Below, one piece after another: positions 1 to 64,000 of a DNA stretch of 64,000 bases. Origin of the DNA: Beijerinckiaceae bacterium (lineage in GTDB: Bacteria; Pseudomonadota; Alphaproteobacteria; Rhizobiales; Beijerinckiaceae); NCBI GenBank assembly GCA_004564215.1, contig CP024846.1, positions 3,237,501-3,301,500 of the forward strand, given 5' to 3'. A program made the position numbers and the translations under genes. The notes beneath the pieces were generated by a model that saw only the letters and a program-made list of their open reading frames with translations, searched no databases and was not told where the DNA came from. Each line of letters opens with the position of its first letter. Positions within the stretch are counted from its first letter, which is position 1.

Positions 1-1745
1 ACATCGGCATCGAGATAAGAGAGGCAGATGATTTTTGCGCCCTCGCCGGATAGGCGCGAAATTCGGCCAACCGTAAGCGCTCCAGGCGGCTCGATCTTGG
101 CGCCAATGCCGTGTTTTTCAAGAATCTGCGCAAATAATGCGCCGGCGGCTTCATCGATGGGGCTACGGCCCGCGATACAGAGGACAGGCTTTTGGTCCAG
201 GGCGCTGTTTACATTGCCCGGTAGGGCGTCGGGCGGCGTTTCGGCGTTCGGCAAGGATGCCGCGTCGGAGCTCCGCAAAGCATAAGGGTGAGATTCGCTC
301 GTATCGGCGGCGGGTTGTTCATCGACGTGGTCCGATAAATCCTCGATGACCTCATCGATGGTATCTTTGACCCGTCGCTGCCGTCCTTCATCGAGCACGC
401 CGCGTCGCAGATCGGTCTGCGCCATCATCAGAGCCGGAAGGGCGACCTCGTCATAGTACGCGATCAGCGAATTTTTCTTTAAAAATTCTTCGGCTTGATC
501 GGCAACTTCCGAGGCATCCCCGACCAGCATGCGCTGATAAAAGCTTTCCACCGGAGTCAAAGCCGGGGCATCACCCAAAATGACGTCCAAAAAGTTCAAC
601 TGCTTCACATGTCGTCCGAGCACGACGAGACAGACCGTGAGCGGCGTCGACAGAACCAGTCCGACCGGCCCCCAAAGCCAGGTCCAGAATGTTGCCGAAA
701 CCACGACAGCAATCGGGGAAATGCCAGTGTTGTGACCATAGAGCCAAGGCTCGATGACCTGTCCGACCAAACCTTCGACGATCAGAAAAAGCGCGAAAGT
801 TTCGAGCGCCATCGCCCAACCCGGATCGACCGCCGCAGCCAACGCGATGGGGAAACCCGCGGCGATGAAGGCGCCGATGTAGGGGACGAAGCGCAAGAGA
901 AATCCCATGATGCCAAAAAGAATTGGACTTGGGACCCCGATCAGATAGAGACCTGCCGCGACAACGGCGCCAAAGGAGGCGTTGACGAGTGTTTGAACCA
1001 GGAAAAACCGGCTCAGCCGTCCCGCCGCATCATTCATTGCCAAGGTCGTCCGCTGCAGGTCGTCAGAGCCGACCAGACGTATGAACCGATTGCGGAGATC
1101 TTCGCGCTGCAAAAGGACGAACACAACGAAGACGACGACAATGCCGATTGTCTCAAGGGGCGACAGCGCCGTTCCCGCAATGGTCTGCAAAATGGTGAAA
1201 GGTCCAGGGGAGGGCTGATGGACCTCGACCGGAATCGGACGCTGCTCTTCTTCCACCTTCGCCGGGGCGGAGTCTTGCCGCTTTGCGGGCGCAACCTCTT
1301 TATGGGGACGCATCGGGTTGGCATCACCCAGGGATTTGAGGGCGGCCGCGGCCTTTTCGAACAGTGCGTTGCCGGCAGTCGCATCCCGCAATTTGGCAAT
1401 CTTTGTGGTGACCGTCGCCTGATATTTGGGAAGGTCGATCGCCAACTCGGATACTTGTCGGGTCAAAACCGCGCTGACCGCGAAAGCAATGACAAGCGCC
1501 GCAAACACAATCGCCAAAACCGATATGACACGATTGACGCCCCAGCGTCGCAGCAGGAGAATGGGCGGGGATAAAACAAAACTGAGGACGATCGCGATGG
1601 CGATCGGCACGAAGATGTCGCGGCCGAAATAAAGGGCGCAAACAACCAGCGCTAGCACGACCGACCTGGACAGAATTTCGAGCGAATGGGAATTTGGATA
1701 GCCGCGGTTCGCTTCGGCGACAGGGTCCTGAAGGATATTGCTCAT
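1..1745 (-). CDS. AI-2E family (PerM-like) transporter, 3' end beyond window
   Basis: Inner-membrane permease of the AI-2E/PerM family. The minus frame is open from an ATG at 1745 to the window edge, so the stop lies outside. It shows the family layout: N-terminal hydrophobic pairs (VVLALVVCALYFGRDIFVP), a charged soluble loop rich in Pro/Lys/Glu, then helices with the family segment FLLRFVPYIGAFIAAGFPIA and the end GLVLSTPLTVCLVVLGRHV. About 190 further residues follow the last helix as a soluble C-terminal tail, unusual for PerM. The substrate cannot be inferred; the family includes exporters and Na+/H+ antiporters. Plus-strand open frames here are antisense shadows. Confidence 0.85.
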   Translation of the reverse strand, partial: MSNILQDPVAEANRGYPNSHSLEILSRSVVLALVVCALYFGRDIFVPIAIAIVLSFVLSPPILLLRRWGVNRVISVLAIVFAALVIAFAVSAVLTRQVSELAIDLPKYQATVTTKIAKLRDATAGNALFEKAAAALKSLGDANPMRPHKEVAPAKRQDSAPAKVEEEQRPIPVEVHQPSPGPFTILQTIAGTALSPLETIGIVVVFVVFVLLQREDLRNRFIRLVGSDDLQRTTLAMNDAAGRLSRFFLVQTLVNASFGAVVAAGLYLIGVPSPILFGIMGFLLRFVPYIGAFIAAGFPIALAAAVDPGWAMALETFALFLIVEGLVGQVIEPWLYGHNTGISPIAVVVSATFWTWLWGPVGLVLSTPLTVCLVVLGRHVKQLNFLDVILGDAPALTPVESFYQRMLVGDASEVADQAEEFLKKNSLIAYYDEVALPALMMAQTDLRRGVLDEGRQRRVKDTIDEVIEDLSDHVDEQPAADTSESHPYALRSSDAASLPNAETPPDALPGNVNSALDQKPVLCIAGRSPIDEAAGALFAQILEKHGIGAKIEPPGALTVGRISRLSGEGAKIICLSYLDAD

Positions 1746-1934
1746 CGCCGATCCGTGAGAGTTGAATTGTCGGCCACGACCAATAGCGTTGACTCCGGCG
1801 CGGCTGAAAGCCTTAAGCCTGAAGCGAACTCCCGGCCTGAATTTGATGCCCGAAATGAAACGCCCGCTCAACGCTTGAGGTTCCCGCACTTAAGGTTCCC
1901 GCCCTTTGCGCCGGAGATCGGTAGAGGAAAGCCT

Positions 1935-2150
1935 TCAGGCAATGATGTCGGGCGTGAGCTGATCTTCCAGGAAAGCCAGTCGGTCGCGGAGAACAAGCTT
2001 GCGTTTTTTAAGCCTCTGGATTTGCAGCCGGTCGGAAGTGCCGAGGTGAAGCAGCGCTTCGATCGCGGAATCGAGGTCGCGGTGCTCCTGACGCAGGTGC
2101 TCAAGTTCGGCCTGCAACATCGCGCGTTCTTCCTCGCTCAAGCCTGTCAT
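1935..2150 (-). CDS. DUF465 (YdcH-like) small coiled-coil protein
   Basis: 71-residue protein with two charged amphipathic helices (LQAELEHLRQEHRDLDSAIE and RLKKRKLVLRDRLAFLEDQL). This is the DUF465/YdcH signature, with the conserved basic LKKRKL turn. It starts at ATG with GGAGAG about 9 bases upstream. The function of the family is unknown; its members are short, cytoplasmic and probably dimeric. A second family member is encoded on the other strand about 310 bases away. Confidence 0.85.
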   Translation of the reverse strand: MTGLSEEERAMLQAELEHLRQEHRDLDSAIEALLHLGTSDRLQIQRLKKRKLVLRDRLAFLEDQLTPDIIA

Positions 2151-2460
2151 GAACGGCCGCTCTCCAGGTTGGTGTAAGGCTGTGTGTCTATTTTAGCGCA
2201 AAGGCGGGAGTGGCTAAAGAACGCGGCGAATAATACTGGGAAGTTTTGCTGGAGGGACGACGGCTGGGGCGTTATGTCCTTTGCGCCCGGCGCCACCCAT
2301 TGCGCAGCTTTGGCCCGGCCGGTCTGCAAGGCCTTTCCGGCCTTTGTTAGGGTCCGGGGAGTCACAAAAATTCATCTGCACGGCCTGTAAACAGGCTTCG
2401 CGAATTCCAAATTCTATGGCAGAATTCCATTCATGTGTGAGCTTTAAAAAGGAGTTCTGC
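2151..2460. other. intergenic region between two divergent DUF465 genes
   Basis: About 310 bases with no convincing gene. It must hold both divergent promoters. The right end is AT-rich and contains two copies of GAATTCC near 2400-2430 ahead of the AAAAAGGAG ribosome site of the plus-strand gene. Confidence 0.5.
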
Positions 2461-2646
2461 ATGTCACGTGAGACTCATTTGGCCGCGCTCGGTCAGCGTC
2501 ATGAGGCGCTCGACAAGGAAATATCGAAAGAACTGGTTCACCCCGCCAAGGACGAGCTGAAACTGGCCGAATTGAAACGGCGAAAGCTGCAGCTTAAGGA
2601 TGAGATCGCCCGATTGCAAGGCGCACCTTCCCCCACATTGCATTAA
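2461..2646 (+). CDS. DUF465 (YdcH-like) small protein, second copy
   Basis: 61-residue protein, again a two-helix DUF465 hairpin: ALGQRHEALDKEISKEL, then LAELKRRKLQLKDEIARLQ with the basic KRRKL core. A strong AAAAAGGAG ribosome site lies 6-7 bases before the ATG, which fixes the start. It diverges from the 71-residue relative at 1935-2150. Role unknown. The pair may be paralogues or two conserved subfamilies, since DUF465 genes are commonly multi-copy in alphaproteobacteria. Confidence 0.87.
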   Translation: MSRETHLAALGQRHEALDKEISKELVHPAKDELKLAELKRRKLQLKDEIARLQGAPSPTLH

Positions 2647-2868
2647 CAATTTTCCAAATCCGCTTTTCCGACCCTCCCGGCATGGGAAGGACCCGGTAAG
2701 CTCGGACTCCGGGCGAGAGCCAAAGGCAAGCGATCCCTTGCCGTGGATCGCCCGCCTTCGACAGACTTTCCTTAGTTTCTCCCGGATTTTCGCGTTAAAA
2801 GCCGCCTGAGGCGAGACGGCGCTTGGCGTGCCGCCTCGACATCGCTAGGATGTCGGCGGCTCCACAAA

Positions 2869-2945
<77 letters not shown>

Positions 2946-3290
2946 CTTCGGAATACGCTATCGACGCCAAAAGCCGCCGATTTCCCGATGCAAGCCGTCA
3001 AGTTGCATCCGCAGACCGCGGGCCTTTATCGATTTGATGAAAGCCCCCCGCGACAGCAGTAACCATCGAGTCACCGTCGATGCCGACAAAGTCGCCGGCC
3101 CGTCCGACCGTTCAGGCGTCCTTGACCGGGTAGGCTGGGCGGTAGCCCTGCTCAGCGTAACCTTATCGCCCCTCGGCGTGGAGCAGCCGGAAAGCGAGCC
3201 ACAGCTCGGGCTGATTGTTGATTTGTCCAGGTTATACGGTGAACTTGGTCTGACGCAGCGGGGCGCGGTGAGTCGTGGCTGGCTAAGCTG
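2946..3290. other. non-coding stretch downstream of tRNA-Arg
   Basis: About 345 bases. Open frames cross it, but none has a ribosome site or recognisable protein features. No attachment-site repeat of the tRNA 3' end was seen. Confidence 0.4.
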
Positions 3291-4235
3291 TCACTGATAA
3301 CAAGCCGGAGGGGTGGGCTTGGTCACCCCTCCTGCATCGTACACATCGTCTACTTCGTCGGACCAGCGTTGCGAGCGGAAAGCCTGCGCGATCGCCACAG
3401 CACGCGCTGTCTGCACGGCATCCAGTGATTTCGCGGCGCTTTGGTCATCGGCGAATTCCGTTTCGACGACTTCGGCGCACGCCCTCAGCGCGGTATCCAA
3501 CAACGTGGCCTTGGGATAATCCTGTCCGGAGCGGCCCCCGTAAGCGCGGTAATCACAAGCGCAAACCATCATCAACAGCTTGAAAAGGTCCGGGGCGGCA
3601 AATGCCCCCAACCTGTCCAGCATCAAGGCGACAGGTCCGGCGCGCACCTCCGACACGCGGTGCACGCGCTCGCATTCGGCAAGTGCGAGGAGAGCAAGAT
3701 CACGGCAGTCCGCCGGGACCTCGAAGCGGCTGCAGATCGCTTCGATCCGCGGGCGGCCGCGCTCAATATGCCGATAATGGACCGGCAAGTGCTCGCGTGG
3801 CGAATCCGCCTTGCCGACATTCATCACCAGCAAGGAGAAACGCACCGCCAAAGGCGCGTCGCATTCCGCCGCCTCGGCAAGGCTATTCAGCAAATGATCG
3901 CCAAGGTCGACCTCCGCTGGATCGTCAGCGATTTGGGGGACCCCGAACAGGGCTGCAACCTCCGGCAGCACTTCTTGGAGCGCACCGCATTGGCGCAAAG
4001 CCTGGATCATCTTGGCGGGTGAGCGCGCCATCAGGCCGCGAACCAGCTCCGGCCACATTTTGGCGGGCGCCGTGTCAACCAGTTCGCCGGCCTCCACTTG
4101 TTCGAACATGGCGTCGAGCGCGTCTTCATCGAGCGCGTCATTCCCTTCGGCGAGCAAGGCCGCCAATCGCAGGATGCCGAGTCCGGGATGCGCTTGCACC
4201 AAGTCCGCAGGAAGGGGGGTCAATTTGCGAGCCAT
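3291..4235 (-). CDS. tRNA nucleotidyltransferase HD-domain-like protein without nucleotidyltransferase domain
   Basis: 314 residues resembling the C-terminal half of bacterial Cca. The stretch from about residue 70 to 190 follows its HD domain: LRQCGALQEVLPEVAALFGV, then GDHLLNSLAEAA, FSLLVMNVGKADSP, HYRHIERGRPRIEAICSRF and VPADCRDLALLALAECERVH. The N-terminal head and palm nucleotidyltransferase region with its GGxxRD-type motif is absent. The key HD pair, normally CHDLGKG, reads VMNVGKA, so metal-phosphohydrolase activity is probably lost, although flanking histidines remain. It may be a tRNA-binding or regulatory derivative; function unknown. Confidence 0.65.
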   Translation of the reverse strand: MARKLTPLPADLVQAHPGLGILRLAALLAEGNDALDEDALDAMFEQVEAGELVDTAPAKMWPELVRGLMARSPAKMIQALRQCGALQEVLPEVAALFGVPQIADDPAEVDLGDHLLNSLAEAAECDAPLAVRFSLLVMNVGKADSPREHLPVHYRHIERGRPRIEAICSRFEVPADCRDLALLALAECERVHRVSEVRAGPVALMLDRLGAFAAPDLFKLLMMVCACDYRAYGGRSGQDYPKATLLDTALRACAEVVETEFADDQSAAKSLDAVQTARAVAIAQAFRSQRWSDEVDDVYDAGGVTKPTPPACYQ

Positions 4236-4298
4236 TGTGAAGGGATAATCACACGTTCAGAATATCAAGACAATGTTCCGGCGGCCGCCGAAACAAGG

Positions 4299-4727
4299 TC
4301 AATCTCCCGTGATCATGACTTCCGGGATCTCCTCCGGATCGGGGATATCGAGCCCATCCTCTTCCGCCAGTTCAACTCCCGTCAGGCACACATCTCCATC
4401 GTCGATCACCAGCGTGATGGGAGTCAGGCTCTGGCCCTGGCAGGGCCCGATAAAGCAATGGCCCGTATCCGGATCGAATTGGGCACGATGATTGCCACAG
4501 GTAATGAAATTGCCTTCCTCGTCCAGAAATTCGCCCGGCCTCGTATCCAGGCGCAAGCCTTGATGCGGGCAGGCATTTTCGAAGCCGAAGAATTGGTTGG
4601 CCTTGCGCGTGATCAAAATCGGCCACGGCTTGGCCACATTGGCGTCCCCCGCCCGCATCAGAACAAATCCTCTTACTTGCCCGTCGTCGATCTCGAATGT
4701 CCGACATATCGCAAAAAGCTCATTCAT
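4299..4727 (-). CDS. Rieske [2Fe-2S] domain protein
   Basis: Small Rieske-type iron-sulfur protein of 142 residues. The cluster ligands are clear: CPHQGLRL and, after an 18-residue gap, CGNHRAQF (C-x-H and C-x2-H boxes). It resembles the ferredoxin-like Rieske components of dioxygenases more than membrane-bound cytochrome bc1 Rieske proteins, as no membrane anchor is present. The start ATG at 4727 has AAGGGATCC upstream; the longer open frame to 4964 lacks protein character before it. The acidic C-terminus (DIPDPEEIPE) is unusual. The redox partner is unknown. Confidence 0.85.
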   Translation of the reverse strand: MNELFAICRTFEIDDGQVRGFVLMRAGDANVAKPWPILITRKANQFFGFENACPHQGLRLDTRPGEFLDEEGNFITCGNHRAQFDPDTGHCFIGPCQGQSLTPITLVIDDGDVCLTGVELAEEDGLDIPDPEEIPEVMITGD

Positions 4728-4938
4728 CAGCGGATCCCTTTTGGACAAAGTTGAACACGTCGGCTGCGGAGACGCGGAACAGCCGTTTCTGAAGCAATTG
4801 GCGAACCAACAACCAGCCGCGGCCTCGGCGGTTGAACCGGCCACTTCCGTTTCCGTCCGAACCACCGATCCGGTTGGGAATTGCCGCCGCTTCGCGGATG
4901 CCGGCTTGCCCCGGCTTGACCAGGGGGATCCGAGCCAT
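4720..4938 (-). CDS. possible small ORF translationally coupled to the Rieske gene
   Basis: The frame from ATG 4938 ends at a TGA (4720-4722) inside the first codons of the Rieske gene, an overlap typical of coupled genes. The last 35 residues look protein-like (WLLVRQLLQKRLFRVSAADV), while the middle is low-complexity (GGSDGNGSG). It could be a short real gene or the decayed tail of an upstream partner. No family recognised. Confidence 0.3.
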   Translation of the reverse strand: MARIPLVKPGQAGIREAAAIPNRIGGSDGNGSGRFNRRGRGWLLVRQLLQKRLFRVSAADVFNFVQKGSADE

Positions 4939-5337
4939 CCCGGGATGATCGGAAGGCGATTCAACTCCCGGCAAGTGAAGGCGTTCGATTCATGACGAAA
5001 TTGCGAAAGGAATCGGTGTGCGGATAATCGAGGTTGATCCTATAGAGCGAGGTTTTGTCGTCGGTCAGCGGGCACTGGCATCGACCGACGTTCGGGCCAA
5101 GGCCCAGGATCCCGCTTGCTCCTGGATTGCGTAATAGGGCGTCTCCACAGCGATCATAAAGTTCGAACCTCCCATCAACGCTGCGCTTCTATGCAAGGTC
5201 CACCCCGCCAGCTCTTGCAATCGCCAATTGGCATATTACGATTATCATGCGACCAGAGCGGCGCTAATTAACCCAGGGCCGCCCTGCTTTCAAAATCATG
5301 CATCCGCGCGCCAACCCCCACTTTACTCGGCTGGGTC
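4939..5337. other. intergenic region, no gene seen
   Basis: About 400 bases between the divergent Rieske gene and the flavoprotein gene. No tRNA, repeat or credible reading frame was seen. It must contain both promoters. Confidence 0.4.
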
Positions 5338-7011
5338 ATGTCCACGATCGAGACTCGCCGCGACCAGATGTTTCCAAAACTCCGGCAGGAGGAGATCGAC
5401 CGTCTCCGCCGTTTCGGCGAGGTCCGGCGCTACGCTCCAGGTGATCTTTTATTTGTCTCGGGCGAACAGAGCCCTGGCATGTTCGTCCTCATTGCCGGGA
5501 CCGTGGCGGTCAGCTCGCGGGACGGTTTGGGCCATGTCATCCCGATTGTCGAAGAAGGACCGGGCGAGTTCCTTGCCGAAGTCGGACAATTGTCGGGCCG
5601 GCCCGCGCTCGTCGACGCGCGTGCCAAAACCGATGTCAAAGCGCTTCTCATTTCTTCCGAGCAGCTGCGTAGCCTCATCGTCGCCGAAGCCGAACTCGGC
5701 GAAAAAATCATGCGCGCGCTTATCCTTCGCCGGGTCGCCTTGATCGAGAATGGCGCCGGCGGTCCGATTCTCATTGGGCCGGCATGGAACCCCGACATGA
5801 TTCGCCTGCAGGGTTTTCTTGCCCGCAACGGCTACCCGCATCAGGCGCTTGACCCGGCCGAGGATGCCGACGCGCGGGAGCTACTCCAACGTTATACATC
5901 GAACCCTTCAGATCTGCTTCTTGCCATTTGCCCCGATGGAACCGTGCTCAAGAATCCGAGCCCCACGGAACTCGCACGCTGCCTCGGTATGGTGAGCTGC
6001 GATTCGCCGGACCGAACTTATGATGTCGCGATCGTCGGCGCCGGGCCGGCGGGTCTTGCGACCGCCGTTTATGCCGCCTCGGAAGGTCTGTCGGTCATCG
6101 TGTTCGACGCCTGCGCCTTTGGCGGGCAGGCCGGCGCGAGCGCCCGCATCGAGAATTATCTCGGATTCCCGACCGGCATCTCTGGCCAAGCGCTCACCGG
6201 ACGCGCCTTCGTGCAAGCCCAGAAATTCGGGGCGGAGATGGCAATTCCAACAGAAGTCACCGGGCTTGATTGCAGCGACGCCCCGTTTTCCTTGGCCTTG
6301 GCCGATGGCCGGCAAGTGAAGGCGACAGCGGTTGTGGTGGCTGCCGGTGCGCGCTACCGGCGCCCTTCTATTCCCCGTCTTGAGGAGTTCGAGGGCCGTG
6401 GCATTTGGTACTGGGCGTCCCCCATTGAAGCCCGCATGTGTCGGCAGGAGGAGGTCGTGCTGGTCGGCGGAGGCAATTCGGCCGGGCAGGCCGCCGTTTT
6501 TCTCTCCGGCTTCGCCGCCAAAATATCAATGCTCGTGCGCGCGCCCAGCCTCACATCGACCATGTCGCGCTATTTGATCGACCGGATCGCGGCGCAGGCG
6601 AATATTGAGCTTTCGTGCAACACCGAAATCGTCGCGCTCGCAGGCTCAAGCGAAGGGCGGCTCGAACTCGTGCGCTGGCGGCATGCGCCAACGGGCGCTG
6701 AAACGGAGCGGCCAATCCGCAATGTGTTTTTGTTTATCGGCGCCGACCCGGCGACCAATTGGCTGCGGGCCTGCGGCGTTGGGCTCGACGAAAAGGGATT
6801 TGTCAGAACCGGTCCTCAAGCGGCGACGGCCGACGCCTCAACGGAGGGGCCACGCCGCAAACCGCTCCCGCTCGAATCGAATGTTCCGGGCGTGTTCGCT
6901 GTCGGCGATGCGCGGGCCGGCTCGGTGAAGCGGGTTGGCGGCGCCATCGGCGAGGGTGCGGCTGCAGTCGCGCAAGTCCACAGTTTTCTCAAATCGATGT
7001 CCGGTGGCTGA
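5338..7011 (+). CDS. cyclic-nucleotide-binding / thioredoxin-reductase-like FAD oxidoreductase
   Basis: 557-residue three-domain flavoprotein. Residues about 15-140 form a cNMP-binding domain (YAPGDLLFVSGEQSPGMFVL). Residues 140-215 resemble a thioredoxin/glutaredoxin fold without CxxC. Residues 230-555 are a thioredoxin-reductase-type FAD/NAD(P)H unit with IVGAGPAGLA, GGQAGASARIENYLG, VVLVGGGNSAGQAA and GVFAVGDARAGSVKRVGGAI. The CxxC active site of true thioredoxin reductases is missing: that position reads IWYWASPIEARMC. It is therefore probably a regulated NAD(P)H oxidoreductase for a non-disulfide acceptor. It is a single gene, with an opposing PRC-barrel gene downstream. Confidence 0.88.
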   Translation: MSTIETRRDQMFPKLRQEEIDRLRRFGEVRRYAPGDLLFVSGEQSPGMFVLIAGTVAVSSRDGLGHVIPIVEEGPGEFLAEVGQLSGRPALVDARAKTDVKALLISSEQLRSLIVAEAELGEKIMRALILRRVALIENGAGGPILIGPAWNPDMIRLQGFLARNGYPHQALDPAEDADARELLQRYTSNPSDLLLAICPDGTVLKNPSPTELARCLGMVSCDSPDRTYDVAIVGAGPAGLATAVYAASEGLSVIVFDACAFGGQAGASARIENYLGFPTGISGQALTGRAFVQAQKFGAEMAIPTEVTGLDCSDAPFSLALADGRQVKATAVVVAAGARYRRPSIPRLEEFEGRGIWYWASPIEARMCRQEEVVLVGGGNSAGQAAVFLSGFAAKISMLVRAPSLTSTMSRYLIDRIAAQANIELSCNTEIVALAGSSEGRLELVRWRHAPTGAETERPIRNVFLFIGADPATNWLRACGVGLDEKGFVRTGPQAATADASTEGPRRKPLPLESNVPGVFAVGDARAGSVKRVGGAIGEGAAAVAQVHSFLKSMSGG

Positions 7012-7094
7012 GCGCATCGCACACCCGGCCATGCGATTAAAGTTTGGTCGCTCCAACATTAGTCTTCGCCGCGAGCGGCCCGCGCCCGACAGAC

Positions 7095-7889
7095 TCAATG
7101 CTGATCGCGTTCGTCGCGGTAGAACCAGTAGCCCGGCCAATCATAATGGGTGTGCAATTGCTGCTCATAAGCATGATCGACCATGGCGACCGAGTCCCAC
7201 GGCGGGCTGGCCTTCACTTGCGCGCGGGTAATGTTCAGCTCGACATGGCGGTCCGCCCAATCAATCTCGCGCACAGCATAAGGCGAGATCAGGACATGCT
7301 GCCCCGGCCACCAATTGCGAGTGTCGACGCCGAGGTAGCGGATGTCCCAATTGGCGTGATCGAAGACAAAATTTTCGATATGGCCAATTTCACCATCGGT
7401 CGCATGGAGGCGATAGCCGGTGACCTCGGTGACGCTGCGAAGATGCGGATCGGCTTCATCGGAAGAGGCTGACTCCTCCGCCACTTCTTCCTCCACCGGA
7501 GCAGTCTTGATAAGGGGCGGTGGCGAAAAGGGCGTCGCAATCGCACCAACCCCGAAATAACTGTCGCCCCACATCGGATCCCAGCCATAGTAGTCATAGA
7601 GATGAGATTGCATCTGACTCGACACCGGCTCATGATCCCGCAAATCGGGGCTTCCTACGACTTCCGCCTTGGTCAGCTTCACCCCAATCGATTGCCGCAC
7701 GGGATCCGGTACTTCGAGCGCCGAGGGATGCAGCAGAATTCGCCGATGGGGCAGCCAGTCCCCGGGATCGAGGACAAGCCATCTAATCTTCCAGCTCTGG
7801 TCGTCGAACAGAAAGTCGCTGACGACGCCGATCTTACCGTCGGCGGCCTCGACCGCGTAACCCTTGAGCGTTGATTCGACGAACAGCAT
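7095..7889 (-). CDS. double PRC-barrel domain protein
   Basis: 264 residues with two PRC-barrel domains. The first is at about 4-75 ([40 protein letters not shown]) and the second at about 150-225 ([40 protein letters not shown]). The linker contains a Glu-rich stretch. The domain occurs in RimM and photosynthetic reaction-centre H subunits; soluble stand-alone versions are usually stress-related proteins of unknown role. CGAGGAAG precedes the start. No signal peptide. Confidence 0.88.
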
Positions 7890-8033
7890 GTCGGACTTCC
7901 TCGATAGGATGCTTCTTTATTTAACGGGTTTAGGTAACGGCGCGTTCGCTCTCGTCCAGCCTTGTCACTTTAGCGGGGTCTATTTGTCAATGCGGCCTAT
8001 CGAGATCGGGAACGATTTTTACCTCGGTCCAGC

Positions 8034-8816
8034 TCAATTCGCGCAATTGTCATCAAGCAATGCTTCCGCGCTGACGATATCCTTCGGTGACGCGCCGGAG
8101 TCATTGGCCAAAAGATAAAATCCGGGCTTCCCGTCATTGAAGGTCGCTCCGAATACAGCGAGGGTTTGGTTCCCCATGGAAAACTTGCCTGACGGAAGCC
8201 CATGCGCCAGTAATTTAAAGGGATCGACTTGATCCAGGCTGTCCGTTTCGACTTTCATCGCCACAAATCTGTGCCCGAGAAGTCCTGAACGCAGCGAAGA
8301 CCAGGCTCCGTGAATCTCCGCTTGGTGGCGGCGCAGGAAATTGGCGACCGGCGGGGCAATGCAGGCAACGTGAATATGCAGCTGATCCTGGCTGCGACTG
8401 GCCGCCGAATTGATTGCCATCCCGATCTTGTCACGCGGCAGCTGGCGGTGCGAGCCTTCCTCGACGAAGCGGCGGGCGTCCCAGGCCGCCTCCCAATAAT
8501 TGGGCGTGGCATCTTCCTGCAACGCCGGGCTTTCAATGCCGGAAATGGGCGTGGTCGGAACAACGATGATATGGGCGGTACTCGAGGGCTTCTGCAGCAC
8601 GGCAAAGCCTCGGTCGAGACCTTTGGCAATGTTGACCTCCGTGCAGGGAAACGCGACGCCGAAGCCGCGATAGGCGGGCAGGCAAATGTCGTGGACAACC
8701 ACCCACAGGCCGTTTCTGTTGGCTGCGGCAACACATGGGGGTGAAGCCGCGAGCGCCGCAAGGATCGGTCCCAATATGGCGGCGAAACGCGTGACTCTGT
8801 GCAAAAAGAACCCCAT
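8034..8816 (-). CDS. cdh: CDP-diacylglycerol pyrophosphatase
   Basis: About 260 residues; hydrolyses CDP-diacylglycerol to phosphatidate and CMP. The HIT-like motif HIHVACIAPP matches E. coli Cdh, as do the N-terminal LWVVVHDICLPAY and the pair AFPCTEV/HIIVVPT. The start at 8816 gives a classical signal peptide (MGFFLHRVTRF, hydrophobic core, ASPPCVAA), so the enzyme is exported or membrane-anchored. A longer start at 8870 would put a charged stretch before the signal and is less likely. It is a stand-alone gene facing away from the cassette at 9.1 kb. Confidence 0.85.
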   Translation of the reverse strand: MGFFLHRVTRFAAILGPILAALAASPPCVAAANRNGLWVVVHDICLPAYRGFGVAFPCTEVNIAKGLDRGFAVLQKPSSTAHIIVVPTTPISGIESPALQEDATPNYWEAAWDARRFVEEGSHRQLPRDKIGMAINSAASRSQDQLHIHVACIAPPVANFLRRHQAEIHGAWSSLRSGLLGHRFVAMKVETDSLDQVDPFKLLAHGLPSGKFSMGNQTLAVFGATFNDGKPGFYLLANDSGASPKDIVSAEALLDDNCAN

Positions 8817-9145
8817 CGAAACGCTTCTCACTCTCGAATGGCAGCAAACGGCCAGCTTTTCCCAAGTCAAAAAAATGCAGTGCTCAATGAATATAAGTAC
8901 ATTTGCGCTCCGGGCCGTCGAGCGAAATCGATGGCGAGTTCACGGAGCGGTTTCGCGTTCTGCGTGTGGAGCGCCCTCCTCGGTCGATGGACACCTCTGG
9001 GTTCATCCATTTGTATTGACGAATTGCAGCGTGAGCACTAGCGTCAATCAAGCAAAAGCCGACACGCGGAGAACGCCGGTCGGGACGTGTTCGCGGCCAA
9101 TGCGCCGCGCAAGGCGTGACCGGTTCGGGGTCGAAGGGGGAAAAT
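8817..9145. other. divergent intergenic region
   Basis: About 330 bases between cdh and the pentad-repeat cassette. No gene seen. A TTGACG hexamer at about 9016 could be a -35 element for the cassette, but this is tentative. Confidence 0.35.
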
Positions 9146-10018
9146 TTGCAAGTAAATGTCCCCAAGCTGGATATTCAGCAGGCAGGCCTCACCACCATTT
9201 CGGTTGGTCAGGTTGCGATCGGGCCGATCACGGTCGGCGATCTCGTCTTGAACAACACCGATTTTGCCCTCACGGGGGCGCAGGGCCTTCTCAAGAATGT
9301 GAATGTGACGGTCACGGTGAAAATTTCCGTCGAATGGCATGTTCATGTTGGATTGCCGGATGGAATTCCGGACATCGACGTCGGCGATACCTATGATCTT
9401 GGCTCACTCAGCTTCCCGATGCCGGTCGGCGATATCGCAATTCCCGCGTTGAACAACGTCCATATCAACATCCCGACGTTGAACGCGCAAAATCTGTCGG
9501 TGTCGGCCAACCCCTTGAGCCTTCAGCTTCAGAACACGACCGCCGATCAAATCCATATCGACCATGCGACGCTGCCTTCGGCAGGCTTCACAATTGCAGG
9601 CTTGGCGCTGGCCTCCGTGGAAGGCGAGGCGGTCAGCGTGCCCGCCGCGAAGGTGGATCAGGCGACGATCCGCCATGTCCATGCCGATCCGATCAAAATT
9701 CCTTCGTTCACGCTCGGCAATCTGCATCTCCCCGCCGCGCAGATCCCGCACGTCAGCAGTTCGGCGCCGCTCGATATTCCGGCCAATCTGCAGACGAGAT
9801 CGGTGGGCTTCGACGCCGGCATTTTGCGGATCTCGATCAAGGTCAAGCCCTCGGCATTATCGCACATCGATCATCTGGAAATATCCAACGCAAACGCGAG
9901 CGCCACCGTTGGTCAGATCGTGCTGCATAATGTTGTGCTACCCTTTGATGCTCTGAATCTTACATTATCTCAGATCGGGATCAATACGATCGAGATCCCG
10001 GCGTTTACCGTCGCGTAG
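9146..10018 (+). CDS. unrecognised pentad-repeat beta-rich protein, copy A1
   Basis: 290 residues, no family recognised. The chain is almost wholly alternating hydrophobic/polar. It opens with pentads of the form hxhGx (ISVGQ-VAIGP-ITVGD) and repeats similar short strands throughout, as in a beta-solenoid or stacked beta-sheet protein. There is no signal peptide, membrane helix or cysteine. A TTG start at 9146, after AAGGGGG, is chosen because it gives exactly the N-terminal length of the paralogue at 10360 before the shared ISVGQV block; a GTG at 9116 is possible. The C-terminus (NLTLSQIGINTIEIP) is closely conserved in that paralogue. It starts a four-gene plus-strand cassette. Confidence 0.75.
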   Translation: MQVNVPKLDIQQAGLTTISVGQVAIGPITVGDLVLNNTDFALTGAQGLLKNVNVTVTVKISVEWHVHVGLPDGIPDIDVGDTYDLGSLSFPMPVGDIAIPALNNVHINIPTLNAQNLSVSANPLSLQLQNTTADQIHIDHATLPSAGFTIAGLALASVEGEAVSVPAAKVDQATIRHVHADPIKIPSFTLGNLHLPAAQIPHVSSSAPLDIPANLQTRSVGFDAGILRISIKVKPSALSHIDHLEISNANASATVGQIVLHNVVLPFDALNLTLSQIGINTIEIPAFTVA

Positions 10019-10029
10019 AGGAGGCCCCA

Positions 10030-10299
10030 ATGGCCGACGACGAAACTCCCGAAGTTACGATGGTTCCGGTGAAGAGATACGACGTCAACGTGACACTTGA
10101 CGAAATTCTCACTCCGCTCGTGGAAATCAGCAACCGGCAAGTCCCGACCGCGACTGGGATCCAAATGACGCAATTGGAGCCGCACCTCCAAAAATTAAGC
10201 GATCTCGCCAAGCAGCTAAAGGAGGTTGTCGGGCAGATCAATGAGATCCATCCCGCTCTGCTGACCCCGCAGACACAGAGGCGATCGACGACCGAGTGA
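10030..10299 (+). CDS. small acidic protein of the pentad-repeat cassette, S1
   Basis: 89 residues, starting 11 bases after A1 with a GAGGAGG ribosome site. The N-terminus is acidic (ADDETPE). It has a beta-like segment RYDVNVTLDEILTPLVEISN and an amphipathic helix LEPHLQKLSDLAKQLKEVVG. The V-x-V-x-x-T/S-L-x-E-x-L core resembles the start of the 74-residue protein at 11239, so the two may be diverged homologues. No known family. The position suggests a partner or chaperone of the large protein. Confidence 0.72.
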   Translation: MADDETPEVTMVPVKRYDVNVTLDEILTPLVEISNRQVPTATGIQMTQLEPHLQKLSDLAKQLKEVVGQINEIHPALLTPQTQRRSTTE

Positions 10300-10359
10300 T
10301 CTTTGTAAAATGCGCGCAAGGGTGCGCCGAGACGTCAAGCGAGCGGAAGGGTGGGGCGC

Positions 10360-11226
10360 ATGTTCACGACGATCGCGGAAGCCGACATCAAGCAACTTGG
10401 GATCGGCGCCATCAGCGTAGGGCAAGTGGGAATTGGCCCGATCAAGATCGGCCATCTTGTCGTCAGCGACTTCGAGCTTAATGCAGCGGGCGACGGCGCC
10501 GTACTTCGCAACTTTCGAGTCATCATCTCATACGACATGAGTATCGAGTGGCGCCTTCGCCTTGAAGTTCCGGGAGTTGCGGCAGAGGACAGCGGCACTG
10601 TGGAATTGGGCATTCAAAATTTCGAAGTGGGGTTTGGCGATCTCAAGCTGCCGGGGCTTGAGAATCTCAAGATCAAGATTGACAGTCTGAACGTCGATAA
10701 CATCGCCGCCGCCGCTGCGCCGATCACCAATCTTGAGTTGGGGAAGGCTGTCGCAGAACAGATCAAGATTCAGAACGTCAAACTGCCGACGCAAGGATTC
10801 ACTCTGGCCGGGCTTGGACTCGGCGCCCTGAAAGTCGGTGGCGTTGGCGTTCCGGCCGCAAACCTCGATTCGTTTAAGATCGGCCGGTTGAAGGGCGATG
10901 CATTTCCGCTCGGCCAGATGTCGATCGGCAATCTCTCGCTTCCCAGCGCTTCGATTGCCGACATTGCCAGCCAAGGTGTCGATGTGAGTGCTGTGCCGAG
11001 ACCCAAAGCCTTTCATATCGATTTGGGTTGCCTCGATCTCACGATCAAGGTCAATCCGAAGGCGGCAGCGCACATCGACCAATTGCTGATCCACAATGTT
11101 TCCGCGAGCACGTCGATCGGCAAAATCGAATTGCGCGATGTTGTGGCGCCCTATGAGTTATTGAACCTGACCTTGGCGCAGCTCGGGATTGACACGATTT
11201 CGGTTCCACAAGTCTCCATCGCTTGA
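10360..11226 (+). CDS. unrecognised pentad-repeat beta-rich protein, copy A2
   Basis: 288-residue paralogue of the protein at 9146-10018, aligning end to end. Shared blocks include ISVGQVGIGPIKIGHLVV at the N-terminus, QGFTLAGLGLGALKVG in the middle, HIDQLLIHNVSASTSIGKIE near the C-terminus and the end NLTLAQLGIDTISVPQ. GGAAGG precedes the ATG at 10360; a GTG at 10351 is less likely. It is cytoplasmic by sequence, with no export signal. Tandem duplication of an A-S module followed by divergence is the simplest origin. No function assigned. Confidence 0.78.
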   Translation: MFTTIAEADIKQLGIGAISVGQVGIGPIKIGHLVVSDFELNAAGDGAVLRNFRVIISYDMSIEWRLRLEVPGVAAEDSGTVELGIQNFEVGFGDLKLPGLENLKIKIDSLNVDNIAAAAAPITNLELGKAVAEQIKIQNVKLPTQGFTLAGLGLGALKVGGVGVPAANLDSFKIGRLKGDAFPLGQMSIGNLSLPSASIADIASQGVDVSAVPRPKAFHIDLGCLDLTIKVNPKAAAHIDQLLIHNVSASTSIGKIELRDVVAPYELLNLTLAQLGIDTISVPQVSIA

Positions 11227-11238
11227 AGGAGTGGGCAG

Positions 11239-11463
11239 ATGTCCGATAACAAGGACTTCGACTATGAATATGTGGAAGTCAAAGTCACCAAAAAGATCGA
11301 GATAACGCTTTCGCCCGGCGAGTTGCTTGCCTTGGCCCAGAGGCAGGCCGGGGCGGTGGTGAACACGGTGCAGGACGCGCCTCGGCAGGGCGCTGGCCGC
11401 ATCGCCAAGATGGGGCAAGCTCTGAAGGACACGGTCATGGGACGACCCAAGGATTCCGGCTAG
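11239..11463 (+). CDS. small protein of the pentad-repeat cassette, S2
   Basis: 74 residues, with AAGGAG 8 bases before the ATG and only 12 bases after A2. The N-terminus is acidic and aromatic (DNKDFDYEYVEVKVTKKIEI), followed by a helix LSPGELLALAQRQAGAVVNT and a basic amphipathic tail. Its first 45 residues weakly resemble S1 (beta strand, then T-L-x-x-x-x-L helix). Last gene of the cassette; the next gene is convergent. Confidence 0.72.
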   Translation: MSDNKDFDYEYVEVKVTKKIEITLSPGELLALAQRQAGAVVNTVQDAPRQGAGRIAKMGQALKDTVMGRPKDSG

Positions 11464-11561
11464 CTCGATGTGCCTGGTTTGAACTCAACCGCCTCGGCAC
11501 AGCCTTGGGTTTTGCCACGCGCCGGTGTTCGTGTTGACGCTCGCGTCGACGATTGCAAAGC

Positions 11562-12428
11562 CTAAAAACCATAGACGAGCCTCAGCCCGGCTTCGTAGCG
11601 CTCAAAATTTGCAAGATCGGCATGGCGGGCTCCGAAATCCGGAACCTGGAATGCCCAGGCGAACGATGCCGTTAAGCTCTTGTCCAATTGCAGAAATACG
11701 TGCGGGCCCACGAACAGCGCGTGAGACCTAGGGAAACCATAGGGCGCGAAATTCTCATGGCGGATCTCCGCGCCGACGAGAAAATTCGGGGTGATCACAT
11801 AAGAGCCACCGACCAGGACCGTGAAGGAATCGTCGCGCAACCACTGGCCAGCCAATGGCCTCCAGAATGGCGCATAAGCGAGGTTGAGTTCCATAAAGAG
11901 TTGGTTGGGGATCACCTCCTTGTCGATGAGCAAGGCCGCGGTAATGGCAGCATTGTCGTTATATCTTCCGAACCCGGGATCGGTGCGGCGCCATTCCGGG
12001 TCGAAGGTGAAGGTCATCCCAAAGGGCGACGTCAGCCGATTGAGGATATTCCACCGAATTTCCGCGACAATTCCGCTGAGATTCGCCCCATTTCGGATGC
12101 TGAGGCGGGGGTCGTGGATGTTGAGATAATCGGTGAGAGTGCCAACCGAGAATCGAAGCTCATCGGTCACGGTGTACCGAATCGAAGTGTCGTTGGCGAT
12201 GTTGAAATCGCGTCCGATCGCCCCGAAGCTTCCCCCCGTAAAGCTCTCGATCTCCCATTCTCCCTGAGCGCCAATATCCGATCCCTCGCCAAACCCGAAG
12301 ATGTGCTCGGTGTCGAAATGCGGCCCGGCATGGCCGTTGTCACTCTGGGCCTCGGTTTGCGACAGTGCGGGCTTGGCTAAGGCGAGCAAAAGGACCATTG
12401 CACAGGCAACTATCCTCGTGTGCACCAT
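11562..12428 (-). CDS. outer-membrane beta-barrel protein
   Basis: 288 residues with an N-terminal signal peptide (hydrophobic core AMVLLLALAKPALSQ, cleavage near residue 23). Alternating amphipathic strands follow, ending in the aromatic terminus GLRLVYGF typical of BAM substrates. GGAGGG precedes the start. It is divergent from mntR, with a TTAGC-N4-GCTAA palindrome about 64 bases upstream, suggesting metal-linked control. Manganese-regulated outer-membrane channels such as MnoP are known in alphaproteobacteria, but no sequence relation to MnoP is claimed. Substrate unknown. Confidence 0.75.
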   Translation of the reverse strand: MVHTRIVACAMVLLLALAKPALSQTEAQSDNGHAGPHFDTEHIFGFGEGSDIGAQGEWEIESFTGGSFGAIGRDFNIANDTSIRYTVTDELRFSVGTLTDYLNIHDPRLSIRNGANLSGIVAEIRWNILNRLTSPFGMTFTFDPEWRRTDPGFGRYNDNAAITAALLIDKEVIPNQLFMELNLAYAPFWRPLAGQWLRDDSFTVLVGGSYVITPNFLVGAEIRHENFAPYGFPRSHALFVGPHVFLQLDKSLTASFAWAFQVPDFGARHADLANFERYEAGLRLVYGF

Positions 12429-12491
12429 GTATTTCCCTCCATGGACGCATTTAGAAGTCGCAAAAGCGATCTTTAGGTGCGGTACATAAAG

Positions 12492-12505
12492 TTAGCTAAG
12501 GCTAA
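12492..12505. promoter_or_regulatory. palindrome TTAGC-TAAG-GCTAA, candidate MntR/DtxR-type operator
   Basis: A perfect 5-bp inverted repeat around 4 bases in the divergent region between the outer-membrane protein and mntR. The half-sites resemble the TTAG/CTAA halves of DtxR-family operators. It is nearer the outer-membrane gene (about 64 bases) than mntR (about 170). Confidence 0.4.
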
Positions 12506-12674
12506 TAATTGTGTCAACGGCAAAGTCGGGTGGGCCGTCCGATTGGCGGTCCCGAACCCGTTCTAGCTCTTGGTCAGGCGGGGAGTTTTGGCTAGGAGTG
12601 CTCTTCCGGGGAGCTGAACATCGCGTTCGGGTTACGCTCTAGGATAGACTGATCGGCAATATGAGGAGCCTGCG

Positions 12675-13121
12675 ATGACCGGCGCTGACAATGAAAAGCA
12701 GGAGACCGCTCGTCACGCCGAACGGTTCGGGCGGGTGCGCGACGCTCATCAACGGGAATTGGCCGAAGATTATGTCGAGCTGATCGCCGATCTCATCGAC
12801 CAAAGAGGGGAGGCGCGCGTCGTGGATTTAGCGGGGCGCCTGGGTGTGACCAATGCGACCGTCAACAACACGATCCAGCGGCTCCAGCGCGATGGTCTGG
12901 TGACAAGCAAACCCTACCGCTCAATCTTCCTGACAGTGCAGGGCAAGGAGTTAGCCGACACATCGCGTGAGCGCCATCACGTGGTTCGGGAGTTTCTTGT
13001 CGCGCTCGGCGTCGATCTTGAGACGGCGGACATCGACGCCGAGGGAATCGAGCACCATGTCAGCGATGCGACACTGGGCGCTTTCCGCGGCTACCTAAAG
13101 AAGCATCGGCCCGTTCGCTGA
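12675..13121 (+). CDS. mntR: manganese-responsive transcriptional regulator MntR (DtxR family)
   Basis: 148 residues. The N-terminal winged helix-turn-helix (RVVDLAGRLGVTNATVNNTI, RLQRDGLVTSKPYRSIFLT) is followed by the dimerisation/metal region with RERHHVVREFLVALGV and EGIEHHVSD, the DtxR/MntR ligand segments. There is no SH3-like third domain, which fits MntR rather than DtxR/IdeR. TGAGGAG precedes the ATG. With Mn(II) bound such proteins repress manganese uptake genes. No mntH or sitABCD is present in the window; the adjacent outer-membrane gene is the obvious local target candidate. Confidence 0.88.
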   Translation: MTGADNEKQETARHAERFGRVRDAHQRELAEDYVELIADLIDQRGEARVVDLAGRLGVTNATVNNTIQRLQRDGLVTSKPYRSIFLTVQGKELADTSRERHHVVREFLVALGVDLETADIDAEGIEHHVSDATLGAFRGYLKKHRPVR

Positions 13122-13132
13122 AAGTGGCAAAC

Positions 13133-13150
13133 CCTTGAGCAAGGTCAAGG
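13133..13150. promoter_or_regulatory. FixK/FNR/Anr-type box CCTTGAGCAAGGTCAAGG
   Basis: TTGA-N6-TCAA with outer bases also symmetric (CCTTGA/TCAAGG). Its centre lies about 62 bases before the usp start codon, suitable for a class II CRP/FNR-family activator. Universal stress proteins are common FixK/Anr targets in alphaproteobacteria, so the context supports the call. Confidence 0.6.
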
Positions 13151-13203
13151 ACATGTCGCTGTATGCGGACTAGGGTTAGGCATATCAACAATGGAAAACC
13201 CGC

Positions 13204-14049
13204 ATGCAATTTAAGAGTGTCTGTCTCGCCCTGAGCTTCGGTGAATTGATCCCGGAGCCCGAGGAACCAAGCTTTGCCGCAGAAAACTATGCCATTTCCT
13301 TCTGTGCGCGCGAGCAAGCCCATCTTTCGGTCTTTATGGCGGCGCCAAATCTTCGTCTCCCGAGCGCCGGATTTGTTCCGCTCACGCATGCGCTGGTCGA
13401 TGAGATCAACGCCGAGCGGTACGCCCATGCCGAAGAAGCCCAAAAAAGAATCACAAACGCCGCAGCGATTGCGGGCGTCACCGTCGAATTTCAAATCGTG
13501 CAGCAATCCTACACCGAAACAAACCAATGCCTCGCTGCGGCGGCAAGAACGAGCGACATCGTCATCGTTTCCCGACCGACGGAAGGCCTTTCCCTCGACC
13601 GGGACCTGACGGAGGCCATGCTGTTCGCCTCGGGGCGGCCGGTCCTTGTGATCCCGGCAAACTGGGTGCGCGGGGCCGAGTTTCGAAATATCATGATTGG
13701 CTGGGATGGCGGCGCTCGGGCGGCGCGAGCCGTCGGGGATGCCATGCCTTTTCTTTTGCGCGCGGAAAAAGTCGAGATCGTTTGTGTTTCACCCGACTCG
13801 GAAAAGAGCATGCGTGGGGCCGATCTCGCGGCTCATCTCGCGCGACACTGCAAAAGCGTGACGGTCACGGAGATTCCGGTGCAGCATGGCAATGTTGCCA
13901 AAGCCTTGGCAAGTCATGCGGCGATGGGGAAAATGGATCTGATGGTCATTGGCGCCTATGCGCATCCCAAGCTGCTTCAGATGGTGCTCGGCGGTGTTAC
14001 AAGTGGTATGCTGTCGGAAGCGGAGCTGCCGGTTCTTCTTTCCTACTGA
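13204..14049 (+). CDS. universal stress protein (tandem UspA-like)
   Basis: 281 residues in two Usp-like halves. The first (residues 1-150) is diverged and ends in RPVLVIPANW; the second begins FRNIMIGWDGGARAARAVGD and ends MVIGAYAHPKLLQMVLGGVT followed by ELPVLLSY. The small-residue pattern G-A-Y-x-H-x(9)-GG-V-T matches the nucleotide-binding loop of UspA proteins in adapted form. GGAAAA precedes the ATG. It is first in a likely operon with the small membrane protein and the metal ATPase, behind a FixK/FNR-type box, so expression under low oxygen is inferred. Confidence 0.87.
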   Translation: MQFKSVCLALSFGELIPEPEEPSFAAENYAISFCAREQAHLSVFMAAPNLRLPSAGFVPLTHALVDEINAERYAHAEEAQKRITNAAAIAGVTVEFQIVQQSYTETNQCLAAAARTSDIVIVSRPTEGLSLDRDLTEAMLFASGRPVLVIPANWVRGAEFRNIMIGWDGGARAARAVGDAMPFLLRAEKVEIVCVSPDSEKSMRGADLAAHLARHCKSVTVTEIPVQHGNVAKALASHAAMGKMDLMVIGAYAHPKLLQMVLGGVTSGMLSEAELPVLLSY

Positions 14050-14123
14050 GTCCGAGCCTTTGATGGGGAGTCCATGCCATCGGCGTAGGCGATGGCCGAT
14101 CCGAAATACTTCGGCTGGTTGAC

Positions 14124-14417
14124 ATGAACCTTCCCAGCGATCCAAATCCAATGGAGAAACCAAGCGGGCGGATGCTGCGTCGTTTAAGAGAGCCAAAATG
14201 GCGCGTGGTTCGCATTCCAGCCGGTGGGGTGTTCGTTCTTCTGGGGCTCGTCGGTTTTCTTCCTATTGTCGGCTTTTGGATGGTGCCGGTCGGGCTGGCA
14301 ATACTGGCGGTTGACTTTCCGCTTGCGGGTCGCCTTCTCCGAAAACTGAGGATCATATTCCGCTGGTTACGACGCTCCTTCCATCGTTGGAAGGGAGCGA
14401 CAAACTCACCTAAATGA
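14124..14417 (+). CDS. small PGPGW-type membrane protein
   Basis: 97 residues. Two closely spaced hydrophobic segments (PAGGVFVLLGLVGFLPIVGF and WMVPVGLAILAVDFPLAGRL) are followed by a basic tail RRLLRKLRIIFRWLRRSFHR. This matches the putative transmembrane PGPGW family (G-x-L-P-x-x-G-F-W-M-x-P-x-G). No biochemical role is known. It lies between usp and the ATPase with short gaps on both sides (74 and 15 bases), so co-transcription is likely. Confidence 0.72.
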   Translation: MNLPSDPNPMEKPSGRMLRRLREPKWRVVRIPAGGVFVLLGLVGFLPIVGFWMVPVGLAILAVDFPLAGRLLRKLRIIFRWLRRSFHRWKGATNSPK

Positions 14418-14432
14418 AGGCACGGCGCCAGG

Positions 14433-17400
14433 ATGTTTGAACCGGCATTCAGCGTAGTCTCGTTCATCAACGCGCGCATGGTGCGACGTGCTCTCATCGC
14501 GATCGCAATATTGGCACTTGGTGTCGGCATTACTCTCGCCCTCACCGGACGCAAGGACCTTGCGGAATGGATTTGGGCGGCGGGTACAATTCCTGTCGCC
14601 GCAAGCCTCGCCATCTCGATCGTTCGCAATCTCTTAGCCGGAAGGCTTGGCGTCGACGCCGTGGCGTTCCTGTCCATGGTGGCCGCCTTGGCGCTTGGCC
14701 AGACCCTGGCTGGAGTGGTGGTCGCCATTATGTATGCCGGTGGCAACGCTCTGGAGGATATTGCAATTCGGCGCGCCGAGCGGGACTTGAAGGCTCTGGT
14801 GGACCGCGCGCCGCGTGTGGCGCATCGAAAACGCGATGCATCGTTCGAGGATGTGCCGATCGAACAGATATCGATCGGCGATGCCCTTCTCGTGCGTGCG
14901 GGCGAAGTCGTTCCCGTCGACGGCCAGATCACCACTGCGAATGTTTCCCTCGACGAGTCGGCCGTAACCGGAGAGCCAATTCCGATCACAAGGCGGGGAG
15001 GGGAATTGGCGCGGAGCGGTACGATCAATGCCGGCGAGACATTCGAAATGCAGGCGTCGACGACGGCTGGAGAAAGCACTTATGCCGGCATTGTAAGCTT
15101 GGTCACGGCGGCTCAAACAGCCAAAGCCCCCTTCGTCCGGATGGCGGACCGCTTTGCGCTTCTTCTTCTGCCTGTGACGCTTTGCCTGGCGGGAGCCGCC
15201 TGGGCATTTTCTCATGATCCCATTCGGGCACTGGCGGTTCTCGTCGCCGCGACTCCGTGCCCGCTGATCCTGGCAGCCCCGGCCGCCTTTATCGCAGGGG
15301 CGGCGCAGGCCGCCCGCCGTGGCATTCTGATCAAGGGCGGCGGACCGCTCGAAGCGCTGGCACGCGCACACACGGTGATGTTCGACAAGACAGGCACTTT
15401 GACCGTCGGCGGGGCAAGGCTAGTTGCGATCGAAACGGCTCTGGGCGAAGACCCCGACGAAGCGTTGCGGCTTGCTGCGTCTCTTGAGCAAGCCTCGCAT
15501 CACATTGTCGCCGCCGCGATTGTGTCCGCCGCCTTGGCCAAGGGCCTGTCGCTGCAAATGCCGCGAAAGATACGCGAGACCATGGGATCCGGACTCGAAG
15601 GACTCGTGGACGACCGAATGATTTGTGTCGGTTCGCATCGACTTGTCTATGGAGGAACACGGCCGGAAGAATGGGCGTTTCGCGCTTTGCGGCGCGCTTC
15701 CTGGCGTTCCGCCCTCAGCGTCTTTGTTTCGGTCGATGGCCGCACGATTGCCGCCTTGCTTCTCGCCGATGAACTGCGGCGCGAAACGCCTCGCGCCGTC
15801 CAGGCTCTGCGTGCCGCGGGCGTGGCGCGCATTGTCATGGTGACCGGCGATCGCGCCGATTCGGCCGAGACGATTGGCGCCGCGCTGGATCTCGACGCCG
15901 TGCTTTCCGATCGCGTTCCGTCCGACAAGGTCGATGCGGTTGCAACCGAGCAGCGGCTTCACCCGACATTGATGGTCGGCGACGGCATCAATGATGCCCC
16001 GGCCTTGGCTGCGGCGGACGTCGGCATCGCCATGGGCGCTCGTGGCGCAAGTGCTTCCTCGGAGGCGGCCGACGTGGTCATTCTGGTCGATCGATTGGAC
16101 CGCGTTTCGGATGCGGTGGTCATCGCTAGGCGCACGCGGCGCATTGCCATCGAAAGCATTGTCGCCGGAATGTCGCTTTCCGCGATTGCAATGGGAGCCG
16201 CGGCTTTTGGCTGGCTGACGCCGATTGCCGGAGCGCTGACACAAGAGGTGATAGATGTCGCGGTGATCCTCAATGCGCTGAGGGCTCTCGGACCGGCGCG
16301 CGCGCCCCACCGGCTCTCGATGCCGGCGGGGACCGTGCAGGATCTCCATGAGGATCACCAAAAAGTTGAGGCAAGCCTGGACCGGTTGCGCCAGATCGTG
16401 GACGCGCTGGACGACGCCAGGCCCGAGATGGCGGTCCAATTCATTCTTGAGGCCAATCGAATCGTGGGCAAGGAGATTGTCGCGCACGAACGCGAAGACG
16501 TGGGCAGCGTTTATCCATGGTTGGCAAATATCCTCTCCGAGGCGCATGGCCTCAATGCCATGAGTCGCGCGCATCGCGAGATCCTTCATCTCGCAAGGCT
16601 CTTGGCTCGCCTGTCGGAGGGGCTTTCCCCAAGTGAATCGGATAGATATTTGATCCGGGATGCGCAACGCATCATCGAGTCCATCGAATCTCTCGTGCGT
16701 CTCCACAATGCGCAGGAAGAGGATATTTACGAGGAGGCCGTCGATTGGAGTGCCGAAAGCCCCTCTTCAACGGCCGGCTCTTTGCGCGCGCCGAGCGCGC
16801 GTGACGGGAAAGCAAAAAATCCGCCCCAAGATAAATTCCAAAGCACCCGCACGCGCCGCGCGGGGTGGCGTACGGCGGTTGCGACATTCGTCGTCGTTAT
16901 GCTGGCGTTCGGGGGCGGCTGGATCCTGTCCTCGCTGCATCGGGATCGGCCAACCCAGTACCGCACCCAGTCACTCGAGCGCGGCGCACTCGTCCGCAGC
17001 GTGGACGCGAACGGCGTTCTTGCGCCCACCGCGACGGTCCCGATCAGCGCCCGCAGGACGGGCACGATCCAGTCGCTTTCCTGCGACGTCACTATGCAAG
17101 TGAAGGCTGGCCAGCTCTGCGGGAAACTCGATCCGCGTGCCCTTCAGGACGCCCTCGATCGGGCCAAGGCGGAACTCTCGGCGGCAAAAGCCACGCTCGC
17201 GACGGACACGGTCGCTCTCGACGCCGCGAAGGCCGCCGTCGCGCGCGACGAGAAGCTGCCAAAGCGGCGGGCCCACAAGGCACTCGCTCAATCGCGCGAG
17301 GCTTTGACGCGAGCCCAGTCGCAGGTGAAGCGTGACGCGGCGGCGCTCGCCGCGCGTCAGGCCGCGCTCCGTGCCGCCGAGATCGCTCTGGGTTCGACCG

Positions 17401-18056
17401 ATCTTGTTTCACCGATCGAGGGAACCATCGTCTCGCGCAGCGTCGAAGTCGGCCAGAAAGCGACCCCCTCGGATCGGCTGTTTCTGGTTGCGGATCTGTC
17501 AACTCTGCAGCTCATGGCCAAGGTCAACGAGAAGGACATCGGCGCGCTCAAGCCCGGCCAGACAGCGCGTTTTACCGTCGAGGGGTTTGCGGACCGCGGC
17601 TTTGCCGGAGAAGTGACCCAGATTGATCCTGCGCCGCCGACATCCGAACCCGCCGCCGATTATAATGTCGCGATCCATGCGCCCAACCCCGAACTTTTGC
17701 TGAAACCCGGCATGACGGCAAGGATCGAGATCGAGCTTGCGCGGCGCGAAGATGTTTTCCATGTGCCCCATCAGGCGCTGCGCTATGCGCTGCTATCGGC
17801 GGCCGAAAGCGGCGCCGGCGCGCCCAAGGAAGGCTGGTCGCCGCTGTTGATCCTGCGCGCCGGAAAGCCGATGGCGATCCTGGTCAAGCCGGGTCTCGAC
17901 GATGGAACCGCGACGGAAATCATCGCGGGCGATCTCCGCCCGGGCGATGAGCTGATCCTCGGCGAAAGCAAGGACGTTCCAGGCGAGCAACAGCCTTGCC
18001 AAACCAAACCAAACCAATTTGACAACACTGATTGTGGGGATCGCGTAGCTGATTAA
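14433..18056 (+). CDS. P1B-5-type metal ATPase - hemerythrin - membrane-fusion (HlyD/MacA-like) fusion protein
   Basis: One uninterrupted 1207-residue frame with three parts. Residues 1-620 are a heavy-metal P-type ATPase: actuator loop VTGEP, metal-site motif TPCPL (about 274), DKTGTLT phosphorylation site (about 317), TGDRAD (about 470), GDGINDAPAL (about 515). Residues 635-775 are hemerythrin-like, with His/acid ligands in LHEDHQK, VAHEREDV, SRAHREILH and LHNAQEEDIYE. The TPC motif plus C-terminal hemerythrin defines P1B-5 ATPases such as Sinorhizobium Nia (Fe/Ni export). Residues 814-832 form a transmembrane helix, and 845-1190 a periplasmic adaptor with lipoyl halves, a coiled-coil hairpin and a barrel. 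The adaptor part is the novelty. The last 20 residues do not look like a normal adaptor end. Confidence 0.88.
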   Translation: MFEPAFSVVSFINARMVRRALIAIAILALGVGITLALTGRKDLAEWIWAAGTIPVAASLAISIVRNLLAGRLGVDAVAFLSMVAALALGQTLAGVVVAIMYAGGNALEDIAIRRAERDLKALVDRAPRVAHRKRDASFEDVPIEQISIGDALLVRAGEVVPVDGQITTANVSLDESAVTGEPIPITRRGGELARSGTINAGETFEMQASTTAGESTYAGIVSLVTAAQTAKAPFVRMADRFALLLLPVTLCLAGAAWAFSHDPIRALAVLVAATPCPLILAAPAAFIAGAAQAARRGILIKGGGPLEALARAHTVMFDKTGTLTVGGARLVAIETALGEDPDEALRLAASLEQASHHIVAAAIVSAALAKGLSLQMPRKIRETMGSGLEGLVDDRMICVGSHRLVYGGTRPEEWAFRALRRASWRSALSVFVSVDGRTIAALLLADELRRETPRAVQALRAAGVARIVMVTGDRADSAETIGAALDLDAVLSDRVPSDKVDAVATEQRLHPTLMVGDGINDAPALAAADVGIAMGARGASASSEAADVVILVDRLDRVSDAVVIARRTRRIAIESIVAGMSLSAIAMGAAAFGWLTPIAGALTQEVIDVAVILNALRALGPARAPHRLSMPAGTVQDLHEDHQKVEASLDRLRQIVDALDDARPEMAVQFILEANRIVGKEIVAHEREDVGSVYPWLANILSEAHGLNAMSRAHREILHLARLLARLSEGLSPSESDRYLIRDAQRIIESIESLVRLHNAQEEDIYEEAVDWSAESPSSTAGSLRAPSARDGKAKNPPQDKFQSTRTRRAGWRTAVATFVVVMLAFGGGWILSSLHRDRPTQYRTQSLERGALVRSVDANGVLAPTATVPISARRTGTIQSLSCDVTMQVKAGQLCGKLDPRALQDALDRAKAELSAAKATLATDTVALDAAKAAVARDEKLPKRRAHKALAQSREALTRAQSQVKRDAAALAARQAALRAAEIALGSTDLVSPIEGTIVSRSVEVGQKATPSDRLFLVADLSTLQLMAKVNEKDIGALKPGQTARFTVEGFADRGFAGEVTQIDPAPPTSEPAADYNVAIHAPNPELLLKPGMTARIEIELARREDVFHVPHQALRYALLSAAESGAGAPKEGWSPLLILRAGKPMAILVKPGLDDGTATEIIAGDLRPGDELILGESKDVPGEQQPCQTKPNQFDNTDCGDRVAD

Positions 18057-18125
18057 GGCGACAACAAATAGGGCAAGGATGCGCAGCAATGCCGAGCGTT
18101 GCCACAGCGCCGCGTAGCCGGGACC

Positions 18126-19196
18126 CTATACGCGGGTTCGGAATCGATTGATCCGTCGCCAGAGCGATGAGCTCTTTTCGGGAATACCAAGCGGAAGCAA
18201 TCCACCGGTGGTCGACTGAGGATCGATGTTGCAGCCGATCGGATGACCAGTCAGCGCCGCGATCTCCGACTGCGGCCGCTGTGATGCCTCAGATCCGACA
18301 GTCGCGTGAAAAATGATTGGGATACCGATCTCCGCTGCCATCTTGATAGCCGTCTGCAGCTGCGTGTCGCTATCATTGTGCCGAAAAAGGATGTACTTCC
18401 ACACAGCGCGAGTCGGACTCTTGCTCAAACGAATTGCATCCGCCAAATCGCGCGCAAATTGAAGGGCTCGCTTGAAATCGCCGGCGCGGCGATACCCTTC
18501 GTAGGAACTTTGATCCACCCCGTCCAAGGCCAGTTTAATTTCGTTAAGCCCGCAATCGGCTATTTCGTCAGCGCGGTGCTTCCCAAAATTGCCGTTTGTA
18601 TCCAGCCAAATATTGGACTCGGGAAACAAGGCGCGCGCGAGCCGCGCCATATCGGCCACCCTGGAATGAAATAATGGCTCTCCAAATCCAACCAAACCCA
18701 TGTCTCGCAAGCGCAATCCACTAGCGTGAATGCTGTTCAACGCCTTCTCATAAAGCTCATAATCCAGCAAGACGCGCGCCGGCGGGTTTTGTGTCAATCG
18801 TTCAAAGGTGCAAATGCAGGCTTCGCAGTAAAGGTTACATTGATTGCTCGGCTCTATGTGGAGATCGATATAGTCATATTTCTCTTTCGTATCAAAATCC
18901 GTCAGCCGAGATGGACACCCGTCACAAAAACTGAAGGGCTCATAACCGCTTGCAAAACTCTCCCGAATGAAACTCATCATTGGGCCATTGTAAAACGCTG
19001 CGATATCAACGTCGCGTAAATCTGCGAGAACGTCCCAGTACCGCATGCACGAGCAAGACATAGTCCCGTCCGCTTTGACGAACAGTGACTGGAGCTGCAT
19101 GCATCCTTTGAAATTAGTCTTGACCCGATTTTCTCGGAATTTCGGTATTTGTTCTTCCGTCACCATGTTCAAGGCCGGCGTAATGGTTTCACTCAT
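18126..19196 (-). CDS. radical SAM protein with N-terminal cysteine cluster region, copy 1
   Basis: 356 residues. The radical SAM cluster motif CNLYCEAC is at about 120-127, preceded by a cysteine-rich segment (KGC at 32, CSCM at 48-50, CDGC at 91-94) that may bind an auxiliary cluster as SPASM/twitch domains do. GFGEPLFH is the GGEP-like SAM motif. ATG 19196, after AAGGAAG, is chosen because the same leader and ribosome site precede the duplicate gene at 20422. Substrate unknown; similar proteins accompany cell-surface polysaccharide or peptide modification loci. Tandem duplicate of 19352-20422. Confidence 0.85.
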   Translation of the reverse strand: MSETITPALNMVTEEQIPKFRENRVKTNFKGCMQLQSLFVKADGTMSCSCMRYWDVLADLRDVDIAAFYNGPMMSFIRESFASGYEPFSFCDGCPSRLTDFDTKEKYDYIDLHIEPSNQCNLYCEACICTFERLTQNPPARVLLDYELYEKALNSIHASGLRLRDMGLVGFGEPLFHSRVADMARLARALFPESNIWLDTNGNFGKHRADEIADCGLNEIKLALDGVDQSSYEGYRRAGDFKRALQFARDLADAIRLSKSPTRAVWKYILFRHNDSDTQLQTAIKMAAEIGIPIIFHATVGSEASQRPQSEIAALTGHPIGCNIDPQSTTGGLLPLGIPEKSSSLWRRINRFRTRV

Positions 19197-19244
19197 TTTT
19201 CGCTTCCTTGCGTAAATGCTTTGTGCCGCCCACAGTCCTTTTTC

Positions 19245-19300
19245 GCACTCAACACGCAAAGGCAGTCTGGTTAGCCACTCAAGCCCAATACATGCTAATC
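19245..19300 (-). pseudogene. fossil 3' end of a second copy of the 598-residue radical SAM gene
   Basis: About 50 bases here match the last codons of the gene at 21980-23776: shared GGCTTGAGTGG and GCCTTTGCGTGTTGA with small gaps between. The intact gene ends LEWTDETAFAC; here the frame is broken. The remnant sits directly upstream of radical SAM copy 1, which suggests the ancestral order was large radical SAM gene then small radical SAM gene. Confidence 0.55.
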
Positions 19301-19351
19301 AATTGCGTCGGATGGTCGGAGTGACCTCACGATCCGATCGCCAATGAGACC

Positions 19352-20422
19352 CTAGGCGCGGGTCCGAAATCGATTGATCCGTCGCCAAAGCGACGAACTC
19401 TTTTCGGGAATGCCGAGCGGAAGTATCTCACCGCTGGTCGACCGAGGATCGATGTTGCAGCCGATTGGCTTACCGGTCAATGCCGCGATCTCGGGCGCGG
19501 GCCGCTTTGATGCCTCTGATCCCACAGTCGCGTCAAAAATGATTGGGATACCGATCTCACCCGCCATCTTGATGGCCGTTAGGATCTGATTGTCGCTATC
19601 ATTGTGCCGAAAGAGGATATACTTCCAGACCGCGCGGGTCGAACTCTTGCTCAAACGAATCGCATCCGCCAGATCGTGAGCAAATTGAAAAGCTCGCTTG
19701 AAATCACCGGCACGACGATAGGCTTCGTAGGAACTCTGATCTACCCCATCCAAGGCAAGTCTAATTTCGCTGAGCCCGCAATCGGCTATCTCTTCGGCGC
19801 GTTGCTTTCCAAAATTGCCGTTTGTGTCCAGGAAAATATAGCAATCGGGAAACAACTTACGCCCAAGCCGCGCCATATCGGGCGCCTTGGAATGGAATAA
19901 TGGCTCTCCAAATCCAACCAAGGCCAAGTGCCGAACGCGCAATCCAGCAGCTTGGATGTTGTAGAGCGCCTTCTCATAAAGCTCATAATCCAGCGAGACC
20001 CGCGAAGGCGGGTTTTGAGTCAAACGCTCGAAGGTGCAAATGCAGGCTTCGCAGTAAAGATTACATTGATTACTCGGCTCGATATGGAGATCGATGTAGT
20101 CAAATTGCTGTCTTGCATCAAAATCCGTCAGCCGAGACGGGCACCCCTCGCAAAAGCTGAACGGCTCATAGCCGTTTGCAAAACTGTCCCGAATGAAACT
20201 CATCAACGGTCCGTTAAAAAACGTTGCGAGATCAACGCTGTGCAAGTCAGCCAAAATGTCCCAGTACCGCATGCACGAGCAGGAGATCGTCGCGTCGGCT
20301 TTGACGAAAACCTGGTAGAGCTGCGTGCATCCTTTGAAATTGGTCTTGACCCGATTTTCTCGGAATCGAGGTATTTGTTCTTCCGTCACCATATTCAAAG
20401 TTGGTGTAATGGATTCGCCCAT
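19352..20422 (-). CDS. radical SAM protein with N-terminal cysteine cluster region, copy 2
   Basis: 356 residues, a near-identical duplicate of the protein at 18126-19196 with the same length and cysteine positions (KGC, CSCM, CEGC, then CNLYCEAC). Shared segments include KTNFKGC, FERLTQNPP, CGLxEIxLALDGVDQSSYE and the C-terminus EKSSSLWRRINRFRTR. Differences are scattered single residues, so both copies appear intact and under selection. ATG 20422 is preceded by AAGGAAG. No substrate peptide gene was recognised next to it. Confidence 0.85.
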   Translation of the reverse strand: MGESITPTLNMVTEEQIPRFRENRVKTNFKGCTQLYQVFVKADATISCSCMRYWDILADLHSVDLATFFNGPLMSFIRDSFANGYEPFSFCEGCPSRLTDFDARQQFDYIDLHIEPSNQCNLYCEACICTFERLTQNPPSRVSLDYELYEKALYNIQAAGLRVRHLALVGFGEPLFHSKAPDMARLGRKLFPDCYIFLDTNGNFGKQRAEEIADCGLSEIRLALDGVDQSSYEAYRRAGDFKRAFQFAHDLADAIRLSKSSTRAVWKYILFRHNDSDNQILTAIKMAGEIGIPIIFDATVGSEASKRPAPEIAALTGKPIGCNIDPRSTSGEILPLGIPEKSSSLWRRINRFRTRA

Positions 20423-20839
20423 TTTTCGCTTCCTTGCGTAAATTCTTAACTGATTGTTGCCAGAATGTTCACGCAATAAATATTATCTTGGCACTTGGGA
20501 CGCCAACCTAACGCGCAGTCGACCCAGTATACTCTAATTGCGGCCTCATCCTGCTTTCTTTCCACTTTCCTGACAAGGAGGGGCCGGTACGTTTGGAAGC
20601 GCACCCGTCGGATTTCGAGCGTGCCCCGTTTCGTGCTGTAAAGACGCTGGTCTAGGCGCGATTCGCCACTTTCACGTTCGAATTACAGGACCGATGACCT
20701 GTACGTGGTAACTTATCCGTCCCAATCTTCCGGGCGATAACTAAGTGTCGGCAAGAAATCGACGAACCACGAAACGGATTTGTCGACGACGATTGCTTAC
20801 GCTAGGGTATTTGGACCCAACATTATCCAGAGGAAACCA
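20423..20839. other. intergenic region inside the radical SAM island
   Basis: About 415 bases between the divergent radical SAM copy 2 and the CmoB-like methyltransferase. No credible gene; relatively AT-rich near 20470-20490. An upstream TTG at 20780 could extend the methyltransferase but lacks a ribosome site. Confidence 0.4.
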
Positions 20840-21826
20840 GTGTTCGTTCCACTAGAGGTTGATTACGCGCAGTCGCCCATCGAGCCGCTGTTCGACGTAT
20901 CGGCCTCTGCCGATTGGAAGTTTCGCCTCTTGGCCGACTTGCTGGCGGACCGGAATTTTCGTGCCGATGGTGAGGACCAGGCAGTCCGACGTGCTCTCGA
21001 CATGGGCTGCTTTCAGCGCATCGATATCCCCGGCACGAAAAGAACCACGAGTTCCGATCACTCGCGGGTCGCAGTGCTGGGCGGCAATCCACTGCAAACA
21101 CTTTTCGGTATGCTCACAGACACGGACGGCTCGATCCTTCGCCCGCGAGCCAAGTGGTGCTACCTTGAGCCGACGCTTCCCGACCTGACGGGTAAGACGG
21201 TGCTCGATGCTGGGTGCAATTGCGGCTTTTTTTCCTTTGAGTTCGTTCGGCTGGGCGCGGCCCACGTGACCGGCTGCGACCTCGTTAAGGCCAGCGTCGA
21301 CGCAGCCTCCTATCTCGCGCGCGAGAAGAAGTGCTCGAACAAGGTGAGGTTCGTCTGCGACGATTTCACGCGGTCAACCGAACTCAAATCGCACGACGTT
21401 GTGTTCATGAGCGAGGTCTTTACCCACTCACCAAGCCCGGTCAACACACTATATGCCGCTGCCCTTCTTGCCGAGGAGACGCTAATCATCGACGACTTCT
21501 TCGAGCGCCAGGACGGGCCGCTCGATTTCTACGTCGCTGTATCGTCAGAGAGCGAACCATTCCCAGGGACCAAACCGGGCCAATTCGTCTTTCTTGCGGC
21601 TTCCGTATCAGAGCGCCTGCTGCTTAAATCGCTGCGGATAGCCGGAGTGCTGCCATCAAGGGTTCGACGACTGCAAAACCCGATGGAGCCGCGTCACACG
21701 CTGATCATCGCCGACATGCGTGGCGCACGCGAGCGCCGGGAAAACGAGTTGTGGCATCCCTATCTGCGCTCGATGATCGGGGAGGAGCGCAGGTCGGCAC
21801 ATGCAGACCCGTCCACTCCCTCATAG
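20840..21826 (+). CDS. class I SAM-dependent methyltransferase, CmoB/DUF1698-like
   Basis: 328 residues. Motif I VLDAGCNCGFFSFEFVRLGA, followed by VTGCDL and a CDDF acidic motif, resembles the CmoB/DUF1698 group of tRNA-wobble-uridine carboxymethyl transferases and related sugar or lipid methyltransferases. The start is GTG 20840 with AGAGGA 6 bases upstream; TTG 20780 has no such site. It lacks the long N-terminal helical region of real CmoB. Its setting among radical SAM genes suggests modification of a surface molecule rather than tRNA. Confidence 0.75.
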   Translation: MFVPLEVDYAQSPIEPLFDVSASADWKFRLLADLLADRNFRADGEDQAVRRALDMGCFQRIDIPGTKRTTSSDHSRVAVLGGNPLQTLFGMLTDTDGSILRPRAKWCYLEPTLPDLTGKTVLDAGCNCGFFSFEFVRLGAAHVTGCDLVKASVDAASYLAREKKCSNKVRFVCDDFTRSTELKSHDVVFMSEVFTHSPSPVNTLYAAALLAEETLIIDDFFERQDGPLDFYVAVSSESEPFPGTKPGQFVFLAASVSERLLLKSLRIAGVLPSRVRRLQNPMEPRHTLIIADMRGARERRENELWHPYLRSMIGEERRSAHADPSTPS

Positions 21827-21979
21827 GGTCCTTATCAGAATGACGATAGGCTGTAAGTCCTGCCCTAATGGGCTCAACTCAGAGGAAAATTCGTCCTCGC
21901 TGGCCATCGGCCGAAGCCGAGCCGCCAACTAAGGTTTTATGATTGCTCCTGCAGCCCATCTCTACTCCGGACAACGCAC

Positions 21980-23776
21980 TCAACACGCAAAGGCGGTCTC
22001 GTCAGTCCACTCAAGCCCGTCTTCCGCAAACCAATCGATGTGATCGCGGTAGAGCGTTCCAAAGTCCTGGTGGCGGGATTTGTCCATATCGTTTGTAAAT
22101 TTGAGGAAATTAGTGAAATCAGCGCGGTATTGGATACTTTCGTGTTCCGCCAAAAACGTCAGCATGTATTGAGCTGACGCTATATTTTGTGGACGGCAGT
22201 TTCCTTCGAGATAAGATTGCAGCCGTTCGGCAGCAATTCTTCGCGCTGTTTTTGGCAAAACAAGCGCATTGAGATATTGCGGGCCCACCAAAAAATGGGT
22301 GTATCCATCAATGCCATTCTCGTCGCAGTATTTTAAAATGTCCGTGACGTGCAAGAGATTATATAATTGTACTGCTACGCTGAACGTTCTCACAACATTT
22401 GGAAGATCGGCGATCCGCGCAAGATTTTTTTCTATTTCCGACCAATGAGCTGGATAGCGGATGTATTCAAGATAAGGGCCTATGCCGTCGATGCTCGCGC
22501 ACAAATGCACCTGCTTGAGTTGCGCCAGCTTCTCCAGGGTCGATTGCTTGAGAACGGTCATATTGGACACGATTTCGAACGTGACATGCGAGGCCGCGCC
22601 ATTCACAATCAATAGATCGAGGATTTCTTCAAACTCTTTCACCAATAGCGGCTCGCCGCCTTGAAAAGTGATACATCTAAGCTGATCGGGTTCGCTTAGA
22701 ATTTCCCCGAACATGACTTCCTTATTTGCCCACCATCCCTCATTGCAGGAGAATCTCGTTAAAGCACGTTCGTTGGAGGCTGCTCTCACCTCTGACGGCT
22801 TGCGCTCAAGCCACGCATCCAGCAGGGCTACCCCCAACGGGCGCCCACCAAATGCTTCAGCGCCCGAGATGAATTCGATTTCGATCTCCGGCTGATTGCC
22901 TAGTCCCGGGCGTTCGAAGCGCTCCGTCCAGTCGCCGGAAATCTCGCCGTGAAACTGCTCCAATCCATTTATACGAATGGACACCGAAGTTTTGTTTCGG
23001 TAGCCGCGGAGGGAGATGCCAATCGCACATATATCAGCGCCAGGTGGAACGGCCAGAGTCATTTTGCCCGCGCCATTCGTCCAACGCAGGCCGCCGAAGG
23101 CACCGCCTTCGTAGTCGTAAAAGCCCTGGTAGCCGACGCCAAAATGGGATCGGGGAGCAAAGTGTAAATTATTGCTCCGCCACCGTGCTACGTCCGGGTA
23201 AACCGCTGGCATCCATTTATTGTGAACGGGATCATTCTCGATTCGGGAGGAGTATTGGCTGGAACACATGCGGCAAGCCAAATTGCACAAATTGCCCATG
23301 TTGAGCTGAAGGACTTGGGGTCGAGATGCGACCTTCCATTCCTTGGTTCTAGCGTCTTCCAGAAACTCCTCAGGCGTCTTGTCGCTGGCTGCAAGCCAAA
23401 CCGAGTTCTGCATGATCCGGCGGCTTTGGCCGACCGATGCTTCTTCGCGATAGCAACGCGCGCAAGCCGAAATCTCTTCTCCCGCGGCCATTCCGCGGCG
23501 AGCGTCCCGCATATACTTCGAGTTCCAAATGTCCTCGTAAGTTTCGGAATAGAGGGACATTGCGCGGCCGCCATCGGAGATGTCCTCGCCCGCGATGCAG
23601 CACATCTTAACCGTGCCATTCGGCGCAATTTGTAAATGGTTGAATGCAAGGACACAGAATGTGTCCTTGCCGCCAATTGCGGCCGCAGGGGTTTCGATAC
23701 TCCGGCTTGACTCGAGCGCTTTCGGCGCGCGCTTCAGGCGCCGGAGAAGAAACCCAAAAAAGCTCTTGATGCTCAT
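21980..23776 (-). CDS. radical SAM protein with twitch-type cysteines and inserted beta domain
   Basis: 598 residues. An N-terminal twitch-like cysteine region (C41, CC59-60, CARC 105-108) precedes the radical SAM motif CNLACRMC (164-171). About 120 residues (roughly 210-330) are then inserted before the SAM-binding motif ITFQGGEPLLVK (about 374). The insert looks like a beta-sandwich (YDYEGGAFGGLRWT, AIGISLRGY, VSIRINGLEQF) of the kind found as accessory domains in polysaccharide enzymes. The start codon at 23776 has only a weak ribosome site. Substrate unknown. The C-terminal sequence is partly repeated at 19245-19300. Confidence 0.85.
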   Translation of the reverse strand: MSIKSFFGFLLRRLKRAPKALESSRSIETPAAAIGGKDTFCVLAFNHLQIAPNGTVKMCCIAGEDISDGGRAMSLYSETYEDIWNSKYMRDARRGMAAGEEISACARCYREEASVGQSRRIMQNSVWLAASDKTPEEFLEDARTKEWKVASRPQVLQLNMGNLCNLACRMCSSQYSSRIENDPVHNKWMPAVYPDVARWRSNNLHFAPRSHFGVGYQGFYDYEGGAFGGLRWTNGAGKMTLAVPPGADICAIGISLRGYRNKTSVSIRINGLEQFHGEISGDWTERFERPGLGNQPEIEIEFISGAEAFGGRPLGVALLDAWLERKPSEVRAASNERALTRFSCNEGWWANKEVMFGEILSEPDQLRCITFQGGEPLLVKEFEEILDLLIVNGAASHVTFEIVSNMTVLKQSTLEKLAQLKQVHLCASIDGIGPYLEYIRYPAHWSEIEKNLARIADLPNVVRTFSVAVQLYNLLHVTDILKYCDENGIDGYTHFLVGPQYLNALVLPKTARRIAAERLQSYLEGNCRPQNIASAQYMLTFLAEHESIQYRADFTNFLKFTNDMDKSRHQDFGTLYRDHIDWFAEDGLEWTDETAFAC

Positions 23777-24340
23777 GGTATCCGGCCCAAGGAATTTAAC
23801 CTGCGTCTACGACCTGAAAAGGAATTTTTACCCGACTTTCTTCCCACCCAACTTTCAACGTATTCGCGCCAGCACAGCAGCGATCTGCCAGATTGCTACG
23901 GCACGCCAGCGAACCGTCTCACGATAATACGCACCGAGTTGGAAGGTGGCGGAGCGCCGAGCTGAAAGCGCGCGCATGCTCATCCTCCGCCTCTGAGTGC
24001 ACCGAATCTCACTTCATACATTTTCTAAACAGGGTCAAGTGGGGCCCTAAGTGCCCTGTTCCACACCGGTTCAGGGCACCAAATGCTTGGCGCCGCCCTG
24101 TCACATTGTGCCGATACCCTATATCCAGCCAAGCTTGCTGACGTGGCTGACGGCTCGGTATCCGGCACGAGGCGAGCTGCTGTCGATGTGCCGATTCTCG
24201 GCATATTGCCGCGCAATAATGTTTTTTTGATAAAGGCCGCAGGGGGAGGCTGCCTGAAATGACGTCTCCTAACCTACGAGAATGCCTCGACTCCGTCGGA
24301 AAAAATCGTAAGGTTCGGCGCCAAATTTAGGGAGAGAAGC
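23777..24340. other. intergenic region with one unassigned short frame
   Basis: About 560 bases at the island's right edge. The only protein-like stretch is 24083-24262 (+), 59 residues ending VPILGILPRNNVFLIKA; it has no ribosome site and no recognised family, and may be a gene fragment. No insertion sequence ends or direct repeats were found. Confidence 0.35.
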
Positions 24341-24592
24341 ATGTTTAAGTACGCTGTCGCGCTCGCGGTGGGACTGACCGTCCTGACCACGCACGCGCCG
24401 CTGGCCGCGACCGACAACAAACCGCCAGAAGAAGAAAAGACCGTCACGGTGGAGGGAGCCAACGCCGAGGAGGCGACCGTCGCAGCCACGAAATGGATCG
24501 ACGACCACGGCGGGATTTTTGTGCATCGGATCATGCTTCGCAAGGATGGGGATAAAACCATTGCAAGCATTGTCTACGTAGAAAAATGGTAA
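24341..24592 (+). CDS. small secreted protein of unknown function
   Basis: 83 residues with a clear signal peptide (MFKYAVALAVGLTVLTTHAP, cleavage after APLAA). The mature protein is short and acidic (PPEEEKTVTVEG) with two predicted strands (DGDKTIASIVYVEKW). GGGAGAGAAG precedes the ATG. Periplasmic by inference; no family recognised. Confidence 0.7.
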   Translation: MFKYAVALAVGLTVLTTHAPLAATDNKPPEEEKTVTVEGANAEEATVAATKWIDDHGGIFVHRIMLRKDGDKTIASIVYVEKW

Positions 24593-24688
24593 GCTGCCGA
24601 GGCTTGTCCCCGATCGGCAATCGGCCAAACTCATCGCTGGCCGAGCGTCTTCTCGACGAGAGCCCGCTCTTTCTTCAACTGGCTTCTG

Positions 24689-25576
24689 ATGTCGTCTCCG
24701 CCGCCAATCTTCGACCGCCGCTTGGTCAGGCAAAGACTTGCCCGCGCCGTGAAGTCAGGCTTGGAGGAGTTTCTTCTGGTCCGCGCGCTCGAGGATTTCG
24801 GTGAGCGCTTCCGAACCATCAAGCGGGAGTTCAACTTTATTCTCGACGTGGGCACGCCGTCGTCCCGGCTTGCCGCATGGCTTAAGAATGAGTTTCGACC
24901 CCACCTGCTCGTCAGAATGTCGCCGCTGGCCGAGACGGCCGGCGACGAGAATTTGTTGCGCTTGGTGGGCGACGAAGAAAACTTGCCGCTCGCGCCGGAA
25001 TGTTTCGATCTGGCGGTATCGGCCCTCTCGCTGCAAAGTCTCAACGATCTTCCAGGCGGACTCCTGCAGATCCGCCGCGCGTTGAAGCCGGATGGTTTGT
25101 TTCTTGGTTGCCTTCTCGGCGGACGAAGCTTGCAGGAACTGCGAATGTCTTTGGCCGTGGCTGAAACCGAGATGAGCGGTGGCGTCAGTCCGCGCGTTGC
25201 GCCATTTGCCGATGTGCGCGATATGGGCGGCCTGCTGCAAAGAGCCGGTTTTGCGTTGCCGGTCGCCGATAGCGAACCGCTGACCGTGCGATATGAAAGC
25301 ATGTTCGCTTTGATGGCGGATCTGCGCGCCATGGGAGTCACCAACGCGCTCGAAGCGCGATTGCGCAAACCGGTGCGGCGCGAACTGTTTTTGCGCGCTG
25401 CAGCCGCTTATGCGGAGCGCTTCTCCGATCCGGATGGACGCATAAGGGCGACTTTTGAGCTGATCTTTGTCTCCGGCTGGGCGCCGCACGAGAGTCAGCA
25501 AAAGCCTTTGGCGCCCGGATCCGCCAAGATGCGGCTCGCCGATGCGCTCGGGCGTAAGACGAACCCAGCGAAATGA
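24689..25576 (+). CDS. BioC/NDUFAF5-like methyltransferase-fold protein
   Basis: 295 residues. The N-terminus IFDRRLVRQRLARA and the C-terminal segment FELIFVSGWAPHESQQKPL are hallmarks of the alphaproteobacterial NDUFAF5 group. The SAM fold has the motif ILDVGTPSSRLAAWL, degenerate for the GxGxG loop, and LVGDEENLPLAPECFDLAVS. Mitochondrial NDUFAF5 hydroxylates an arginine of complex I; BioC methylates malonyl-ACP. The altered glycine loop argues against a standard methyltransferase. Not in an obvious operon. Confidence 0.78.
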   Translation: MSSPPPIFDRRLVRQRLARAVKSGLEEFLLVRALEDFGERFRTIKREFNFILDVGTPSSRLAAWLKNEFRPHLLVRMSPLAETAGDENLLRLVGDEENLPLAPECFDLAVSALSLQSLNDLPGGLLQIRRALKPDGLFLGCLLGGRSLQELRMSLAVAETEMSGGVSPRVAPFADVRDMGGLLQRAGFALPVADSEPLTVRYESMFALMADLRAMGVTNALEARLRKPVRRELFLRAAAAYAERFSDPDGRIRATFELIFVSGWAPHESQQKPLAPGSAKMRLADALGRKTNPAK

Positions 25577-25608
25577 AACCGCCCGAAGATCATAGCGCGC
25601 GACACGAG

Positions 25609-26361
25609 CTACTGAACAAGCTCCCAGGTGACCTGGACTTCGATATGTAACGTTAAAACACCGGGCTCAATGGGAATAACAGCGGAAGCCTCGCGCGGCG
25701 GAGCGGCCATCATTTTCGGGGCCATCGCGGCGGCTATGGGGTAGGGGGCCTGCGTCCCGATTTCGAGCACCCGTCCGAGCTTGAGGCCTAGCCCGTCGGC
25801 ATAGCTGTTGGCTTTCCTTAGCGCGTCGCGGACGGCGTCCCCACGCAGCCCATCGTATTTCTGCTCTTTTTCAGCAAAGTCGAATTCAATGCCCTCGAAA
25901 TTATTGGCGCCTTTGTCGATCAATTGTCGCGCCAGGGTGCCGGCCTTCGAAATGTCCTTGACCCGGATGCTCAAGCCATTGCGGGCGATGTAGCCGCGCA
26001 GACTTCTTTTGGTCAGGCGGCCATTTGAATCGCGACTCTCATCATAGACCGGCGAGAGGGTCACAGACACAGTTGCGACGTCCCGGGCGTCGATCCCTTG
26101 CGCCTTGATCTCGCCGATGATCGCCTGCGCGGCGCGGGCATTGTCGCGCGCCGCGTCGGCGGCGTTGGGCCGCTCGGTTTCAACTCCGAGCGATATGATC
26201 GCAATATTCGGGACCACCTCGGCATTAGCTCCCCCGCTCGTGGTGATGGAGGGGACCGAATTTTTTAAGGACACGTCCTGCGCGGAGGCGCAATGCGTCC
26301 CGATCGCCAGAATAAAAACGAAAGCGACGCCGGCCCATGGCGAGGGTAAAATCTTCCGCAT
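25609..26361 (-). CDS. SIMPL (DUF541) domain periplasmic protein
   Basis: About 250 residues. A signal peptide (FVFILAIGTHCASAQ) is followed by a SIMPL domain: ITTSGGANAEVVPNIAIISL, TVSVTLSPVYDES, RGYIARNGLSIRVKDI and a closing beta strand EVQVTWELV. The family includes Brucella BP26 and E. coli YggE and forms periplasmic rings linked to oxidative stress. The start at 26361 gives a compact signal peptide; a longer frame begins at 26403. It lies next to the DUF2235 gene on the same strand. Confidence 0.87.
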   Translation of the reverse strand: MRKILPSPWAGVAFVFILAIGTHCASAQDVSLKNSVPSITTSGGANAEVVPNIAIISLGVETERPNAADAARDNARAAQAIIGEIKAQGIDARDVATVSVTLSPVYDESRDSNGRLTKRSLRGYIARNGLSIRVKDISKAGTLARQLIDKGANNFEGIEFDFAEKEQKYDGLRGDAVRDALRKANSYADGLGLKLGRVLEIGTQAPYPIAAAMAPKMMAAPPREASAVIPIEPGVLTLHIEVQVTWELVQ

Positions 26362-26421
26362 GGAAAAACGCTCGATAGCCAACAGGAAAAGGCTCGCCGT
26401 CATTGGTGGAGGCTCGCGGCA

Positions 26422-27630
26422 TCAGGGCGCATAATAGACATGCGGTTCGCCGGGCGGGCGCCATGCTTCGAGATCGCCGGCCAACCGGCGGAGCGGATGG
26501 GGCCGATAGCTCGAAAGGCGGGCCCATCGCAATCGGGCGGACAATGATACTTCGTCGGCGGTGTCCGGTCCCGGTCGGTCGGTTGAACCATTGAGCTTGA
26601 TGACAAGGTCGCCAATTCCAAATTTATCTTTGGGGAAGTCCGCATCAGGACACGCTTCCTGACTATAGCGCGCGAGCTCATACTCATCGAAGGCCAGCCC
26701 GGCGCGCGCTGCCCCTTCCGCGATCCATAACAAGGCAGGGAGCGATACGCCGCCGTCCGCGCTGCCGCCGCCCACGCAGCCATGGCCGCCCGGAAACCAG
26801 ACCTGCTGGTAAGGGCGGTTGGCATAGGCGAGGTCATTGGCATGCGCATTTTGATTGAGCGCCCCGATATTGTCCCAAAGGGCGGGCGCGAAGCTGTTGC
26901 GGCGTTCGTCGATCGAAACCGCATGACGGGCCGAGCGGACGAAGCGCGACAGGGTCGTATCGTGGAATTGATATTTGGCGTCCCATAGGGCCGCGAAAGG
27001 CACTTTGCGGGGCACTCCAAGAGACCCGACCGTATCCCACACCCCCAGATATTGAATCCAGGCGCATCTGTTTGTGGGACTTAAAGAGTTGGAATTCGCT
27101 GGGTCATAGGTCTTTCCTTCGACGAACGGTGTTTCCGGATGGCAATGATCTGCCCGAAACTGCGTCAAAGTAGTTTGGAACGCGGCTTTGGTTGCTTCGG
27201 AGGCTCCTTCGTGCGGACGGTTCCGGTAAAGAGCGGTTGCCTCATGGACAAGGTTCGCATCGTTTCTCTTGAGGATCCAAAGGTTCCGCAAGAGTCCTGC
27301 CAGGCTTCGAGCCGTATATGCGCCACGACTGAAACCAAAGATGAAAACGCGATCGCCGGGGTTATAGTTGAGACTTAAAATCTCGTAGGCACGGGCGATC
27401 TTCCGATCGAGCCCTTTACCCGTCACGCCGCCGACCAAACGGGTCGTGACCTCGGCGACGCCTTGGCCTACGCCGACGCCGTCGTCATAATAGACGAATT
27501 GAGTGTTTCCGCCGGCCGTTGCGGCACGGACCGCCCGGGCGAGCCTGCCGACATTCGTCGGATTTCGCTGGTTGAGATGTTGCCAGGTTCCGTCGCAGAA
27601 GATGGCGATGTTCTTGCCTGTTTCCGGCAT
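26422..27630 (-). CDS. DUF2235 alpha/beta-hydrolase-like protein
   Basis: 402 residues. The DUF2235 core is clear: NIAIFCDGTWQ at the N-terminus, FVYYDDGVGVG, the nucleophile elbow FGFSRGAYTAR (GxSRG), FLGVWDTVGSLG-like WIQYLGVWDTVGSLG, and HAVSIDERRNSFAPALW. AAGGGGG before ATG 27630 fixes the start. Family members include type VI secretion phospholipase effectors (Tle1) and uncharacterised lipases. No VgrG, PAAR or immunity gene is nearby, so an effector role is not supported here. Confidence 0.88.
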   Translation of the reverse strand: MPETGKNIAIFCDGTWQHLNQRNPTNVGRLARAVRAATAGGNTQFVYYDDGVGVGQGVAEVTTRLVGGVTGKGLDRKIARAYEILSLNYNPGDRVFIFGFSRGAYTARSLAGLLRNLWILKRNDANLVHEATALYRNRPHEGASEATKAAFQTTLTQFRADHCHPETPFVEGKTYDPANSNSLSPTNRCAWIQYLGVWDTVGSLGVPRKVPFAALWDAKYQFHDTTLSRFVRSARHAVSIDERRNSFAPALWDNIGALNQNAHANDLAYANRPYQQVWFPGGHGCVGGGSADGGVSLPALLWIAEGAARAGLAFDEYELARYSQEACPDADFPKDKFGIGDLVIKLNGSTDRPGPDTADEVSLSARLRWARLSSYRPHPLRRLAGDLEAWRPPGEPHVYYAP

Positions 27631-27909
27631 TTCAAATCCCCCCTTGTTTGACTGCGGGCGCAAGCAAATCTGTCGACCGGCAGCCTGATCAATAATTGGC
27701 CCGCGCGTACGGGTAGAATTTTTAGCGGCGCGGGGAGCCGCATCGCTCAGGACGATGAGCGGAGCGCGGCGCCAGAACGCCCAAAAACCAACTTCAGCTT
27801 TACGAAACTATCCAAGGATCCGTGAGGGCGCAATCTGGACTTTATTCGGACTTGCCAGGATAACGAATCGCAATCCTGGAGAAATCCAAAAGGTCATGCT
27901 AATCCTATA

Positions 27910-29106
27910 ATGATCATGTCCCATCTTGCCGAACCTCTTCCAACCTTCATCGAGGCCGTTCCCGGCCGCTCCCTTTCGCTCGCGGGCGCAACCCGGCGAG
28001 AGCTTGCGGTGGCGCTTGCCGGCGTAGGGGTGCCGGAGCGGGAAATCCGCATGCGCGTGGCGCAGCTCTGGCATTGGATTTATCATTCCGGCGCAACGTC
28101 CTTCGATTCCATGGCGAATGTCAGCAAGGTGATGCGCGGCAAGCTCGCCGAGCGATTCACGCTTGCGCGGCCCAAAATCGTCGCTGAACAGGTATCAAGC
28201 GATGGCACCCGGAAATGGCTGATCAGGCTCGATCCAAGCGACGCCCGCGACAAAGGCGCCGAGGTCGAATGCGTCTATATCCCTGAAAGCGATCGTGGCA
28301 CTTTATGCGTTTCGAGCCAGGTGGGCTGTACGCTGAGCTGCTCATTCTGCCATACCGGAACGCAGAAGCTGGTGCGCAATCTGTCCACGGCGGAAATCAT
28401 CGCCCAGCTCCTGATCGCGCGGGAAAGACTTGGCGATTTTCCGGGACTGTCGCCGCCCGAAAATGGTTTCGTCCCTGGCGATGGTCTGCGCGCGGTGTCG
28501 AATATTGTTTTCATGGGCATGGGGGAGCCTCTCTATAATTTCGACCATGTGCGAGACGCCGTCGCGGTAATGTCCGACGGCGACGGGTTGGCCTTGTCGA
28601 AACGCCGGATCACGATTTCGACGGCCGGTGTCGTGCCGCGCATGGAGGAACTTGGTCGCGAAACGGGCGCGATGCTCGCGATTTCCCTTCATGCCGTGCG
28701 CGATGATTTGCGCGATAGGCTTGTCCCGCTCAATAAGAAATATCCGATCAAGGATTTGCTCGCGGCCTGCCGGAGCTACCCAGGCGCCTCCAATGCGCGG
28801 CGCATCACCTTCGAATATGTCATGCTGAAGGACATCAATGATTCACCCGCCGACGCGCGGGAGCTGGTGCGGCTTCTCAAGGGCATCCCGGCCAAGATCA
28901 ATCTCATTCCGTTTAATCCCTGGCCGGGCGCTCCTTATGAGTGTTCGTCGTGGGAGCGGATCGAAAAATTTTCCGACATCGTGTTCAATGCCGGCTATGC
29001 AAGCCCGGTGCGGACGCCGCGCGGGCGTGATATTCTGGCGGCCTGCGGCCAGTTGAAGAGCGAAACAGAAAAGCTGCGGGCGAGGGCGCGGCTCGCGCTT
29101 GAGTAG
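27910..29106 (+). CDS. rlmN: 23S rRNA (adenine-2503-C2)/tRNA(A37) methyltransferase RlmN
   Basis: 398 residues. A radical SAM methyltransferase that adds C2-methyl to A2503 of 23S rRNA and A37 of some tRNAs. The motif CSFCHTG within [14 protein letters not shown] carries the iron-sulfur cysteines; [13 protein letters not shown] is the SAM motif. The methyl-carrying Cys near the C-terminus is in [11 protein letters not shown], and [20 protein letters not shown] is diagnostic. Two nearby starts (27910, 27916) are possible. Confidence 0.96.
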
Positions 29107-29128
29107 GCTCTCTCGGGATTGCCACTCT

Positions 29129-29241
29129 AGAGCGCTTCCCGATCAGATGGAATCATCTGATCGAAAAGGAATCGCTCAAGTTCAACGAGTAGGAGCATGT
29201 TCTGATCGAAAAAGTCGGTCAACTTTTTCGGAACATGCTCT
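29129..29241. repeat. alphaproteobacterial intergenic palindromic repeat
   Basis: A short element with two hairpins: GATCAGATG-GAAT-CATCTGATC (perfect 9-bp stem), then an arm beginning GAGCATGTTC paired with GAACATGCTC around CGAAAAAGT/ACTTTTTCG. It begins AGAGCGCTTCC and ends with CTCTAG. Such GAGC-bounded palindromes are dispersed in intergenic regions of many Hyphomicrobiales. Here it separates convergent rlmN and dsbB and could act as terminator for both. Confidence 0.65.
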
Positions 29242-29728
29242 AGCTCTTGATTCGCAGTCCCAGCAGCGCAAGCCCCGTCAGGCCCAAAGAAATTAAGGTG
29301 TTCCAGGCCGCGAGCGAAAGCCCGAAGACGTGCAGGGCCGCGGCATCGCACCGGGTGACCTTGACGGTCTGCAATTGCTTCAAGAAATCCCCGACCGAGG
29401 CAGCATGGTCGAGCGACCCGGTGCATTCCTTGGGGCCCGGCCAAAACCCCCATTCGACGCCCGAATGATAGGCTCCGAACATCGCGCTCCCGGCGAAAAT
29501 CAGCGCGAGCGCGGCGAAAGCCGCGATCAGCGGAATTTTGGGTCCCTTCGCCGCGAACAGGACGGCGAGGGCCGCGATTGGAATTGCAACATAATAGGGG
29601 ATGCGTTCCTTGAGGCAAAGCTCGCAAGGGGCATAGCCCAGGGCTTCGAAGATGAGCGCACCGACGATCGACAAAACCGCGATCGCAAGGATCGCAAGCG
29701 AGATGGCGAGGGGAGGTTTGAGGCGCAT
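29240..29728 (-). CDS. dsbB: disulfide bond formation protein DsbB
   Basis: 162 residues and four hydrophobic helices. The periplasmic CxxC is in YAPCELCLKERIPYY, and the second pair comes from KECTGSLD and VTRCDAAAL, giving the full four-cysteine relay to quinone. The start at 29728 begins MRLKPPLA, with the first helix next. It lies 5 bases after the yqaA stop, so the two are probably co-transcribed; this pairing is common in alphaproteobacteria. Confidence 0.92.
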   Translation of the reverse strand: MRLKPPLAISLAILAIAVLSIVGALIFEALGYAPCELCLKERIPYYVAIPIAALAVLFAAKGPKIPLIAAFAALALIFAGSAMFGAYHSGVEWGFWPGPKECTGSLDHAASVGDFLKQLQTVKVTRCDAAALHVFGLSLAAWNTLISLGLTGLALLGLRIKS

Positions 29729-29733
29729 CGGTG

Positions 29734-30315
29734 CTAAATGACCTTTGCAGCGATCCAGAATCCCACGACGACGGCAAGTGCCAGGATAACCAGGAACCAG
29801 CCGAAATATTTGTCGAGAAGCCGCTTGATCGGTTCGCCATAATGGTTCAGCAGCACGGCGATCAGAAAAAACCGCGCGCCGCGCGTGACGAAAGACAAGG
29901 CAATGAAAAGCGGCAGGCTGTAGGCCAGAAGGCCGCTTGTGATGGTCACGATTTTGAAGGGTATCGGCGTCAATCCCTTGAACAGGATGACGGCCCAGCC
30001 CCAATGCGCATAGAGTGCGCGTAATTCATCGACCCGCGCGCCGTAACCGTAAACAGTGATAAGCCATTTGCCGACGGTCTCGAAAAGAAGCGCTCCAATT
30101 GCATAACCGAGCACCGCTCCTGCGACCGAGCCGACCGTGCAGATCAACGCATAGATCCAGGCGCGTGACGGCCTAGCGAGCGACATCGGGATGAGAATAG
30201 CATCGGGCGGAACCGGGAAAAACGAGCTCTCGGCAAATGCGATGATGCCCAGCGCCCATGGCGCTTGCGAGCTTTCCGCGAGGCTCAGGGTCCAACGATA
30301 AAGCTTTTGAAACAT
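29734..30315 (-). CDS. yqaA: DedA/YqaA-type membrane protein
   Basis: 193 residues and about five membrane segments. Family motifs: IIAFAESSFFPVPPDAILIP (E...FPVPxD) and ILFKGLTPIPFKIVTITSG (FKGLTPIPFKxxT). The SNARE-associated/VTT fold proteins of this group are linked to lipid scrambling or undecaprenyl-phosphate flipping. Upstream partner of dsbB. Confidence 0.9.
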   Translation of the reverse strand: MFQKLYRWTLSLAESSQAPWALGIIAFAESSFFPVPPDAILIPMSLARPSRAWIYALICTVGSVAGAVLGYAIGALLFETVGKWLITVYGYGARVDELRALYAHWGWAVILFKGLTPIPFKIVTITSGLLAYSLPLFIALSFVTRGARFFLIAVLLNHYGEPIKRLLDKYFGWFLVILALAVVVGFWIAAKVI

Positions 30316-30689
30316 AGTCGATCATTCACCGGGTCAGGCATCGGCTGGGTGCGAATGCAACGCAAAAGGGAAGATGGCCCCTGCTTATACCCGAGTGGAC
30401 CACAATTGAAAGTAGCGGAAGCGTGGGCTGTTTTTCGGTCCCGATCCGGTGGCTCAGACGATGGTGTCAATGACGCCATCCTCAACGCGAAGGGCCGGTG
30501 ACAATGGCAGTTTTGCCGGAAAGATCGATGTGCGTGGGGCCTCCATGAGTCATCTGGATCATCAACAGTGGGGTGCGCGGGCGCACTTGCTTTGCCGGTG
30601 CGCCAGTAGGCTGAAATCAATCAGTTGTGCTATGACAGCCAAGTGTTCATTTGCCACCAAACCGCAATTTGCCCTATGGAAACGCCGGC
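30316..30689. other. intergenic region, no gene seen
   Basis: About 375 bases between divergent yqaA and the chorismate-lyase-like gene. Short open frames have no ribosome sites or protein features. Confidence 0.4.
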
Positions 30690-31370
30690 GTGCGCCTTCT
30701 CTGGATTGGAACAATAGTGACGTTGAATCTCTGCGCTTCAGCGATTTCGGCCGACCCCGTCGTGAGACCGACCGGCACCCCGTGGCCGGACACATTGCTC
30801 GCGCGGGTTGAGGCGCTCGCCTTGATCGAGACCCTGAACGCGAAGCTTCTTGGCGCCCATACCGCGACGGAAGTTCTCGATAAATGGTGCGCCGATCACA
30901 AAATGGCGAGCGATCCCACGGTTCGGGCGCGGATTGTTGCCGGCGCCAAAAAGCCGGTCTCGGCGGAACAACGCGAGAGGCTTCAAATCGGCGCCGACGA
31001 GAAAGTCGCCTATCGGCGGGTCGAACTCACCTGCGGAGAGCATGTCCTGGTCGAGGCGGATAATTGGTATGTGCCGAGCCGGCTCAGCCCGGAAATCAAT
31101 CATGTCCTGGAAACCACCGACACGCCGTTTGGCCGGGCGGTCCAGGCGGTGAAGCCCATTCGCCAGAATTTTGCGGTCGAAATCCTGTGGAAGCCACTTC
31201 CCGACGGGTGGGAGCTGGGGCCGAGCGCGGCGGACCGGCCGCATGAGAGCCTGACTATACCTTGGCAGTTATTCGAGCATCGAGCGCTCGTCTACGATAG
31301 CGCGCATCGGCCGTTTTCGGAAGTGAACGAGATTTACACCCGCGAAACCCTGGCTTTTGGCCCGCCGTGA
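30690..31370 (+). CDS. exported chorismate-lyase (UbiC)-like protein
   Basis: About 226 residues. The C-terminal half follows the UbiC fold: RRVELTCGEHVLVEADNWYV, then LETTDTPFGRAVQAV and a closing FEHRALVYDSAHRPFSEVNE (UbiC has a glutamate near the end that binds the product). The N-terminus is a signal-like hydrophobic segment (LLWIGTIVTLNLCASA). Classical UbiC is cytoplasmic and makes 4-hydroxybenzoate for ubiquinone, so an exported relative must do something else or bind a related aromatic acid. GTG 30690 has GGAAA upstream; a TTG at 30651 would extend it. Confidence 0.65.
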   Translation: MRLLWIGTIVTLNLCASAISADPVVRPTGTPWPDTLLARVEALALIETLNAKLLGAHTATEVLDKWCADHKMASDPTVRARIVAGAKKPVSAEQRERLQIGADEKVAYRRVELTCGEHVLVEADNWYVPSRLSPEINHVLETTDTPFGRAVQAVKPIRQNFAVEILWKPLPDGWELGPSAADRPHESLTIPWQLFEHRALVYDSAHRPFSEVNEIYTRETLAFGPP

Positions 31371-31392
31371 GCCCTTCCGTATAGGAAACGCG

Positions 31393-32193
31393 ATGGCCGG
31401 CGCGCAGACCAGCTTGCGGAGTCTGTCAAAGCTGCTTCACAGCCCCATCGGCGCCCGTGCTTTGCCGTTCTTGCGAAGCCTTGGGCGTCTTGCGACCGAT
31501 GTTGTGTTCCCGCCGGCCTGTCTCAACTGCCGCCAATCCACGGATAGGGCAGGCGGGCTCTGCGCCGCGTGTTGGGCGCAAATGCGCTTTATTGAGCGGC
31601 CTTTTTGCGATCGGCTCGGCACGCCTTTCGCGGCCGATTTCGGCCATGACGGGCTTATCTCGCCCGAGGCGGTTGCCGATCCTCCGGTTTACGGGCGTGC
31701 CCGGGCTGTGGCGCTTTTCGAGGACGGCCCGGCGCGCCAATTGGTGCATCGGCTGAAATACGGCGATCGGATGGAACTCGCCAAGCCGCTCGGGGCTTGG
31801 ATGGCGCGCGCGGGCCAGGAACTTTTGACCGAGGCAGACCTCCTTGTGCCGGTTCCCTTGCATCGCCGTCGTCTTGCCGCCCGCCGCTTCAATCAGGCGA
31901 ATGCCTTGGCGCAGGCGATCTCGGCCGAATCGGGCGTGCCGGTCGATCCTTTCGTCCTCGCCCGGGTGAAGCCGACCCCTTCGCAGGTGGGACTGTCGCG
32001 CTCGCAACGGGCGCTCAACATGCAGGGCGCTTTTCGGGTGTCGGAGCCGCACGCCGCGCGGCTCGAAGGGCGGCGCATTGTCCTGATTGACGATGTCATG
32101 ACTTCGGGCGCGACCGTCAACGCCGCTTCTCGCGCGCTTCTTCGCAGTGGCGCCAAACATGTCGATGTGTTGGTTTTTGCCCGCGCGGTTTAG
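31393..32193 (+). CDS. comF: ComF family protein (phosphoribosyltransferase fold)
   Basis: 266 residues. An N-terminal four-cysteine zinc ribbon (CLNC...CAAC) precedes a phosphoribosyltransferase domain with the PRPP loop IVLIDDVMTSGATVNAASRA. Also typical are LVHRLKYGDR, VPVPLHRRRLAARRFNQA and VKPTPSQVGLSRSQRA. ComF aids DNA uptake in naturally competent bacteria but is widespread in species not known to be competent. ATG 31393 has AGGA upstream. Confidence 0.9.
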   Translation: MAGAQTSLRSLSKLLHSPIGARALPFLRSLGRLATDVVFPPACLNCRQSTDRAGGLCAACWAQMRFIERPFCDRLGTPFAADFGHDGLISPEAVADPPVYGRARAVALFEDGPARQLVHRLKYGDRMELAKPLGAWMARAGQELLTEADLLVPVPLHRRRLAARRFNQANALAQAISAESGVPVDPFVLARVKPTPSQVGLSRSQRALNMQGAFRVSEPHAARLEGRRIVLIDDVMTSGATVNAASRALLRSGAKHVDVLVFARAV

Positions 32194-32223
32194 TGGCCGT
32201 GGGAAGGGCCAGCCCTAACAGAA

Positions 32224-32249
32224 GCGTGGCGCGCGGGGGCGCGCCACGC
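32224..32249. terminator. strong hairpin between convergent genes
   Basis: A perfect 11-bp GC-rich stem GCGTGGCGCGC/GCGCGCCACGC with a GGGG loop, between comF and the small membrane gene. No U-tract follows, so a Rho-assisted or bidirectional terminator is likely. Confidence 0.7.
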
Positions 32250-32271
32250 GGAAGATATGCCGGTCTGTCGG

Positions 32272-32487
32272 TCAGCTAAAGCTTATGCCGCCGAGCGCCA
32301 ATAGCCCGACAAGAACAACAAAAAAGCCAGCGATAATGGCGATCATTCCGGCCTTTCCATACAGGCGACCCGTAAAATACGCCGCTGCGCCGAAAAGGAT
32401 GATCATCGCAATCAAAATGACAAGGCTGGCGCCGCTGCCCTCTACTCTATCGATCTGACCGGTTCCAATGGGATTCACAATAGCCAT
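32272..32487 (-). CDS. small two-helix membrane protein
   Basis: 71 residues with two transmembrane segments (LVILIAMIILFGAAAYF and AGMIAIIAGFFVVLVGLLAL) separated by a basic turn (TGRLYGK). AAGGGAG precedes ATG 32487. Function unknown. Upstream lie a 7-bp palindrome (32551-32569) and an FNR/FixK-like box (32680-32693), so oxygen-linked control is possible. Confidence 0.7.
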   Translation of the reverse strand: MAIVNPIGTGQIDRVEGSGASLVILIAMIILFGAAAYFTGRLYGKAGMIAIIAGFFVVLVGLLALGGISFS

Positions 32488-32550
32488 CGTCCACTCCCTT
32501 TTTTCCCGCTTATTGGTTTCAGTCGGCCCCCCTCCCTGAGCCAAAACTCT

Positions 32551-32569
32551 CTGCGTATGATCTACGCAG
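32551..32569. promoter_or_regulatory. inverted repeat CTGCGTA-N5-TACGCAG
   Basis: A perfect 7-bp palindrome about 64 bases before the start codon of the small membrane gene. It could be an operator or a leader hairpin; the regulator is unknown. Confidence 0.4.
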
Positions 32570-32679
32570 TCAGCCGACCGTCTCCCTGCAGGGTTAGTAG
32601 CTCACGGGGTCCATGCTGCGGGGCATGGTCGCACATCCTAGCAGAGAATTTTGCGCTTTCATAGAATCTTCAAAATCCA

Positions 32680-32693
32680 CTGATCCAGATCAG
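32680..32693. promoter_or_regulatory. FNR/FixK-like box CTGATCCAGATCAG
   Basis: A perfect palindrome with the TGAT-N4-ATCA core of FNR-family sites; the outer T/A pair is C/G. It lies about 190 bases upstream of the 71-residue membrane protein, distant but the only gene it could serve leftward. TTTTAAAA follows. Confidence 0.4.
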
Positions 32694-32937
32694 ACTCTTT
32701 TAAAATAATCGTCAGGAATCCCCGGTGGGTTCTTTGTTCAATGCTCTGATTTTAAAGGTGTTGTGCTCAAAAAATAGGCGATTGATGAGGACGATGCAGA
32801 GGCAGCCTGGGCTCGTCCTCAACCACGTTCGTTCGACCCCGCCCGATCGACGAAGGTTGAGGTTGTCGTCCCATCTGACTTCCCAACATCTCTGGCGCGC
32901 CGCGTCAAAATCGCTTGGCGGCGATTCGGAAAATAGC

Positions 32938-33600
32938 TCAGGCAGCTCTGGCAGCCAGGTCCGGGGCCACCTTGAAAGTCGCTTCAGTTTTCGCCTTGAT
33001 CTCGTCCAAGGTCACCCCGTCGGCAAGTTCGATCAGAGTCATGCCGCCGTGTCCTTCCTTGTCGATCGAAAATACCGCCAGATCGGTGATGACAAGGTCG
33101 ACCACGGCGGTGCCGGTGAGCGGCAGGCTGCAGTGATGCAGCAATTTCGGCTGGCCTTTCGCGGTGTGTTCCATGACGACCACGACCCGCTTGACGCCAG
33201 CGACGAGATCCATTGCGCCGCCCATCCCCTTCACCATCTTGCCCGGGATCATCCAATTGGCGAGATCTCCGCGCTCGGAGACCTCCATCGCGCCCAAAAT
33301 GGCGAGATCGATGTGACCGCCGCGGATCATGCTGAAACTATCGGCCGAAGAGAAATAGCTCGTGGTCGGGAGTTCGGTGACGGTCTGTTTGCCCGCGTTG
33401 ATAAGGTCTGCGTCCTCTTCTCCCTCGAACGGAAACGGCCCCATGCCGAGCATGCCGTTTTCGCTCTGCAGCTGCACATGCATTCCAGCCGGAATAAAAT
33501 TCGACACAAGCGTGGGAATGCCGATCCCCAGATTGACGTAGAAACCGTCGTGCAATTCCTTGGCCGCGCGCTCCGCCATCTGATCCCTGTTCCAGGCCAT
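32938..33600 (-). CDS. scoB: 3-oxoacid CoA-transferase subunit B
   Basis: 220 residues. With subunit A it moves CoA between succinyl-CoA (or acyl-CoA) and a 3-oxoacid such as acetoacetate. The family segment [11 protein letters not shown] holds the catalytic glutamate (SENG); [20 protein letters not shown] is diagnostic. GAGGAG precedes the ATG. It follows the scoA stop by 12 bases, one transcription unit. Confidence 0.93.
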
Positions 33601-33612
33601 TTGCTCTTCTCC

Positions 33613-34320
33613 TCAGGCGGCGACGCGCGGGCGCGTCGTGTGTTTTTCGATGAGTTTGGTGATGTTGGGAGTGTGGATGATGCGGTGAACGAAAATCCCC
33701 GGCGTATGGATGCAATCGGGATCGATTTCCCCTGGCGCAACGAGATTCTCGACCTGTGCGACAGTTATTTTTCCGGCGCTTGCCATCATCGGGTTAAAGT
33801 TACGCGCGGTCTTGCGATAGACGAGGTTGCCTTCCGTATCGCCCATATAAGCATGGACGATCGCAACATCCGCGACGAGGCCACGCTCCATGACATAAGT
33901 GGCGCCATCGAATTCACGCAGCTCCTTGCCGTCCGCGATCACGGTTCCAACGCCGGTCTTCGTGAAAAAAGCCGGAATGCCGGCCCCGCCGGCCCGAATC
34001 CGCTCGGCGAGCGTTCCTTGTGGATTAAATTCCAGTTCGAGTTCACCGGAAAGATACTGGCGCTCGAAAAGCTTGTTCTCGCCGACATAAGACGAAACCA
34101 TTTTTTTGATTTGCCGGGTCTCAAGAAGAAGCCCCAGGCCCGCCCCGTCGATGCCGGCATTGTTCGAGATCACGGTCAAATCCTTGACCCCCAAATCGCG
34201 GAGGGCCTCGATAAGGACATGGGGAATTCCGCAAAGGCCGAACCCGCCGGACATCAGGACCATTCCGTCCCTCACGATATCGGTAAGGGCCGCTCTGCCA
34301 TCGGGGAAAACTTTATTCAT
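33613..34320 (-). CDS. scoA: 3-oxoacid CoA-transferase subunit A
   Basis: 235 residues from ATG 34320, which has GAGGT upstream. Family signature MSGGFGLCGIPHVLIEAL; TVISNNAGIDGAGLGLLLET and GKELREFDGATYVME follow. Forms the alpha/beta CoA-transferase with the gene immediately downstream; used in ketone body or polyhydroxybutyrate-derived acetoacetate metabolism. Confidence 0.93.
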   Translation of the reverse strand: MNKVFPDGRAALTDIVRDGMVLMSGGFGLCGIPHVLIEALRDLGVKDLTVISNNAGIDGAGLGLLLETRQIKKMVSSYVGENKLFERQYLSGELELEFNPQGTLAERIRAGGAGIPAFFTKTGVGTVIADGKELREFDGATYVMERGLVADVAIVHAYMGDTEGNLVYRKTARNFNPMMASAGKITVAQVENLVAPGEIDPDCIHTPGIFVHRIIHTPNITKLIEKHTTRPRVAA

Positions 34321-34593
34321 GGTCGACCTCGCTGCGGCCCTCGCTTCCCGCTGGCCGGACTTAACTCTGCCATTTACCACGCTTCTCCGACCGCTGGCCG
34401 GGGTGCGGTAGCTGAAGTGCTTCTATCGGGTTGGAACCGCCGTAGTCTATATCCCAAGCAATGATTTTGCCAGGGCGGAGCAGGGGCCCCGCAGATTGCT
34501 CGGTTTTTTGAGGGCGTGTGATGGATCTCGGCTTGCCGAGCTTATCCGCCGGCCTTTTTTGGGCGGTTGCGAGACAATTCGGCTTTGCCGACA

Positions 34594-35361
34594 TCAAAGG
34601 GCGGGCTTGGCCGCCGTGACCAGCGTGTTCACTCCATCCCGTCCACGAACCTCAACCGGCTTGAACCCGAGTTTTTCCATCAGCGCGAGGGAGGGGCCCA
34701 ACCGCATGATGTGATCGGGCGATTCATCGCTGAAGAGATGGATGATCCATTGCTCCAGCAGATCCACCCGGTTGAGGGCCGAAAAAACTTGAAAATAATG
34801 GCGTATTTCATCCTGGGTCAGGCGCGTGTGTTGGGCGGTATCGTCGAGGCCATAGCGGTCCCCATTCACAAAAATGCCGCCAGGCCGCAGCACCCGAAAA
34901 ATCTCGGCGAGGACGCGGACGCGATAGGCTTCGATGAAATTGTGCAGCGAATAGGCCGAAGCGACCAGATCGATACTTTCCGCCGGAAGGAATTGGAGGG
35001 CCGCGAGCGCATCCGCTTCGACCAGCCGCACCCGCCCTCGATCCATGAATGCCGACAAAGCGACGCGGGCTTGGTCCAGCATGGTCGGCTCGTTATCGAC
35101 GGCAGTGATGATCAGATCCGCGCGGGATCGAAGCAGGGCCTCTGTGGTTCTGCCCGTGCCGCACCCGATCTCAAGCACGTTCAGCGCGCCCGTCTTCGAT
35201 GGCGGCAAGCTCGCGACATAATCTCCAACGCATTGGCTCATCGCCGCTACGGCAGGGCAGATCAGATCGAGCAGTTGATATTCTTGGCCGATCGGACCGG
35301 AAAAAAGCCGTTCGACCTGGTCGTCTGCCGTGCTACCCGCGGCGATGCTCTGGCGCGTCAA
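34594..35361 (-). CDS. class I SAM-dependent methyltransferase
   Basis: 255 residues. Motif I VLEIGCGTGRTTEALL, an acidic motif II (ITAVDNEPTML), VRLVEADALAAL and IDLVASAYSLHN (motif IV region). The N-terminus QVERLFSGPIGQEYQLLDLI resembles enzymes of the UbiE/small-molecule group. It appears to use a TTG start with a weak GGAC site. Substrate not inferable. Confidence 0.82.
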   Translation of the reverse strand: MTRQSIAAGSTADDQVERLFSGPIGQEYQLLDLICPAVAAMSQCVGDYVASLPPSKTGALNVLEIGCGTGRTTEALLRSRADLIITAVDNEPTMLDQARVALSAFMDRGRVRLVEADALAALQFLPAESIDLVASAYSLHNFIEAYRVRVLAEIFRVLRPGGIFVNGDRYGLDDTAQHTRLTQDEIRHYFQVFSALNRVDLLEQWIIHLFSDESPDHIMRLGPSLALMEKLGFKPVEVRGRDGVNTLVTAAKPAL

Positions 35362-35442
35362 TGAGAATGTCCTGATAATATTGCGCCAGAGTCCGCGAAC
35401 CCGATTGCGTCAATATCTGGATGGCTGAGTTCTGCGGCTCAA

Positions 35443-35964
35443 TTACATCGCGTGCTTGTCGTTATGCATGGAAGCTCCCTCCGGTGCTGCGTCTTCCTTG
35501 GGCGCGGTATCATCCGGCTCGACCATGAAGTGGATCGGCACGCTGTGAAGCTTTTCGAAGATAAGAGTGCCATCGACCATCGAGTCTTCGGTCAATGCCT
35601 TGGTAATTTTGTTGAACCTGATTTGATAGGTGCTGGGGCTGAGTTCGATGCTGCCGTGCGGTTTGATCAAAAGCCCGTGCTCGACGACCTTGGAACTGAA
35701 TTTGCCGTCTTTTTCGGTGATTTGATAAATAACGCCATCACCCGCTCCGTCGAGCGTCGCGCCCAGCAATGTCTCCGGCTCGTCGCCTTCGTTCTTGATT
35801 TCGATGACGCAAGCGTAAGTGCTCGGCGCGCCGGCGTCTACCATGCGAACCCAGGGGTGCCCGATCTTCAAATGGCCAACAGTCTCTTGATGCGCCAAGG
35901 CAGGCATAGCCCCAGCAGTTGCTAGGGCTGTTACGAAAGCAAACAGGGAAAACGACAATCTCAT
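35443..35964 (-). CDS. PCu(A)C-family periplasmic protein lacking copper ligands
   Basis: 173 residues. A signal peptide (LFAFVTALATAGAMPALAHQ) is followed by a cupredoxin-like PCuAC/DUF461 domain (GHPWVRMVDAGAPSTYACVI, SIELSPSTYQIRFNKI, TLIFEKLHSVPIHFMVE). PCuAC copper sites use HxM plus Met/His from two further loops; here those positions read YQI, SSK and YQI, so the standard Cu(I) site is absent. The tail MHNDKHAM could offer alternative His/Met ligands. CTGGAGGA precedes the ATG. Confidence 0.75.
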   Translation of the reverse strand: MRLSFSLFAFVTALATAGAMPALAHQETVGHLKIGHPWVRMVDAGAPSTYACVIEIKNEGDEPETLLGATLDGAGDGVIYQITEKDGKFSSKVVEHGLLIKPHGSIELSPSTYQIRFNKITKALTEDSMVDGTLIFEKLHSVPIHFMVEPDDTAPKEDAAPEGASMHNDKHAM

Positions 35965-36199
35965 GGGTTTCCTCCAGCGTTTTTTAATGAGGTTATTTCT
36001 TGATTTGAACTAAGCACGAAATGGCAAAGCCGGGCAAGAATTGGTCGCCCTGCCGCGTTCGGATCAATTCAAGTTGATGGATGAGTCCCTGGAATCCCGA
36101 GCTGTTTCTCGGTCAAGGCAAGGGCGGCTGCGACAACTTGATCCATGTTGTCGTAGCGAATTCGGCCCCGGTAAAATACAGATTGGGCGGCTCTGTGGG

Positions 36200-37084
36200 C
36201 TAGGTGGGGACGTTGCAATCAGCTCCCGCGAGACGCATCAGATATTTTCCATAGCCCGACTTGCCATATTGATTCGCGTTCTCGATCAAACGATCGCGGC
36301 CGATGAAACCTTTATAGTAAGCGACTTCCTCCGGGCATGAGATCTTCAGGCCCTGACGACGCTCGAGAATCTCCACATATTTGCCTGCTTCCAGCAAACT
36401 ATCGTGGGTTCCGGTGTCGAGCCATGCGAAGCCACGGCCCATGATCTCGACCGCTAGCTGTCCGCGTTCCATGTAGATCCGGTTAACATCCGTGATTTCG
36501 AGTTCGCCGCGCCCGGAGGGCTTCAAGGAGGCAGCGATGTCCAGCACGTTGTTGTCATAAAAATAAAGCCCAGTCACCGCTAGACTCGAGCGCGGCTTTG
36601 CCGGCTTTTCCTCGATTGAAATTGCCCGCCCGCGCCCGTCAATTTCGACAACGCCGTATCTTTCCGGATCCGCGACAACATAACCAAAAACGGTCGCGCC
36701 TGAGGGACTGGCCTGGGCCGACAGCAAAAGGTCCGGCAAGCCATGGCCATAGAAGATATTGTCGCCCAAGATCAATGCGACGTGATCATTGCCGACAAAA
36801 TCGCGGCCGATCGTAAAGGCTTCCGCGAGCCCGCGTGGCTGATCCTGCGTCGCGAAACTGAGATGGATTCCGAGATTGCTCCCGTCGCCAAGCAGTTGCC
36901 TGAAAAGACCTTGGTCCTGCGGCGTCGTGATGATCAGAATATCGCGAATACCGGCCATCATCAGCGTAGATAATGGATAATAGATCATTGGCTTGTCGTA
37001 GACCGGCAATAATTGCTTTGAAACGACCAATGTCAGCGGGTAGAGCCGCGTGCCCGATCCGCCCGCCAATATAATTCCCTTCAT
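36200..37084 (-). CDS. rmlA: glucose-1-phosphate thymidylyltransferase
   Basis: 294 residues. First enzyme of dTDP-L-rhamnose synthesis: glucose-1-phosphate plus dTTP gives dTDP-glucose. Motif [20 protein letters not shown] with [28 protein letters not shown] and [19 protein letters not shown] complete the family pattern. Its ATG overlaps the rmlD stop as ATGA, so translation is coupled. Last gene of the rmlC-B-D-A operon. Confidence 0.95.
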
Positions 37085-37977
37085 CTTTCCGCCCGGCTTT
37101 CTTCGAGAAGCATTTCGACCGTCTCCTGCGCTCGTGTTTGCCAATCAGGCGCGCGATAGCCGAAGGTCGTATTGAAAAGGCGGCTATCGAGTTCGGAATT
37201 GGCGGGGCGCCGGGCCGGGGTTGGATATTCAACGCTCGCAATCGGTATCACTTGCGGCCGGCTCCCCGTCGCTTGCGCCTGAGCCTCGACGATGACGTTC
37301 GCGAGACCGCACCACGTGGTAACGCCCGTGCCCGCGAAATGATAGGTGCCGGGGGCATGGGCTCCGCTCGCCCAGGCACGGTCGATGGCGAAGATAGCTT
37401 CCGCCAAATCTTGGGTTGAAGTGGGACAGCCGTGTTGATCCGCGACGATACGCAGTTCCGGGCGTTCGCGCGCGAGTCGCAGGATTGTTTTGAGAAAATT
37501 CGCCCCAAAGCGGCCGTAAACCCAGGCCGTCCGCAGGATGAAATGGCGTTCGTTTTCGGTCCGAACCCGAGCCTCGCCCTCGGCCTTCGTCGCTCCATAG
37601 ATGTTGATGGGAGCGATCGGATCCGTTTCCACGTAAGGGCCAGCTTTCGTCCCGTCAAAAACATAATCCGTCGAAATATGGATTATGGGCAAACGCTGCG
37701 CGGCAGCAGCGCGGGCGACAACTCCCGCGCCGACGACATTGGCGGCGTAGGCTGCTTCTTGCTCGGATTCCGCTTTGTCCACTGCGGTATAGGCGGCCGC
37801 GTTTAGGACGATACGGGGCTTCACCGAGGCGATCGCGGCCTCGACGGCAGAGGCATTGGCTATATCGGCCTGCTCGCGCGTAAAACCGGCGACCTCGATT
37901 TTTTTGGTCTTCGCAAGTGCCATCACTTCGCGCCCGAGCTGACCTCCAGCTCCGAAAACGAGGATTGGTCCGCTCAT
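37081..37977 (-). CDS. rmlD: dTDP-4-dehydrorhamnose reductase
   Basis: 298 residues. Final step of dTDP-L-rhamnose synthesis with NAD(P)H. Rossmann motif [18 protein letters not shown], catalytic [22 protein letters not shown] and [17 protein letters not shown] 37977 overlaps the rmlB stop by four bases (ATGA). The longer frame to 38103 runs into rmlB and is not used. Confidence 0.95.
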
Positions 37978-39035
37978 GCGAAGGTTCCAAGCCGTTCGCC
38001 CCGATAGAGGCCCGAGCGGATCCGGTTCCACCATTGTGGATTGTCGAGATACCATTGAACGGTCTTGCGGAGGCCGGTGTCGAAAGACTCGCGCGGCTCC
38101 CAATTGAGCTCGCGCTTGATCTTGCCCGCGTCTATCGCGTAACGCCGATCATGTCCCGGGCGGTCGGAAACAAATTCAATCAGCTCTTCGCGCGGTTTGC
38201 CCGAGGAAGCCGGCGCCAATTCGTCCATGAGTCGGCAGATGTGGCGCACCACCTCCAGATTGGTTTTCTCGCTCGCTCCGCCGACATTGTAGCTTTCGCC
38301 GGTCGTTCCCGACATCGCGATCTGAATGAGAGCCCTGGCGTGATCCTCGACATACAGCCAATCGCGGATATTGCCGCCATCGCCATACACGGGAATGGGC
38401 TTGCCCTCGAGCGCGTTTAAAATCGCCAGCGGAATGAGCTTCTCAGGAAAATGATAGGGCCCATAGTTGTTGGAACAATTGGAGCTGACTACAGGCATGC
38501 CATAGGTATGATGCCAAGCCCGCACCAAATGATCGGAGGCAGCCTTGGAGGCTGAATAGGGTGAGTTCGGCTGATAGGGGCTCGTTTCTAGAAATAGGCC
38601 TTGCTCGCCAAGCGAGCCAAACACTTCGTCGGTGGAGACATGATGAAAGCGAAACCGCGCTTGTTCGATCCGGTTGAGGTTCTGCCAATGGTGGCGTGCA
38701 GTTTGAAGGAGCACGTAAGTGCCCATGACGTTGGTTTCGATAAAAGCGCCTGGCCCATCGATGGATCGATCGACATGGCTTTCAGCGGCAAGATGCAGGA
38801 CGATGTCAGGGCGAAAATTTTCGAAAATTGGCCGTATCGCCCGCGCATCGCAAATGTCGGCCTGTTCAAACGCATAGCGCGGATCGGCAGCGACGCTGGT
38901 GAGATTATCGAGATTTCCGGCGTATGTTAGCTTGTCGACGACGCAAACCTCATGGGGCGTTTCCGTGATCAAATATCGGACCACCGCCGAGCCGATGAAG
39001 CCTGCACCTCCTGTGACGAAAAAACGTCTGCTCAT
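37974..39035 (-). CDS. rmlB: dTDP-glucose 4,6-dehydratase
   Basis: 353 residues. NAD-dependent second step of the pathway. [18 protein letters not shown] (GxxGxxG), [20 protein letters not shown], the [12 protein letters not shown] region and [15 protein letters not shown] (catalytic YxxxK) are all present. ATG 39035 lies just after the rmlC stop; an in-frame ATG 12 codons earlier would overlap rmlC. Confidence 0.95.
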
Positions 39036-39042
39036 GTTTTTA

Positions 39043-39606
39043 TCAAACATCAAAAGGTGAAACAAAGGCTTTGAAAAAGGGGAGATCGGCGTCCTTTTTG
39101 GAGATCACGACATTTGCCGGTTCGACAGGCCACGAGATCGCCAAATCCGGATCGTCCCAGCGAAGGCCAGCATCGCAGGAAGGCGCGTAATAACTATCGA
39201 CTTTGTAGGCGACCTGCGTATCTGGCTCAAGCGTACAAAATCCATGCGCAAAGCCGCGCGGCACGAAGAGCTGCTCGCCTCCGTCCGCGGTCAAGGTTGC
39301 CGAGCACCATTGGCCGTAACTAGGACTGGCCGGGCGTAAATCCACAGCCACATCGAAAATCGCGCCGTGCAGCACGCGCACCAATTTTGTTTGAGCCGCC
39401 GGAGGGCGTTGAAAATGAAGGCCCCTCACGGTTCCGGCTTTGCGCGAAAGCGACTGATTATCTTGTATGAAAATAGCGTCGATGCCGATCTCAGCGTAAC
39501 TCTGCGCGTTGAAAGTTTCGACGAAATATCCACGTTCGTCGCTAAACTTCTTTGGATGAAGCAAGGCTACACCATCGAGTTTAAGGGCTTTCACTTCCAA
39601 CGACAT
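39043..39606 (-). CDS. rmlC: dTDP-4-dehydrorhamnose 3,5-epimerase
   Basis: 187 residues. Third step of dTDP-L-rhamnose synthesis. [39 protein letters not shown] (catalytic His), [14 protein letters not shown] and [14 protein letters not shown] are the conserved blocks of the RmlC cupin. ATG 39606 has GGGGAAG upstream. First gene of the rhamnose operon. Confidence 0.95.
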
Positions 39607-39838
39607 TTGCAACAGCTTCCCCGGCCATCGGCCATGATGCGGTAATGAATATCACATACGGCTGCGTCAACAGCCTTTCGAAGCAGATGGAGATGAAGCG
39701 AGAAACGCGTCGCACATCAGTTGCATTACAGGACCAATCTACCACTTTTACTCTGCATATCAATAACACGACAAAATTTGCCGCACCTCGATGAGGCAGC
39801 GGCAGGCCCTACGCTCAGTTTGTGACAAGCATTATAAG

Positions 39839-40957
39839 TCAGGCCGTACTTGCCTTAGCCTGCGGCTTCGCATGGCGCAGAAGATATTCTTCCAAGGAAG
39901 AGCCGGCGCGTTCCCATGTAAATTGGCGTATGTTGTTCGTCCCACGCTCTTGAATGGCACGCCGCAATTCGACGTCATCGGTAACAGCGATCAAGTTTGC
40001 GAGCATTTTCGCGCGGTCGCCTGGAGCGCTGAGGAGAGCTGTATCTCGGTCGGTAGCATAATCCCGGAAGCCGCCGATATCGGTGCCGACGAACACACAT
40101 CCGCAGGCCATGGCCTCGGCAGGTGGCAAGGCCCACCCTTCTTCCCTGCTGGCTCCGAGATAGACAGCGTGCTTGTTGTATATTTCCCTGACCAGAAAAT
40201 CCTGGTCTGGATTTTGATAATACGTGATCCAGTCGGGGACCTCAGCTCCGCGCGCCATGGCGCCGAACATCGTGACCGGAACGTCCGGGTATTTCTGGTG
40301 GAACATCGTCAGAACGGCCAGCGCGTCGGGTACGCCCTTCATTTTCTGAATATGGTACATCGAGACTATGCTCATGGGCCGTTGCGCCGGCGGCTCCGTG
40401 ATCAAGAATTTTCCAAAATCGATTCCATTCGGAATGTGTTGGATATTTGAAGCACCGAGTTGTGCGCCGACGTCCGCAAGCCATTTGGATATGACAATCT
40501 TGAACAGGGGCAGGCGCCAAGTCGCGTCGACCGCCTCTTTAGGTCCAGCCCATGTTTCGTAATGCTGGATCAGGTAAAATTTGGCGCCCTTTTTTGCTCC
40601 GAGCGCTGCGACGGGTGCCGCCGTCTGCCAACCGGTTGCAACGATTGCATCCGCGTCGGATAAATTGGCGTCCGTAAAATTGGGCACGAGCCTCAGCCGA
40701 ATCCGCGGATTGAATCGATGCCAAGACACCAACGGACGATGCAGCAGACGAATCCTCAGAGCCCAAAGCCATCGTTTCAGGAATTCAACCGGCGACCATG
40801 ACCCGTCATCGGGCCGCGGACCTCGCATGTAGACAATATTGACCTCGTGGCCGCGGCGGGCGAGAAAATCGGCATATTCGTAAACGACACGGTATCCTCC
40901 GATCGGTTCGGGACGATAATCGGGGAGCACGAGGGTTACGCGAAGAGGCGTCATCAT
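39839..40957 (-). CDS. GT4-family glycosyltransferase
   Basis: 372 residues with the GT-B fold. N-terminal VTLVLPDYRPEPIGGYRVVY donor/acceptor domain; the C-terminal EEGWALPPAEAMACGCVFVG carries the E-x7-E retaining-transferase signature. Probably adds a sugar, possibly rhamnose given the neighbouring rml genes, to a surface polysaccharide repeat unit. ATG overlaps the flippase stop by ATGA, so the two are coupled. Confidence 0.88.
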   Translation of the reverse strand: MMTPLRVTLVLPDYRPEPIGGYRVVYEYADFLARRGHEVNIVYMRGPRPDDGSWSPVEFLKRWLWALRIRLLHRPLVSWHRFNPRIRLRLVPNFTDANLSDADAIVATGWQTAAPVAALGAKKGAKFYLIQHYETWAGPKEAVDATWRLPLFKIVISKWLADVGAQLGASNIQHIPNGIDFGKFLITEPPAQRPMSIVSMYHIQKMKGVPDALAVLTMFHQKYPDVPVTMFGAMARGAEVPDWITYYQNPDQDFLVREIYNKHAVYLGASREEGWALPPAEAMACGCVFVGTDIGGFRDYATDRDTALLSAPGDRAKMLANLIAVTDDVELRRAIQERGTNNIRQFTWERAGSSLEEYLLRHAKPQAKASTA

Positions 40958-42510
40958 AGAGTTCTCCCCCGACGCAGTGGCAGCACGCGGAGAGCGAAAC
41001 GCCGAAACGCATCTTTATCTTCGTCAGTCCAAAACTTTAGCAACGTCAGGGCTCCGAAAAAGACGCCCAGGTATAGCAAACCTGTAGCGGTGACCAGTGA
41101 GAGTTCAAACCATCGGCTGAGCGAGTATCCGACGGGAAAGGCGAGTTCTATGAGCCAGACTGCGAGGCAGGCGACGCCCGTCGAGAAAACTAATTTCCAG
41201 ATCCAAACGCCAATGGATCGCGACCATGGGAATTTGAAAACGTGGTGAAACAGAACCAAGAAATAGAGGGAACCAATGATGTTCCCGATGATCGTACCCA
41301 CAAGAATACCGGCGATGCCGAACGGCTTGGCTAGGACGACGGTGATTATGACATTCAGCACCGATGAAACCCAGGCGTAATAGGTTTCATAACGAGGTAG
41401 CCCGGCGCCCCTGACAATCGTCGTGCCAGCGCCGGTTAAGTTATTGAGAGCGAAAGAAATTGACAAAGCTATGGTGACATACGCGGCCTCTGGGTTGGGC
41501 TTGCCCAGCCAAACCGTCAGGATATGACCGGCCGCAATGGAAACGAAGCCGGTAATCATCATCGTGATGAGCATCAGGTATCGCGACGTATGGGTATAGA
41601 AAACTTCTATACTGTTTGGATCGTTTTTTATTCTTATACTCGATGCGGCGGGCATAACGGCCGAAAGCAATTGAAAGGGGAGGACTCGGTTGAGCGCCGC
41701 CAGACGATTGCCGAGCTGATAAAATGCAACGGTTTCCAAGTTGACGAAGGCCGCGATGATCAGCTTGTCGGCTTCAAGGTTTATGAGTGCCGAGAGGCCG
41801 TTGAGCTGCATCCATCCCCCAAACGCGAACAGCTTGCGGACTAGCGAAATGGGAATTTTGCGGGGGTCGGAGAAGACGCGCGGTTCGCGGCGGACAACGA
41901 TTAGAAAAGTTGAGACGCCATTCACAAACAACTGCAAGTAAACGAGCATAATGGCAGCAATTACCGTAGGATATAATGGTATAATAATAAATACAGAGAT
42001 CCCATATATGATTTGGCCGACTAGGCCAATAGAGGCGGTTATGTCCATCCGGTGCAAAGACACGAGCCTTGCAGAGAAGATACCGCTAATTCCAGATAGA
42101 ATAAAGTATAAAAACATTGATATAATACAGATACGCGCTAAATCCTGCATATCGCTATTTACGGATAATAAATTGCTTAGAGTCGGCGCCAAATAATAAA
42201 CAATGGGAGTGAAGACGACACCAAGTAATAGGTAAAAAAGGGTCGCGAATGTCGTGACTTGGCGTACGGCCAAAGGGTCATCGCGTTCCGAAAATTCCGT
42301 GAAGTGCTTGATCAGGCCGGGGCCAATGCCAAAGTCGAGCAATCCGGCATAGGCCGCCAGGGAGCCAAGGATCGCAAACAGGCCGAATTGTTCCGAGCCC
42401 AAATGATTGAACAGGATCGGCGCAGTGAAGAAACCGATCAATAAAGATGCAATTCGAGCCCAGGTCCCAACCGCCGTGTTAATAATGATTCTGCGGGTCC
42501 TGAAATCCAA
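40954..42510 (-). CDS. Wzx-type polysaccharide flippase
   Basis: 518 residues with about 12-14 membrane helices, MATE/MOP-type. N-terminal INTAVGTWARIASLLIGFFT and FNHLGSEQFGLFAILGSLAA, then LLDFGIGPGLIKHF, match RfbX/Wzx proteins that flip lipid-linked repeat units across the inner membrane. TTG start at 42510 with GGAG 8 bases upstream. The middle of the gene (about 41,900-42,200) is visibly more AT-rich than its neighbours, a sign of horizontal acquisition. Confidence 0.88.
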   Translation of the reverse strand: MDFRTRRIIINTAVGTWARIASLLIGFFTAPILFNHLGSEQFGLFAILGSLAAYAGLLDFGIGPGLIKHFTEFSERDDPLAVRQVTTFATLFYLLLGVVFTPIVYYLAPTLSNLLSVNSDMQDLARICIISMFLYFILSGISGIFSARLVSLHRMDITASIGLVGQIIYGISVFIIIPLYPTVIAAIMLVYLQLFVNGVSTFLIVVRREPRVFSDPRKIPISLVRKLFAFGGWMQLNGLSALINLEADKLIIAAFVNLETVAFYQLGNRLAALNRVLPFQLLSAVMPAASSIRIKNDPNSIEVFYTHTSRYLMLITMMITGFVSIAAGHILTVWLGKPNPEAAYVTIALSISFALNNLTGAGTTIVRGAGLPRYETYYAWVSSVLNVIITVVLAKPFGIAGILVGTIIGNIIGSLYFLVLFHHVFKFPWSRSIGVWIWKLVFSTGVACLAVWLIELAFPVGYSLSRWFELSLVTATGLLYLGVFFGALTLLKFWTDEDKDAFRRFALRVLPLRRGRTL

Positions 42511-42625
42511 ACTGTCATCTCCATTGACTCCACAGTCGCGGGGTGCCGCGGGTAGCTGCGGATGCTATCAACCTAAAGCGGTGTAAGGGGGCTGCCTTGG
42601 CAAGGATAAGGAATCGGAGGGCGGT

Positions 42626-43708
42626 TCACGCGGTTTCCTTGTAGTGAAGTAGAGGCCGTAAAACCAGCGCCCAGGCGCAGTCCTTCACGAGCGCGTGGAA
42701 CCCCAGGCCACCGGATTCGAAGGGTTTGTAAGCGTCTCTTTTCAGGAGCTTCACAAAGATCGAGATTTGCTTGGTGACCGGCGGTGATCCGTGCAGAGCG
42801 GCGCGCAGCTCATAGACCTTTGCAAGGCCTTCCCACCGGCGGCTCGACAGTTCCGCCTGCCGCGCAAGGGCGGCGTCCGGCAACCTTGCCGCCGCCAGCG
42901 AAAGAATTCTTGCGCGTTCACTCGCCATCCCCTGATGGATCAGCAGGTCGTCCCGGGAAAGGGCTATCTTGCGCTTAAACATCGACAATCGGGTCGATTT
43001 TTTTGCACCGAACAAGTTAGCCCCGTGTTGCCGGTAGCTCGCGAGCGGTTCAGCCAGTGCAACGGTTTTCCCGAAGCTGGAGGCCAAAAAATACACCCAT
43101 CGGTCGTGGGCGAGCAGGCCCTCTTTCTTGTGATTGTCGAGACCGCGTGAAGCAGGGTCTATGAGGCTAAGCAAAGACCTTTCGAAGACTTCCGTAAAGC
43201 CGAAGAAACCGCCCCAGGGAGGAAGCGTTAAAGGCTGCCAAACTTTCGTGTTTCGGATTTTTTGGGAAAAGAACCCAATGTTGTTTGAGTCTTCGTCAAT
43301 CAAGTCGGCGGGGTGGGCACACAGCAACGCTTTTTCGGCCTTGAGTGCCGCCGTGCAGCGCTCCAGTTTTTGCGGATACCAGATGTCATCCTGGTCGCAG
43401 AAGGCAATATATCTGCCCGTTGCCAAGGCCGTGGCCGTGAGAAAGTTTTCGCCATATCCGAGGCGCTGCGGATTTCGACGGATTCTTACGGGAAACGGCG
43501 CTCTTTGCGCAAAAGCTTCGACGATCGAAAGCGTGCCATCGGTCGATCCATCGTCAGACACGATCAGCTCAACCGGCGGCAAAGTCTGCGCAGCTAAACT
43601 TTCGAGCTGAGCTGCGACGTGCTTTTCCCCGTTGAACGTCGCCATGACAATAGAAACGTCTTGTGCTCCATCAAGGCGAGTGCCGACGAATTGGGGTTCT
43701 GAGGCCAC
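42626..43708 (-). CDS. GT2-family glycosyltransferase
   Basis: 360 residues with the GT-A fold. VSIVMATFNGEKHVAAQLES, IVSDDGSTDGTLSIV (nucleotide-binding Asp) and AFCDQDDIWYPQKLE are characteristic of rhamnosyl or related inverting GT2 enzymes. GTG start at 43708 with only a weak ribosome site. It lies between the polymerase and the flippase, so it likely assembles the same oligosaccharide. Confidence 0.9.
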   Translation of the reverse strand: MASEPQFVGTRLDGAQDVSIVMATFNGEKHVAAQLESLAAQTLPPVELIVSDDGSTDGTLSIVEAFAQRAPFPVRIRRNPQRLGYGENFLTATALATGRYIAFCDQDDIWYPQKLERCTAALKAEKALLCAHPADLIDEDSNNIGFFSQKIRNTKVWQPLTLPPWGGFFGFTEVFERSLLSLIDPASRGLDNHKKEGLLAHDRWVYFLASSFGKTVALAEPLASYRQHGANLFGAKKSTRLSMFKRKIALSRDDLLIHQGMASERARILSLAAARLPDAALARQAELSSRRWEGLAKVYELRAALHGSPPVTKQISIFVKLLKRDAYKPFESGGLGFHALVKDCAWALVLRPLLHYKETA

Positions 43709-43720
43709 AGCAGTTTTTCC

Positions 43721-45178
43721 CTATTCCCACGCGTTATCGAGGCCGCCCACGCCGCGGCTGAGTCCAGCTCGATTCGAAGCGGAAGCTTGAGCCGCAAGTC
43801 CGAGTTCCGGACGCGATCGGTCCATCGCTATCAAGCTTGCGATTAAGCCCAATGTGGCGCCGACCCCGACACCGAGATCTGGCGTTGTCCCCGCCAGCGC
43901 TCCCATGACAAAACCTGGCAGCAGGCTGAATTTGAGCGCCGTCGCAAACTCAGCCATGAGGCGGTCGCCGCGGCAGCGCTGGATGTAAAGGCGGACAATA
44001 AACCAGGCGAGCAGGGCTGACCCGATAATGCCGGTATTGCACAGGATGCCCACGTACCAATTTGAGGTGCGCTCCGAACCGAGGCCGACGCCGAGGCCGC
44101 CTGTCGTATATAAAGCTTCCATTCCGACCCGCGTCCACATCGATCGTTCGGCGTAAGAGTCGGACTCGGTTTTTTTGAAGATGGTTTGATCGATCATTTC
44201 ATAAACCGAATCGAGCATATTCGGTGCAAGCACAATGACCGCAACCAGCATGAAGGTAGCGGCGAGCACCAGTCCTGCTTCCCATTTCAAACTCTCGCGG
44301 GCGGGAGCATCCGGGGAAAGCGCACGGCGCAGCCAATTTCCCCCGTAGACCAGGCCGAAGATGGCAAGTCCGACATAGGCCGTCGAAGAGGTTGAAAGCG
44401 CAGCCATCGCAATTGACCCGAAAATAGCTACGGGTACGAGCCGGTCACGCCAAAACGGATTGTCGAAACATGGGCGCAGGAAGGCAAGGCTTGCCGCAGC
44501 CCCTACGCAGGCCGATCCGAAAGAGGAAGCCTCCGGCGTCAGGCCCACCACGCGCCGGGCCCCGGCCATCTCGACGTTAACGAGCAGGCCATATTTGGCA
44601 TTTCGAAACACGTCCAAAGTGTCGCCGAGGCCTACGGCCGAAAACACGATGTCGACAAGGCCAGTGCCAATTAAGACGAAACTTCCGACCAGGACCGCTT
44701 GCAGAAAATGACGTCGGAACGAGGCGTTTCCTCCGGCCAAATAGAATGCGAGGGCCATGCCGATCGATAAGGTCATGTAGGCAGGCTGGGTAAAATTCGC
44801 AGAGGTCGGCTCAAGAGGCACGGCCCAGGGCACGTTCGCATTGATAGGGATGACCTCGACCAAATGAGAAAAAAGCCGCGGCATTACATAGGCAGTAAAA
44901 TATCCATAAATGAGAAAGATAAAAAGGAGGCCCAATCGTGCCGGATCAATCGCAGTATCGAACGCGAGGCGCAGTTGGCCATTGAATAAGACCATTTTGC
45001 AAATGAGAAACACGGCGCAGACCGACTGCGCTACGAGATTGACGCCGACGGACTCGTTGGGAATCATGGCCAGCGCCATAAACGGGCCAAATGCAAAAAA
45101 CAGATAAAGCAGAAAGGGACCGCGCGTAAACACACCAATGATGAGCAAGATCCAAAATAACACCCCTGGCCAGGTCAT
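43721..45178 (-). CDS. O-antigen polymerase/ligase-like membrane protein
   Basis: 485 residues, about 10-12 hydrophobic helices with one larger periplasmic loop near residues 330-380 (Wzy/WaaL layout). GVGLGSERTSNWYVGILCNTGIIGS resembles the conserved segment before the last helices. The start ATG 45178 (GGAA upstream) is preferred to TTG 45184. As first gene of the minus-strand locus it probably polymerises the repeat unit that the neighbouring flippase and transferases make. Confidence 0.8.
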   Translation of the reverse strand: MTWPGVLFWILLIIGVFTRGPFLLYLFFAFGPFMALAMIPNESVGVNLVAQSVCAVFLICKMVLFNGQLRLAFDTAIDPARLGLLFIFLIYGYFTAYVMPRLFSHLVEVIPINANVPWAVPLEPTSANFTQPAYMTLSIGMALAFYLAGGNASFRRHFLQAVLVGSFVLIGTGLVDIVFSAVGLGDTLDVFRNAKYGLLVNVEMAGARRVVGLTPEASSFGSACVGAAASLAFLRPCFDNPFWRDRLVPVAIFGSIAMAALSTSSTAYVGLAIFGLVYGGNWLRRALSPDAPARESLKWEAGLVLAATFMLVAVIVLAPNMLDSVYEMIDQTIFKKTESDSYAERSMWTRVGMEALYTTGGLGVGLGSERTSNWYVGILCNTGIIGSALLAWFIVRLYIQRCRGDRLMAEFATALKFSLLPGFVMGALAGTTPDLGVGVGATLGLIASLIAMDRSRPELGLAAQASASNRAGLSRGVGGLDNAWE

Positions 45179-45278
45179 CGGCAAATTCCAATAGAAATAG
45201 CTTTAATTGTTCATTTCCTATTTTGGTAAGGGGCTCGCCATTGTTCTCGCCACTGTGCGTTCCCACACATCGCAAAAG

Positions 45279-45304
45279 ATGCGCGATTTTTTTTATTCGC
45301 GCAT
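45279..45304. promoter_or_regulatory. inverted repeat ATGCGCGA-N10-TCGCGCAT
   Basis: A perfect 8-bp palindrome around a T-rich 10-base spacer, about 100 bases upstream of the polymerase gene. It could be an operator of the polysaccharide operon or a hairpin; regulator unknown. Confidence 0.35.
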
Positions 45305-45466
45305 TACGCTTTCCATCTGCATAAAAGGCTGAGTGATAACGCGTTCGATCACTCGGAAACTTGGGGTAAGCAATGAACGGCCGTCACCTGATAATCTTGT
45401 AACCTTTCGGTTACCAGCCTGCAAAGTGTGGTTCACAACAAGGTGTGACGCCAAATTATGGATCAT

Positions 45467-45542
45467 TGGCGCTCCCTAGGGGAATCGAACCCCTGTTTTC
45501 GCCGTGAGAGGGCGACGTCCTGGACCGCTAGACGAAGGGAGC
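45467..45542 (-). tRNA. tRNA-Glu (anticodon CTC)
   Basis: Minus-strand cloverleaf: acceptor GCTCCCT/AGGGAGC, D-arm TCGTCTAGCGG, anticodon stem TCGCC/GGCGA with loop CTCTCAC (anticodon CTC), T-arm GGTTCGATTCC, encoded CCA. Decodes GAG. It marks the boundary between the polysaccharide locus and the P450 gene. Confidence 0.96.
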
Positions 45543-45751
45543 CTAAAGTTAGGCAACAGCCTTCTATAACGCGGCGGGCAACGCCGCAAGCTTGGTCGGA
45601 TGCGGTCCACACGCCGCCGGTTCGGCTTTCTCCGTATGGTAGCGGTTTAGACAGCAAAAAATCACAAGAAATCGCGTCCAGCCCTGTTTGGGCGCTGTTG
45701 AGCAAAAGGTGCGGACTCGAAAATGGGCCGCCCGCCCAATAGATGGGAATC

Positions 45752-47152
45752 ATGACAGATCTCCTTGTGGAACCGCCGCGGCCGCCCGCACCCGTCCCAC
45801 GCGACGCGCCGCTTGGCCCCTTATCGACGATGCGGGTCTTACGACGAAATCCGATCGAGACCTGGACCAAAGCGCACTTTGAATTGCCGATTCTGATGGG
45901 TCCGACGATCCTCGGCACCATTGCCGTCCTGAACGAACCTGCCGCCATTCGCCGCGTCTTCGTCGACAATACGGCCAATTATTGCAAAGACGCTCTGCAA
46001 AAACGAGTCCTCGGGCAGGGCTTGAGCGATGGGCTCTTGGAAGTCGAGGGCGACGACTGGCGCATGCAACGGCGCACCTTGGCGCCGCTCTTTACCCCCA
46101 AGACGGTGAGCTCTTTTGCCGTCGCGTTCAACGCCGCGGCAGAGGATCTTGTTGCCCGTTGGAGCCGTCTGCGCGAAGGACGCATCATCGATGTTCAGCC
46201 GGAAATGGCGCGGGTAACACTCGACGTTCTCGGACGCACAATCTTTTCGGATGGGCTCGGGCGGGACCTCGATGAGTTCGCGACGGTGATCTCCGGCTAT
46301 TTTGCGACGGTCGGACGACTCGATCCTTTCGATCTTCTGGATTTTCCGGAATGGGTCCCACGTCTGACCAAGTTTGGAAGCGGCTCGGTGCAGAGTTTCT
46401 TCGCTGGCGTGGTCGATTCTATTATCGACAAACGCAAGCAGCTCCTTGCCAAGGACAGGGCCAATTCCCCGCGCGATATCCTTACCCTCTTGCTCGAAGC
46501 CGAGGATCCGCAGACGGGGGCGGGATTAAGCTCCGCGGAAATCAAAGCCAATATTTTGACCTTTATTGGCGCTGGTCACGAGACCACCGCCAATGCCTTG
46601 ACCTGGTCCTTGTTTCTCCTCTCGCTTTCGGAGGAATGGCGGGAAAGGCTCGCCGAAGAGGCCGATCTGGTTTTGCCGGGTCCCGTGGAGGACTATGCCG
46701 GAAGGCTCGTTCAAACGAGGGCGGTGATCGAGGAGGCTATGCGGCTCTATCCGCCCGTCGCCAGCATGAGCCGGCAGGCATTGGGGCCCGACGATCTCAC
46801 TGGCCGGCGCATCCGCAAAGGTACCCTGGTCATGGTGTCGCAATGGGTCTTGCACCGGCACCGTCTGCTTTGGGACAATCCAGATTGCTTTGATCCGCGC
46901 CGGTTTCTGCCCGGCGCGCGGGAAAAAATCGATCGCTTTGCTTATCTGCCCTTCGGCGCGGGTCCGCGCGTGTGCATCGGCGCGTCCTTCTCGCTGCACG
47001 AGTCGGCAATCATCCTTGCCCATATCATGCGTTCGTTCCGGCTCGAACTTAAAAGAAACTATCGGGTGCGTCCGGTGCAGCATATCACCCTGCGGCCGGA
47101 GGGTGGCCTGCCGATGATTTTGCGACGGCGGGGGTCTGGCGTCAGCGCGTGA
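45752..47152 (+). CDS. cytochrome P450
   Basis: 466 residues, soluble. I-helix oxygen motif FIGAGHETTANALTWSL, K-helix ExxR in EEAMRLYPPVASMSRQAL, and the heme-thiolate loop PFGAGPRVCIGASFS with the ligand cysteine are all intact. The sequence resembles bacterial class P450s of the fatty-acid or terpenoid hydroxylase type (RFLPGAREKIDRFAYLPFG). No ferredoxin or reductase gene is adjacent, so electrons come from elsewhere. ATG 45752 is preferred over 45743 because GGGAA lies just upstream. Confidence 0.93.
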   Translation: MTDLLVEPPRPPAPVPRDAPLGPLSTMRVLRRNPIETWTKAHFELPILMGPTILGTIAVLNEPAAIRRVFVDNTANYCKDALQKRVLGQGLSDGLLEVEGDDWRMQRRTLAPLFTPKTVSSFAVAFNAAAEDLVARWSRLREGRIIDVQPEMARVTLDVLGRTIFSDGLGRDLDEFATVISGYFATVGRLDPFDLLDFPEWVPRLTKFGSGSVQSFFAGVVDSIIDKRKQLLAKDRANSPRDILTLLLEAEDPQTGAGLSSAEIKANILTFIGAGHETTANALTWSLFLLSLSEEWRERLAEEADLVLPGPVEDYAGRLVQTRAVIEEAMRLYPPVASMSRQALGPDDLTGRRIRKGTLVMVSQWVLHRHRLLWDNPDCFDPRRFLPGAREKIDRFAYLPFGAGPRVCIGASFSLHESAIILAHIMRSFRLELKRNYRVRPVQHITLRPEGGLPMILRRRGSGVSA

Positions 47153-47163
47153 ATGCGCGCGCT

Positions 47164-47697
47164 TCAACCAAGCGGATAGGCGGCCTCGACGATATAAGGG
47201 CCGCCGCCGGTCGAGGCTCGCGACGAAAACAGGACGAACCTCCGGGCCTCAAATCGGCGTGACAGGAAAAAGCCGCGCGTGGCCAGATATTCGGCCACAC
47301 CCATGCAGGAGGCCGCGCGCAGCCGCGCCAAGGTGACATGGGGGGTGAATTTGCGAGGTTCCGGCGCGATGCCGATACGGCGGAACAGCCGTTCCTGTTG
47401 GGCTTGAAGTTCGACCAGATCGGTGCCCGGCTTCGCTTTGGCGACGATCGCCCTTGGCTTGGCGCCACCAAACGAACTCAAACCTTCAAGTGTCACGGTA
47501 AAAGGCCGCCGGCGGATTTGCTCCAGGGACGAATGAACCTCACGCGCTGTCGCATCATCGATATCGCCGATGAAACGCAAGGTCATGTGGTAATTTTCGA
47601 CATCGATCCAGCGCGCCCCGCAAAGCCCGCCGCGCATCATTGCGAGGTCGGTTGCAAGATCGGAGGGGATTTCGAGGCCCGTGAACAACCGGGGCAT
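47164..47697 (-). CDS. thpR: RNA 2',3'-cyclic phosphodiesterase
   Basis: 177 residues. Two HxTx catalytic motifs: YHMTLRFIGDI (about 38) and FTPHVTLARLRA (about 122). N-terminus RLFTGLEIPSDLATDLAMMR and LEGLSSFGGAKPRAIVAK are typical of the LigT/ThpR 2H phosphoesterase family, which opens 2',3'-cyclic phosphates on RNA. Convergent with the P450 gene, 11 bases apart. Confidence 0.9.
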   Translation of the reverse strand: MPRLFTGLEIPSDLATDLAMMRGGLCGARWIDVENYHMTLRFIGDIDDATAREVHSSLEQIRRRPFTVTLEGLSSFGGAKPRAIVAKAKPGTDLVELQAQQERLFRRIGIAPEPRKFTPHVTLARLRAASCMGVAEYLATRGFFLSRRFEARRFVLFSSRASTGGGPYIVEAAYPLG

Positions 47698-47823
47698 GGA
47701 TCCCTCCTCGTCGATGGCGAGGCGCCACGAATCATCGCGGTGCCTAGCGGATGATATCAGCAGCTATAAGTATACCGAAGATTCGCCTCCGAAGGAAACC
47801 CCGGGCCTCAAAAACGGGGTGAA

Positions 47824-48558
47824 TTATCGGTCGGGCTGAGCTTTCAGCCCCAATTTTTCGATAAAGGTGCGAATGTCGGGAAGAATGGCTTGAACGATGC
47901 GCTCGACCCCGGCGGAGCTTGGATGCAAGCCGTCCGGTAATTTGAGGGTTGGATCGCCGACCACCCCTTCAAGAAAGAACGGATAAAGCGGCACGCCGTA
48001 TTTCGTGGCGAGGTCCGGGTAAATCGCGTCGAAGCGGGTTTTATAGTCCTGGCCGAGGCTTGGGGTGGCTTTCATCCCCGCTATCAAAGTTTTGATGTTG
48101 CGCGCCTTCAATTCTGCGAGAATAGCGTCCAGCGCGGCCTCCGTCACATTTGGGTCAATCCCGCGAAGCATGTCATTTGCGCCCAACTCCAAAATAACAC
48201 CGTCGGCGCCGTCGGCCAGCGTCCAATCGAGGCGCGCGAGACCGCCCGAGGAGGTCTCGCCGGAGACGCCGGCGTTGACGATCTTGACGTCATAGCCTTC
48301 CGTGCGAAGCGTCTTTTCGAGCACCGCCGGAAACGCGGCCTCGGCCGGCAGGCCAAAGCCGGCGACGAGGCTGTCTCCGAAGACGATGAGTTTCACCTCC
48401 GGCGCCTCGTTCGGTGTGGTCGCTTGGGCAGGGCGGAGCCAAGCTGACAGCATCAGCGCGGCCGTAAGTCGGAGGAATTCGCGGCGATGGCCATAGGCAC
48501 TTGGCCGCGGGTATGGCATCGGAATAGGCGGGGCGGGTTTGGAAGCATTGGATGGCAT
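47824..48558 (-). CDS. tesA: GDSL arylesterase/lysophospholipase, TesA-like, with Tat-type signal
   Basis: 244 residues. SGNH hydrolase blocks: LIVFGDSLVAGFGLPAEA (Ser), AGVSGETSSGG, ILELGANDMLRG and LPDGLHPSSAG (Asp/His). The N-terminal region contains GHRREFLRLTAALMLSAWL, a twin-arginine-type signal, whereas E. coli TesA uses Sec. The start could also be 48522, just before the signal. It diverges from an ABC ATPase gene, as tesA does from ybbA in E. coli; start regions overlap. Confidence 0.88.
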   Translation of the reverse strand: MPSNASKPAPPIPMPYPRPSAYGHRREFLRLTAALMLSAWLRPAQATTPNEAPEVKLIVFGDSLVAGFGLPAEAAFPAVLEKTLRTEGYDVKIVNAGVSGETSSGGLARLDWTLADGADGVILELGANDMLRGIDPNVTEAALDAILAELKARNIKTLIAGMKATPSLGQDYKTRFDAIYPDLATKYGVPLYPFFLEGVVGDPTLKLPDGLHPSSAGVERIVQAILPDIRTFIEKLGLKAQPDR

Positions 48559-49265
48559 GGATGGATGGACCTGTGGTTGAACTTGAAAACGTGCATCTGA
48601 GCCTGGGGCGCGGTGCGGCGAGGGTTCATATCCTCAAGGGGATCTCGCTCAAGATAGGGCGCGGCGAAACAGTAGGTTTGGTGGGGCCGTCGGGATCTGG
48701 CAAATCCACGCTCTTGACGGTCATGGCTGGCCTTGAGCGGCCGGATATCGGTACGGTCAAGGTGGACAATGTCAGCCTCGATCGGCTGGGCGAGGATGCG
48801 CTCGCGCGTTTCCGTGGCAAACGGATCGGGATCGTATTCCAATCGTTCCACCTCATTCCAACCATGACTGCCCTCGAAAATGTCGCGATACCCCTTGAAT
48901 TGGCGGGTGCCGACGCGCCCTTCGAAAGGGCGAGGGCGGAGCTCGATGCGGTGGGGCTGGAGGATAGACTTGCGCATTATCCGGCACAATTATCGGGCGG
49001 CGAACAGCAGCGCGTCGCGCTCGCCCGCGCGCTGGCGCCCAGTCCTTCGATCCTCGTCGCCGACGAGCCGACCGGAAATCTCGACGAGGCGACAGGTCAA
49101 AGCATTATTGACCTCATGTTCGCGCTGAAGCGCGAGCGCGGCGCGACGTTGATCCTGGTGACCCATGATCTCGCGCTCGCTGCCAATTGCGATCGCAAAA
49201 TCAGGCTGCGGTCTGGCCGCATTGAGGATGTTGCCGAAACTACGGCGCCTAAAATGACCGTGTAA
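48552..49265 (+). CDS. LolD/YbbA-like ABC transporter ATP-binding protein
   Basis: 237 residues. Walker [14 protein letters not shown]-loop, signature [17 protein letters not shown], Walker [18 protein letters not shown] and H-loop VTHD are all present. It belongs to the MacB/LolD/YbbA group, which normally pairs with an FtsX-fold permease encoded directly downstream. Here the next gene is hemB on the other strand, so the permease is missing or elsewhere. The ATG overlaps the tesA start region by 7 bases. Confidence 0.92.
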
Positions 49266-49324
49266 GGGCTGGCGTGCGGCGCTTGTCCGCGTGGATCAGA
49301 TCTGACCCCGAATTGGATTGGCAC

Positions 49325-50479
<1,155 letters not shown>

Positions 50480-50797
50480 TCACGGCGCCTCCGCAGGGCG
50501 AGACAATAATTCGCGCGCGGCGGCGATGACCGAGGGATCATGCCCGGACTGACCCGCAAAGGCGAGGAGAAGGGTTTCATCGGAGCCAAGATGATCGAGA
50601 ACGGCCGTCAAAAATCCAGGATCCGCCGCGGCCGCCCGCAAATGCTCCAAGCCGAGGCCCGATAAAGCCAGGAAACGTTCGAGCCTGGGGGCATCCCCGG
50701 CCAAGAAAGACAGGGCGTCGACGGCGATCATTTCGGCTGAATCTCGACTGGGTTTTGCAATTTTAGGCTTAGGACCCAGAAAATTGAGCTTTGACAT
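50480..50797 (-). CDS. DUF3572 family protein
   Basis: 105 residues. Typical alphaproteobacterial DUF3572 pattern: AEMIAVDALSFLAGDAPRLE, RFLALSGLGLEHLRAAAADP, GFLTAVLDHLGSDETLLLAF. Mostly helical, cytoplasmic, function unknown. The gene commonly sits divergent to divK, as here. Confidence 0.87.
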   Translation of the reverse strand: MSKLNFLGPKPKIAKPSRDSAEMIAVDALSFLAGDAPRLERFLALSGLGLEHLRAAAADPGFLTAVLDHLGSDETLLLAFAGQSGHDPSVIAAARELLSRPAEAP

Positions 50798-50896
50798 GAT
50801 AACGGTTTCTCTTTCGTCAATTTCTATCCGTTAATGGCGGGTACGACTGGATTTTCGAAGCGCGGCCAGTTGGCTGCCCGGAGCCGGGATTAGTAG

Positions 50897-51268
50897 ATGC
50901 AAAAAACCATTCTGATCGTAGAAGACAATGAATTGAATATGAAGCTCTTCAACGATCTTCTTGAAGCGCATGGCTACAAGACGGTGCAAACCCGCAGTGG
51001 CGTCGAGGCGCTCGAACTCGCGCGTTTGCACAAACCCGATCTTATTTTAATGGATATCCAATTGCCGGAGGTGTCCGGGCTTCAGGTCACGCAATGGATC
51101 AAAGCCTGCGAGGATCTGCGCCATATCCCGGTAGTCGCCATTACCGCTTTCGCCATGAAAGGGGATGAAGAAAAGATCAGGCAAGGGGGATGCGAGGCCT
51201 ATCTATCGAAACCGATCTCCATCGTGAAATTTTTAGAAACCGTGCGCCATTATCTTCACGAGCAATAG
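50897..51268 (+). CDS. divK: single-domain response regulator DivK
   Basis: 123 residues. REC domain only: acid pocket [11 protein letters not shown], phosphoacceptor Asp in [15 protein letters not shown] (about 53), [13 protein letters not shown] and the lysine in YLSKPISI. The sequence closely fits DivK, a cell-cycle signalling regulator of the CckA-CtrA pathway in alphaproteobacteria. GGGA lies before the start. In Caulobacter it is followed by pleD; no diguanylate cyclase gene follows here. Confidence 0.92.
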
Positions 51269-51616
51269 CCCTCAAAGCTGTGTCAAGGGCTTCGGCGTTG
51301 AGCGGCGACCCAACCGGTCACGCTATTCGACAACACAATATATCCGAAATTCAATATTTGACCGGATTTCGCTGCACTGCAATTTGTAACTGAGCCGATC
51401 TCGCTGCAGCGGCCGAGCTTTGCACCGCTCCCGCGGGTCGCCCCTCGGCCGCGTTAACGAAAGAAACGGCGAGATAAATAAGGCGATTGCAATTTGCCGT
51501 GTTCGCGGGTTAACTTGCCGTGCCGAGCATGATTTTTATCTGCGGCGTGACGCAGGCTCCTTGAAGAAAGCCTTGCTCGCAGCCGTGCGTATCATAATGC
51601 GTATTCGGCAACGAAC
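51269..51616. other. non-coding stretch downstream of divK
   Basis: About 350 bases without a credible reading frame on either strand. Confidence 0.4.
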
Positions 51617-51820
51617 TTAGATACCCTGCGGAGTGCTCGGGTCCGCCGCATCTCCTGGGTCCGTAGGGTTGGCCGGCGTGCAGATGGTTATAGGAGTGGC
51701 CTCCTCGAAACGCCATTTGCCGCCGGCCACCTTCGCGTCATAGCCCCAGCGGCCCGCCTCATTGGTCGTCCGCGACGAGGAATGACCCTCACACCAAGAC
51801 AAGGTCTGTCGCGGCGGCAA
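51617..51820 (-). CDS. possible small protein overlapping the parE 3' end
   Basis: 67-residue frame overlapping the last 32 bases of parE in another phase. Residues 12-50 look protein-like (GRWGYDAKVAGGKWRFEEAT). It lacks a ribosome site of its own and could be a gene fragment or a coupled small gene. No family recognised. Confidence 0.35.
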   Translation of the reverse strand: MPPRQTLSWCEGHSSSRTTNEAGRWGYDAKVAGGKWRFEEATPITICTPANPTDPGDAADPSTPQGI

Positions 51821-53861
51821 AGGCGGCCCGCTCCTGGATGAAGGCGAACCGGGCCTCCGGCTTGTTGCCCATCAACCGCTCGACGGAATCCGCCGTCCCC
51901 TCCTGATCGTCAGCCAGGACCACCACCCGCTCCAAGCTGCGCTTGGCTGGGTCCATCGTCGTTTCTTTAAGTTGGGCCGGAAGCATTTCACCTAACCCTT
52001 TGAAACGGCTAATCTCTATCTTGCCCTTACCGGTTAGTGTCTTGGCGATCAATTCGTCTCGATGGGACTCATCGCGGGCATAAACATGCTTGGCGCCTTG
52101 GGTCAGCCGGTAGAGCGGCGGAACCGCGAGATAGAGATGGCCGGCTTCAACGAGCTTCGGCATCTGCCTGAAAAAAAAGGTGATGAGCAAAGAGGCAATA
52201 TGGGCGCCGTCGACATCGGCGTCGGTCATGATGATGATTTTTTCGTAGCGGAGATCTTGCTCCTTGTATTGCGCGCCGGTGCTGCATCCCAGCGCCTGGA
52301 CAAGGTCGGACAGCTGCTGATTGCCGGCGAGCTTGTCGCGCGTGGCGCTCGCGACATTCAGGATCTTTCCCCGCAACGGAAGCACCGCCTGATTGGTCCG
52401 ATTTCGGGCCTGTTTCGCAGAGCCGCCGGCGGAATCGCCTTCGACAATAAAGAGTTCAGAGCCTTGAGCTGAATTGTTAGAGCAATCCGCGAGTTTTCCG
52501 GGGAGCCGGAGCTTGCGCGTCGCCGTCTTCCGCGCGACATCCTTTTCAGCGCGGCGGCGCAGCCTCTCCTCGGCACGCTCGACGGTCCAATCCAGAAGTT
52601 TTGCGGCGTGCAGCGGGGAGGCGGCGAGCCAATGATCGAAGGCGTCCCGCAGCGTCCCTTCAACAATGCGCGCAGCCTCATTGGACATCAGCCGGCCTTT
52701 GTTCTGGCCTTGGAACTCGGGCTCCCGAAGAAAGATGGAAATCAGCGCGGCGCAGGACGCCATGATGTCGTCGCCCGTCACCGCGGCGGCGCGCTTGGCC
52801 TGTCCGATTCGCTCGGCGTGGTCCTTGAGGCCGCGCACCAGCGCCGCACGCAGTCCCGCCTCATGGGTCCCGCCGTCCGGGGTGGGGATTGTGTTGCAAT
52901 AGGAGTGAACGAACCCGTCGTCGAAACTGAGCCAGGCAAGGGCCCATTCCAGCGATCCGTGGCCGCCGGGCTTTTCGACCTTGCCGGCAAAAATCTGATC
53001 GGTGACGAGGTCCTTGCCCTCGATATCCTGAAGAAGATAATCCTTGAGGCCGCCGGGAAAGCGAAAAACCGCCTCGGCCGGAACGCCGGAATTAGCCTCG
53101 AGCCATTCCGCCGCGCAGTGCCATCGGATCTCTACCCCGCCGAAAAGATAGGCCTTCGCCCGCGCCATTTTGAACAGCCGCGCCGGCTTGAAATGGGCGC
53201 CCTTGCCGAAGATCTTTTCGTCCGGCTTGAAGCGGACGCTCGTGCCGCGCCGGTTTTGGACTTTTCCGAGTTTTTCAAGCGCGGTTTTGGGGTGGCCGCG
53301 TTCGAAAACCTGCCGATAAAGAGTTTGACCCCGCGCGACTTCGACTTCCAGACGTTCCGACAGCGCGTTGACCACGGAAATGCCGACGCCATGCAAGCCG
53401 CCGGAGGTGCTGTAGGCTTTCGAGTCGAATTTGCCGCCGGCATGCAGCGTCGTCATGATGACTTCGAGCGCCGATTTCTTGGGAAATTTCGGGTGCGGGT
53501 CGATCGGGATGCCGCGCCCATTGTCGGTGACGGTGAGAAAGCCGGAGGCCTCATAACGAACATCGATGAAACTGGCGTGGCCGGCTACTGCCTCGTCCAT
53601 CGCATTATCGATGGCCTCCGCGAAAAGATGGTGGAGCGCGGCTTCATCGGTGCCGCCGATATACATGCCGGGCCGCCGCCGGACCGGCTCCAGCCCCTCC
53701 AGCACCTCGATCGAGGCGGCGGTATAGCCGGCTTCGCCTGGGGTCGAAAGGTCCAGCTCTTTCGGCGATGGTTTGGACGCCGAGCCTTGACGATTTGGTC
53801 CCGATCGCGTCGACGGTTCTCTGCGTGCCGCATTGCCGAAGAGGTCACCATTCCTTGCCAT
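51789..53861 (-). CDS. parE: DNA topoisomerase IV subunit B
   Basis: 690 residues. GHKL ATPase with AEAIDNAMDEAVAGHAS, VTDNGRGIPIDPHPK and GGLHGVGISVVNAL; Toprim domain with IVEGDSAGGSAKQARNR and IMTDADVDGAHIASLL. TSVRFKPDEKIFG and the VLPLRGKILNV segment fit ParE rather than GyrB. It removes positive supercoils and decatenates with ParC, which is not in this window. The N-terminal 45 residues are a basic, low-complexity extension. Confidence 0.95.
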   Translation of the reverse strand: MARNGDLFGNAARREPSTRSGPNRQGSASKPSPKELDLSTPGEAGYTAASIEVLEGLEPVRRRPGMYIGGTDEAALHHLFAEAIDNAMDEAVAGHASFIDVRYEASGFLTVTDNGRGIPIDPHPKFPKKSALEVIMTTLHAGGKFDSKAYSTSGGLHGVGISVVNALSERLEVEVARGQTLYRQVFERGHPKTALEKLGKVQNRRGTSVRFKPDEKIFGKGAHFKPARLFKMARAKAYLFGGVEIRWHCAAEWLEANSGVPAEAVFRFPGGLKDYLLQDIEGKDLVTDQIFAGKVEKPGGHGSLEWALAWLSFDDGFVHSYCNTIPTPDGGTHEAGLRAALVRGLKDHAERIGQAKRAAAVTGDDIMASCAALISIFLREPEFQGQNKGRLMSNEAARIVEGTLRDAFDHWLAASPLHAAKLLDWTVERAEERLRRRAEKDVARKTATRKLRLPGKLADCSNNSAQGSELFIVEGDSAGGSAKQARNRTNQAVLPLRGKILNVASATRDKLAGNQQLSDLVQALGCSTGAQYKEQDLRYEKIIIMTDADVDGAHIASLLITFFFRQMPKLVEAGHLYLAVPPLYRLTQGAKHVYARDESHRDELIAKTLTGKGKIEISRFKGLGEMLPAQLKETTMDPAKRSLERVVVLADDQEGTADSVERLMGNKPEARFAFIQERAAFAAATDLVLV

Positions 53862-54008
53862 GTACCGGTCCGTCCTCCAAATTCGCGTTGGTTAGTCGCC
53901 CCTGCCTTGAAGTAGCAAGTCTGCCTTGCTTTTTAAACGACGACGCGCGGGCCGCCGACAGAGGACAATGCCGAAATCTGCGCGGGCCGCGTGTCGGTTC
54001 CTGTCCGA

Positions 54009-54398
54009 TCACTTGCCGCGGTGATCGGGAAGTCTGAACACCCAATAGGCGAGGGGCGCCTGAAAGAGCTCCGCGACCAGATAGAAAAGCAAAAGGGGCG
54101 ATGGCCGCCCATCGACGAATAGGCTGATGATTCGACCAACCACCAGCCCAGCAGGAAAAATCATGACCGTCAACACGGCGGCGTTGGTGTATTTCTCATT
54201 GAACGCGCCGAACAGCCAAAACATCCCGAAACCAAGATATAGGCACATCATGGCTCGGAGGATATGTGCCAGATTCACGTCCAGGGGGGAAACCCCGAAA
54301 AACGTCGCCGCGAACCAATAGGGCGAAATCCCATAGAGCAGGGCGACGATCAGCAGCGAGGCAAACGCGAGAAGTAAGAAGATCTTTTTTATTATCAT
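54009..54398 (-). CDS. DUF4345 family membrane protein
   Basis: 129 residues with four hydrophobic helices. ILRAMMCLYLGFGMFWLFGA and NAAVLTVMIFPAGLVVGRII match DUF4345. N-terminal basic start (MIIKKIFLLLAF). Function unknown. No clear ribosome site. Confidence 0.78.
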   Translation of the reverse strand: MIIKKIFLLLAFASLLIVALLYGISPYWFAATFFGVSPLDVNLAHILRAMMCLYLGFGMFWLFGAFNEKYTNAAVLTVMIFPAGLVVGRIISLFVDGRPSPLLLFYLVAELFQAPLAYWVFRLPDHRGK

Positions 54399-54641
54399 TA
54401 TGCGGCCATGCTTTCGACTGACGCGGGCAGGAGGCGGAAACGCGCCATCCGATTCGCTGAGGTTACCTCAACCCAACCGGAAAAATGAGCCCATCGCATG
54501 GCGCACGTCCGTGTGGCCATGCCCGTATTCCGAGCGCATAAACACAAGCCAGCTTTTTGGACAGAGCCCTAAACTAGACACCAAACGGTTAAAGAAATTC
54601 GGCAAGACCCAATCCGTAGCAGAAACTGCAGGAGTTTGTAG

Positions 54642-55508
54642 ATGGCCGAAATCCAGAATGTGACTGGCACAGCCTTCATCGTGGCCGAATTCCGAGCGGA
54701 AGAAAACGCCGCAACTCAACCGCTCTATACTGACCCGATTGTTCCCTTGTTTCTCAACGAGGAAACGAAGCGCGCCGCGGCGCGCATGTCGGAAGCTTTT
54801 CCCGCGGTTAAGAAGATCGTCAGGATTAGAACGCGCTACCTCGATGACAGATTGGATCGGCAACTTCATCTTGGTTGCGGGCAGGTCGTCATCCTTGGCG
54901 CGGGCCTGGATACGAGATCGATCAGAAAGCAAGCGCCTAGCGTTGCTTTTTTTGAAATCGACGACGAGGGCACGCTAAATTTCAAGAAAGCAAGACTTGA
55001 GGAAAACGCCCTGAACAGTCAGGCCACGTTCATCCCCGGCAATTATGTCACCGACAATCTGGTTCAGCTGCTGAAAACGAATGGGTTTGATTTCACCCAG
55101 CCGACCCATTTCATTTGGGAAGGCAATACGATGTATTTGACCGCGCCTTCCATAAGGCAGGTCATGCGAGACCTCGCGCAACACGTCGGTCGATTCACAC
55201 TCTCTTTCGATTACTTTAAAGATGGCGTGATCGAGAAGGCAACGGGAGATGCCGCCGTGACGGGCATTGTCGAACGCTTCGAGGCCATGGGCGCTCCATG
55301 GATTTCCGGCGTGGAAAATCTCCAAAGTCTCGCGGATGACGCCGGGATGACGATCGTGGACGATGTCGCAACGGCGGAGCTTCATCAGACCTATTGGCCT
55401 GACGAACCGTTGGATTCGCCGATCTTTGATTATTATTTTTTATGCACTTTAGAATCCCCTGCGCCCCGCTCCGGCGTTCATTTTCAAGGGGGAATCTCTG
55501 CCAGTTAA
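54642..55508 (+). CDS. LCMT-type class I methyltransferase
   Basis: 288 residues. Motif I VVILGAGLDTRSIR is the signature of the leucine-carboxyl-methyltransferase-like (TIGR00027) group; FEIDDEGTLNFKKARLEENA, PTHFIWEGNTMYLTAPSIRQ and LSFDYFKD follow. AGGAG lies 8 bases before the ATG. Bacterial members methylate small acids, polyketide precursors or fatty acids; substrate here unknown. Convergent with glnA across a strong hairpin. Confidence 0.88.
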   Translation: MAEIQNVTGTAFIVAEFRAEENAATQPLYTDPIVPLFLNEETKRAAARMSEAFPAVKKIVRIRTRYLDDRLDRQLHLGCGQVVILGAGLDTRSIRKQAPSVAFFEIDDEGTLNFKKARLEENALNSQATFIPGNYVTDNLVQLLKTNGFDFTQPTHFIWEGNTMYLTAPSIRQVMRDLAQHVGRFTLSFDYFKDGVIEKATGDAAVTGIVERFEAMGAPWISGVENLQSLADDAGMTIVDDVATAELHQTYWPDEPLDSPIFDYYFLCTLESPAPRSGVHFQGGISAS

Positions 55509-55514
55509 AGCGAT

Positions 55515-55541
55515 GCTGCCGATCGACGCGCGATCGGCAGC
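55515..55541. terminator. bidirectional hairpin terminator
   Basis: A perfect 11-bp stem GCTGCCGATCG/CGATCGGCAGC with loop ACGCG, followed by TTT on the plus strand, between convergent methyltransferase and glnA. Confidence 0.75.
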
Positions 55542-55570
55542 TTTAGGATACGCCAGCAAGTAGGCGATGC

Positions 55571-56980
55571 TTAGAGCGAATAATACATATCGAATTCGAC
55601 CGGGTGGGGGGTCATTTCGAAACGCATCACCTCGGCCATCTTCAGTTCGATATAGCTATCGATGAAGTCATCGTCGAAGACACCGCCTGATTTGAGAAAA
55701 TTGCGGTCCTTGTCGAGATTGACGAGGGCTTCACGCAGCGAGCCGCAGACGGTCGGAATTTTCTTCAATTCCTTCGGCGGCAAATCGTAGAGATCCTTGT
55801 CCATCGCCTGACCCGGATCGGTCTTGTTCAGGATTCCGTCGAGGCCCGCCATGAGCATGGCCGAGAAGGCGAGATAGGGGTTGGCCATCGGATCCGGGAA
55901 ACGGACCTCGACGCGCTTCGCCTTGGGGTTCGACGTATAGGGAATACGGCAGGATGCGGACCGGTTGCGGGCCGAATAGGCGAGCAGAACCGGCGCCTCA
56001 TAGCCGGGCACCAAGCGCTTATAGGAATTTGTCGAGGGATTGGTGAACGCGTTCAGAGTGCGCGCGTGCTTGATGATCCCGCCAATATAGTAAAGGCATT
56101 CCTGGCTGAGATCGGAATATTTGTTGCCGGCGAACACCGGCTTGCCGTCTTTCCAGATCGACTGATGGACATGCATCCCCGAACCATTGTCGCCGAAAAC
56201 CGGTTTCGGCATGAAGGTCGCCGTCTTGCCGTAACTTTGGGCAACCTGGTGGATACAATATTTATAAATCTGGAGGTGATCGGCCATCGTCGTCAACGGA
56301 CCGAATTTCAGTCCGAGCTCATGCTGCGCGGAGGCCACTTCATGGTGGTGCTTTTCCACCTTGGCGCCCATCTGCGCCATGGCGGCCAGCATTTCGCCGC
56401 GCATATCCTGCGCCGAATCCTGCGGCGGAACGGGGAAATAGCCGCCTTTTGTGCGAATGCGGTGACCAAGGTTGCCGCCCTCGTAAGGTGTATCCGTGTT
56501 CGAGGGCAGTTCGGAGGAGTCGAGGATGAAGCCCGTATTATAGGGATCGGATTTGAAGCGGACGTCGTCGAACACGAAGAACTCGGCTTCCGGGCCAAAG
56601 TAAGTGGCATCACCGATCCCCGCGGAGGCCGCATAGGCTTCGGCCTTCTTGGCGATTCCGCGCGGATCGCGGTTATAGGGTTCGCCGGTTGACGGTTCCA
56701 AAATGTCGCAAATGATCGACAGGGTGGGCGCCGCAAAGAAGGGGTCGAGCACGGCCGTGGTCGGATCCGGCATCAAGGTCATATCGGACTCGTTGATGGC
56801 CTTCCAGCCGGAAATCGACGAGCCGTCGAACATCGTCCCTTCGGAGAAAATTTCCTCGTCGATCATGGTGATGTCGAAAGTCACATGCTGCCACTTGCCG
56901 CGCGGATCGGTAAAGCGCAGATCGACGTATTTGATATCCTGGTCTTTAATTGTCTTAAGCACATCCTTGGCGGTCTTCAT
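55571..56980 (-). CDS. glnA: glutamine synthetase type I
   Basis: 469 residues. ATP-dependent amidation of glutamate to glutamine. [41 protein letters not shown] and NRSASCRIP are active-site blocks; the adenylylation site is the tyrosine in [10 protein letters not shown], indicating GlnE control. AGAGGT precedes the ATG. It forms the nitrogen-assimilation operon with glnB about 100 bases upstream. Confidence 0.97.
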
Positions 56981-57042
56981 ATTTTACCTCTTTGTCCTGG
57001 AATGATCGTAAGGGTGAGGAACGGGGGCAGCCGATTGCTATT

Positions 57043-57077
57043 TTGCGGTAATCCGCGCGTTTGCGGCAATCCGCGCG

Positions 57078-57078
<1 letters not shown>
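57043..57078. repeat. tandem pair of 18-bp repeats at the glnB stop
   Basis: TTGCGGTAATCCGCGCGT directly followed by TTGCGGCAATCCGCGCGT (one mismatch). The second copy abuts the glnB stop codon. Each unit has a GCGG/CCGC hairpin-like core, so it may be an attenuating structure between glnB and glnA. Confidence 0.5.
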
Positions 57079-57932
<854 letters not shown>

Positions 57933-58316
57933 TTATTCCACGGTTTCGAAAGCGTCGCGACGTTCGCGGACGATCTCGGGTTTTTCTGCTGTCTCGACGA
58001 GCCTTGCTCCAACACCTGAGCCAAGAAGCTGCAGGGAGATTTCTTTGCCATTCGCGAATTTAATACCATCGCGATAAGCGCCATGTTCAAGTCGCGCGAA
58101 CGTGACCTGTTCCTCGGCTTTGACGCCCAAGCGGGTTTGCAGATCGCTCGAGATACCTTCGAGCTTGAGGCGGGTATCATATTGAACACAGACTGCCGTT
58201 GTGCAATCGCCGGGGGCGGCGAGGCCGATGCTTCCCGAAGGAAAACGTGTGGTTACATACTTCTCGGACTCGCGTGCAGGCCGGGAGGCGTACATTTCAA
58301 GCGAATAGTCACACAT
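57933..58316 (-). CDS. conserved hypothetical protein (MCDYSL-type)
   Basis: 127 residues beginning MCDYSLEMYASRPARESEKY. I recall alphaproteobacterial hypothetical proteins with this MCDYSL...SRPA opening, but no function. The body is mixed alpha/beta with VTTRFPSGSIGLAAPGDCTT and VKAEEQVTFARLEHGAYRD. AGGAG precedes the ATG at 58316, so the longer frame to 58436 is not used. No neighbours on the same strand. Confidence 0.7.
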   Translation of the reverse strand: MCDYSLEMYASRPARESEKYVTTRFPSGSIGLAAPGDCTTAVCVQYDTRLKLEGISSDLQTRLGVKAEEQVTFARLEHGAYRDGIKFANGKEISLQLLGSGVGARLVETAEKPEIVRERRDAFETVE

Positions 58317-58712
58317 TTGTGTCACTCCTAATGTCTCGAGACGGTTGCATTCCCCTTCCGTGCTTAGCCGGGCCAGCCGGCCCGAACAGGAGACGGAGGG
58401 TCGGCATCGGAGCTCTGAAAGTGGGTAGCCCCCCAAGAAGGGAGGGGAAACGTGGAAGCCTCTCAGGGCCAGCTGGTTCGATCCTGGAGAATAACGCTAG
58501 CGCGTGCCGCGTTGGACCCAACCACATCCGACGGCCGTCGGATGTTCCACTTAAGCATCGAACGCTCAGAAACACACTAAGGTTTCAAGTCATTCATGCA
58601 TATAACTATGCTAGCGCAACCTTATGCCGCGTCAAGCTTTTTTGCTGCGGCCAATGAATATTGCCGTGGGATTTCCAGCCGACACGCAAGTTGTTCGTGG
58701 GTATGACAAAGC
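58317..58712. other. intergenic region, no gene seen
   Basis: About 395 bases. A G-rich run and AACGCTAGCG (58491-58502) occur, but no RNA gene could be recognised. Confidence 0.35.
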
Positions 58713-59567
58713 TCATGATTCCTTGTGGGCAACCGGCAAATCCTGGCGCCCGCCCCATTCAGCCCATGACCCGTCATAAAGAATGACATCCTTCTTCCCC
58801 GTCGAGGCAAGAGCGGCCAGGAGAATAGCGGCGGTCACACCAGAGCCGCAGGTGGTGATCACCGGCCGATCGAGGTTCACGCCGGCCTTCTCAAAAATAG
58901 ATTTGACTTGATCGGAAGGTTTGATTTCGCCGGACGCGACCAGCTCTCGCCACGGCAAATTGAAGCTGCTGGGAATATGGCCCGAGCGCAATCCAGGCCG
59001 CGGCTCGGCCACGGCGCCGCTGAACCGCGGAGCCGCGCGCGCATCGACAATTTGCGCCGAACCCGTTTCGCTAGCCCGCTTCACCTCTTCCGCATTGGCG
59101 ACGGCGCGCGAATCGAAATTAACGGCGAACCGACGTGGGGGGCGATGCACAGGCCCTTTTTCCAACGGGCGTCCTTCAGTCCGCCATCGCGGCATCCCGC
59201 CGGCCAAAAGCCTTACCTCCTTGACCCCAAAAATCTTCAAGGTCCACCACACCCGCGCGCCGCCTTGCAGGTTCGATGAATCATACACAACGAACCGCAT
59301 GGTCTCGCTGAATCCGAGCGCGTTCATGGCGGCGGCGAAATCCGCGGGCTGCGGAAGCATATGCGGTAAGTTGGTCGTATGATCGGCGATCGCATCGATG
59401 TCGAAAAAAACCGCGCCTGGGATGTGGCCCTCAAGATATTCGGCACGAGCGTCGCGATTTTCATCCGGCAGAAAAAAAGTTCCGTCGATGATGGCGAGAT
59501 CGGGAGAATTTAAATTCTCCTCGATCCACGCGGTCGAAACAAAAAGGGACTCGTTGACTTCAGGCAT
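58713..59567 (-). CDS. sseA: 3-mercaptopyruvate sulfurtransferase (rhodanese family)
   Basis: 284 residues, two rhodanese domains. The active cysteine is in VITTCGSGVTAAILLAAL (CGSGVTA, as in E. coli SseA). The N-terminal domain has AIIDGTFFLPDENRDARAEY and GHIPGAVFFDIDAIADHTT. It transfers sulfur from 3-mercaptopyruvate to cyanide or thiols. GGAGG precedes the ATG. Neighbouring cysK also handles cysteine sulfur. Confidence 0.94.
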   Translation of the reverse strand: MPEVNESLFVSTAWIEENLNSPDLAIIDGTFFLPDENRDARAEYLEGHIPGAVFFDIDAIADHTTNLPHMLPQPADFAAAMNALGFSETMRFVVYDSSNLQGGARVWWTLKIFGVKEVRLLAGGMPRWRTEGRPLEKGPVHRPPRRFAVNFDSRAVANAEEVKRASETGSAQIVDARAAPRFSGAVAEPRPGLRSGHIPSSFNLPWRELVASGEIKPSDQVKSIFEKAGVNLDRPVITTCGSGVTAAILLAALASTGKKDVILYDGSWAEWGGRQDLPVAHKES

Positions 59568-59724
59568 GCCGCCTCCGAACGGAGCAAAATTAAGATAGGT
59601 TCGAGCTGGGTGAACGCATGGCGACGAAAGCCGTGCTGCTTAAACCGTGCGGTTTCTCACACTGATCCCTGTTCCATTCCTGCATGGTTTCGCTCGCACC
59701 CTATTCGAACTGCCAGAGCCTGCC

Positions 59725-59811
59725 ATGTTCCGCAACCAAGAGTTCTGCCCCGCCCTTGCCTTCGCGATCTGGGCCGCCGCTTTTTCCTTCGTGATCATTT
59801 TTTATCGCTGA
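59725..59811 (+). CDS. candidate 28-residue hydrophobic micropeptide
   Basis: ATG to TGA in the gap between sseA and cysK, encoding one hydrophobic helix (ALAFAIWAAAFSFVIIFYR end). No good ribosome site; could be chance. Single-helix proteins of this size are commonly missed. Confidence 0.3.
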   Translation: MFRNQEFCPALAFAIWAAAFSFVIIFYR

Positions 59812-59873
59812 GTTCGGTGCCTGGCATCAGACGTCAACGGCTGGTCATAGCCTCTTCAGTCCAAAGGCAGCGG

Positions 59874-60905
59874 TCAGACAAAATCCGGCTTGATCGACGG
59901 CTTGCGTTCCATCCAATCCGGGACGGGCAGATTTTTCGCGCGCAGGAATTCGGGGTTAAACAGTTTCGATTGGTACCGCACGCCGGAATCGGCGAGGATG
60001 GTCACGATGACGTGCCCTGGCCCAAGGTCCTTGGCGAGCCGAATCGCGCCGGCGACATTAATGCCTGACGAGCCGCCAAGCAGAAGTCCTTCATGCTCGG
60101 CCAGATCAAAGAGGATCGGCAAGGCTTCGTCGTCCGGGATCTGATAGGCGAGGTCGACCGGCGCCTCCGCGAGGTTGGCGGTTATCCGGCCTTGACCGAT
60201 CCCTTCCGTGATCGACGAGCCGCTCGATTTCAATTCGCCGCTTGTGTAATAGGCATAAAGCGCCGCCCCTAAAGGATCGGAAATGGCGATCTTGATATTC
60301 GGGTTCTTGAGCTTCAAGGCGAGGGCAACGCCGGCAAGCGTTCCACCGGTGCCGACGGCGCAGGTGAACCCATCGATCCTTCCGTCTGTTTGCTCCCAAA
60401 TCTCGGGACCGGTGGTTTCGAAATGACCCTGGCGATTGGCGACATTGTCGAACTGATTGGCCCAGATCGCACCCGCCGGAAATTCCTTGGCAAGTCGTTC
60501 AGCCAGCCGGCCGGAGAGCTTGACGTAATTGTTCGGGTCGGAATAGGCGACCGCAGGGACCTCGATCAACTCGGCGCCCTGCAGGCGCAGGAGATCTTTT
60601 TTCTCCTGGCTTTGGGTATCTGGAATGACAATCACCGTTTTGTAGCCCAAGGCGTTGGCAACCAGAGCGAGGCCAATTCCAGTGTTTCCGGCGGTGCCCT
60701 CGACAATCAAACCACCCGGATGCAGGACGCCGCGCTTGACCGCATCTCGGACGATGGCAATCGCCGCGCGGTCCTTGACCGATCCGCCCGGATTCATGAA
60801 CTCGGCCTTGCCGAGAATGGTGCAGCCGGTCAGTTCCGACGCGTGGCGCAGCTTTATGAGCGGGGTTCGCCCGATCGCCTCGATCACATTTTCCGGAAAG
60901 CTCAT
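59874..60905 (-). CDS. cysK: cysteine synthase A (O-acetylserine sulfhydrylase)
   Basis: 343 residues. PLP enzyme making cysteine from O-acetylserine and sulfide. The lysine is in MNPGGSVKDRAAIAIVRDA; EGTAGNTGIGLALVANALG and VGTGGTLAGVALALK bind phosphate and cofactor. The extended C-terminus (QSKLFNPEFLRAKNLPVPDW) is longer than E. coli CysK but usual in alphaproteobacteria. ATG 60905 is preferred over TTG 60914. Confidence 0.93.
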   Translation of the reverse strand: MSFPENVIEAIGRTPLIKLRHASELTGCTILGKAEFMNPGGSVKDRAAIAIVRDAVKRGVLHPGGLIVEGTAGNTGIGLALVANALGYKTVIVIPDTQSQEKKDLLRLQGAELIEVPAVAYSDPNNYVKLSGRLAERLAKEFPAGAIWANQFDNVANRQGHFETTGPEIWEQTDGRIDGFTCAVGTGGTLAGVALALKLKNPNIKIAISDPLGAALYAYYTSGELKSSGSSITEGIGQGRITANLAEAPVDLAYQIPDDEALPILFDLAEHEGLLLGGSSGINVAGAIRLAKDLGPGHVIVTILADSGVRYQSKLFNPEFLRAKNLPVPDWMERKPSIKPDFV

Positions 60906-61107
60906 TTGCGTCAAAGATCCTCGTCGCTATCTTGATGATATAGAACCTGCCTGCGCGGTCTGTCGAGCCGGTAAGCTTTGCGACCCGGTCTAGCAAGAAT
61001 GTTGCCGAGGGAAGCCCGACTCGTTCGATGGGCGCAAAGCGGCAGGTGGATTTTAAGCAACCGCCGCGACCGCCGCCTTGGTCGAAGCTGTGACAGGAGG
61101 CAAGCCC

Positions 61108-61461
61108 ATGGACAGACCGTTGCAGATCGTCTTCCGCGACCTCGGGCGTTCGGTCTTTCTGACCGGGATCATCCGAGAGCGGGTTCAGCATCTAGAACGC
61201 GTCTACTCCCATATCATTGGATGTCGTGTCGTGGTCGAACCATCCCATCGCAATGTCATGGCTGCCGTCAAACCCCTGGCCATTTCCGTCGAGGTCGAGG
61301 TTCCGGGTCGGCCCAAGATCGTGGCCAAATCCACATCCCGCGGGGCGAGTGCGCAGAGGTCCCGCAGCCGAACGGCCACCGTCCATCAGGTTTTCAATAC
61401 GGTCCAGCGCCGGTTGGAAGAATTTGCCGCGATTTTGAAAAGCAATGTCAAGAAGCACTGA
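61108..61461 (+). CDS. HPF/RaiA-like ribosome-associated protein
   Basis: 117 residues. Short member of the HPF/RaiA family without the long-form C-terminal dimerisation domain: QIVFRDLGRSVFLTGIIRER, HLERVYSHIIGCRVVVEPSH and a basic C-terminus. GGAGG lies 6 bases before ATG 61108. Such proteins bind the 30S decoding centre during stationary phase. Some key basic residues seem retained in the C-terminal helix. Confidence 0.72.
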   Translation: MDRPLQIVFRDLGRSVFLTGIIRERVQHLERVYSHIIGCRVVVEPSHRNVMAAVKPLAISVEVEVPGRPKIVAKSTSRGASAQRSRSRTATVHQVFNTVQRRLEEFAAILKSNVKKH

Positions 61462-61482
61462 AATGCCGCAAGACTGAAGGCA

Positions 61483-61523
61483 CTGAAATCCGCCGGGCGA
61501 TTCTCGACACCGGCGGATTTCAG
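61483..61523. terminator. bidirectional terminator hairpin
   Basis: A perfect 14-bp inverted repeat CTGAAATCCGCCGG/CCGGCGGATTTCAG around a 13-base loop, between convergent hpf-like and sodB genes. Confidence 0.8.
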
Positions 61524-61544
61524 AAGAGCTTTGGACCAAAGGAT

Positions 61545-62141
61545 CTACGCTGCTGCTGAGTATAGCTCGGCCACGTAGTCCCAATTCACCAAATTGTCGA
61601 CAAAGGCCTTGAGGTAATCGGGGCGCCGGTTGCGATAATCGATGTAGTAGGTGTGCTCCCAGACATCGACCGTCAGGATCGGGGTTCCCCCCTGAATCAG
61701 GGGATTCTCAGCATTTGCGGTTTTTGAAACGGAAATCTTGCCATCTTTTACGACAAGCCAGGCCCAGCCGGAACCAAACTGCGTGGTCCCCGCCTGAACC
61801 AGCTCTTCCTTGGCTTTTTCGACCGAGCCGAAGCTTGAGGTCAGCGCTTTCTCGAGTTCGCCAGGAATTTTTCCGCCGCCGTTTGGCTTGATGGATTTCC
61901 AATATTCGGAGTGGTTGTAATGCTGCGCCGCGTTATTGAAGAGAGGCGTGTTTTTTCCATAGCTTTCCTTGACAACTTCTTCCAAGGACTTACCCTCGAG
62001 TCCGCTGTCCTTTAAGAGATTATTCGCGTTGGTGACATAGGCCGCGTGATGCTTGTCGTGATGATATTCAAGCGTCTCCTTGGACAGATAAGGCTGGAGC
62101 GCTTCATAGGGGTAGGGCAGTTCTGGTAGGGTAAACGACAT
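61545..62141 (-). CDS. sodB: superoxide dismutase (Fe/Mn type)
   Basis: 198 residues. Metal ligands: His in YHHDKHHAAYV, His in QHYNHSEYW, Asp/His in VDVWEHTYYIDYRNRRPDYL. The glutamine in the second-sphere segment AAQHYNHS and the segment GSGWAWLVVKDGKIS indicate the Fe-type. AGGAG precedes the ATG. Cytoplasmic removal of superoxide. Confidence 0.95.
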   Translation of the reverse strand: MSFTLPELPYPYEALQPYLSKETLEYHHDKHHAAYVTNANNLLKDSGLEGKSLEEVVKESYGKNTPLFNNAAQHYNHSEYWKSIKPNGGGKIPGELEKALTSSFGSVEKAKEELVQAGTTQFGSGWAWLVVKDGKISVSKTANAENPLIQGGTPILTVDVWEHTYYIDYRNRRPDYLKAFVDNLVNWDYVAELYSAAA

Positions 62142-62443
62142 TTAGAGACTCCTGAATCGAACGCAGGGCACGCGGCAATTTCCGGTGGGCGCAAAAGTAA
62201 ACGGCCTCGGCCGGATCGACAAGCTTCGGAGCGTGGCAAAGTTTCCGCCACTCTTCATATTCCCATCCCTGAGGCAATTTGTTGCAGGATCTGCGCCGCG
62301 TTAAGGACCGACAGAAAAATGAATGCAAAGCGATCGATGGAGTTTGAATGCGCGCGAGTTCGCAAGCGTCTGGGTCACACGCAATGTGGGCCTGGGGCGC
62401 TCTTTTCCAAAGGTTGAGGGTTGACCGGCAAGGACACCAGAAC
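62142..62443. other. divergent intergenic region between sodB and the membrane-protein gene
   Basis: About 300 bases without a gene; a longer in-frame start (62348) for the downstream membrane protein lies inside but has no ribosome site. Confidence 0.35.
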
Positions 62444-63514
62444 ATGAGCTATTTGATTCTTGGTCTGGGAACACTGCTCTCGTTGGGCGGCGCTTGGGTG
62501 ATCATTGCCAGCTATGGAATCATCCAAGTCGAGCGCGGCTGGGCGGGGGTCATTGCGGGTACGATGGCGCTCTCCTGTGGCATTGTGACGATTGCATTGG
62601 CGCTCATCTTGCATCGCCTCTCAGGCCTCTACGCCTTTCTGCAAACCAGCCAAGGGCGCCTGACACAATCGCCGCAGGAATTTGCTGCGGAAGAGGTGGA
62701 GGACGAAGACGATTTGCAACCCTTCGGCCTGGAAGCGGCGGTGCCTCAAAACGCCGGCTCCGCGCCAGCCGCTGCGCCTCCTCCGCGCTCATGGCTGGAG
62801 CGCATGCCGCGTCCTGATTTCGGGACGGCTAGAAGCTCCGAGGCTCCTGACGAGACGGCTCGAGTCGACACCGAGGTGACTGCGAGCCCGGCGGCTGGTC
62901 TATCGAGATTCTCGCGGTTTTCCCTGGGCTCTTTGAAGGGCTCTGCCGCGCCTCCGGCTCCGCCGGTCGTTGCCGGGTCGATGCATGCGCCGGCTGAGGA
63001 AGATAAAACAGTAGAATGGGAGATCCCGGTTGAGCGTCTAGAAGGAGAAGCTTCTGCCGATGCCACGGAGCCCGTCCTGCCAGAACCTACTCAGTTTGAA
63101 GAGCCTACATTCGAGGGCGTGCGCGAGGATTTGGAGCGCAGCCTCGATGAATTATTGGCACAATCCGAATTCCGCATGACATGGCCCCCGGCCACTACAC
63201 AAATTTCTGAAATCTCCGTCGAGGAAACATTTTCCAAGTCCGTGCCGGATCCGCAAAGCACGAATGTCGCGCCGTCCAGCCACGAACCCGCTTTCAAAGA
63301 AGAGGATCTGTCTGATACGCCCGATGACACGTCGTCCGATGCGTCATGGCCCGCTTCGCTCCGCGATCGCCGCACGATCGTGGGTCAATATGAATCGAAA
63401 GGAACATCTTACGTGATGTATTCCGATGGCTCGATCGAGGCGCGATCGGACCGCGGGGTCCTTCACTTCGAGTCCATGGCTGAACTCAAGGCCTTCATGG
63501 AAGGCCAAGCGTGA
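62444..63514 (+). CDS. two-helix inner-membrane protein with long disordered cytoplasmic region
   Basis: 356 residues. Two N-terminal membrane helices (ILGLGTLLSLGGAWVIIASY and AGVIAGTMALSCGIVTIALA), then about 260 residues rich in Pro, Ala, Glu and Ser, ending in a small conserved-looking beta motif (IVGQYESKGTSYVMYSDGSI). AAGGA precedes ATG 62444. The pattern is common in Hyphomicrobiales proteins of unknown function; no enzymatic motif is present. Confidence 0.75.
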   Translation: MSYLILGLGTLLSLGGAWVIIASYGIIQVERGWAGVIAGTMALSCGIVTIALALILHRLSGLYAFLQTSQGRLTQSPQEFAAEEVEDEDDLQPFGLEAAVPQNAGSAPAAAPPPRSWLERMPRPDFGTARSSEAPDETARVDTEVTASPAAGLSRFSRFSLGSLKGSAAPPAPPVVAGSMHAPAEEDKTVEWEIPVERLEGEASADATEPVLPEPTQFEEPTFEGVREDLERSLDELLAQSEFRMTWPPATTQISEISVEETFSKSVPDPQSTNVAPSSHEPAFKEEDLSDTPDDTSSDASWPASLRDRRTIVGQYESKGTSYVMYSDGSIEARSDRGVLHFESMAELKAFMEGQA

Positions 63515-63566
63515 CGGCTGGCATGCCAGCTATTTCGAATATATGGGTCGGTGTCACGGCAAGAGG

Positions 63567-64000
63567 CTAGAGTTTCCCCTCGACGCAGGCGAGGGCGAAT
63601 GCGTATTGAAGCGCGACATCTTCCAGATGATCGAAACGGCCCGGTGCTCCACCATGTCCCGCGCCCATGTTGGTCTTCAAGAGAATCGGACCGCCGCCCG
63701 TCATCATGGCCCGAAGTCTCGCCACCCATTTCAACGGTTCCCAATAGGTCACGCGCGGATCAGTGAGGCCGCCGAGGGCGAGTATCGGCGGATAATGCTT
63801 GGCTCCGATATTTTCATAGGGTGAATAAGAACGCATGATCGTGAATGTGCTTTGGTCGGCGATCGGATTGCCCCATTCGAGCCATTCCGGCGGAGTGAGC
63901 GGCAGGCTTGCATCGAGCATGGTGTTCAATACGTCGACGAAGGGCACATCGGCAATAACTCCGGCAAATAATTCCGGAGCGAGATTGACGACCGCCCCCA
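63567..64000 (-). CDS. ptrB: oligopeptidase B, C-terminal part (5' end beyond window)
   Basis: S9 prolyl-oligopeptidase family serine peptidase. The visible C-terminal catalytic region includes VPFVDVLNTMLDASLPLTPP, EWGNPI, YSPYENIGAKHYPPILALGG, the catalytic aspartate in TDPRVTYWEP and histidine in GAGHGGAPGRF. The catalytic serine (GRSAGG) lies beyond the window, as does the start. The minus frame is open through 64000. OpdB cleaves after Arg/Lys in short peptides. Confidence 0.92.
   Translation of the reverse strand, partial: GAVVNLAPELFAGVIADVPFVDVLNTMLDASLPLTPPEWLEWGNPIADQSTFTIMRSYSPYENIGAKHYPPILALGGLTDPRVTYWEPLKWVARLRAMMTGGGPILLKTNMGAGHGGAPGRFDHLEDVALQYAFALACVEGKL

Follow-up and report, generated by a model that had tools for sequence, protein, structure and literature searches.

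The window (the whole 64,000-nucleotide stretch of DNA analyzed) carries, at 14433–18056, one open frame with zero internal stops. It encodes a P1B-5-type ATPase, a hemerythrin domain, a transmembrane helix, and a MacA-type adaptor in one chain (Table 1). The preliminary description had proposed this composition, and it is borne out by Pfam and NCBIfam matches above their cut-offs.

Three genes lie upstream on the same strand. The nearest, encoding a PGPGW-like membrane protein, stops 15 bp before the fusion gene, and the two are probably on the same transcript. A scan of the neighbors turned up no gene for MacB, an RND pump, or an outer-membrane factor next to the fusion. Two OEP genes were found in the genome, the nearest approximately 123 kb away. 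The three MacB_PCD matches in the genome (one below cut-off; frames of 424, 897, and 444 aa) are all elsewhere. A comparison of the MacB of the genus with genome G000 gave three matches at E ≤ 1e-40, all covering the ABC part only. A MacB-like gene pair encoded at another site might still act with the fusion.

Table 1. Features of the fusion gene and its upstream neighbors, in window coordinates.
Feature	Position	Strand	Extent	Basis or remark
DtxR/MntR-type metal-dependent repressor	12675..13121	+		Pfam PF01325 and PF02742 over cut-off
Universal stress protein family gene	13204..14049	+		Pfam PF00582
PGPGW-like small membrane protein	14124..14417	+		Pfam PF09656, 23.2 bits, just below cut-off of 23.3
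Whole fusion gene	14433..18056	+	1207 aa	P1B-5-type ATPase, hemerythrin, TM helix, MacA-type adaptor
P1B ATPase core	14433..16322	+	residues 1–630	profile matches, motifs, Foldseek
Hemerythrin (HHE) domain	16335..16733	+	residues 635–767	Pfam
Linker	16734..16871	+	residues 768–813	sequence; Arg-rich (RTRRAGWR) right before helix
Extra hydrophobic helix	16872..16928	+	residues 814–832	mean hydropathy 2.02; low model confidence there
MacA-type adaptor (lipoyl halves, α-hairpin, β-barrel, membrane-proximal domain)	16929..18002	+		phmmer, modeled secondary structure
Tract near-identical to adaptor of Ca-type ATPase fusion	16837..17998	+	1162 bp	same-genome comparison (L009 6946–8107)
Conserved cysteine pair, lipoyl domain	17082..17120	+	C884 and C896	conservation 7.1 and 7.3 bits
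Hairpin tip RDEKLPKRRA--HK, RLS incomplete	17244..17279	+	residues 938–949	alignment
C-terminal tail past shared tract	17997..18053	+	19 residues	sequence

Domains of the fused protein

In the full-length protein, E1-E2_ATPase (residues 126–296, 141.6 bits), Hydrolase (314–529), HlyD_D23 (867–1096, 78 bits), and HlyD_3 (991–1093) exceed their Pfam cut-offs. NCBIfam models TIGR01525 for heavy-metal P-type ATPases (500 bits against a cut-off of 346) and TIGR01730 for RND_mfp adaptors are also exceeded. The hemerythrin call is modest, with 28.6 bits where the cut-off is 25.3. The ATPase motifs reported earlier are all present: the TPC site as ATPCPL (273–278), DKTGTLT from residue 318, and GDGINDAPAL. 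The last core helix carries QEVID...NALRAL, and the top Foldseek matches of the core are the P1B ATPases 4bbj, 4umw, and 7r0g. Alignment A1 has 23 ATPase rows, of which 22 share ATPCPL; the remaining row, L028, is void (wrong strand). Assignment to the P1B-5 type with a C-terminal hemerythrin agrees with TIGR01525, the ATPCPL site, and the Pfam match.

The AF2 model (residues 11–1207, from alignment A1 with the void row included) has a mean pLDDT of 77.6 and a pTM of 0.47. The pLDDT falls below 50 over model residues 765–830, that is, protein residues 775–840, a range that takes in the helix and most of the linker. The adaptor matches MacA (5nik) by phmmer with an E value of 6.7e-29 over residues 32–392 of a 401-residue query. 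All MacA domains (TM anchor, membrane-proximal domain, barrel, lipoyl domain, and hairpin) are present in sequence and model, and the modeled hairpin, lipoyl domain, and barrel of fused adaptors match MacA in the PDB. A HlyD/MacA-type adaptor behind a hydrophobic helix, as first described, is therefore confirmed. Given this helix, the adaptor would lie on the periplasmic side. Across 12 fusion proteins, the mean hydropathy of the helix before the adaptor is at least 1.6 in five (one of these is CyoD's own helix) and is weak, 1.34–1.57, in the other seven. Linker residues 776–812 hold one possible start among ATG, GTG, TTG, and CTG, namely TTG784, and ATG823 sits within the helix. Judged from these codons, separate internal translation of the adaptor from a start in the linker or helix is unlikely.

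The P1B-5 ATPases of Sinorhizobium meliloti (Nia) and Acidothermus cellulolyticus share with the window protein the TPC site, the QExxD...N core helix, and the C-terminal hemerythrin; the window protein differs by the helix and 400-residue adaptor added after the hemerythrin. A plasmid protein of S. meliloti 1021, which we take to be Nia, is 46.9% identical to the homologous fusion L219 over residues 37–763. CzcB, CusB, and ZneB are periplasmic adaptors in metal efflux, separate proteins that serve RND pumps. The window adaptor weakly matches ZneB (3lnn); for the metal-efflux adaptor profile TIGR00999, the window protein scores 81.7, the cut-off being 319. With MacA of MacAB–TolC, the adaptor shares domain order, fold, and near full-length sequence, but it shares a chain with a P-type ATPase rather than pairing with MacB, its RLS motif is incomplete, and it reaches 137 against a cut-off of 342 for the MacA equivalog PRK11578. 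The hemerythrin ligands read H...HxxxD...HxE...HxxxxE. Compared with the P1B-5 hemerythrin motif H-HxxxE-HxE-HxxxxD (PMC9388753), two carboxylates are swapped conservatively (D for E and E for D).

The literature consulted places periplasmic adaptors in tripartite efflux pumps and in type I secretion. Tandem adaptors such as DSY0927 and engineered AcrA dimers (PMC4446572) also have an adaptor in a fused chain; they are adaptor–adaptor or engineered, whereas the window protein is a natural pump–adaptor chain. No description of a P1B ATPase–hemerythrin–adaptor chain was found in the literature searched, and the term P-type is absent from the main texts of two adaptor reviews. The first description knew of no case with an adaptor in the same chain. 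This agrees with the literature searched, but the view is too narrow: the protein belongs to a larger family in which the module is joined to many hosts.

Hosts and exchange of the adaptor module

A survey of homologues, as suggested with the first description, recovered the three-domain order in genomes G005, G006, and G011, in nine public proteins, and at 12 loci of two further genera. Two of the public proteins (P0003 and P0004) start only partway through the ATPase, the adaptor of the sister protein P0008 is cut by a frame change, and L261 shows the later ATPase part only. On a complete Methylocystis rosea plasmid, ATPase–adaptor fusions are annotated as single genes; RefSeq labels two such proteins only as "HAD-IC family P-type ATPase". 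The idea that relatives might all use two genes does not hold, given the three-domain fusions in other genomes; some relatives are unfused, with a P1B–hemerythrin protein that lacks the adaptor.

Fusions are present in 39 of 64 genomes, which belong to three genera (g1, g18, and g176) of one family, g1 being Methylocella/Methylocapsa-like by the names of close proteins; several frames of relatives were read from stop to stop, and some N-termini are too long. The module is C-terminal on P1B–hemerythrin proteins, Ca-type P2A ATPases (two lineages), P3A ATPases, cytochrome bo oxidase subunit IV (CyoD), the F-type ATPase α subunit (AtpA), AHSA1, DUF202, and an unnamed 4-TM membrane protein. Each of the three genera has both P1B and CyoD fusions. 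Restriction to the window genome, to one genus, or to P-type ATPases was considered and rejected, given the other genomes, the two further genera, and the CyoD, AtpA, AHSA1, DUF202, and 4-TM hosts, respectively. No pump function is known for the AHSA1, DUF202, and 4-TM hosts, which weakens the notion that hosts are ion pumps only. The C-terminus of CyoD is periplasmic. In the model of the CyoD fusion, the adaptor comes straight after three helices, and CyoD's third helix thus occupies the place of the adaptor's own helix in other classes.

Part of the window adaptor is repeated in the Ca-type P2A fusion of the same genome. The shared tract contains 21 mismatches, all within its first 224 bp; the remaining 938 bp (17061–17998) are identical and end inside the stop codon of the P2A gene. 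The flanks of the repeat differ, and together with the placement of the mismatches this makes both junctions distinct. On sequence comparison, gene conversion is seen in the window genome only: the P1B and P2A adaptors of G005 are 58% identical, no higher than between genomes. In G001, two CyoD genes are the same throughout their CyoD parts, but their adaptors are 70% identical. The 938 identical bp and this CyoD pair suggest that modules have been exchanged between hosts.

In a quick tree, the 93 fused rows form a single clade of MacA-derived modules (support 99) beside the MacAs. Four of these MacAs (L192, L193, L221, and L222) have MacB directly downstream, 68–70% identical to the MacB beside L082. 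By this placement, the adaptor clade adjoins MacAs encoded with MacB and sits at the C-terminal end of many proteins in a group of alphaproteobacteria that includes methanotrophs. The adaptor tree requires a minimum of 18 host changes (17 if the two P2A lineages are merged); it was built without P0180 and P0196. Its public proteins are tagged g1 with the genus assumed, and P0022 groups with L248 of G677 (g18, 4% contamination), so either this tag or the G677 loci may be wrong. In the P1B tree, the fusion state requires only three changes over 46 rows; these exclude fused frames of ≤1000 aa (P0003, P0004, P0151, and L261) and, for G002 and G014, the additional P1B copy that is unfused. Both are quick trees with long branches, and their inner order is thus unsure.

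Candidate roles of the adaptor

We tentatively read the adaptor as a putative periplasmic oligomerization or anchoring module for pumps and not as a TolC-docking conduit, with a probability of about 0.4. The P1B-5-type ATPase would export a transition metal to the periplasm, possibly Fe or Ni by analogy with Nia, and the extra helix would put the adaptor on the exit side of the pump. There the adaptor may gather pumps into rings or clusters, or hold them at one place of the envelope, and would not serve as a conduit of the MacB type that docks TolC. Unrelated hosts that share only the module, a docking motif that is mostly lost, and the apparent exchange of modules between hosts were counted in favor of this reading, as were the single clade beside the MacAs, the CyoD arrangement, the MacA-like modeled fold, and purifying selection on the adaptors. 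The hosts that are not known pumps, the weak helix of some fusions, and the fast evolution of fused adaptors relative to their hosts were counted against it.

The preliminary description had suggested that metal is handed to a trans-envelope conduit, the adaptor docking an outer-membrane channel so that metal exits the cell directly. On this reading the altered tip would fit the divergent TolC of these bacteria. The adaptor is complete with its hairpin, OEP channels exist in the genome, and the modified tip is conserved in the 161-row set (S in 149/161, K at +13 in 154/161); the tip and the two OEP genes leave room for docking to another channel. The window copy, however, keeps R and L of RLS and has lost S in a two-residue gap, and tips are shortened in several g18 and g176 rows. 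The exact RLS occurs in 5/161 rows (genus g1 and public proteins). By one rule for both sets, RLS or RLT is kept in nine of the 93 fused rows against five of six free rows; it is present in four of five MacB-linked free-standing MacAs. The pattern R...L......S/T is found in nine of 10 free-standing adaptors (L082 lacks it) and also in L221 and L222. According to PMC3391258, TolC binding is affected when any one of R, L, and S is replaced, with the serine position the most permissive. Intact TolC docking was rejected as a family trait on the RLS and RLT counts. A conduit would also make little sense for the AtpA, CyoD, and AHSA1 hosts. With no channel gene adjoining the window gene, the proposed hand-over is weakened, and we consider it unlikely.

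A fused module could instead be a loosely constrained passenger, tolerated and spread by recombination without strong benefit. The dN/dS of the fused adaptors is 0.29–0.42 in 11 same-class pairs and 0.41–0.52 in three cross-class pairs, above that of the host parts (0.08–0.22, nine pairs), and this faster evolution also suits such an appendage. The tip and membrane-proximal domain vary among fused modules, some lineages have unfused P1B proteins, and the adaptor of P0008 is cut. Against this, the adaptor values are well below 1, indicating purifying selection, and overlap those of MacB-linked MacAs (0.18–0.41, 10 pairs). Faster evolution of fused than of free adaptors was seen relative to five ABC-linked adaptors from genus g1 (0.21–0.31) but not clearly relative to MacB-linked MacAs, and was rejected as a general claim. 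The presence of P1B and CyoD fusions in all three genera, the few changes of fusion state, and the retained cysteines also make a mere passenger quite improbable.

Both cysteine columns (C884 and C896 in the window copy) are Cys in 93/93 fused rows. The pair might bind metal or switch a disulfide and so tune the pump as a redox- or metal-responsive periplasmic sensor, with the hemerythrin as a second sensor; a DtxR-type regulator upstream would fit. The pair is also present in the MacB-linked MacAs L192, L193, L221, L222, and L082, which argues that it was inherited, and it may be a plain structural disulfide. We give a sensor only a small chance.

An assembly chimera or sequencing artefact, for which a poor assembly with a mis-join or over-polishing in a 1.16-kb repeat that shares 98% identity with a second locus in the genome could be invoked, has negligible probability, as the genome is a single 3.33-Mb contig (99.5% complete), both repeat junctions are distinct, and such fusions occur in other genomes and on the complete M. 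rosea plasmid. The architecture is supported by these independent genomes, and an assembly join was rejected. Neither the chimeric join nor the frameshift in the linker raised with the first description was seen: one frame runs throughout, and other assemblies show the same order. The fusion in the window gene is real.

One adaptor clade has mostly lost its docking motif, kept its fold and cysteine pair, and become attached to many pumps and other proteins in bacteria that include methanotrophs. The fusions pose the question of the role left to an adaptor when TolC and MacB are missing and, being natural, offer material to test it. It is rather doubtful that the MacA adaptor has become a general periplasmic coupling module on primary ion pumps, with mixed rings or retention at the boundary as possible outcomes. 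If it has, its hosts would be metal, calcium, and proton P-type ATPases, the F-type ATPase α subunit, and cytochrome bo oxidase. Different pumps with related modules might then be built together into mixed rings, forming multi-pump clusters; alternatively, the module may keep exporters from entering intracytoplasmic membranes and so confine them to the cell boundary. Adaptors would in that case have a class of function distinct from tripartite efflux.

Intracytoplasmic membranes are a usual feature of type II methanotrophs. PMC11237726 states the opposite, namely that type II methanotrophs lack them. Two points bear on whether fusions might follow pMMO or such membranes: an AMO/PmoA-family gene is present in the window genome, and Methylocella tundrae carries an unfused P1B ATPase, while PMC7660913 ascribes to known Methylocella strains the soluble enzyme only.

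Architecture and surroundings of the fusion protein

The fusion gene is open over 1207 codons in a single frame. From N- to C-terminus, Pfam and NCBIfam models match a heavy-metal P-type ATPase, hemerythrin (with a modest Pfam score) and an adaptor of the RND/MacA type, the order claimed in the preliminary description. The pump itself is of the P1B-5 type and is predicted from its family to export metal into the periplasm. Between the hemerythrin and the adaptor lies an arginine-rich segment followed by a hydrophobic stretch (residues 814-832). The AlphaFold2 model (residues 11-1207; mean pLDDT 77.6, pTM 0.47) shows ATPase helices and domains and a hemerythrin part built of helices, followed by an adaptor of strands, two hairpin helices of approximately 40 residues and more strands past the barrel; confidence is low at the linker and the new helix, and the interdomain placement is unreliable. 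Foldseek with this model ranked P1B ATPases at the top and MacA (9qgy) 37th. By sequence, the adaptor aligns to MacA (5nik) over 361 of 401 residues.

If the hemerythrin of P1B-5 ATPases is cytosolic, as PMC9388753 indicates, the extra helix would put the window adaptor on the periplasmic side. We infer this topology only, because the pre-adaptor helix is weaker in other fusions (hydropathy 1.34-1.57 in 7 of 12 proteins inspected).

Upstream, the same strand carries genes for a metal repressor of the DtxR type, a universal stress protein and a small PGPGW-like membrane protein; the gene for the last stops 15 bp before the fusion gene. This gene set, with its repressor, suggests that the fusion gene may be metal-regulated. 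A gene 62% identical to the PGPGW-like one is found near the P2A fusion of another genome of the genus, G005 (locus L071). The radical SAM genes downstream are on the opposite strand.

Positions of features, numbered within the window, locus or plasmid named
Feature	Location	Position	Strand	Remark
P1B-hemerythrin-adaptor fusion	window	14433-18056	+	1207 aa
Adjoining genes, similar-looking 300- and 291-aa proteins	window	9116-11226		first without Pfam match
Two tandem similar radical SAM genes; methyltransferase and SPASM radical SAM gene	window	18126-20476, 20780-23776		downstream of fusion
PGPGW-like gene	L071	2230-2457		
CyoD-adaptor fusion	L010	4465-5646		
AtpA-linker-helix-adaptor (same clade)	L270	2119-4743	+	Pfam
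AtpA-adaptor fusion	L247			Pfam
AtpA-adaptor fusion	L271			assigned by likeness
AHSA1 (SRPBCC)-helix-adaptor, genus g176	L211, L286			
AHSA1 (SRPBCC)-helix-adaptor, genus g176	L288			by likeness
WP_245434982.1 (CDS)	pGW6_1	313481-316999		labelled 'HAD-IC family P-type ATPase'
WP_124740331.1	pGW6_1	133058-136813		labelled 'HAD-IC family P-type ATPase'

Hosts of the adaptor module

There are 17 fused frames in 7 of the 15 genomes of the window's genus, g1 (G000, G001, G003, G004, G005, G006 and G011), a count that leaves out further G006 fragments at contig edges. The hosts are P1B-hemerythrin (4), P2A (3), P3A (2), CyoD (6) and a 4-TM protein (2), CyoD being subunit IV of cytochrome bo oxidase. 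Counts for two more genera are lower bounds from selected matches, chiefly those with long frames: at least 48 frames in at least 25 of 39 genomes of g18, which includes Methylocystis, and at least 14 in at least 7 of 10 genomes of g176. Together these comprise, again as lower bounds, the second P2A lineage (33), P1B-hemerythrin (12), CyoD (5), the first P2A lineage (4), AtpA (3), AHSA1 (3) and P3A (2). A family-wide search, which covered 298 genomes from 43 genera and scored few candidates in each genome, matched 28 genomes in five genera; frames in the remaining two, g168 and g170, have 378-451 amino acids.

A complete or partial P-type ATPase is present in 39 of 45 public protein matches (P3A 27, P1B-hemerythrin 9, P2A 3, two of the second lineage). 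The three-domain order first noticed in the window protein recurs in g1, in g18 and g176, and among public proteins. CyoD is fused to the adaptor in 104 of 120 public proteins (the best 120 of 3689 matches). Such fusions are therefore common among public proteins, and sources name those of this set of 120 (P0047-P0166) either as an oxidase subunit or as an HlyD protein. Among 50 additional public proteins, 18 have the 4-TM host and one, on a 1.9-kb contig, a DUF202 host. The public protein P0191 terminates in a Cation_ATPase_C domain, which belongs to a further P-type ATPase. AtpA is the alpha subunit of an F-type ATPase, and in all three of its fusions a linker and a helix precede the adaptor. 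Upstream of the AtpA fusion in L270 lie genes that, in our interpretation, resemble F-type ATPase subunits a, c and b; this host cluster is a putative N-ATPase. The AHSA1 domain of the g176 fusions is expected to be cytosolic.

The preliminary description knew of no adaptor in the same chain; our full-text literature search, with most subscription papers outside its scope, found no description of such a fusion. None appeared in the searched portions of two adaptor reviews (PMC4446572, PMC13328181; terms P-type and fused), and HlyD, P-type and fusion were not mentioned in those of a type II methylotroph pangenome study (PMC11237726).

Probable origin and exchange of the module

In a quick tree of 99 rows, the 93 fused modules all group in a single clade (support 99) beside five free-standing MacAs with MacB directly adjoining: L192, L221 and L222 from g18 (the window's family), L082 from g1 and L193 from a different family. 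This placement makes a single origin of the module from a MacB-linked MacA most likely, with later fusion to, and exchange among, many hosts. The minimum number of host changes is 18, or 17 if both P2A lineages are merged.

A quick tree built from 46 ATPase rows groups the P1B-hemerythrin proteins of the three genera in one clade (support 100). Of its rows, 23 are fused and 9 are not, and among the unfused ones three are duplicate entries of the same locus. Three changes suffice to explain the fusion state: an early gain followed by two losses would do, as would separate gains.

Within the window genome, the P1B and P2A fusions share 938 bp of identical adaptor DNA. The tract ends within the stop codon of the P2A gene, and all 21 differences fall in the 224 bp preceding it. 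Two public sister proteins were compared with the window genome: in the ATPase part, identity is 95% for P0008 and 98% for P0002, yet in the adaptor it is 86% and 91%, which fits a recent gene conversion. The sister nearest to the window protein is P0008. Its match to the adaptor stops after 208 residues, and the remainder appears frame-shifted; either the module is broken or the sequence may contain an error. Two cyo regions of G001 (L068 and L069) share 95% identity across 4.6 kb, and their CyoD parts are identical, but the fused adaptors have only 70% protein identity, a pattern that would suit an exchange of the module.

Conserved features and putative role

Purifying selection acts on the module, though less strongly than on its hosts. 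Nei-Gojobori dN/dS, rough because dS often approaches or exceeds 1, is 0.29-0.42 for fused adaptors (11 same-class pairs; 0.41-0.52 in 3 cross-class pairs) and 0.08-0.22 for host parts (nine computable pairs; the CyoD parts are identical in a tenth). The fused range overlaps those of free adaptors, namely five ABC-linked ones of g1 (0.21-0.31, 10 distinct pairs) and the five MacB-linked MacAs (0.18-0.41, 10 pairs). The lipoyl-domain cysteine pair occurs in all 93 aligned fused rows and, among the 6 free rows, in 3, all of them MacB-linked MacAs. Of the P-type fusions, 45 of 49 have the C-terminal membrane-proximal part. In the first set it is absent from all 110 CyoD fusions and from the two 4-TM fusions; 5 of the 18 additional 4-TM proteins have it.

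Changes of R, L or S in the TolC-docking RLS motif are reported to affect TolC binding, with serine the most permissive (PMC3391258). Exact RLS is kept in 5 of 161 rows from g1 and public proteins, which have an alternative conserved tip (R at +7 and S, each in 149 rows; K at +13 in 154); in g18 and g176 fusions the tip is variable and at times shortened. By one rule for every row, RLS or RLT occurs in 9 of 93 fused versus 5 of 6 free rows. The motif is intact in four of the five MacB-linked MacAs and has A for S in L082.

Since the ABC partner is absent and the docking motif mostly lost, yet fold, cysteines and selection are kept, and since the hosts differ in mechanism, the module is best read as a putative oligomerisation or anchoring module. 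The adaptor, predicted to be made periplasmic by the extra helix, would oligomerise or anchor its host. A sensor role via the lipoyl cysteine pair is possible. The trans-envelope conduit proposed in the preliminary description is weakened by the rarity of RLS and by the lack of any Pfam match to ABC, RND or OEP families in the nine window genes scanned (9116 to 23776). Such a conduit is possible if it runs through a different channel.

Individual copies are found on plasmids. Two annotated genes of the complete Methylocystis rosea GW6 plasmid pGW6_1 encode ATPase and adaptor in one frame. Methylocella tundrae plasmid 3 encodes a P1B-hemerythrin protein without adaptor, with 9 residues beyond the match. 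On Methylocapsa polymorpha plasmid pRX1 (L294), the frame of a P1B-hemerythrin-adaptor gene is broken within the ATPase part, and the annotation reaches the adaptor end only. Upstream of it lie genes for an AI-2E transporter and a stress protein; a further P-type ATPase is encoded downstream.
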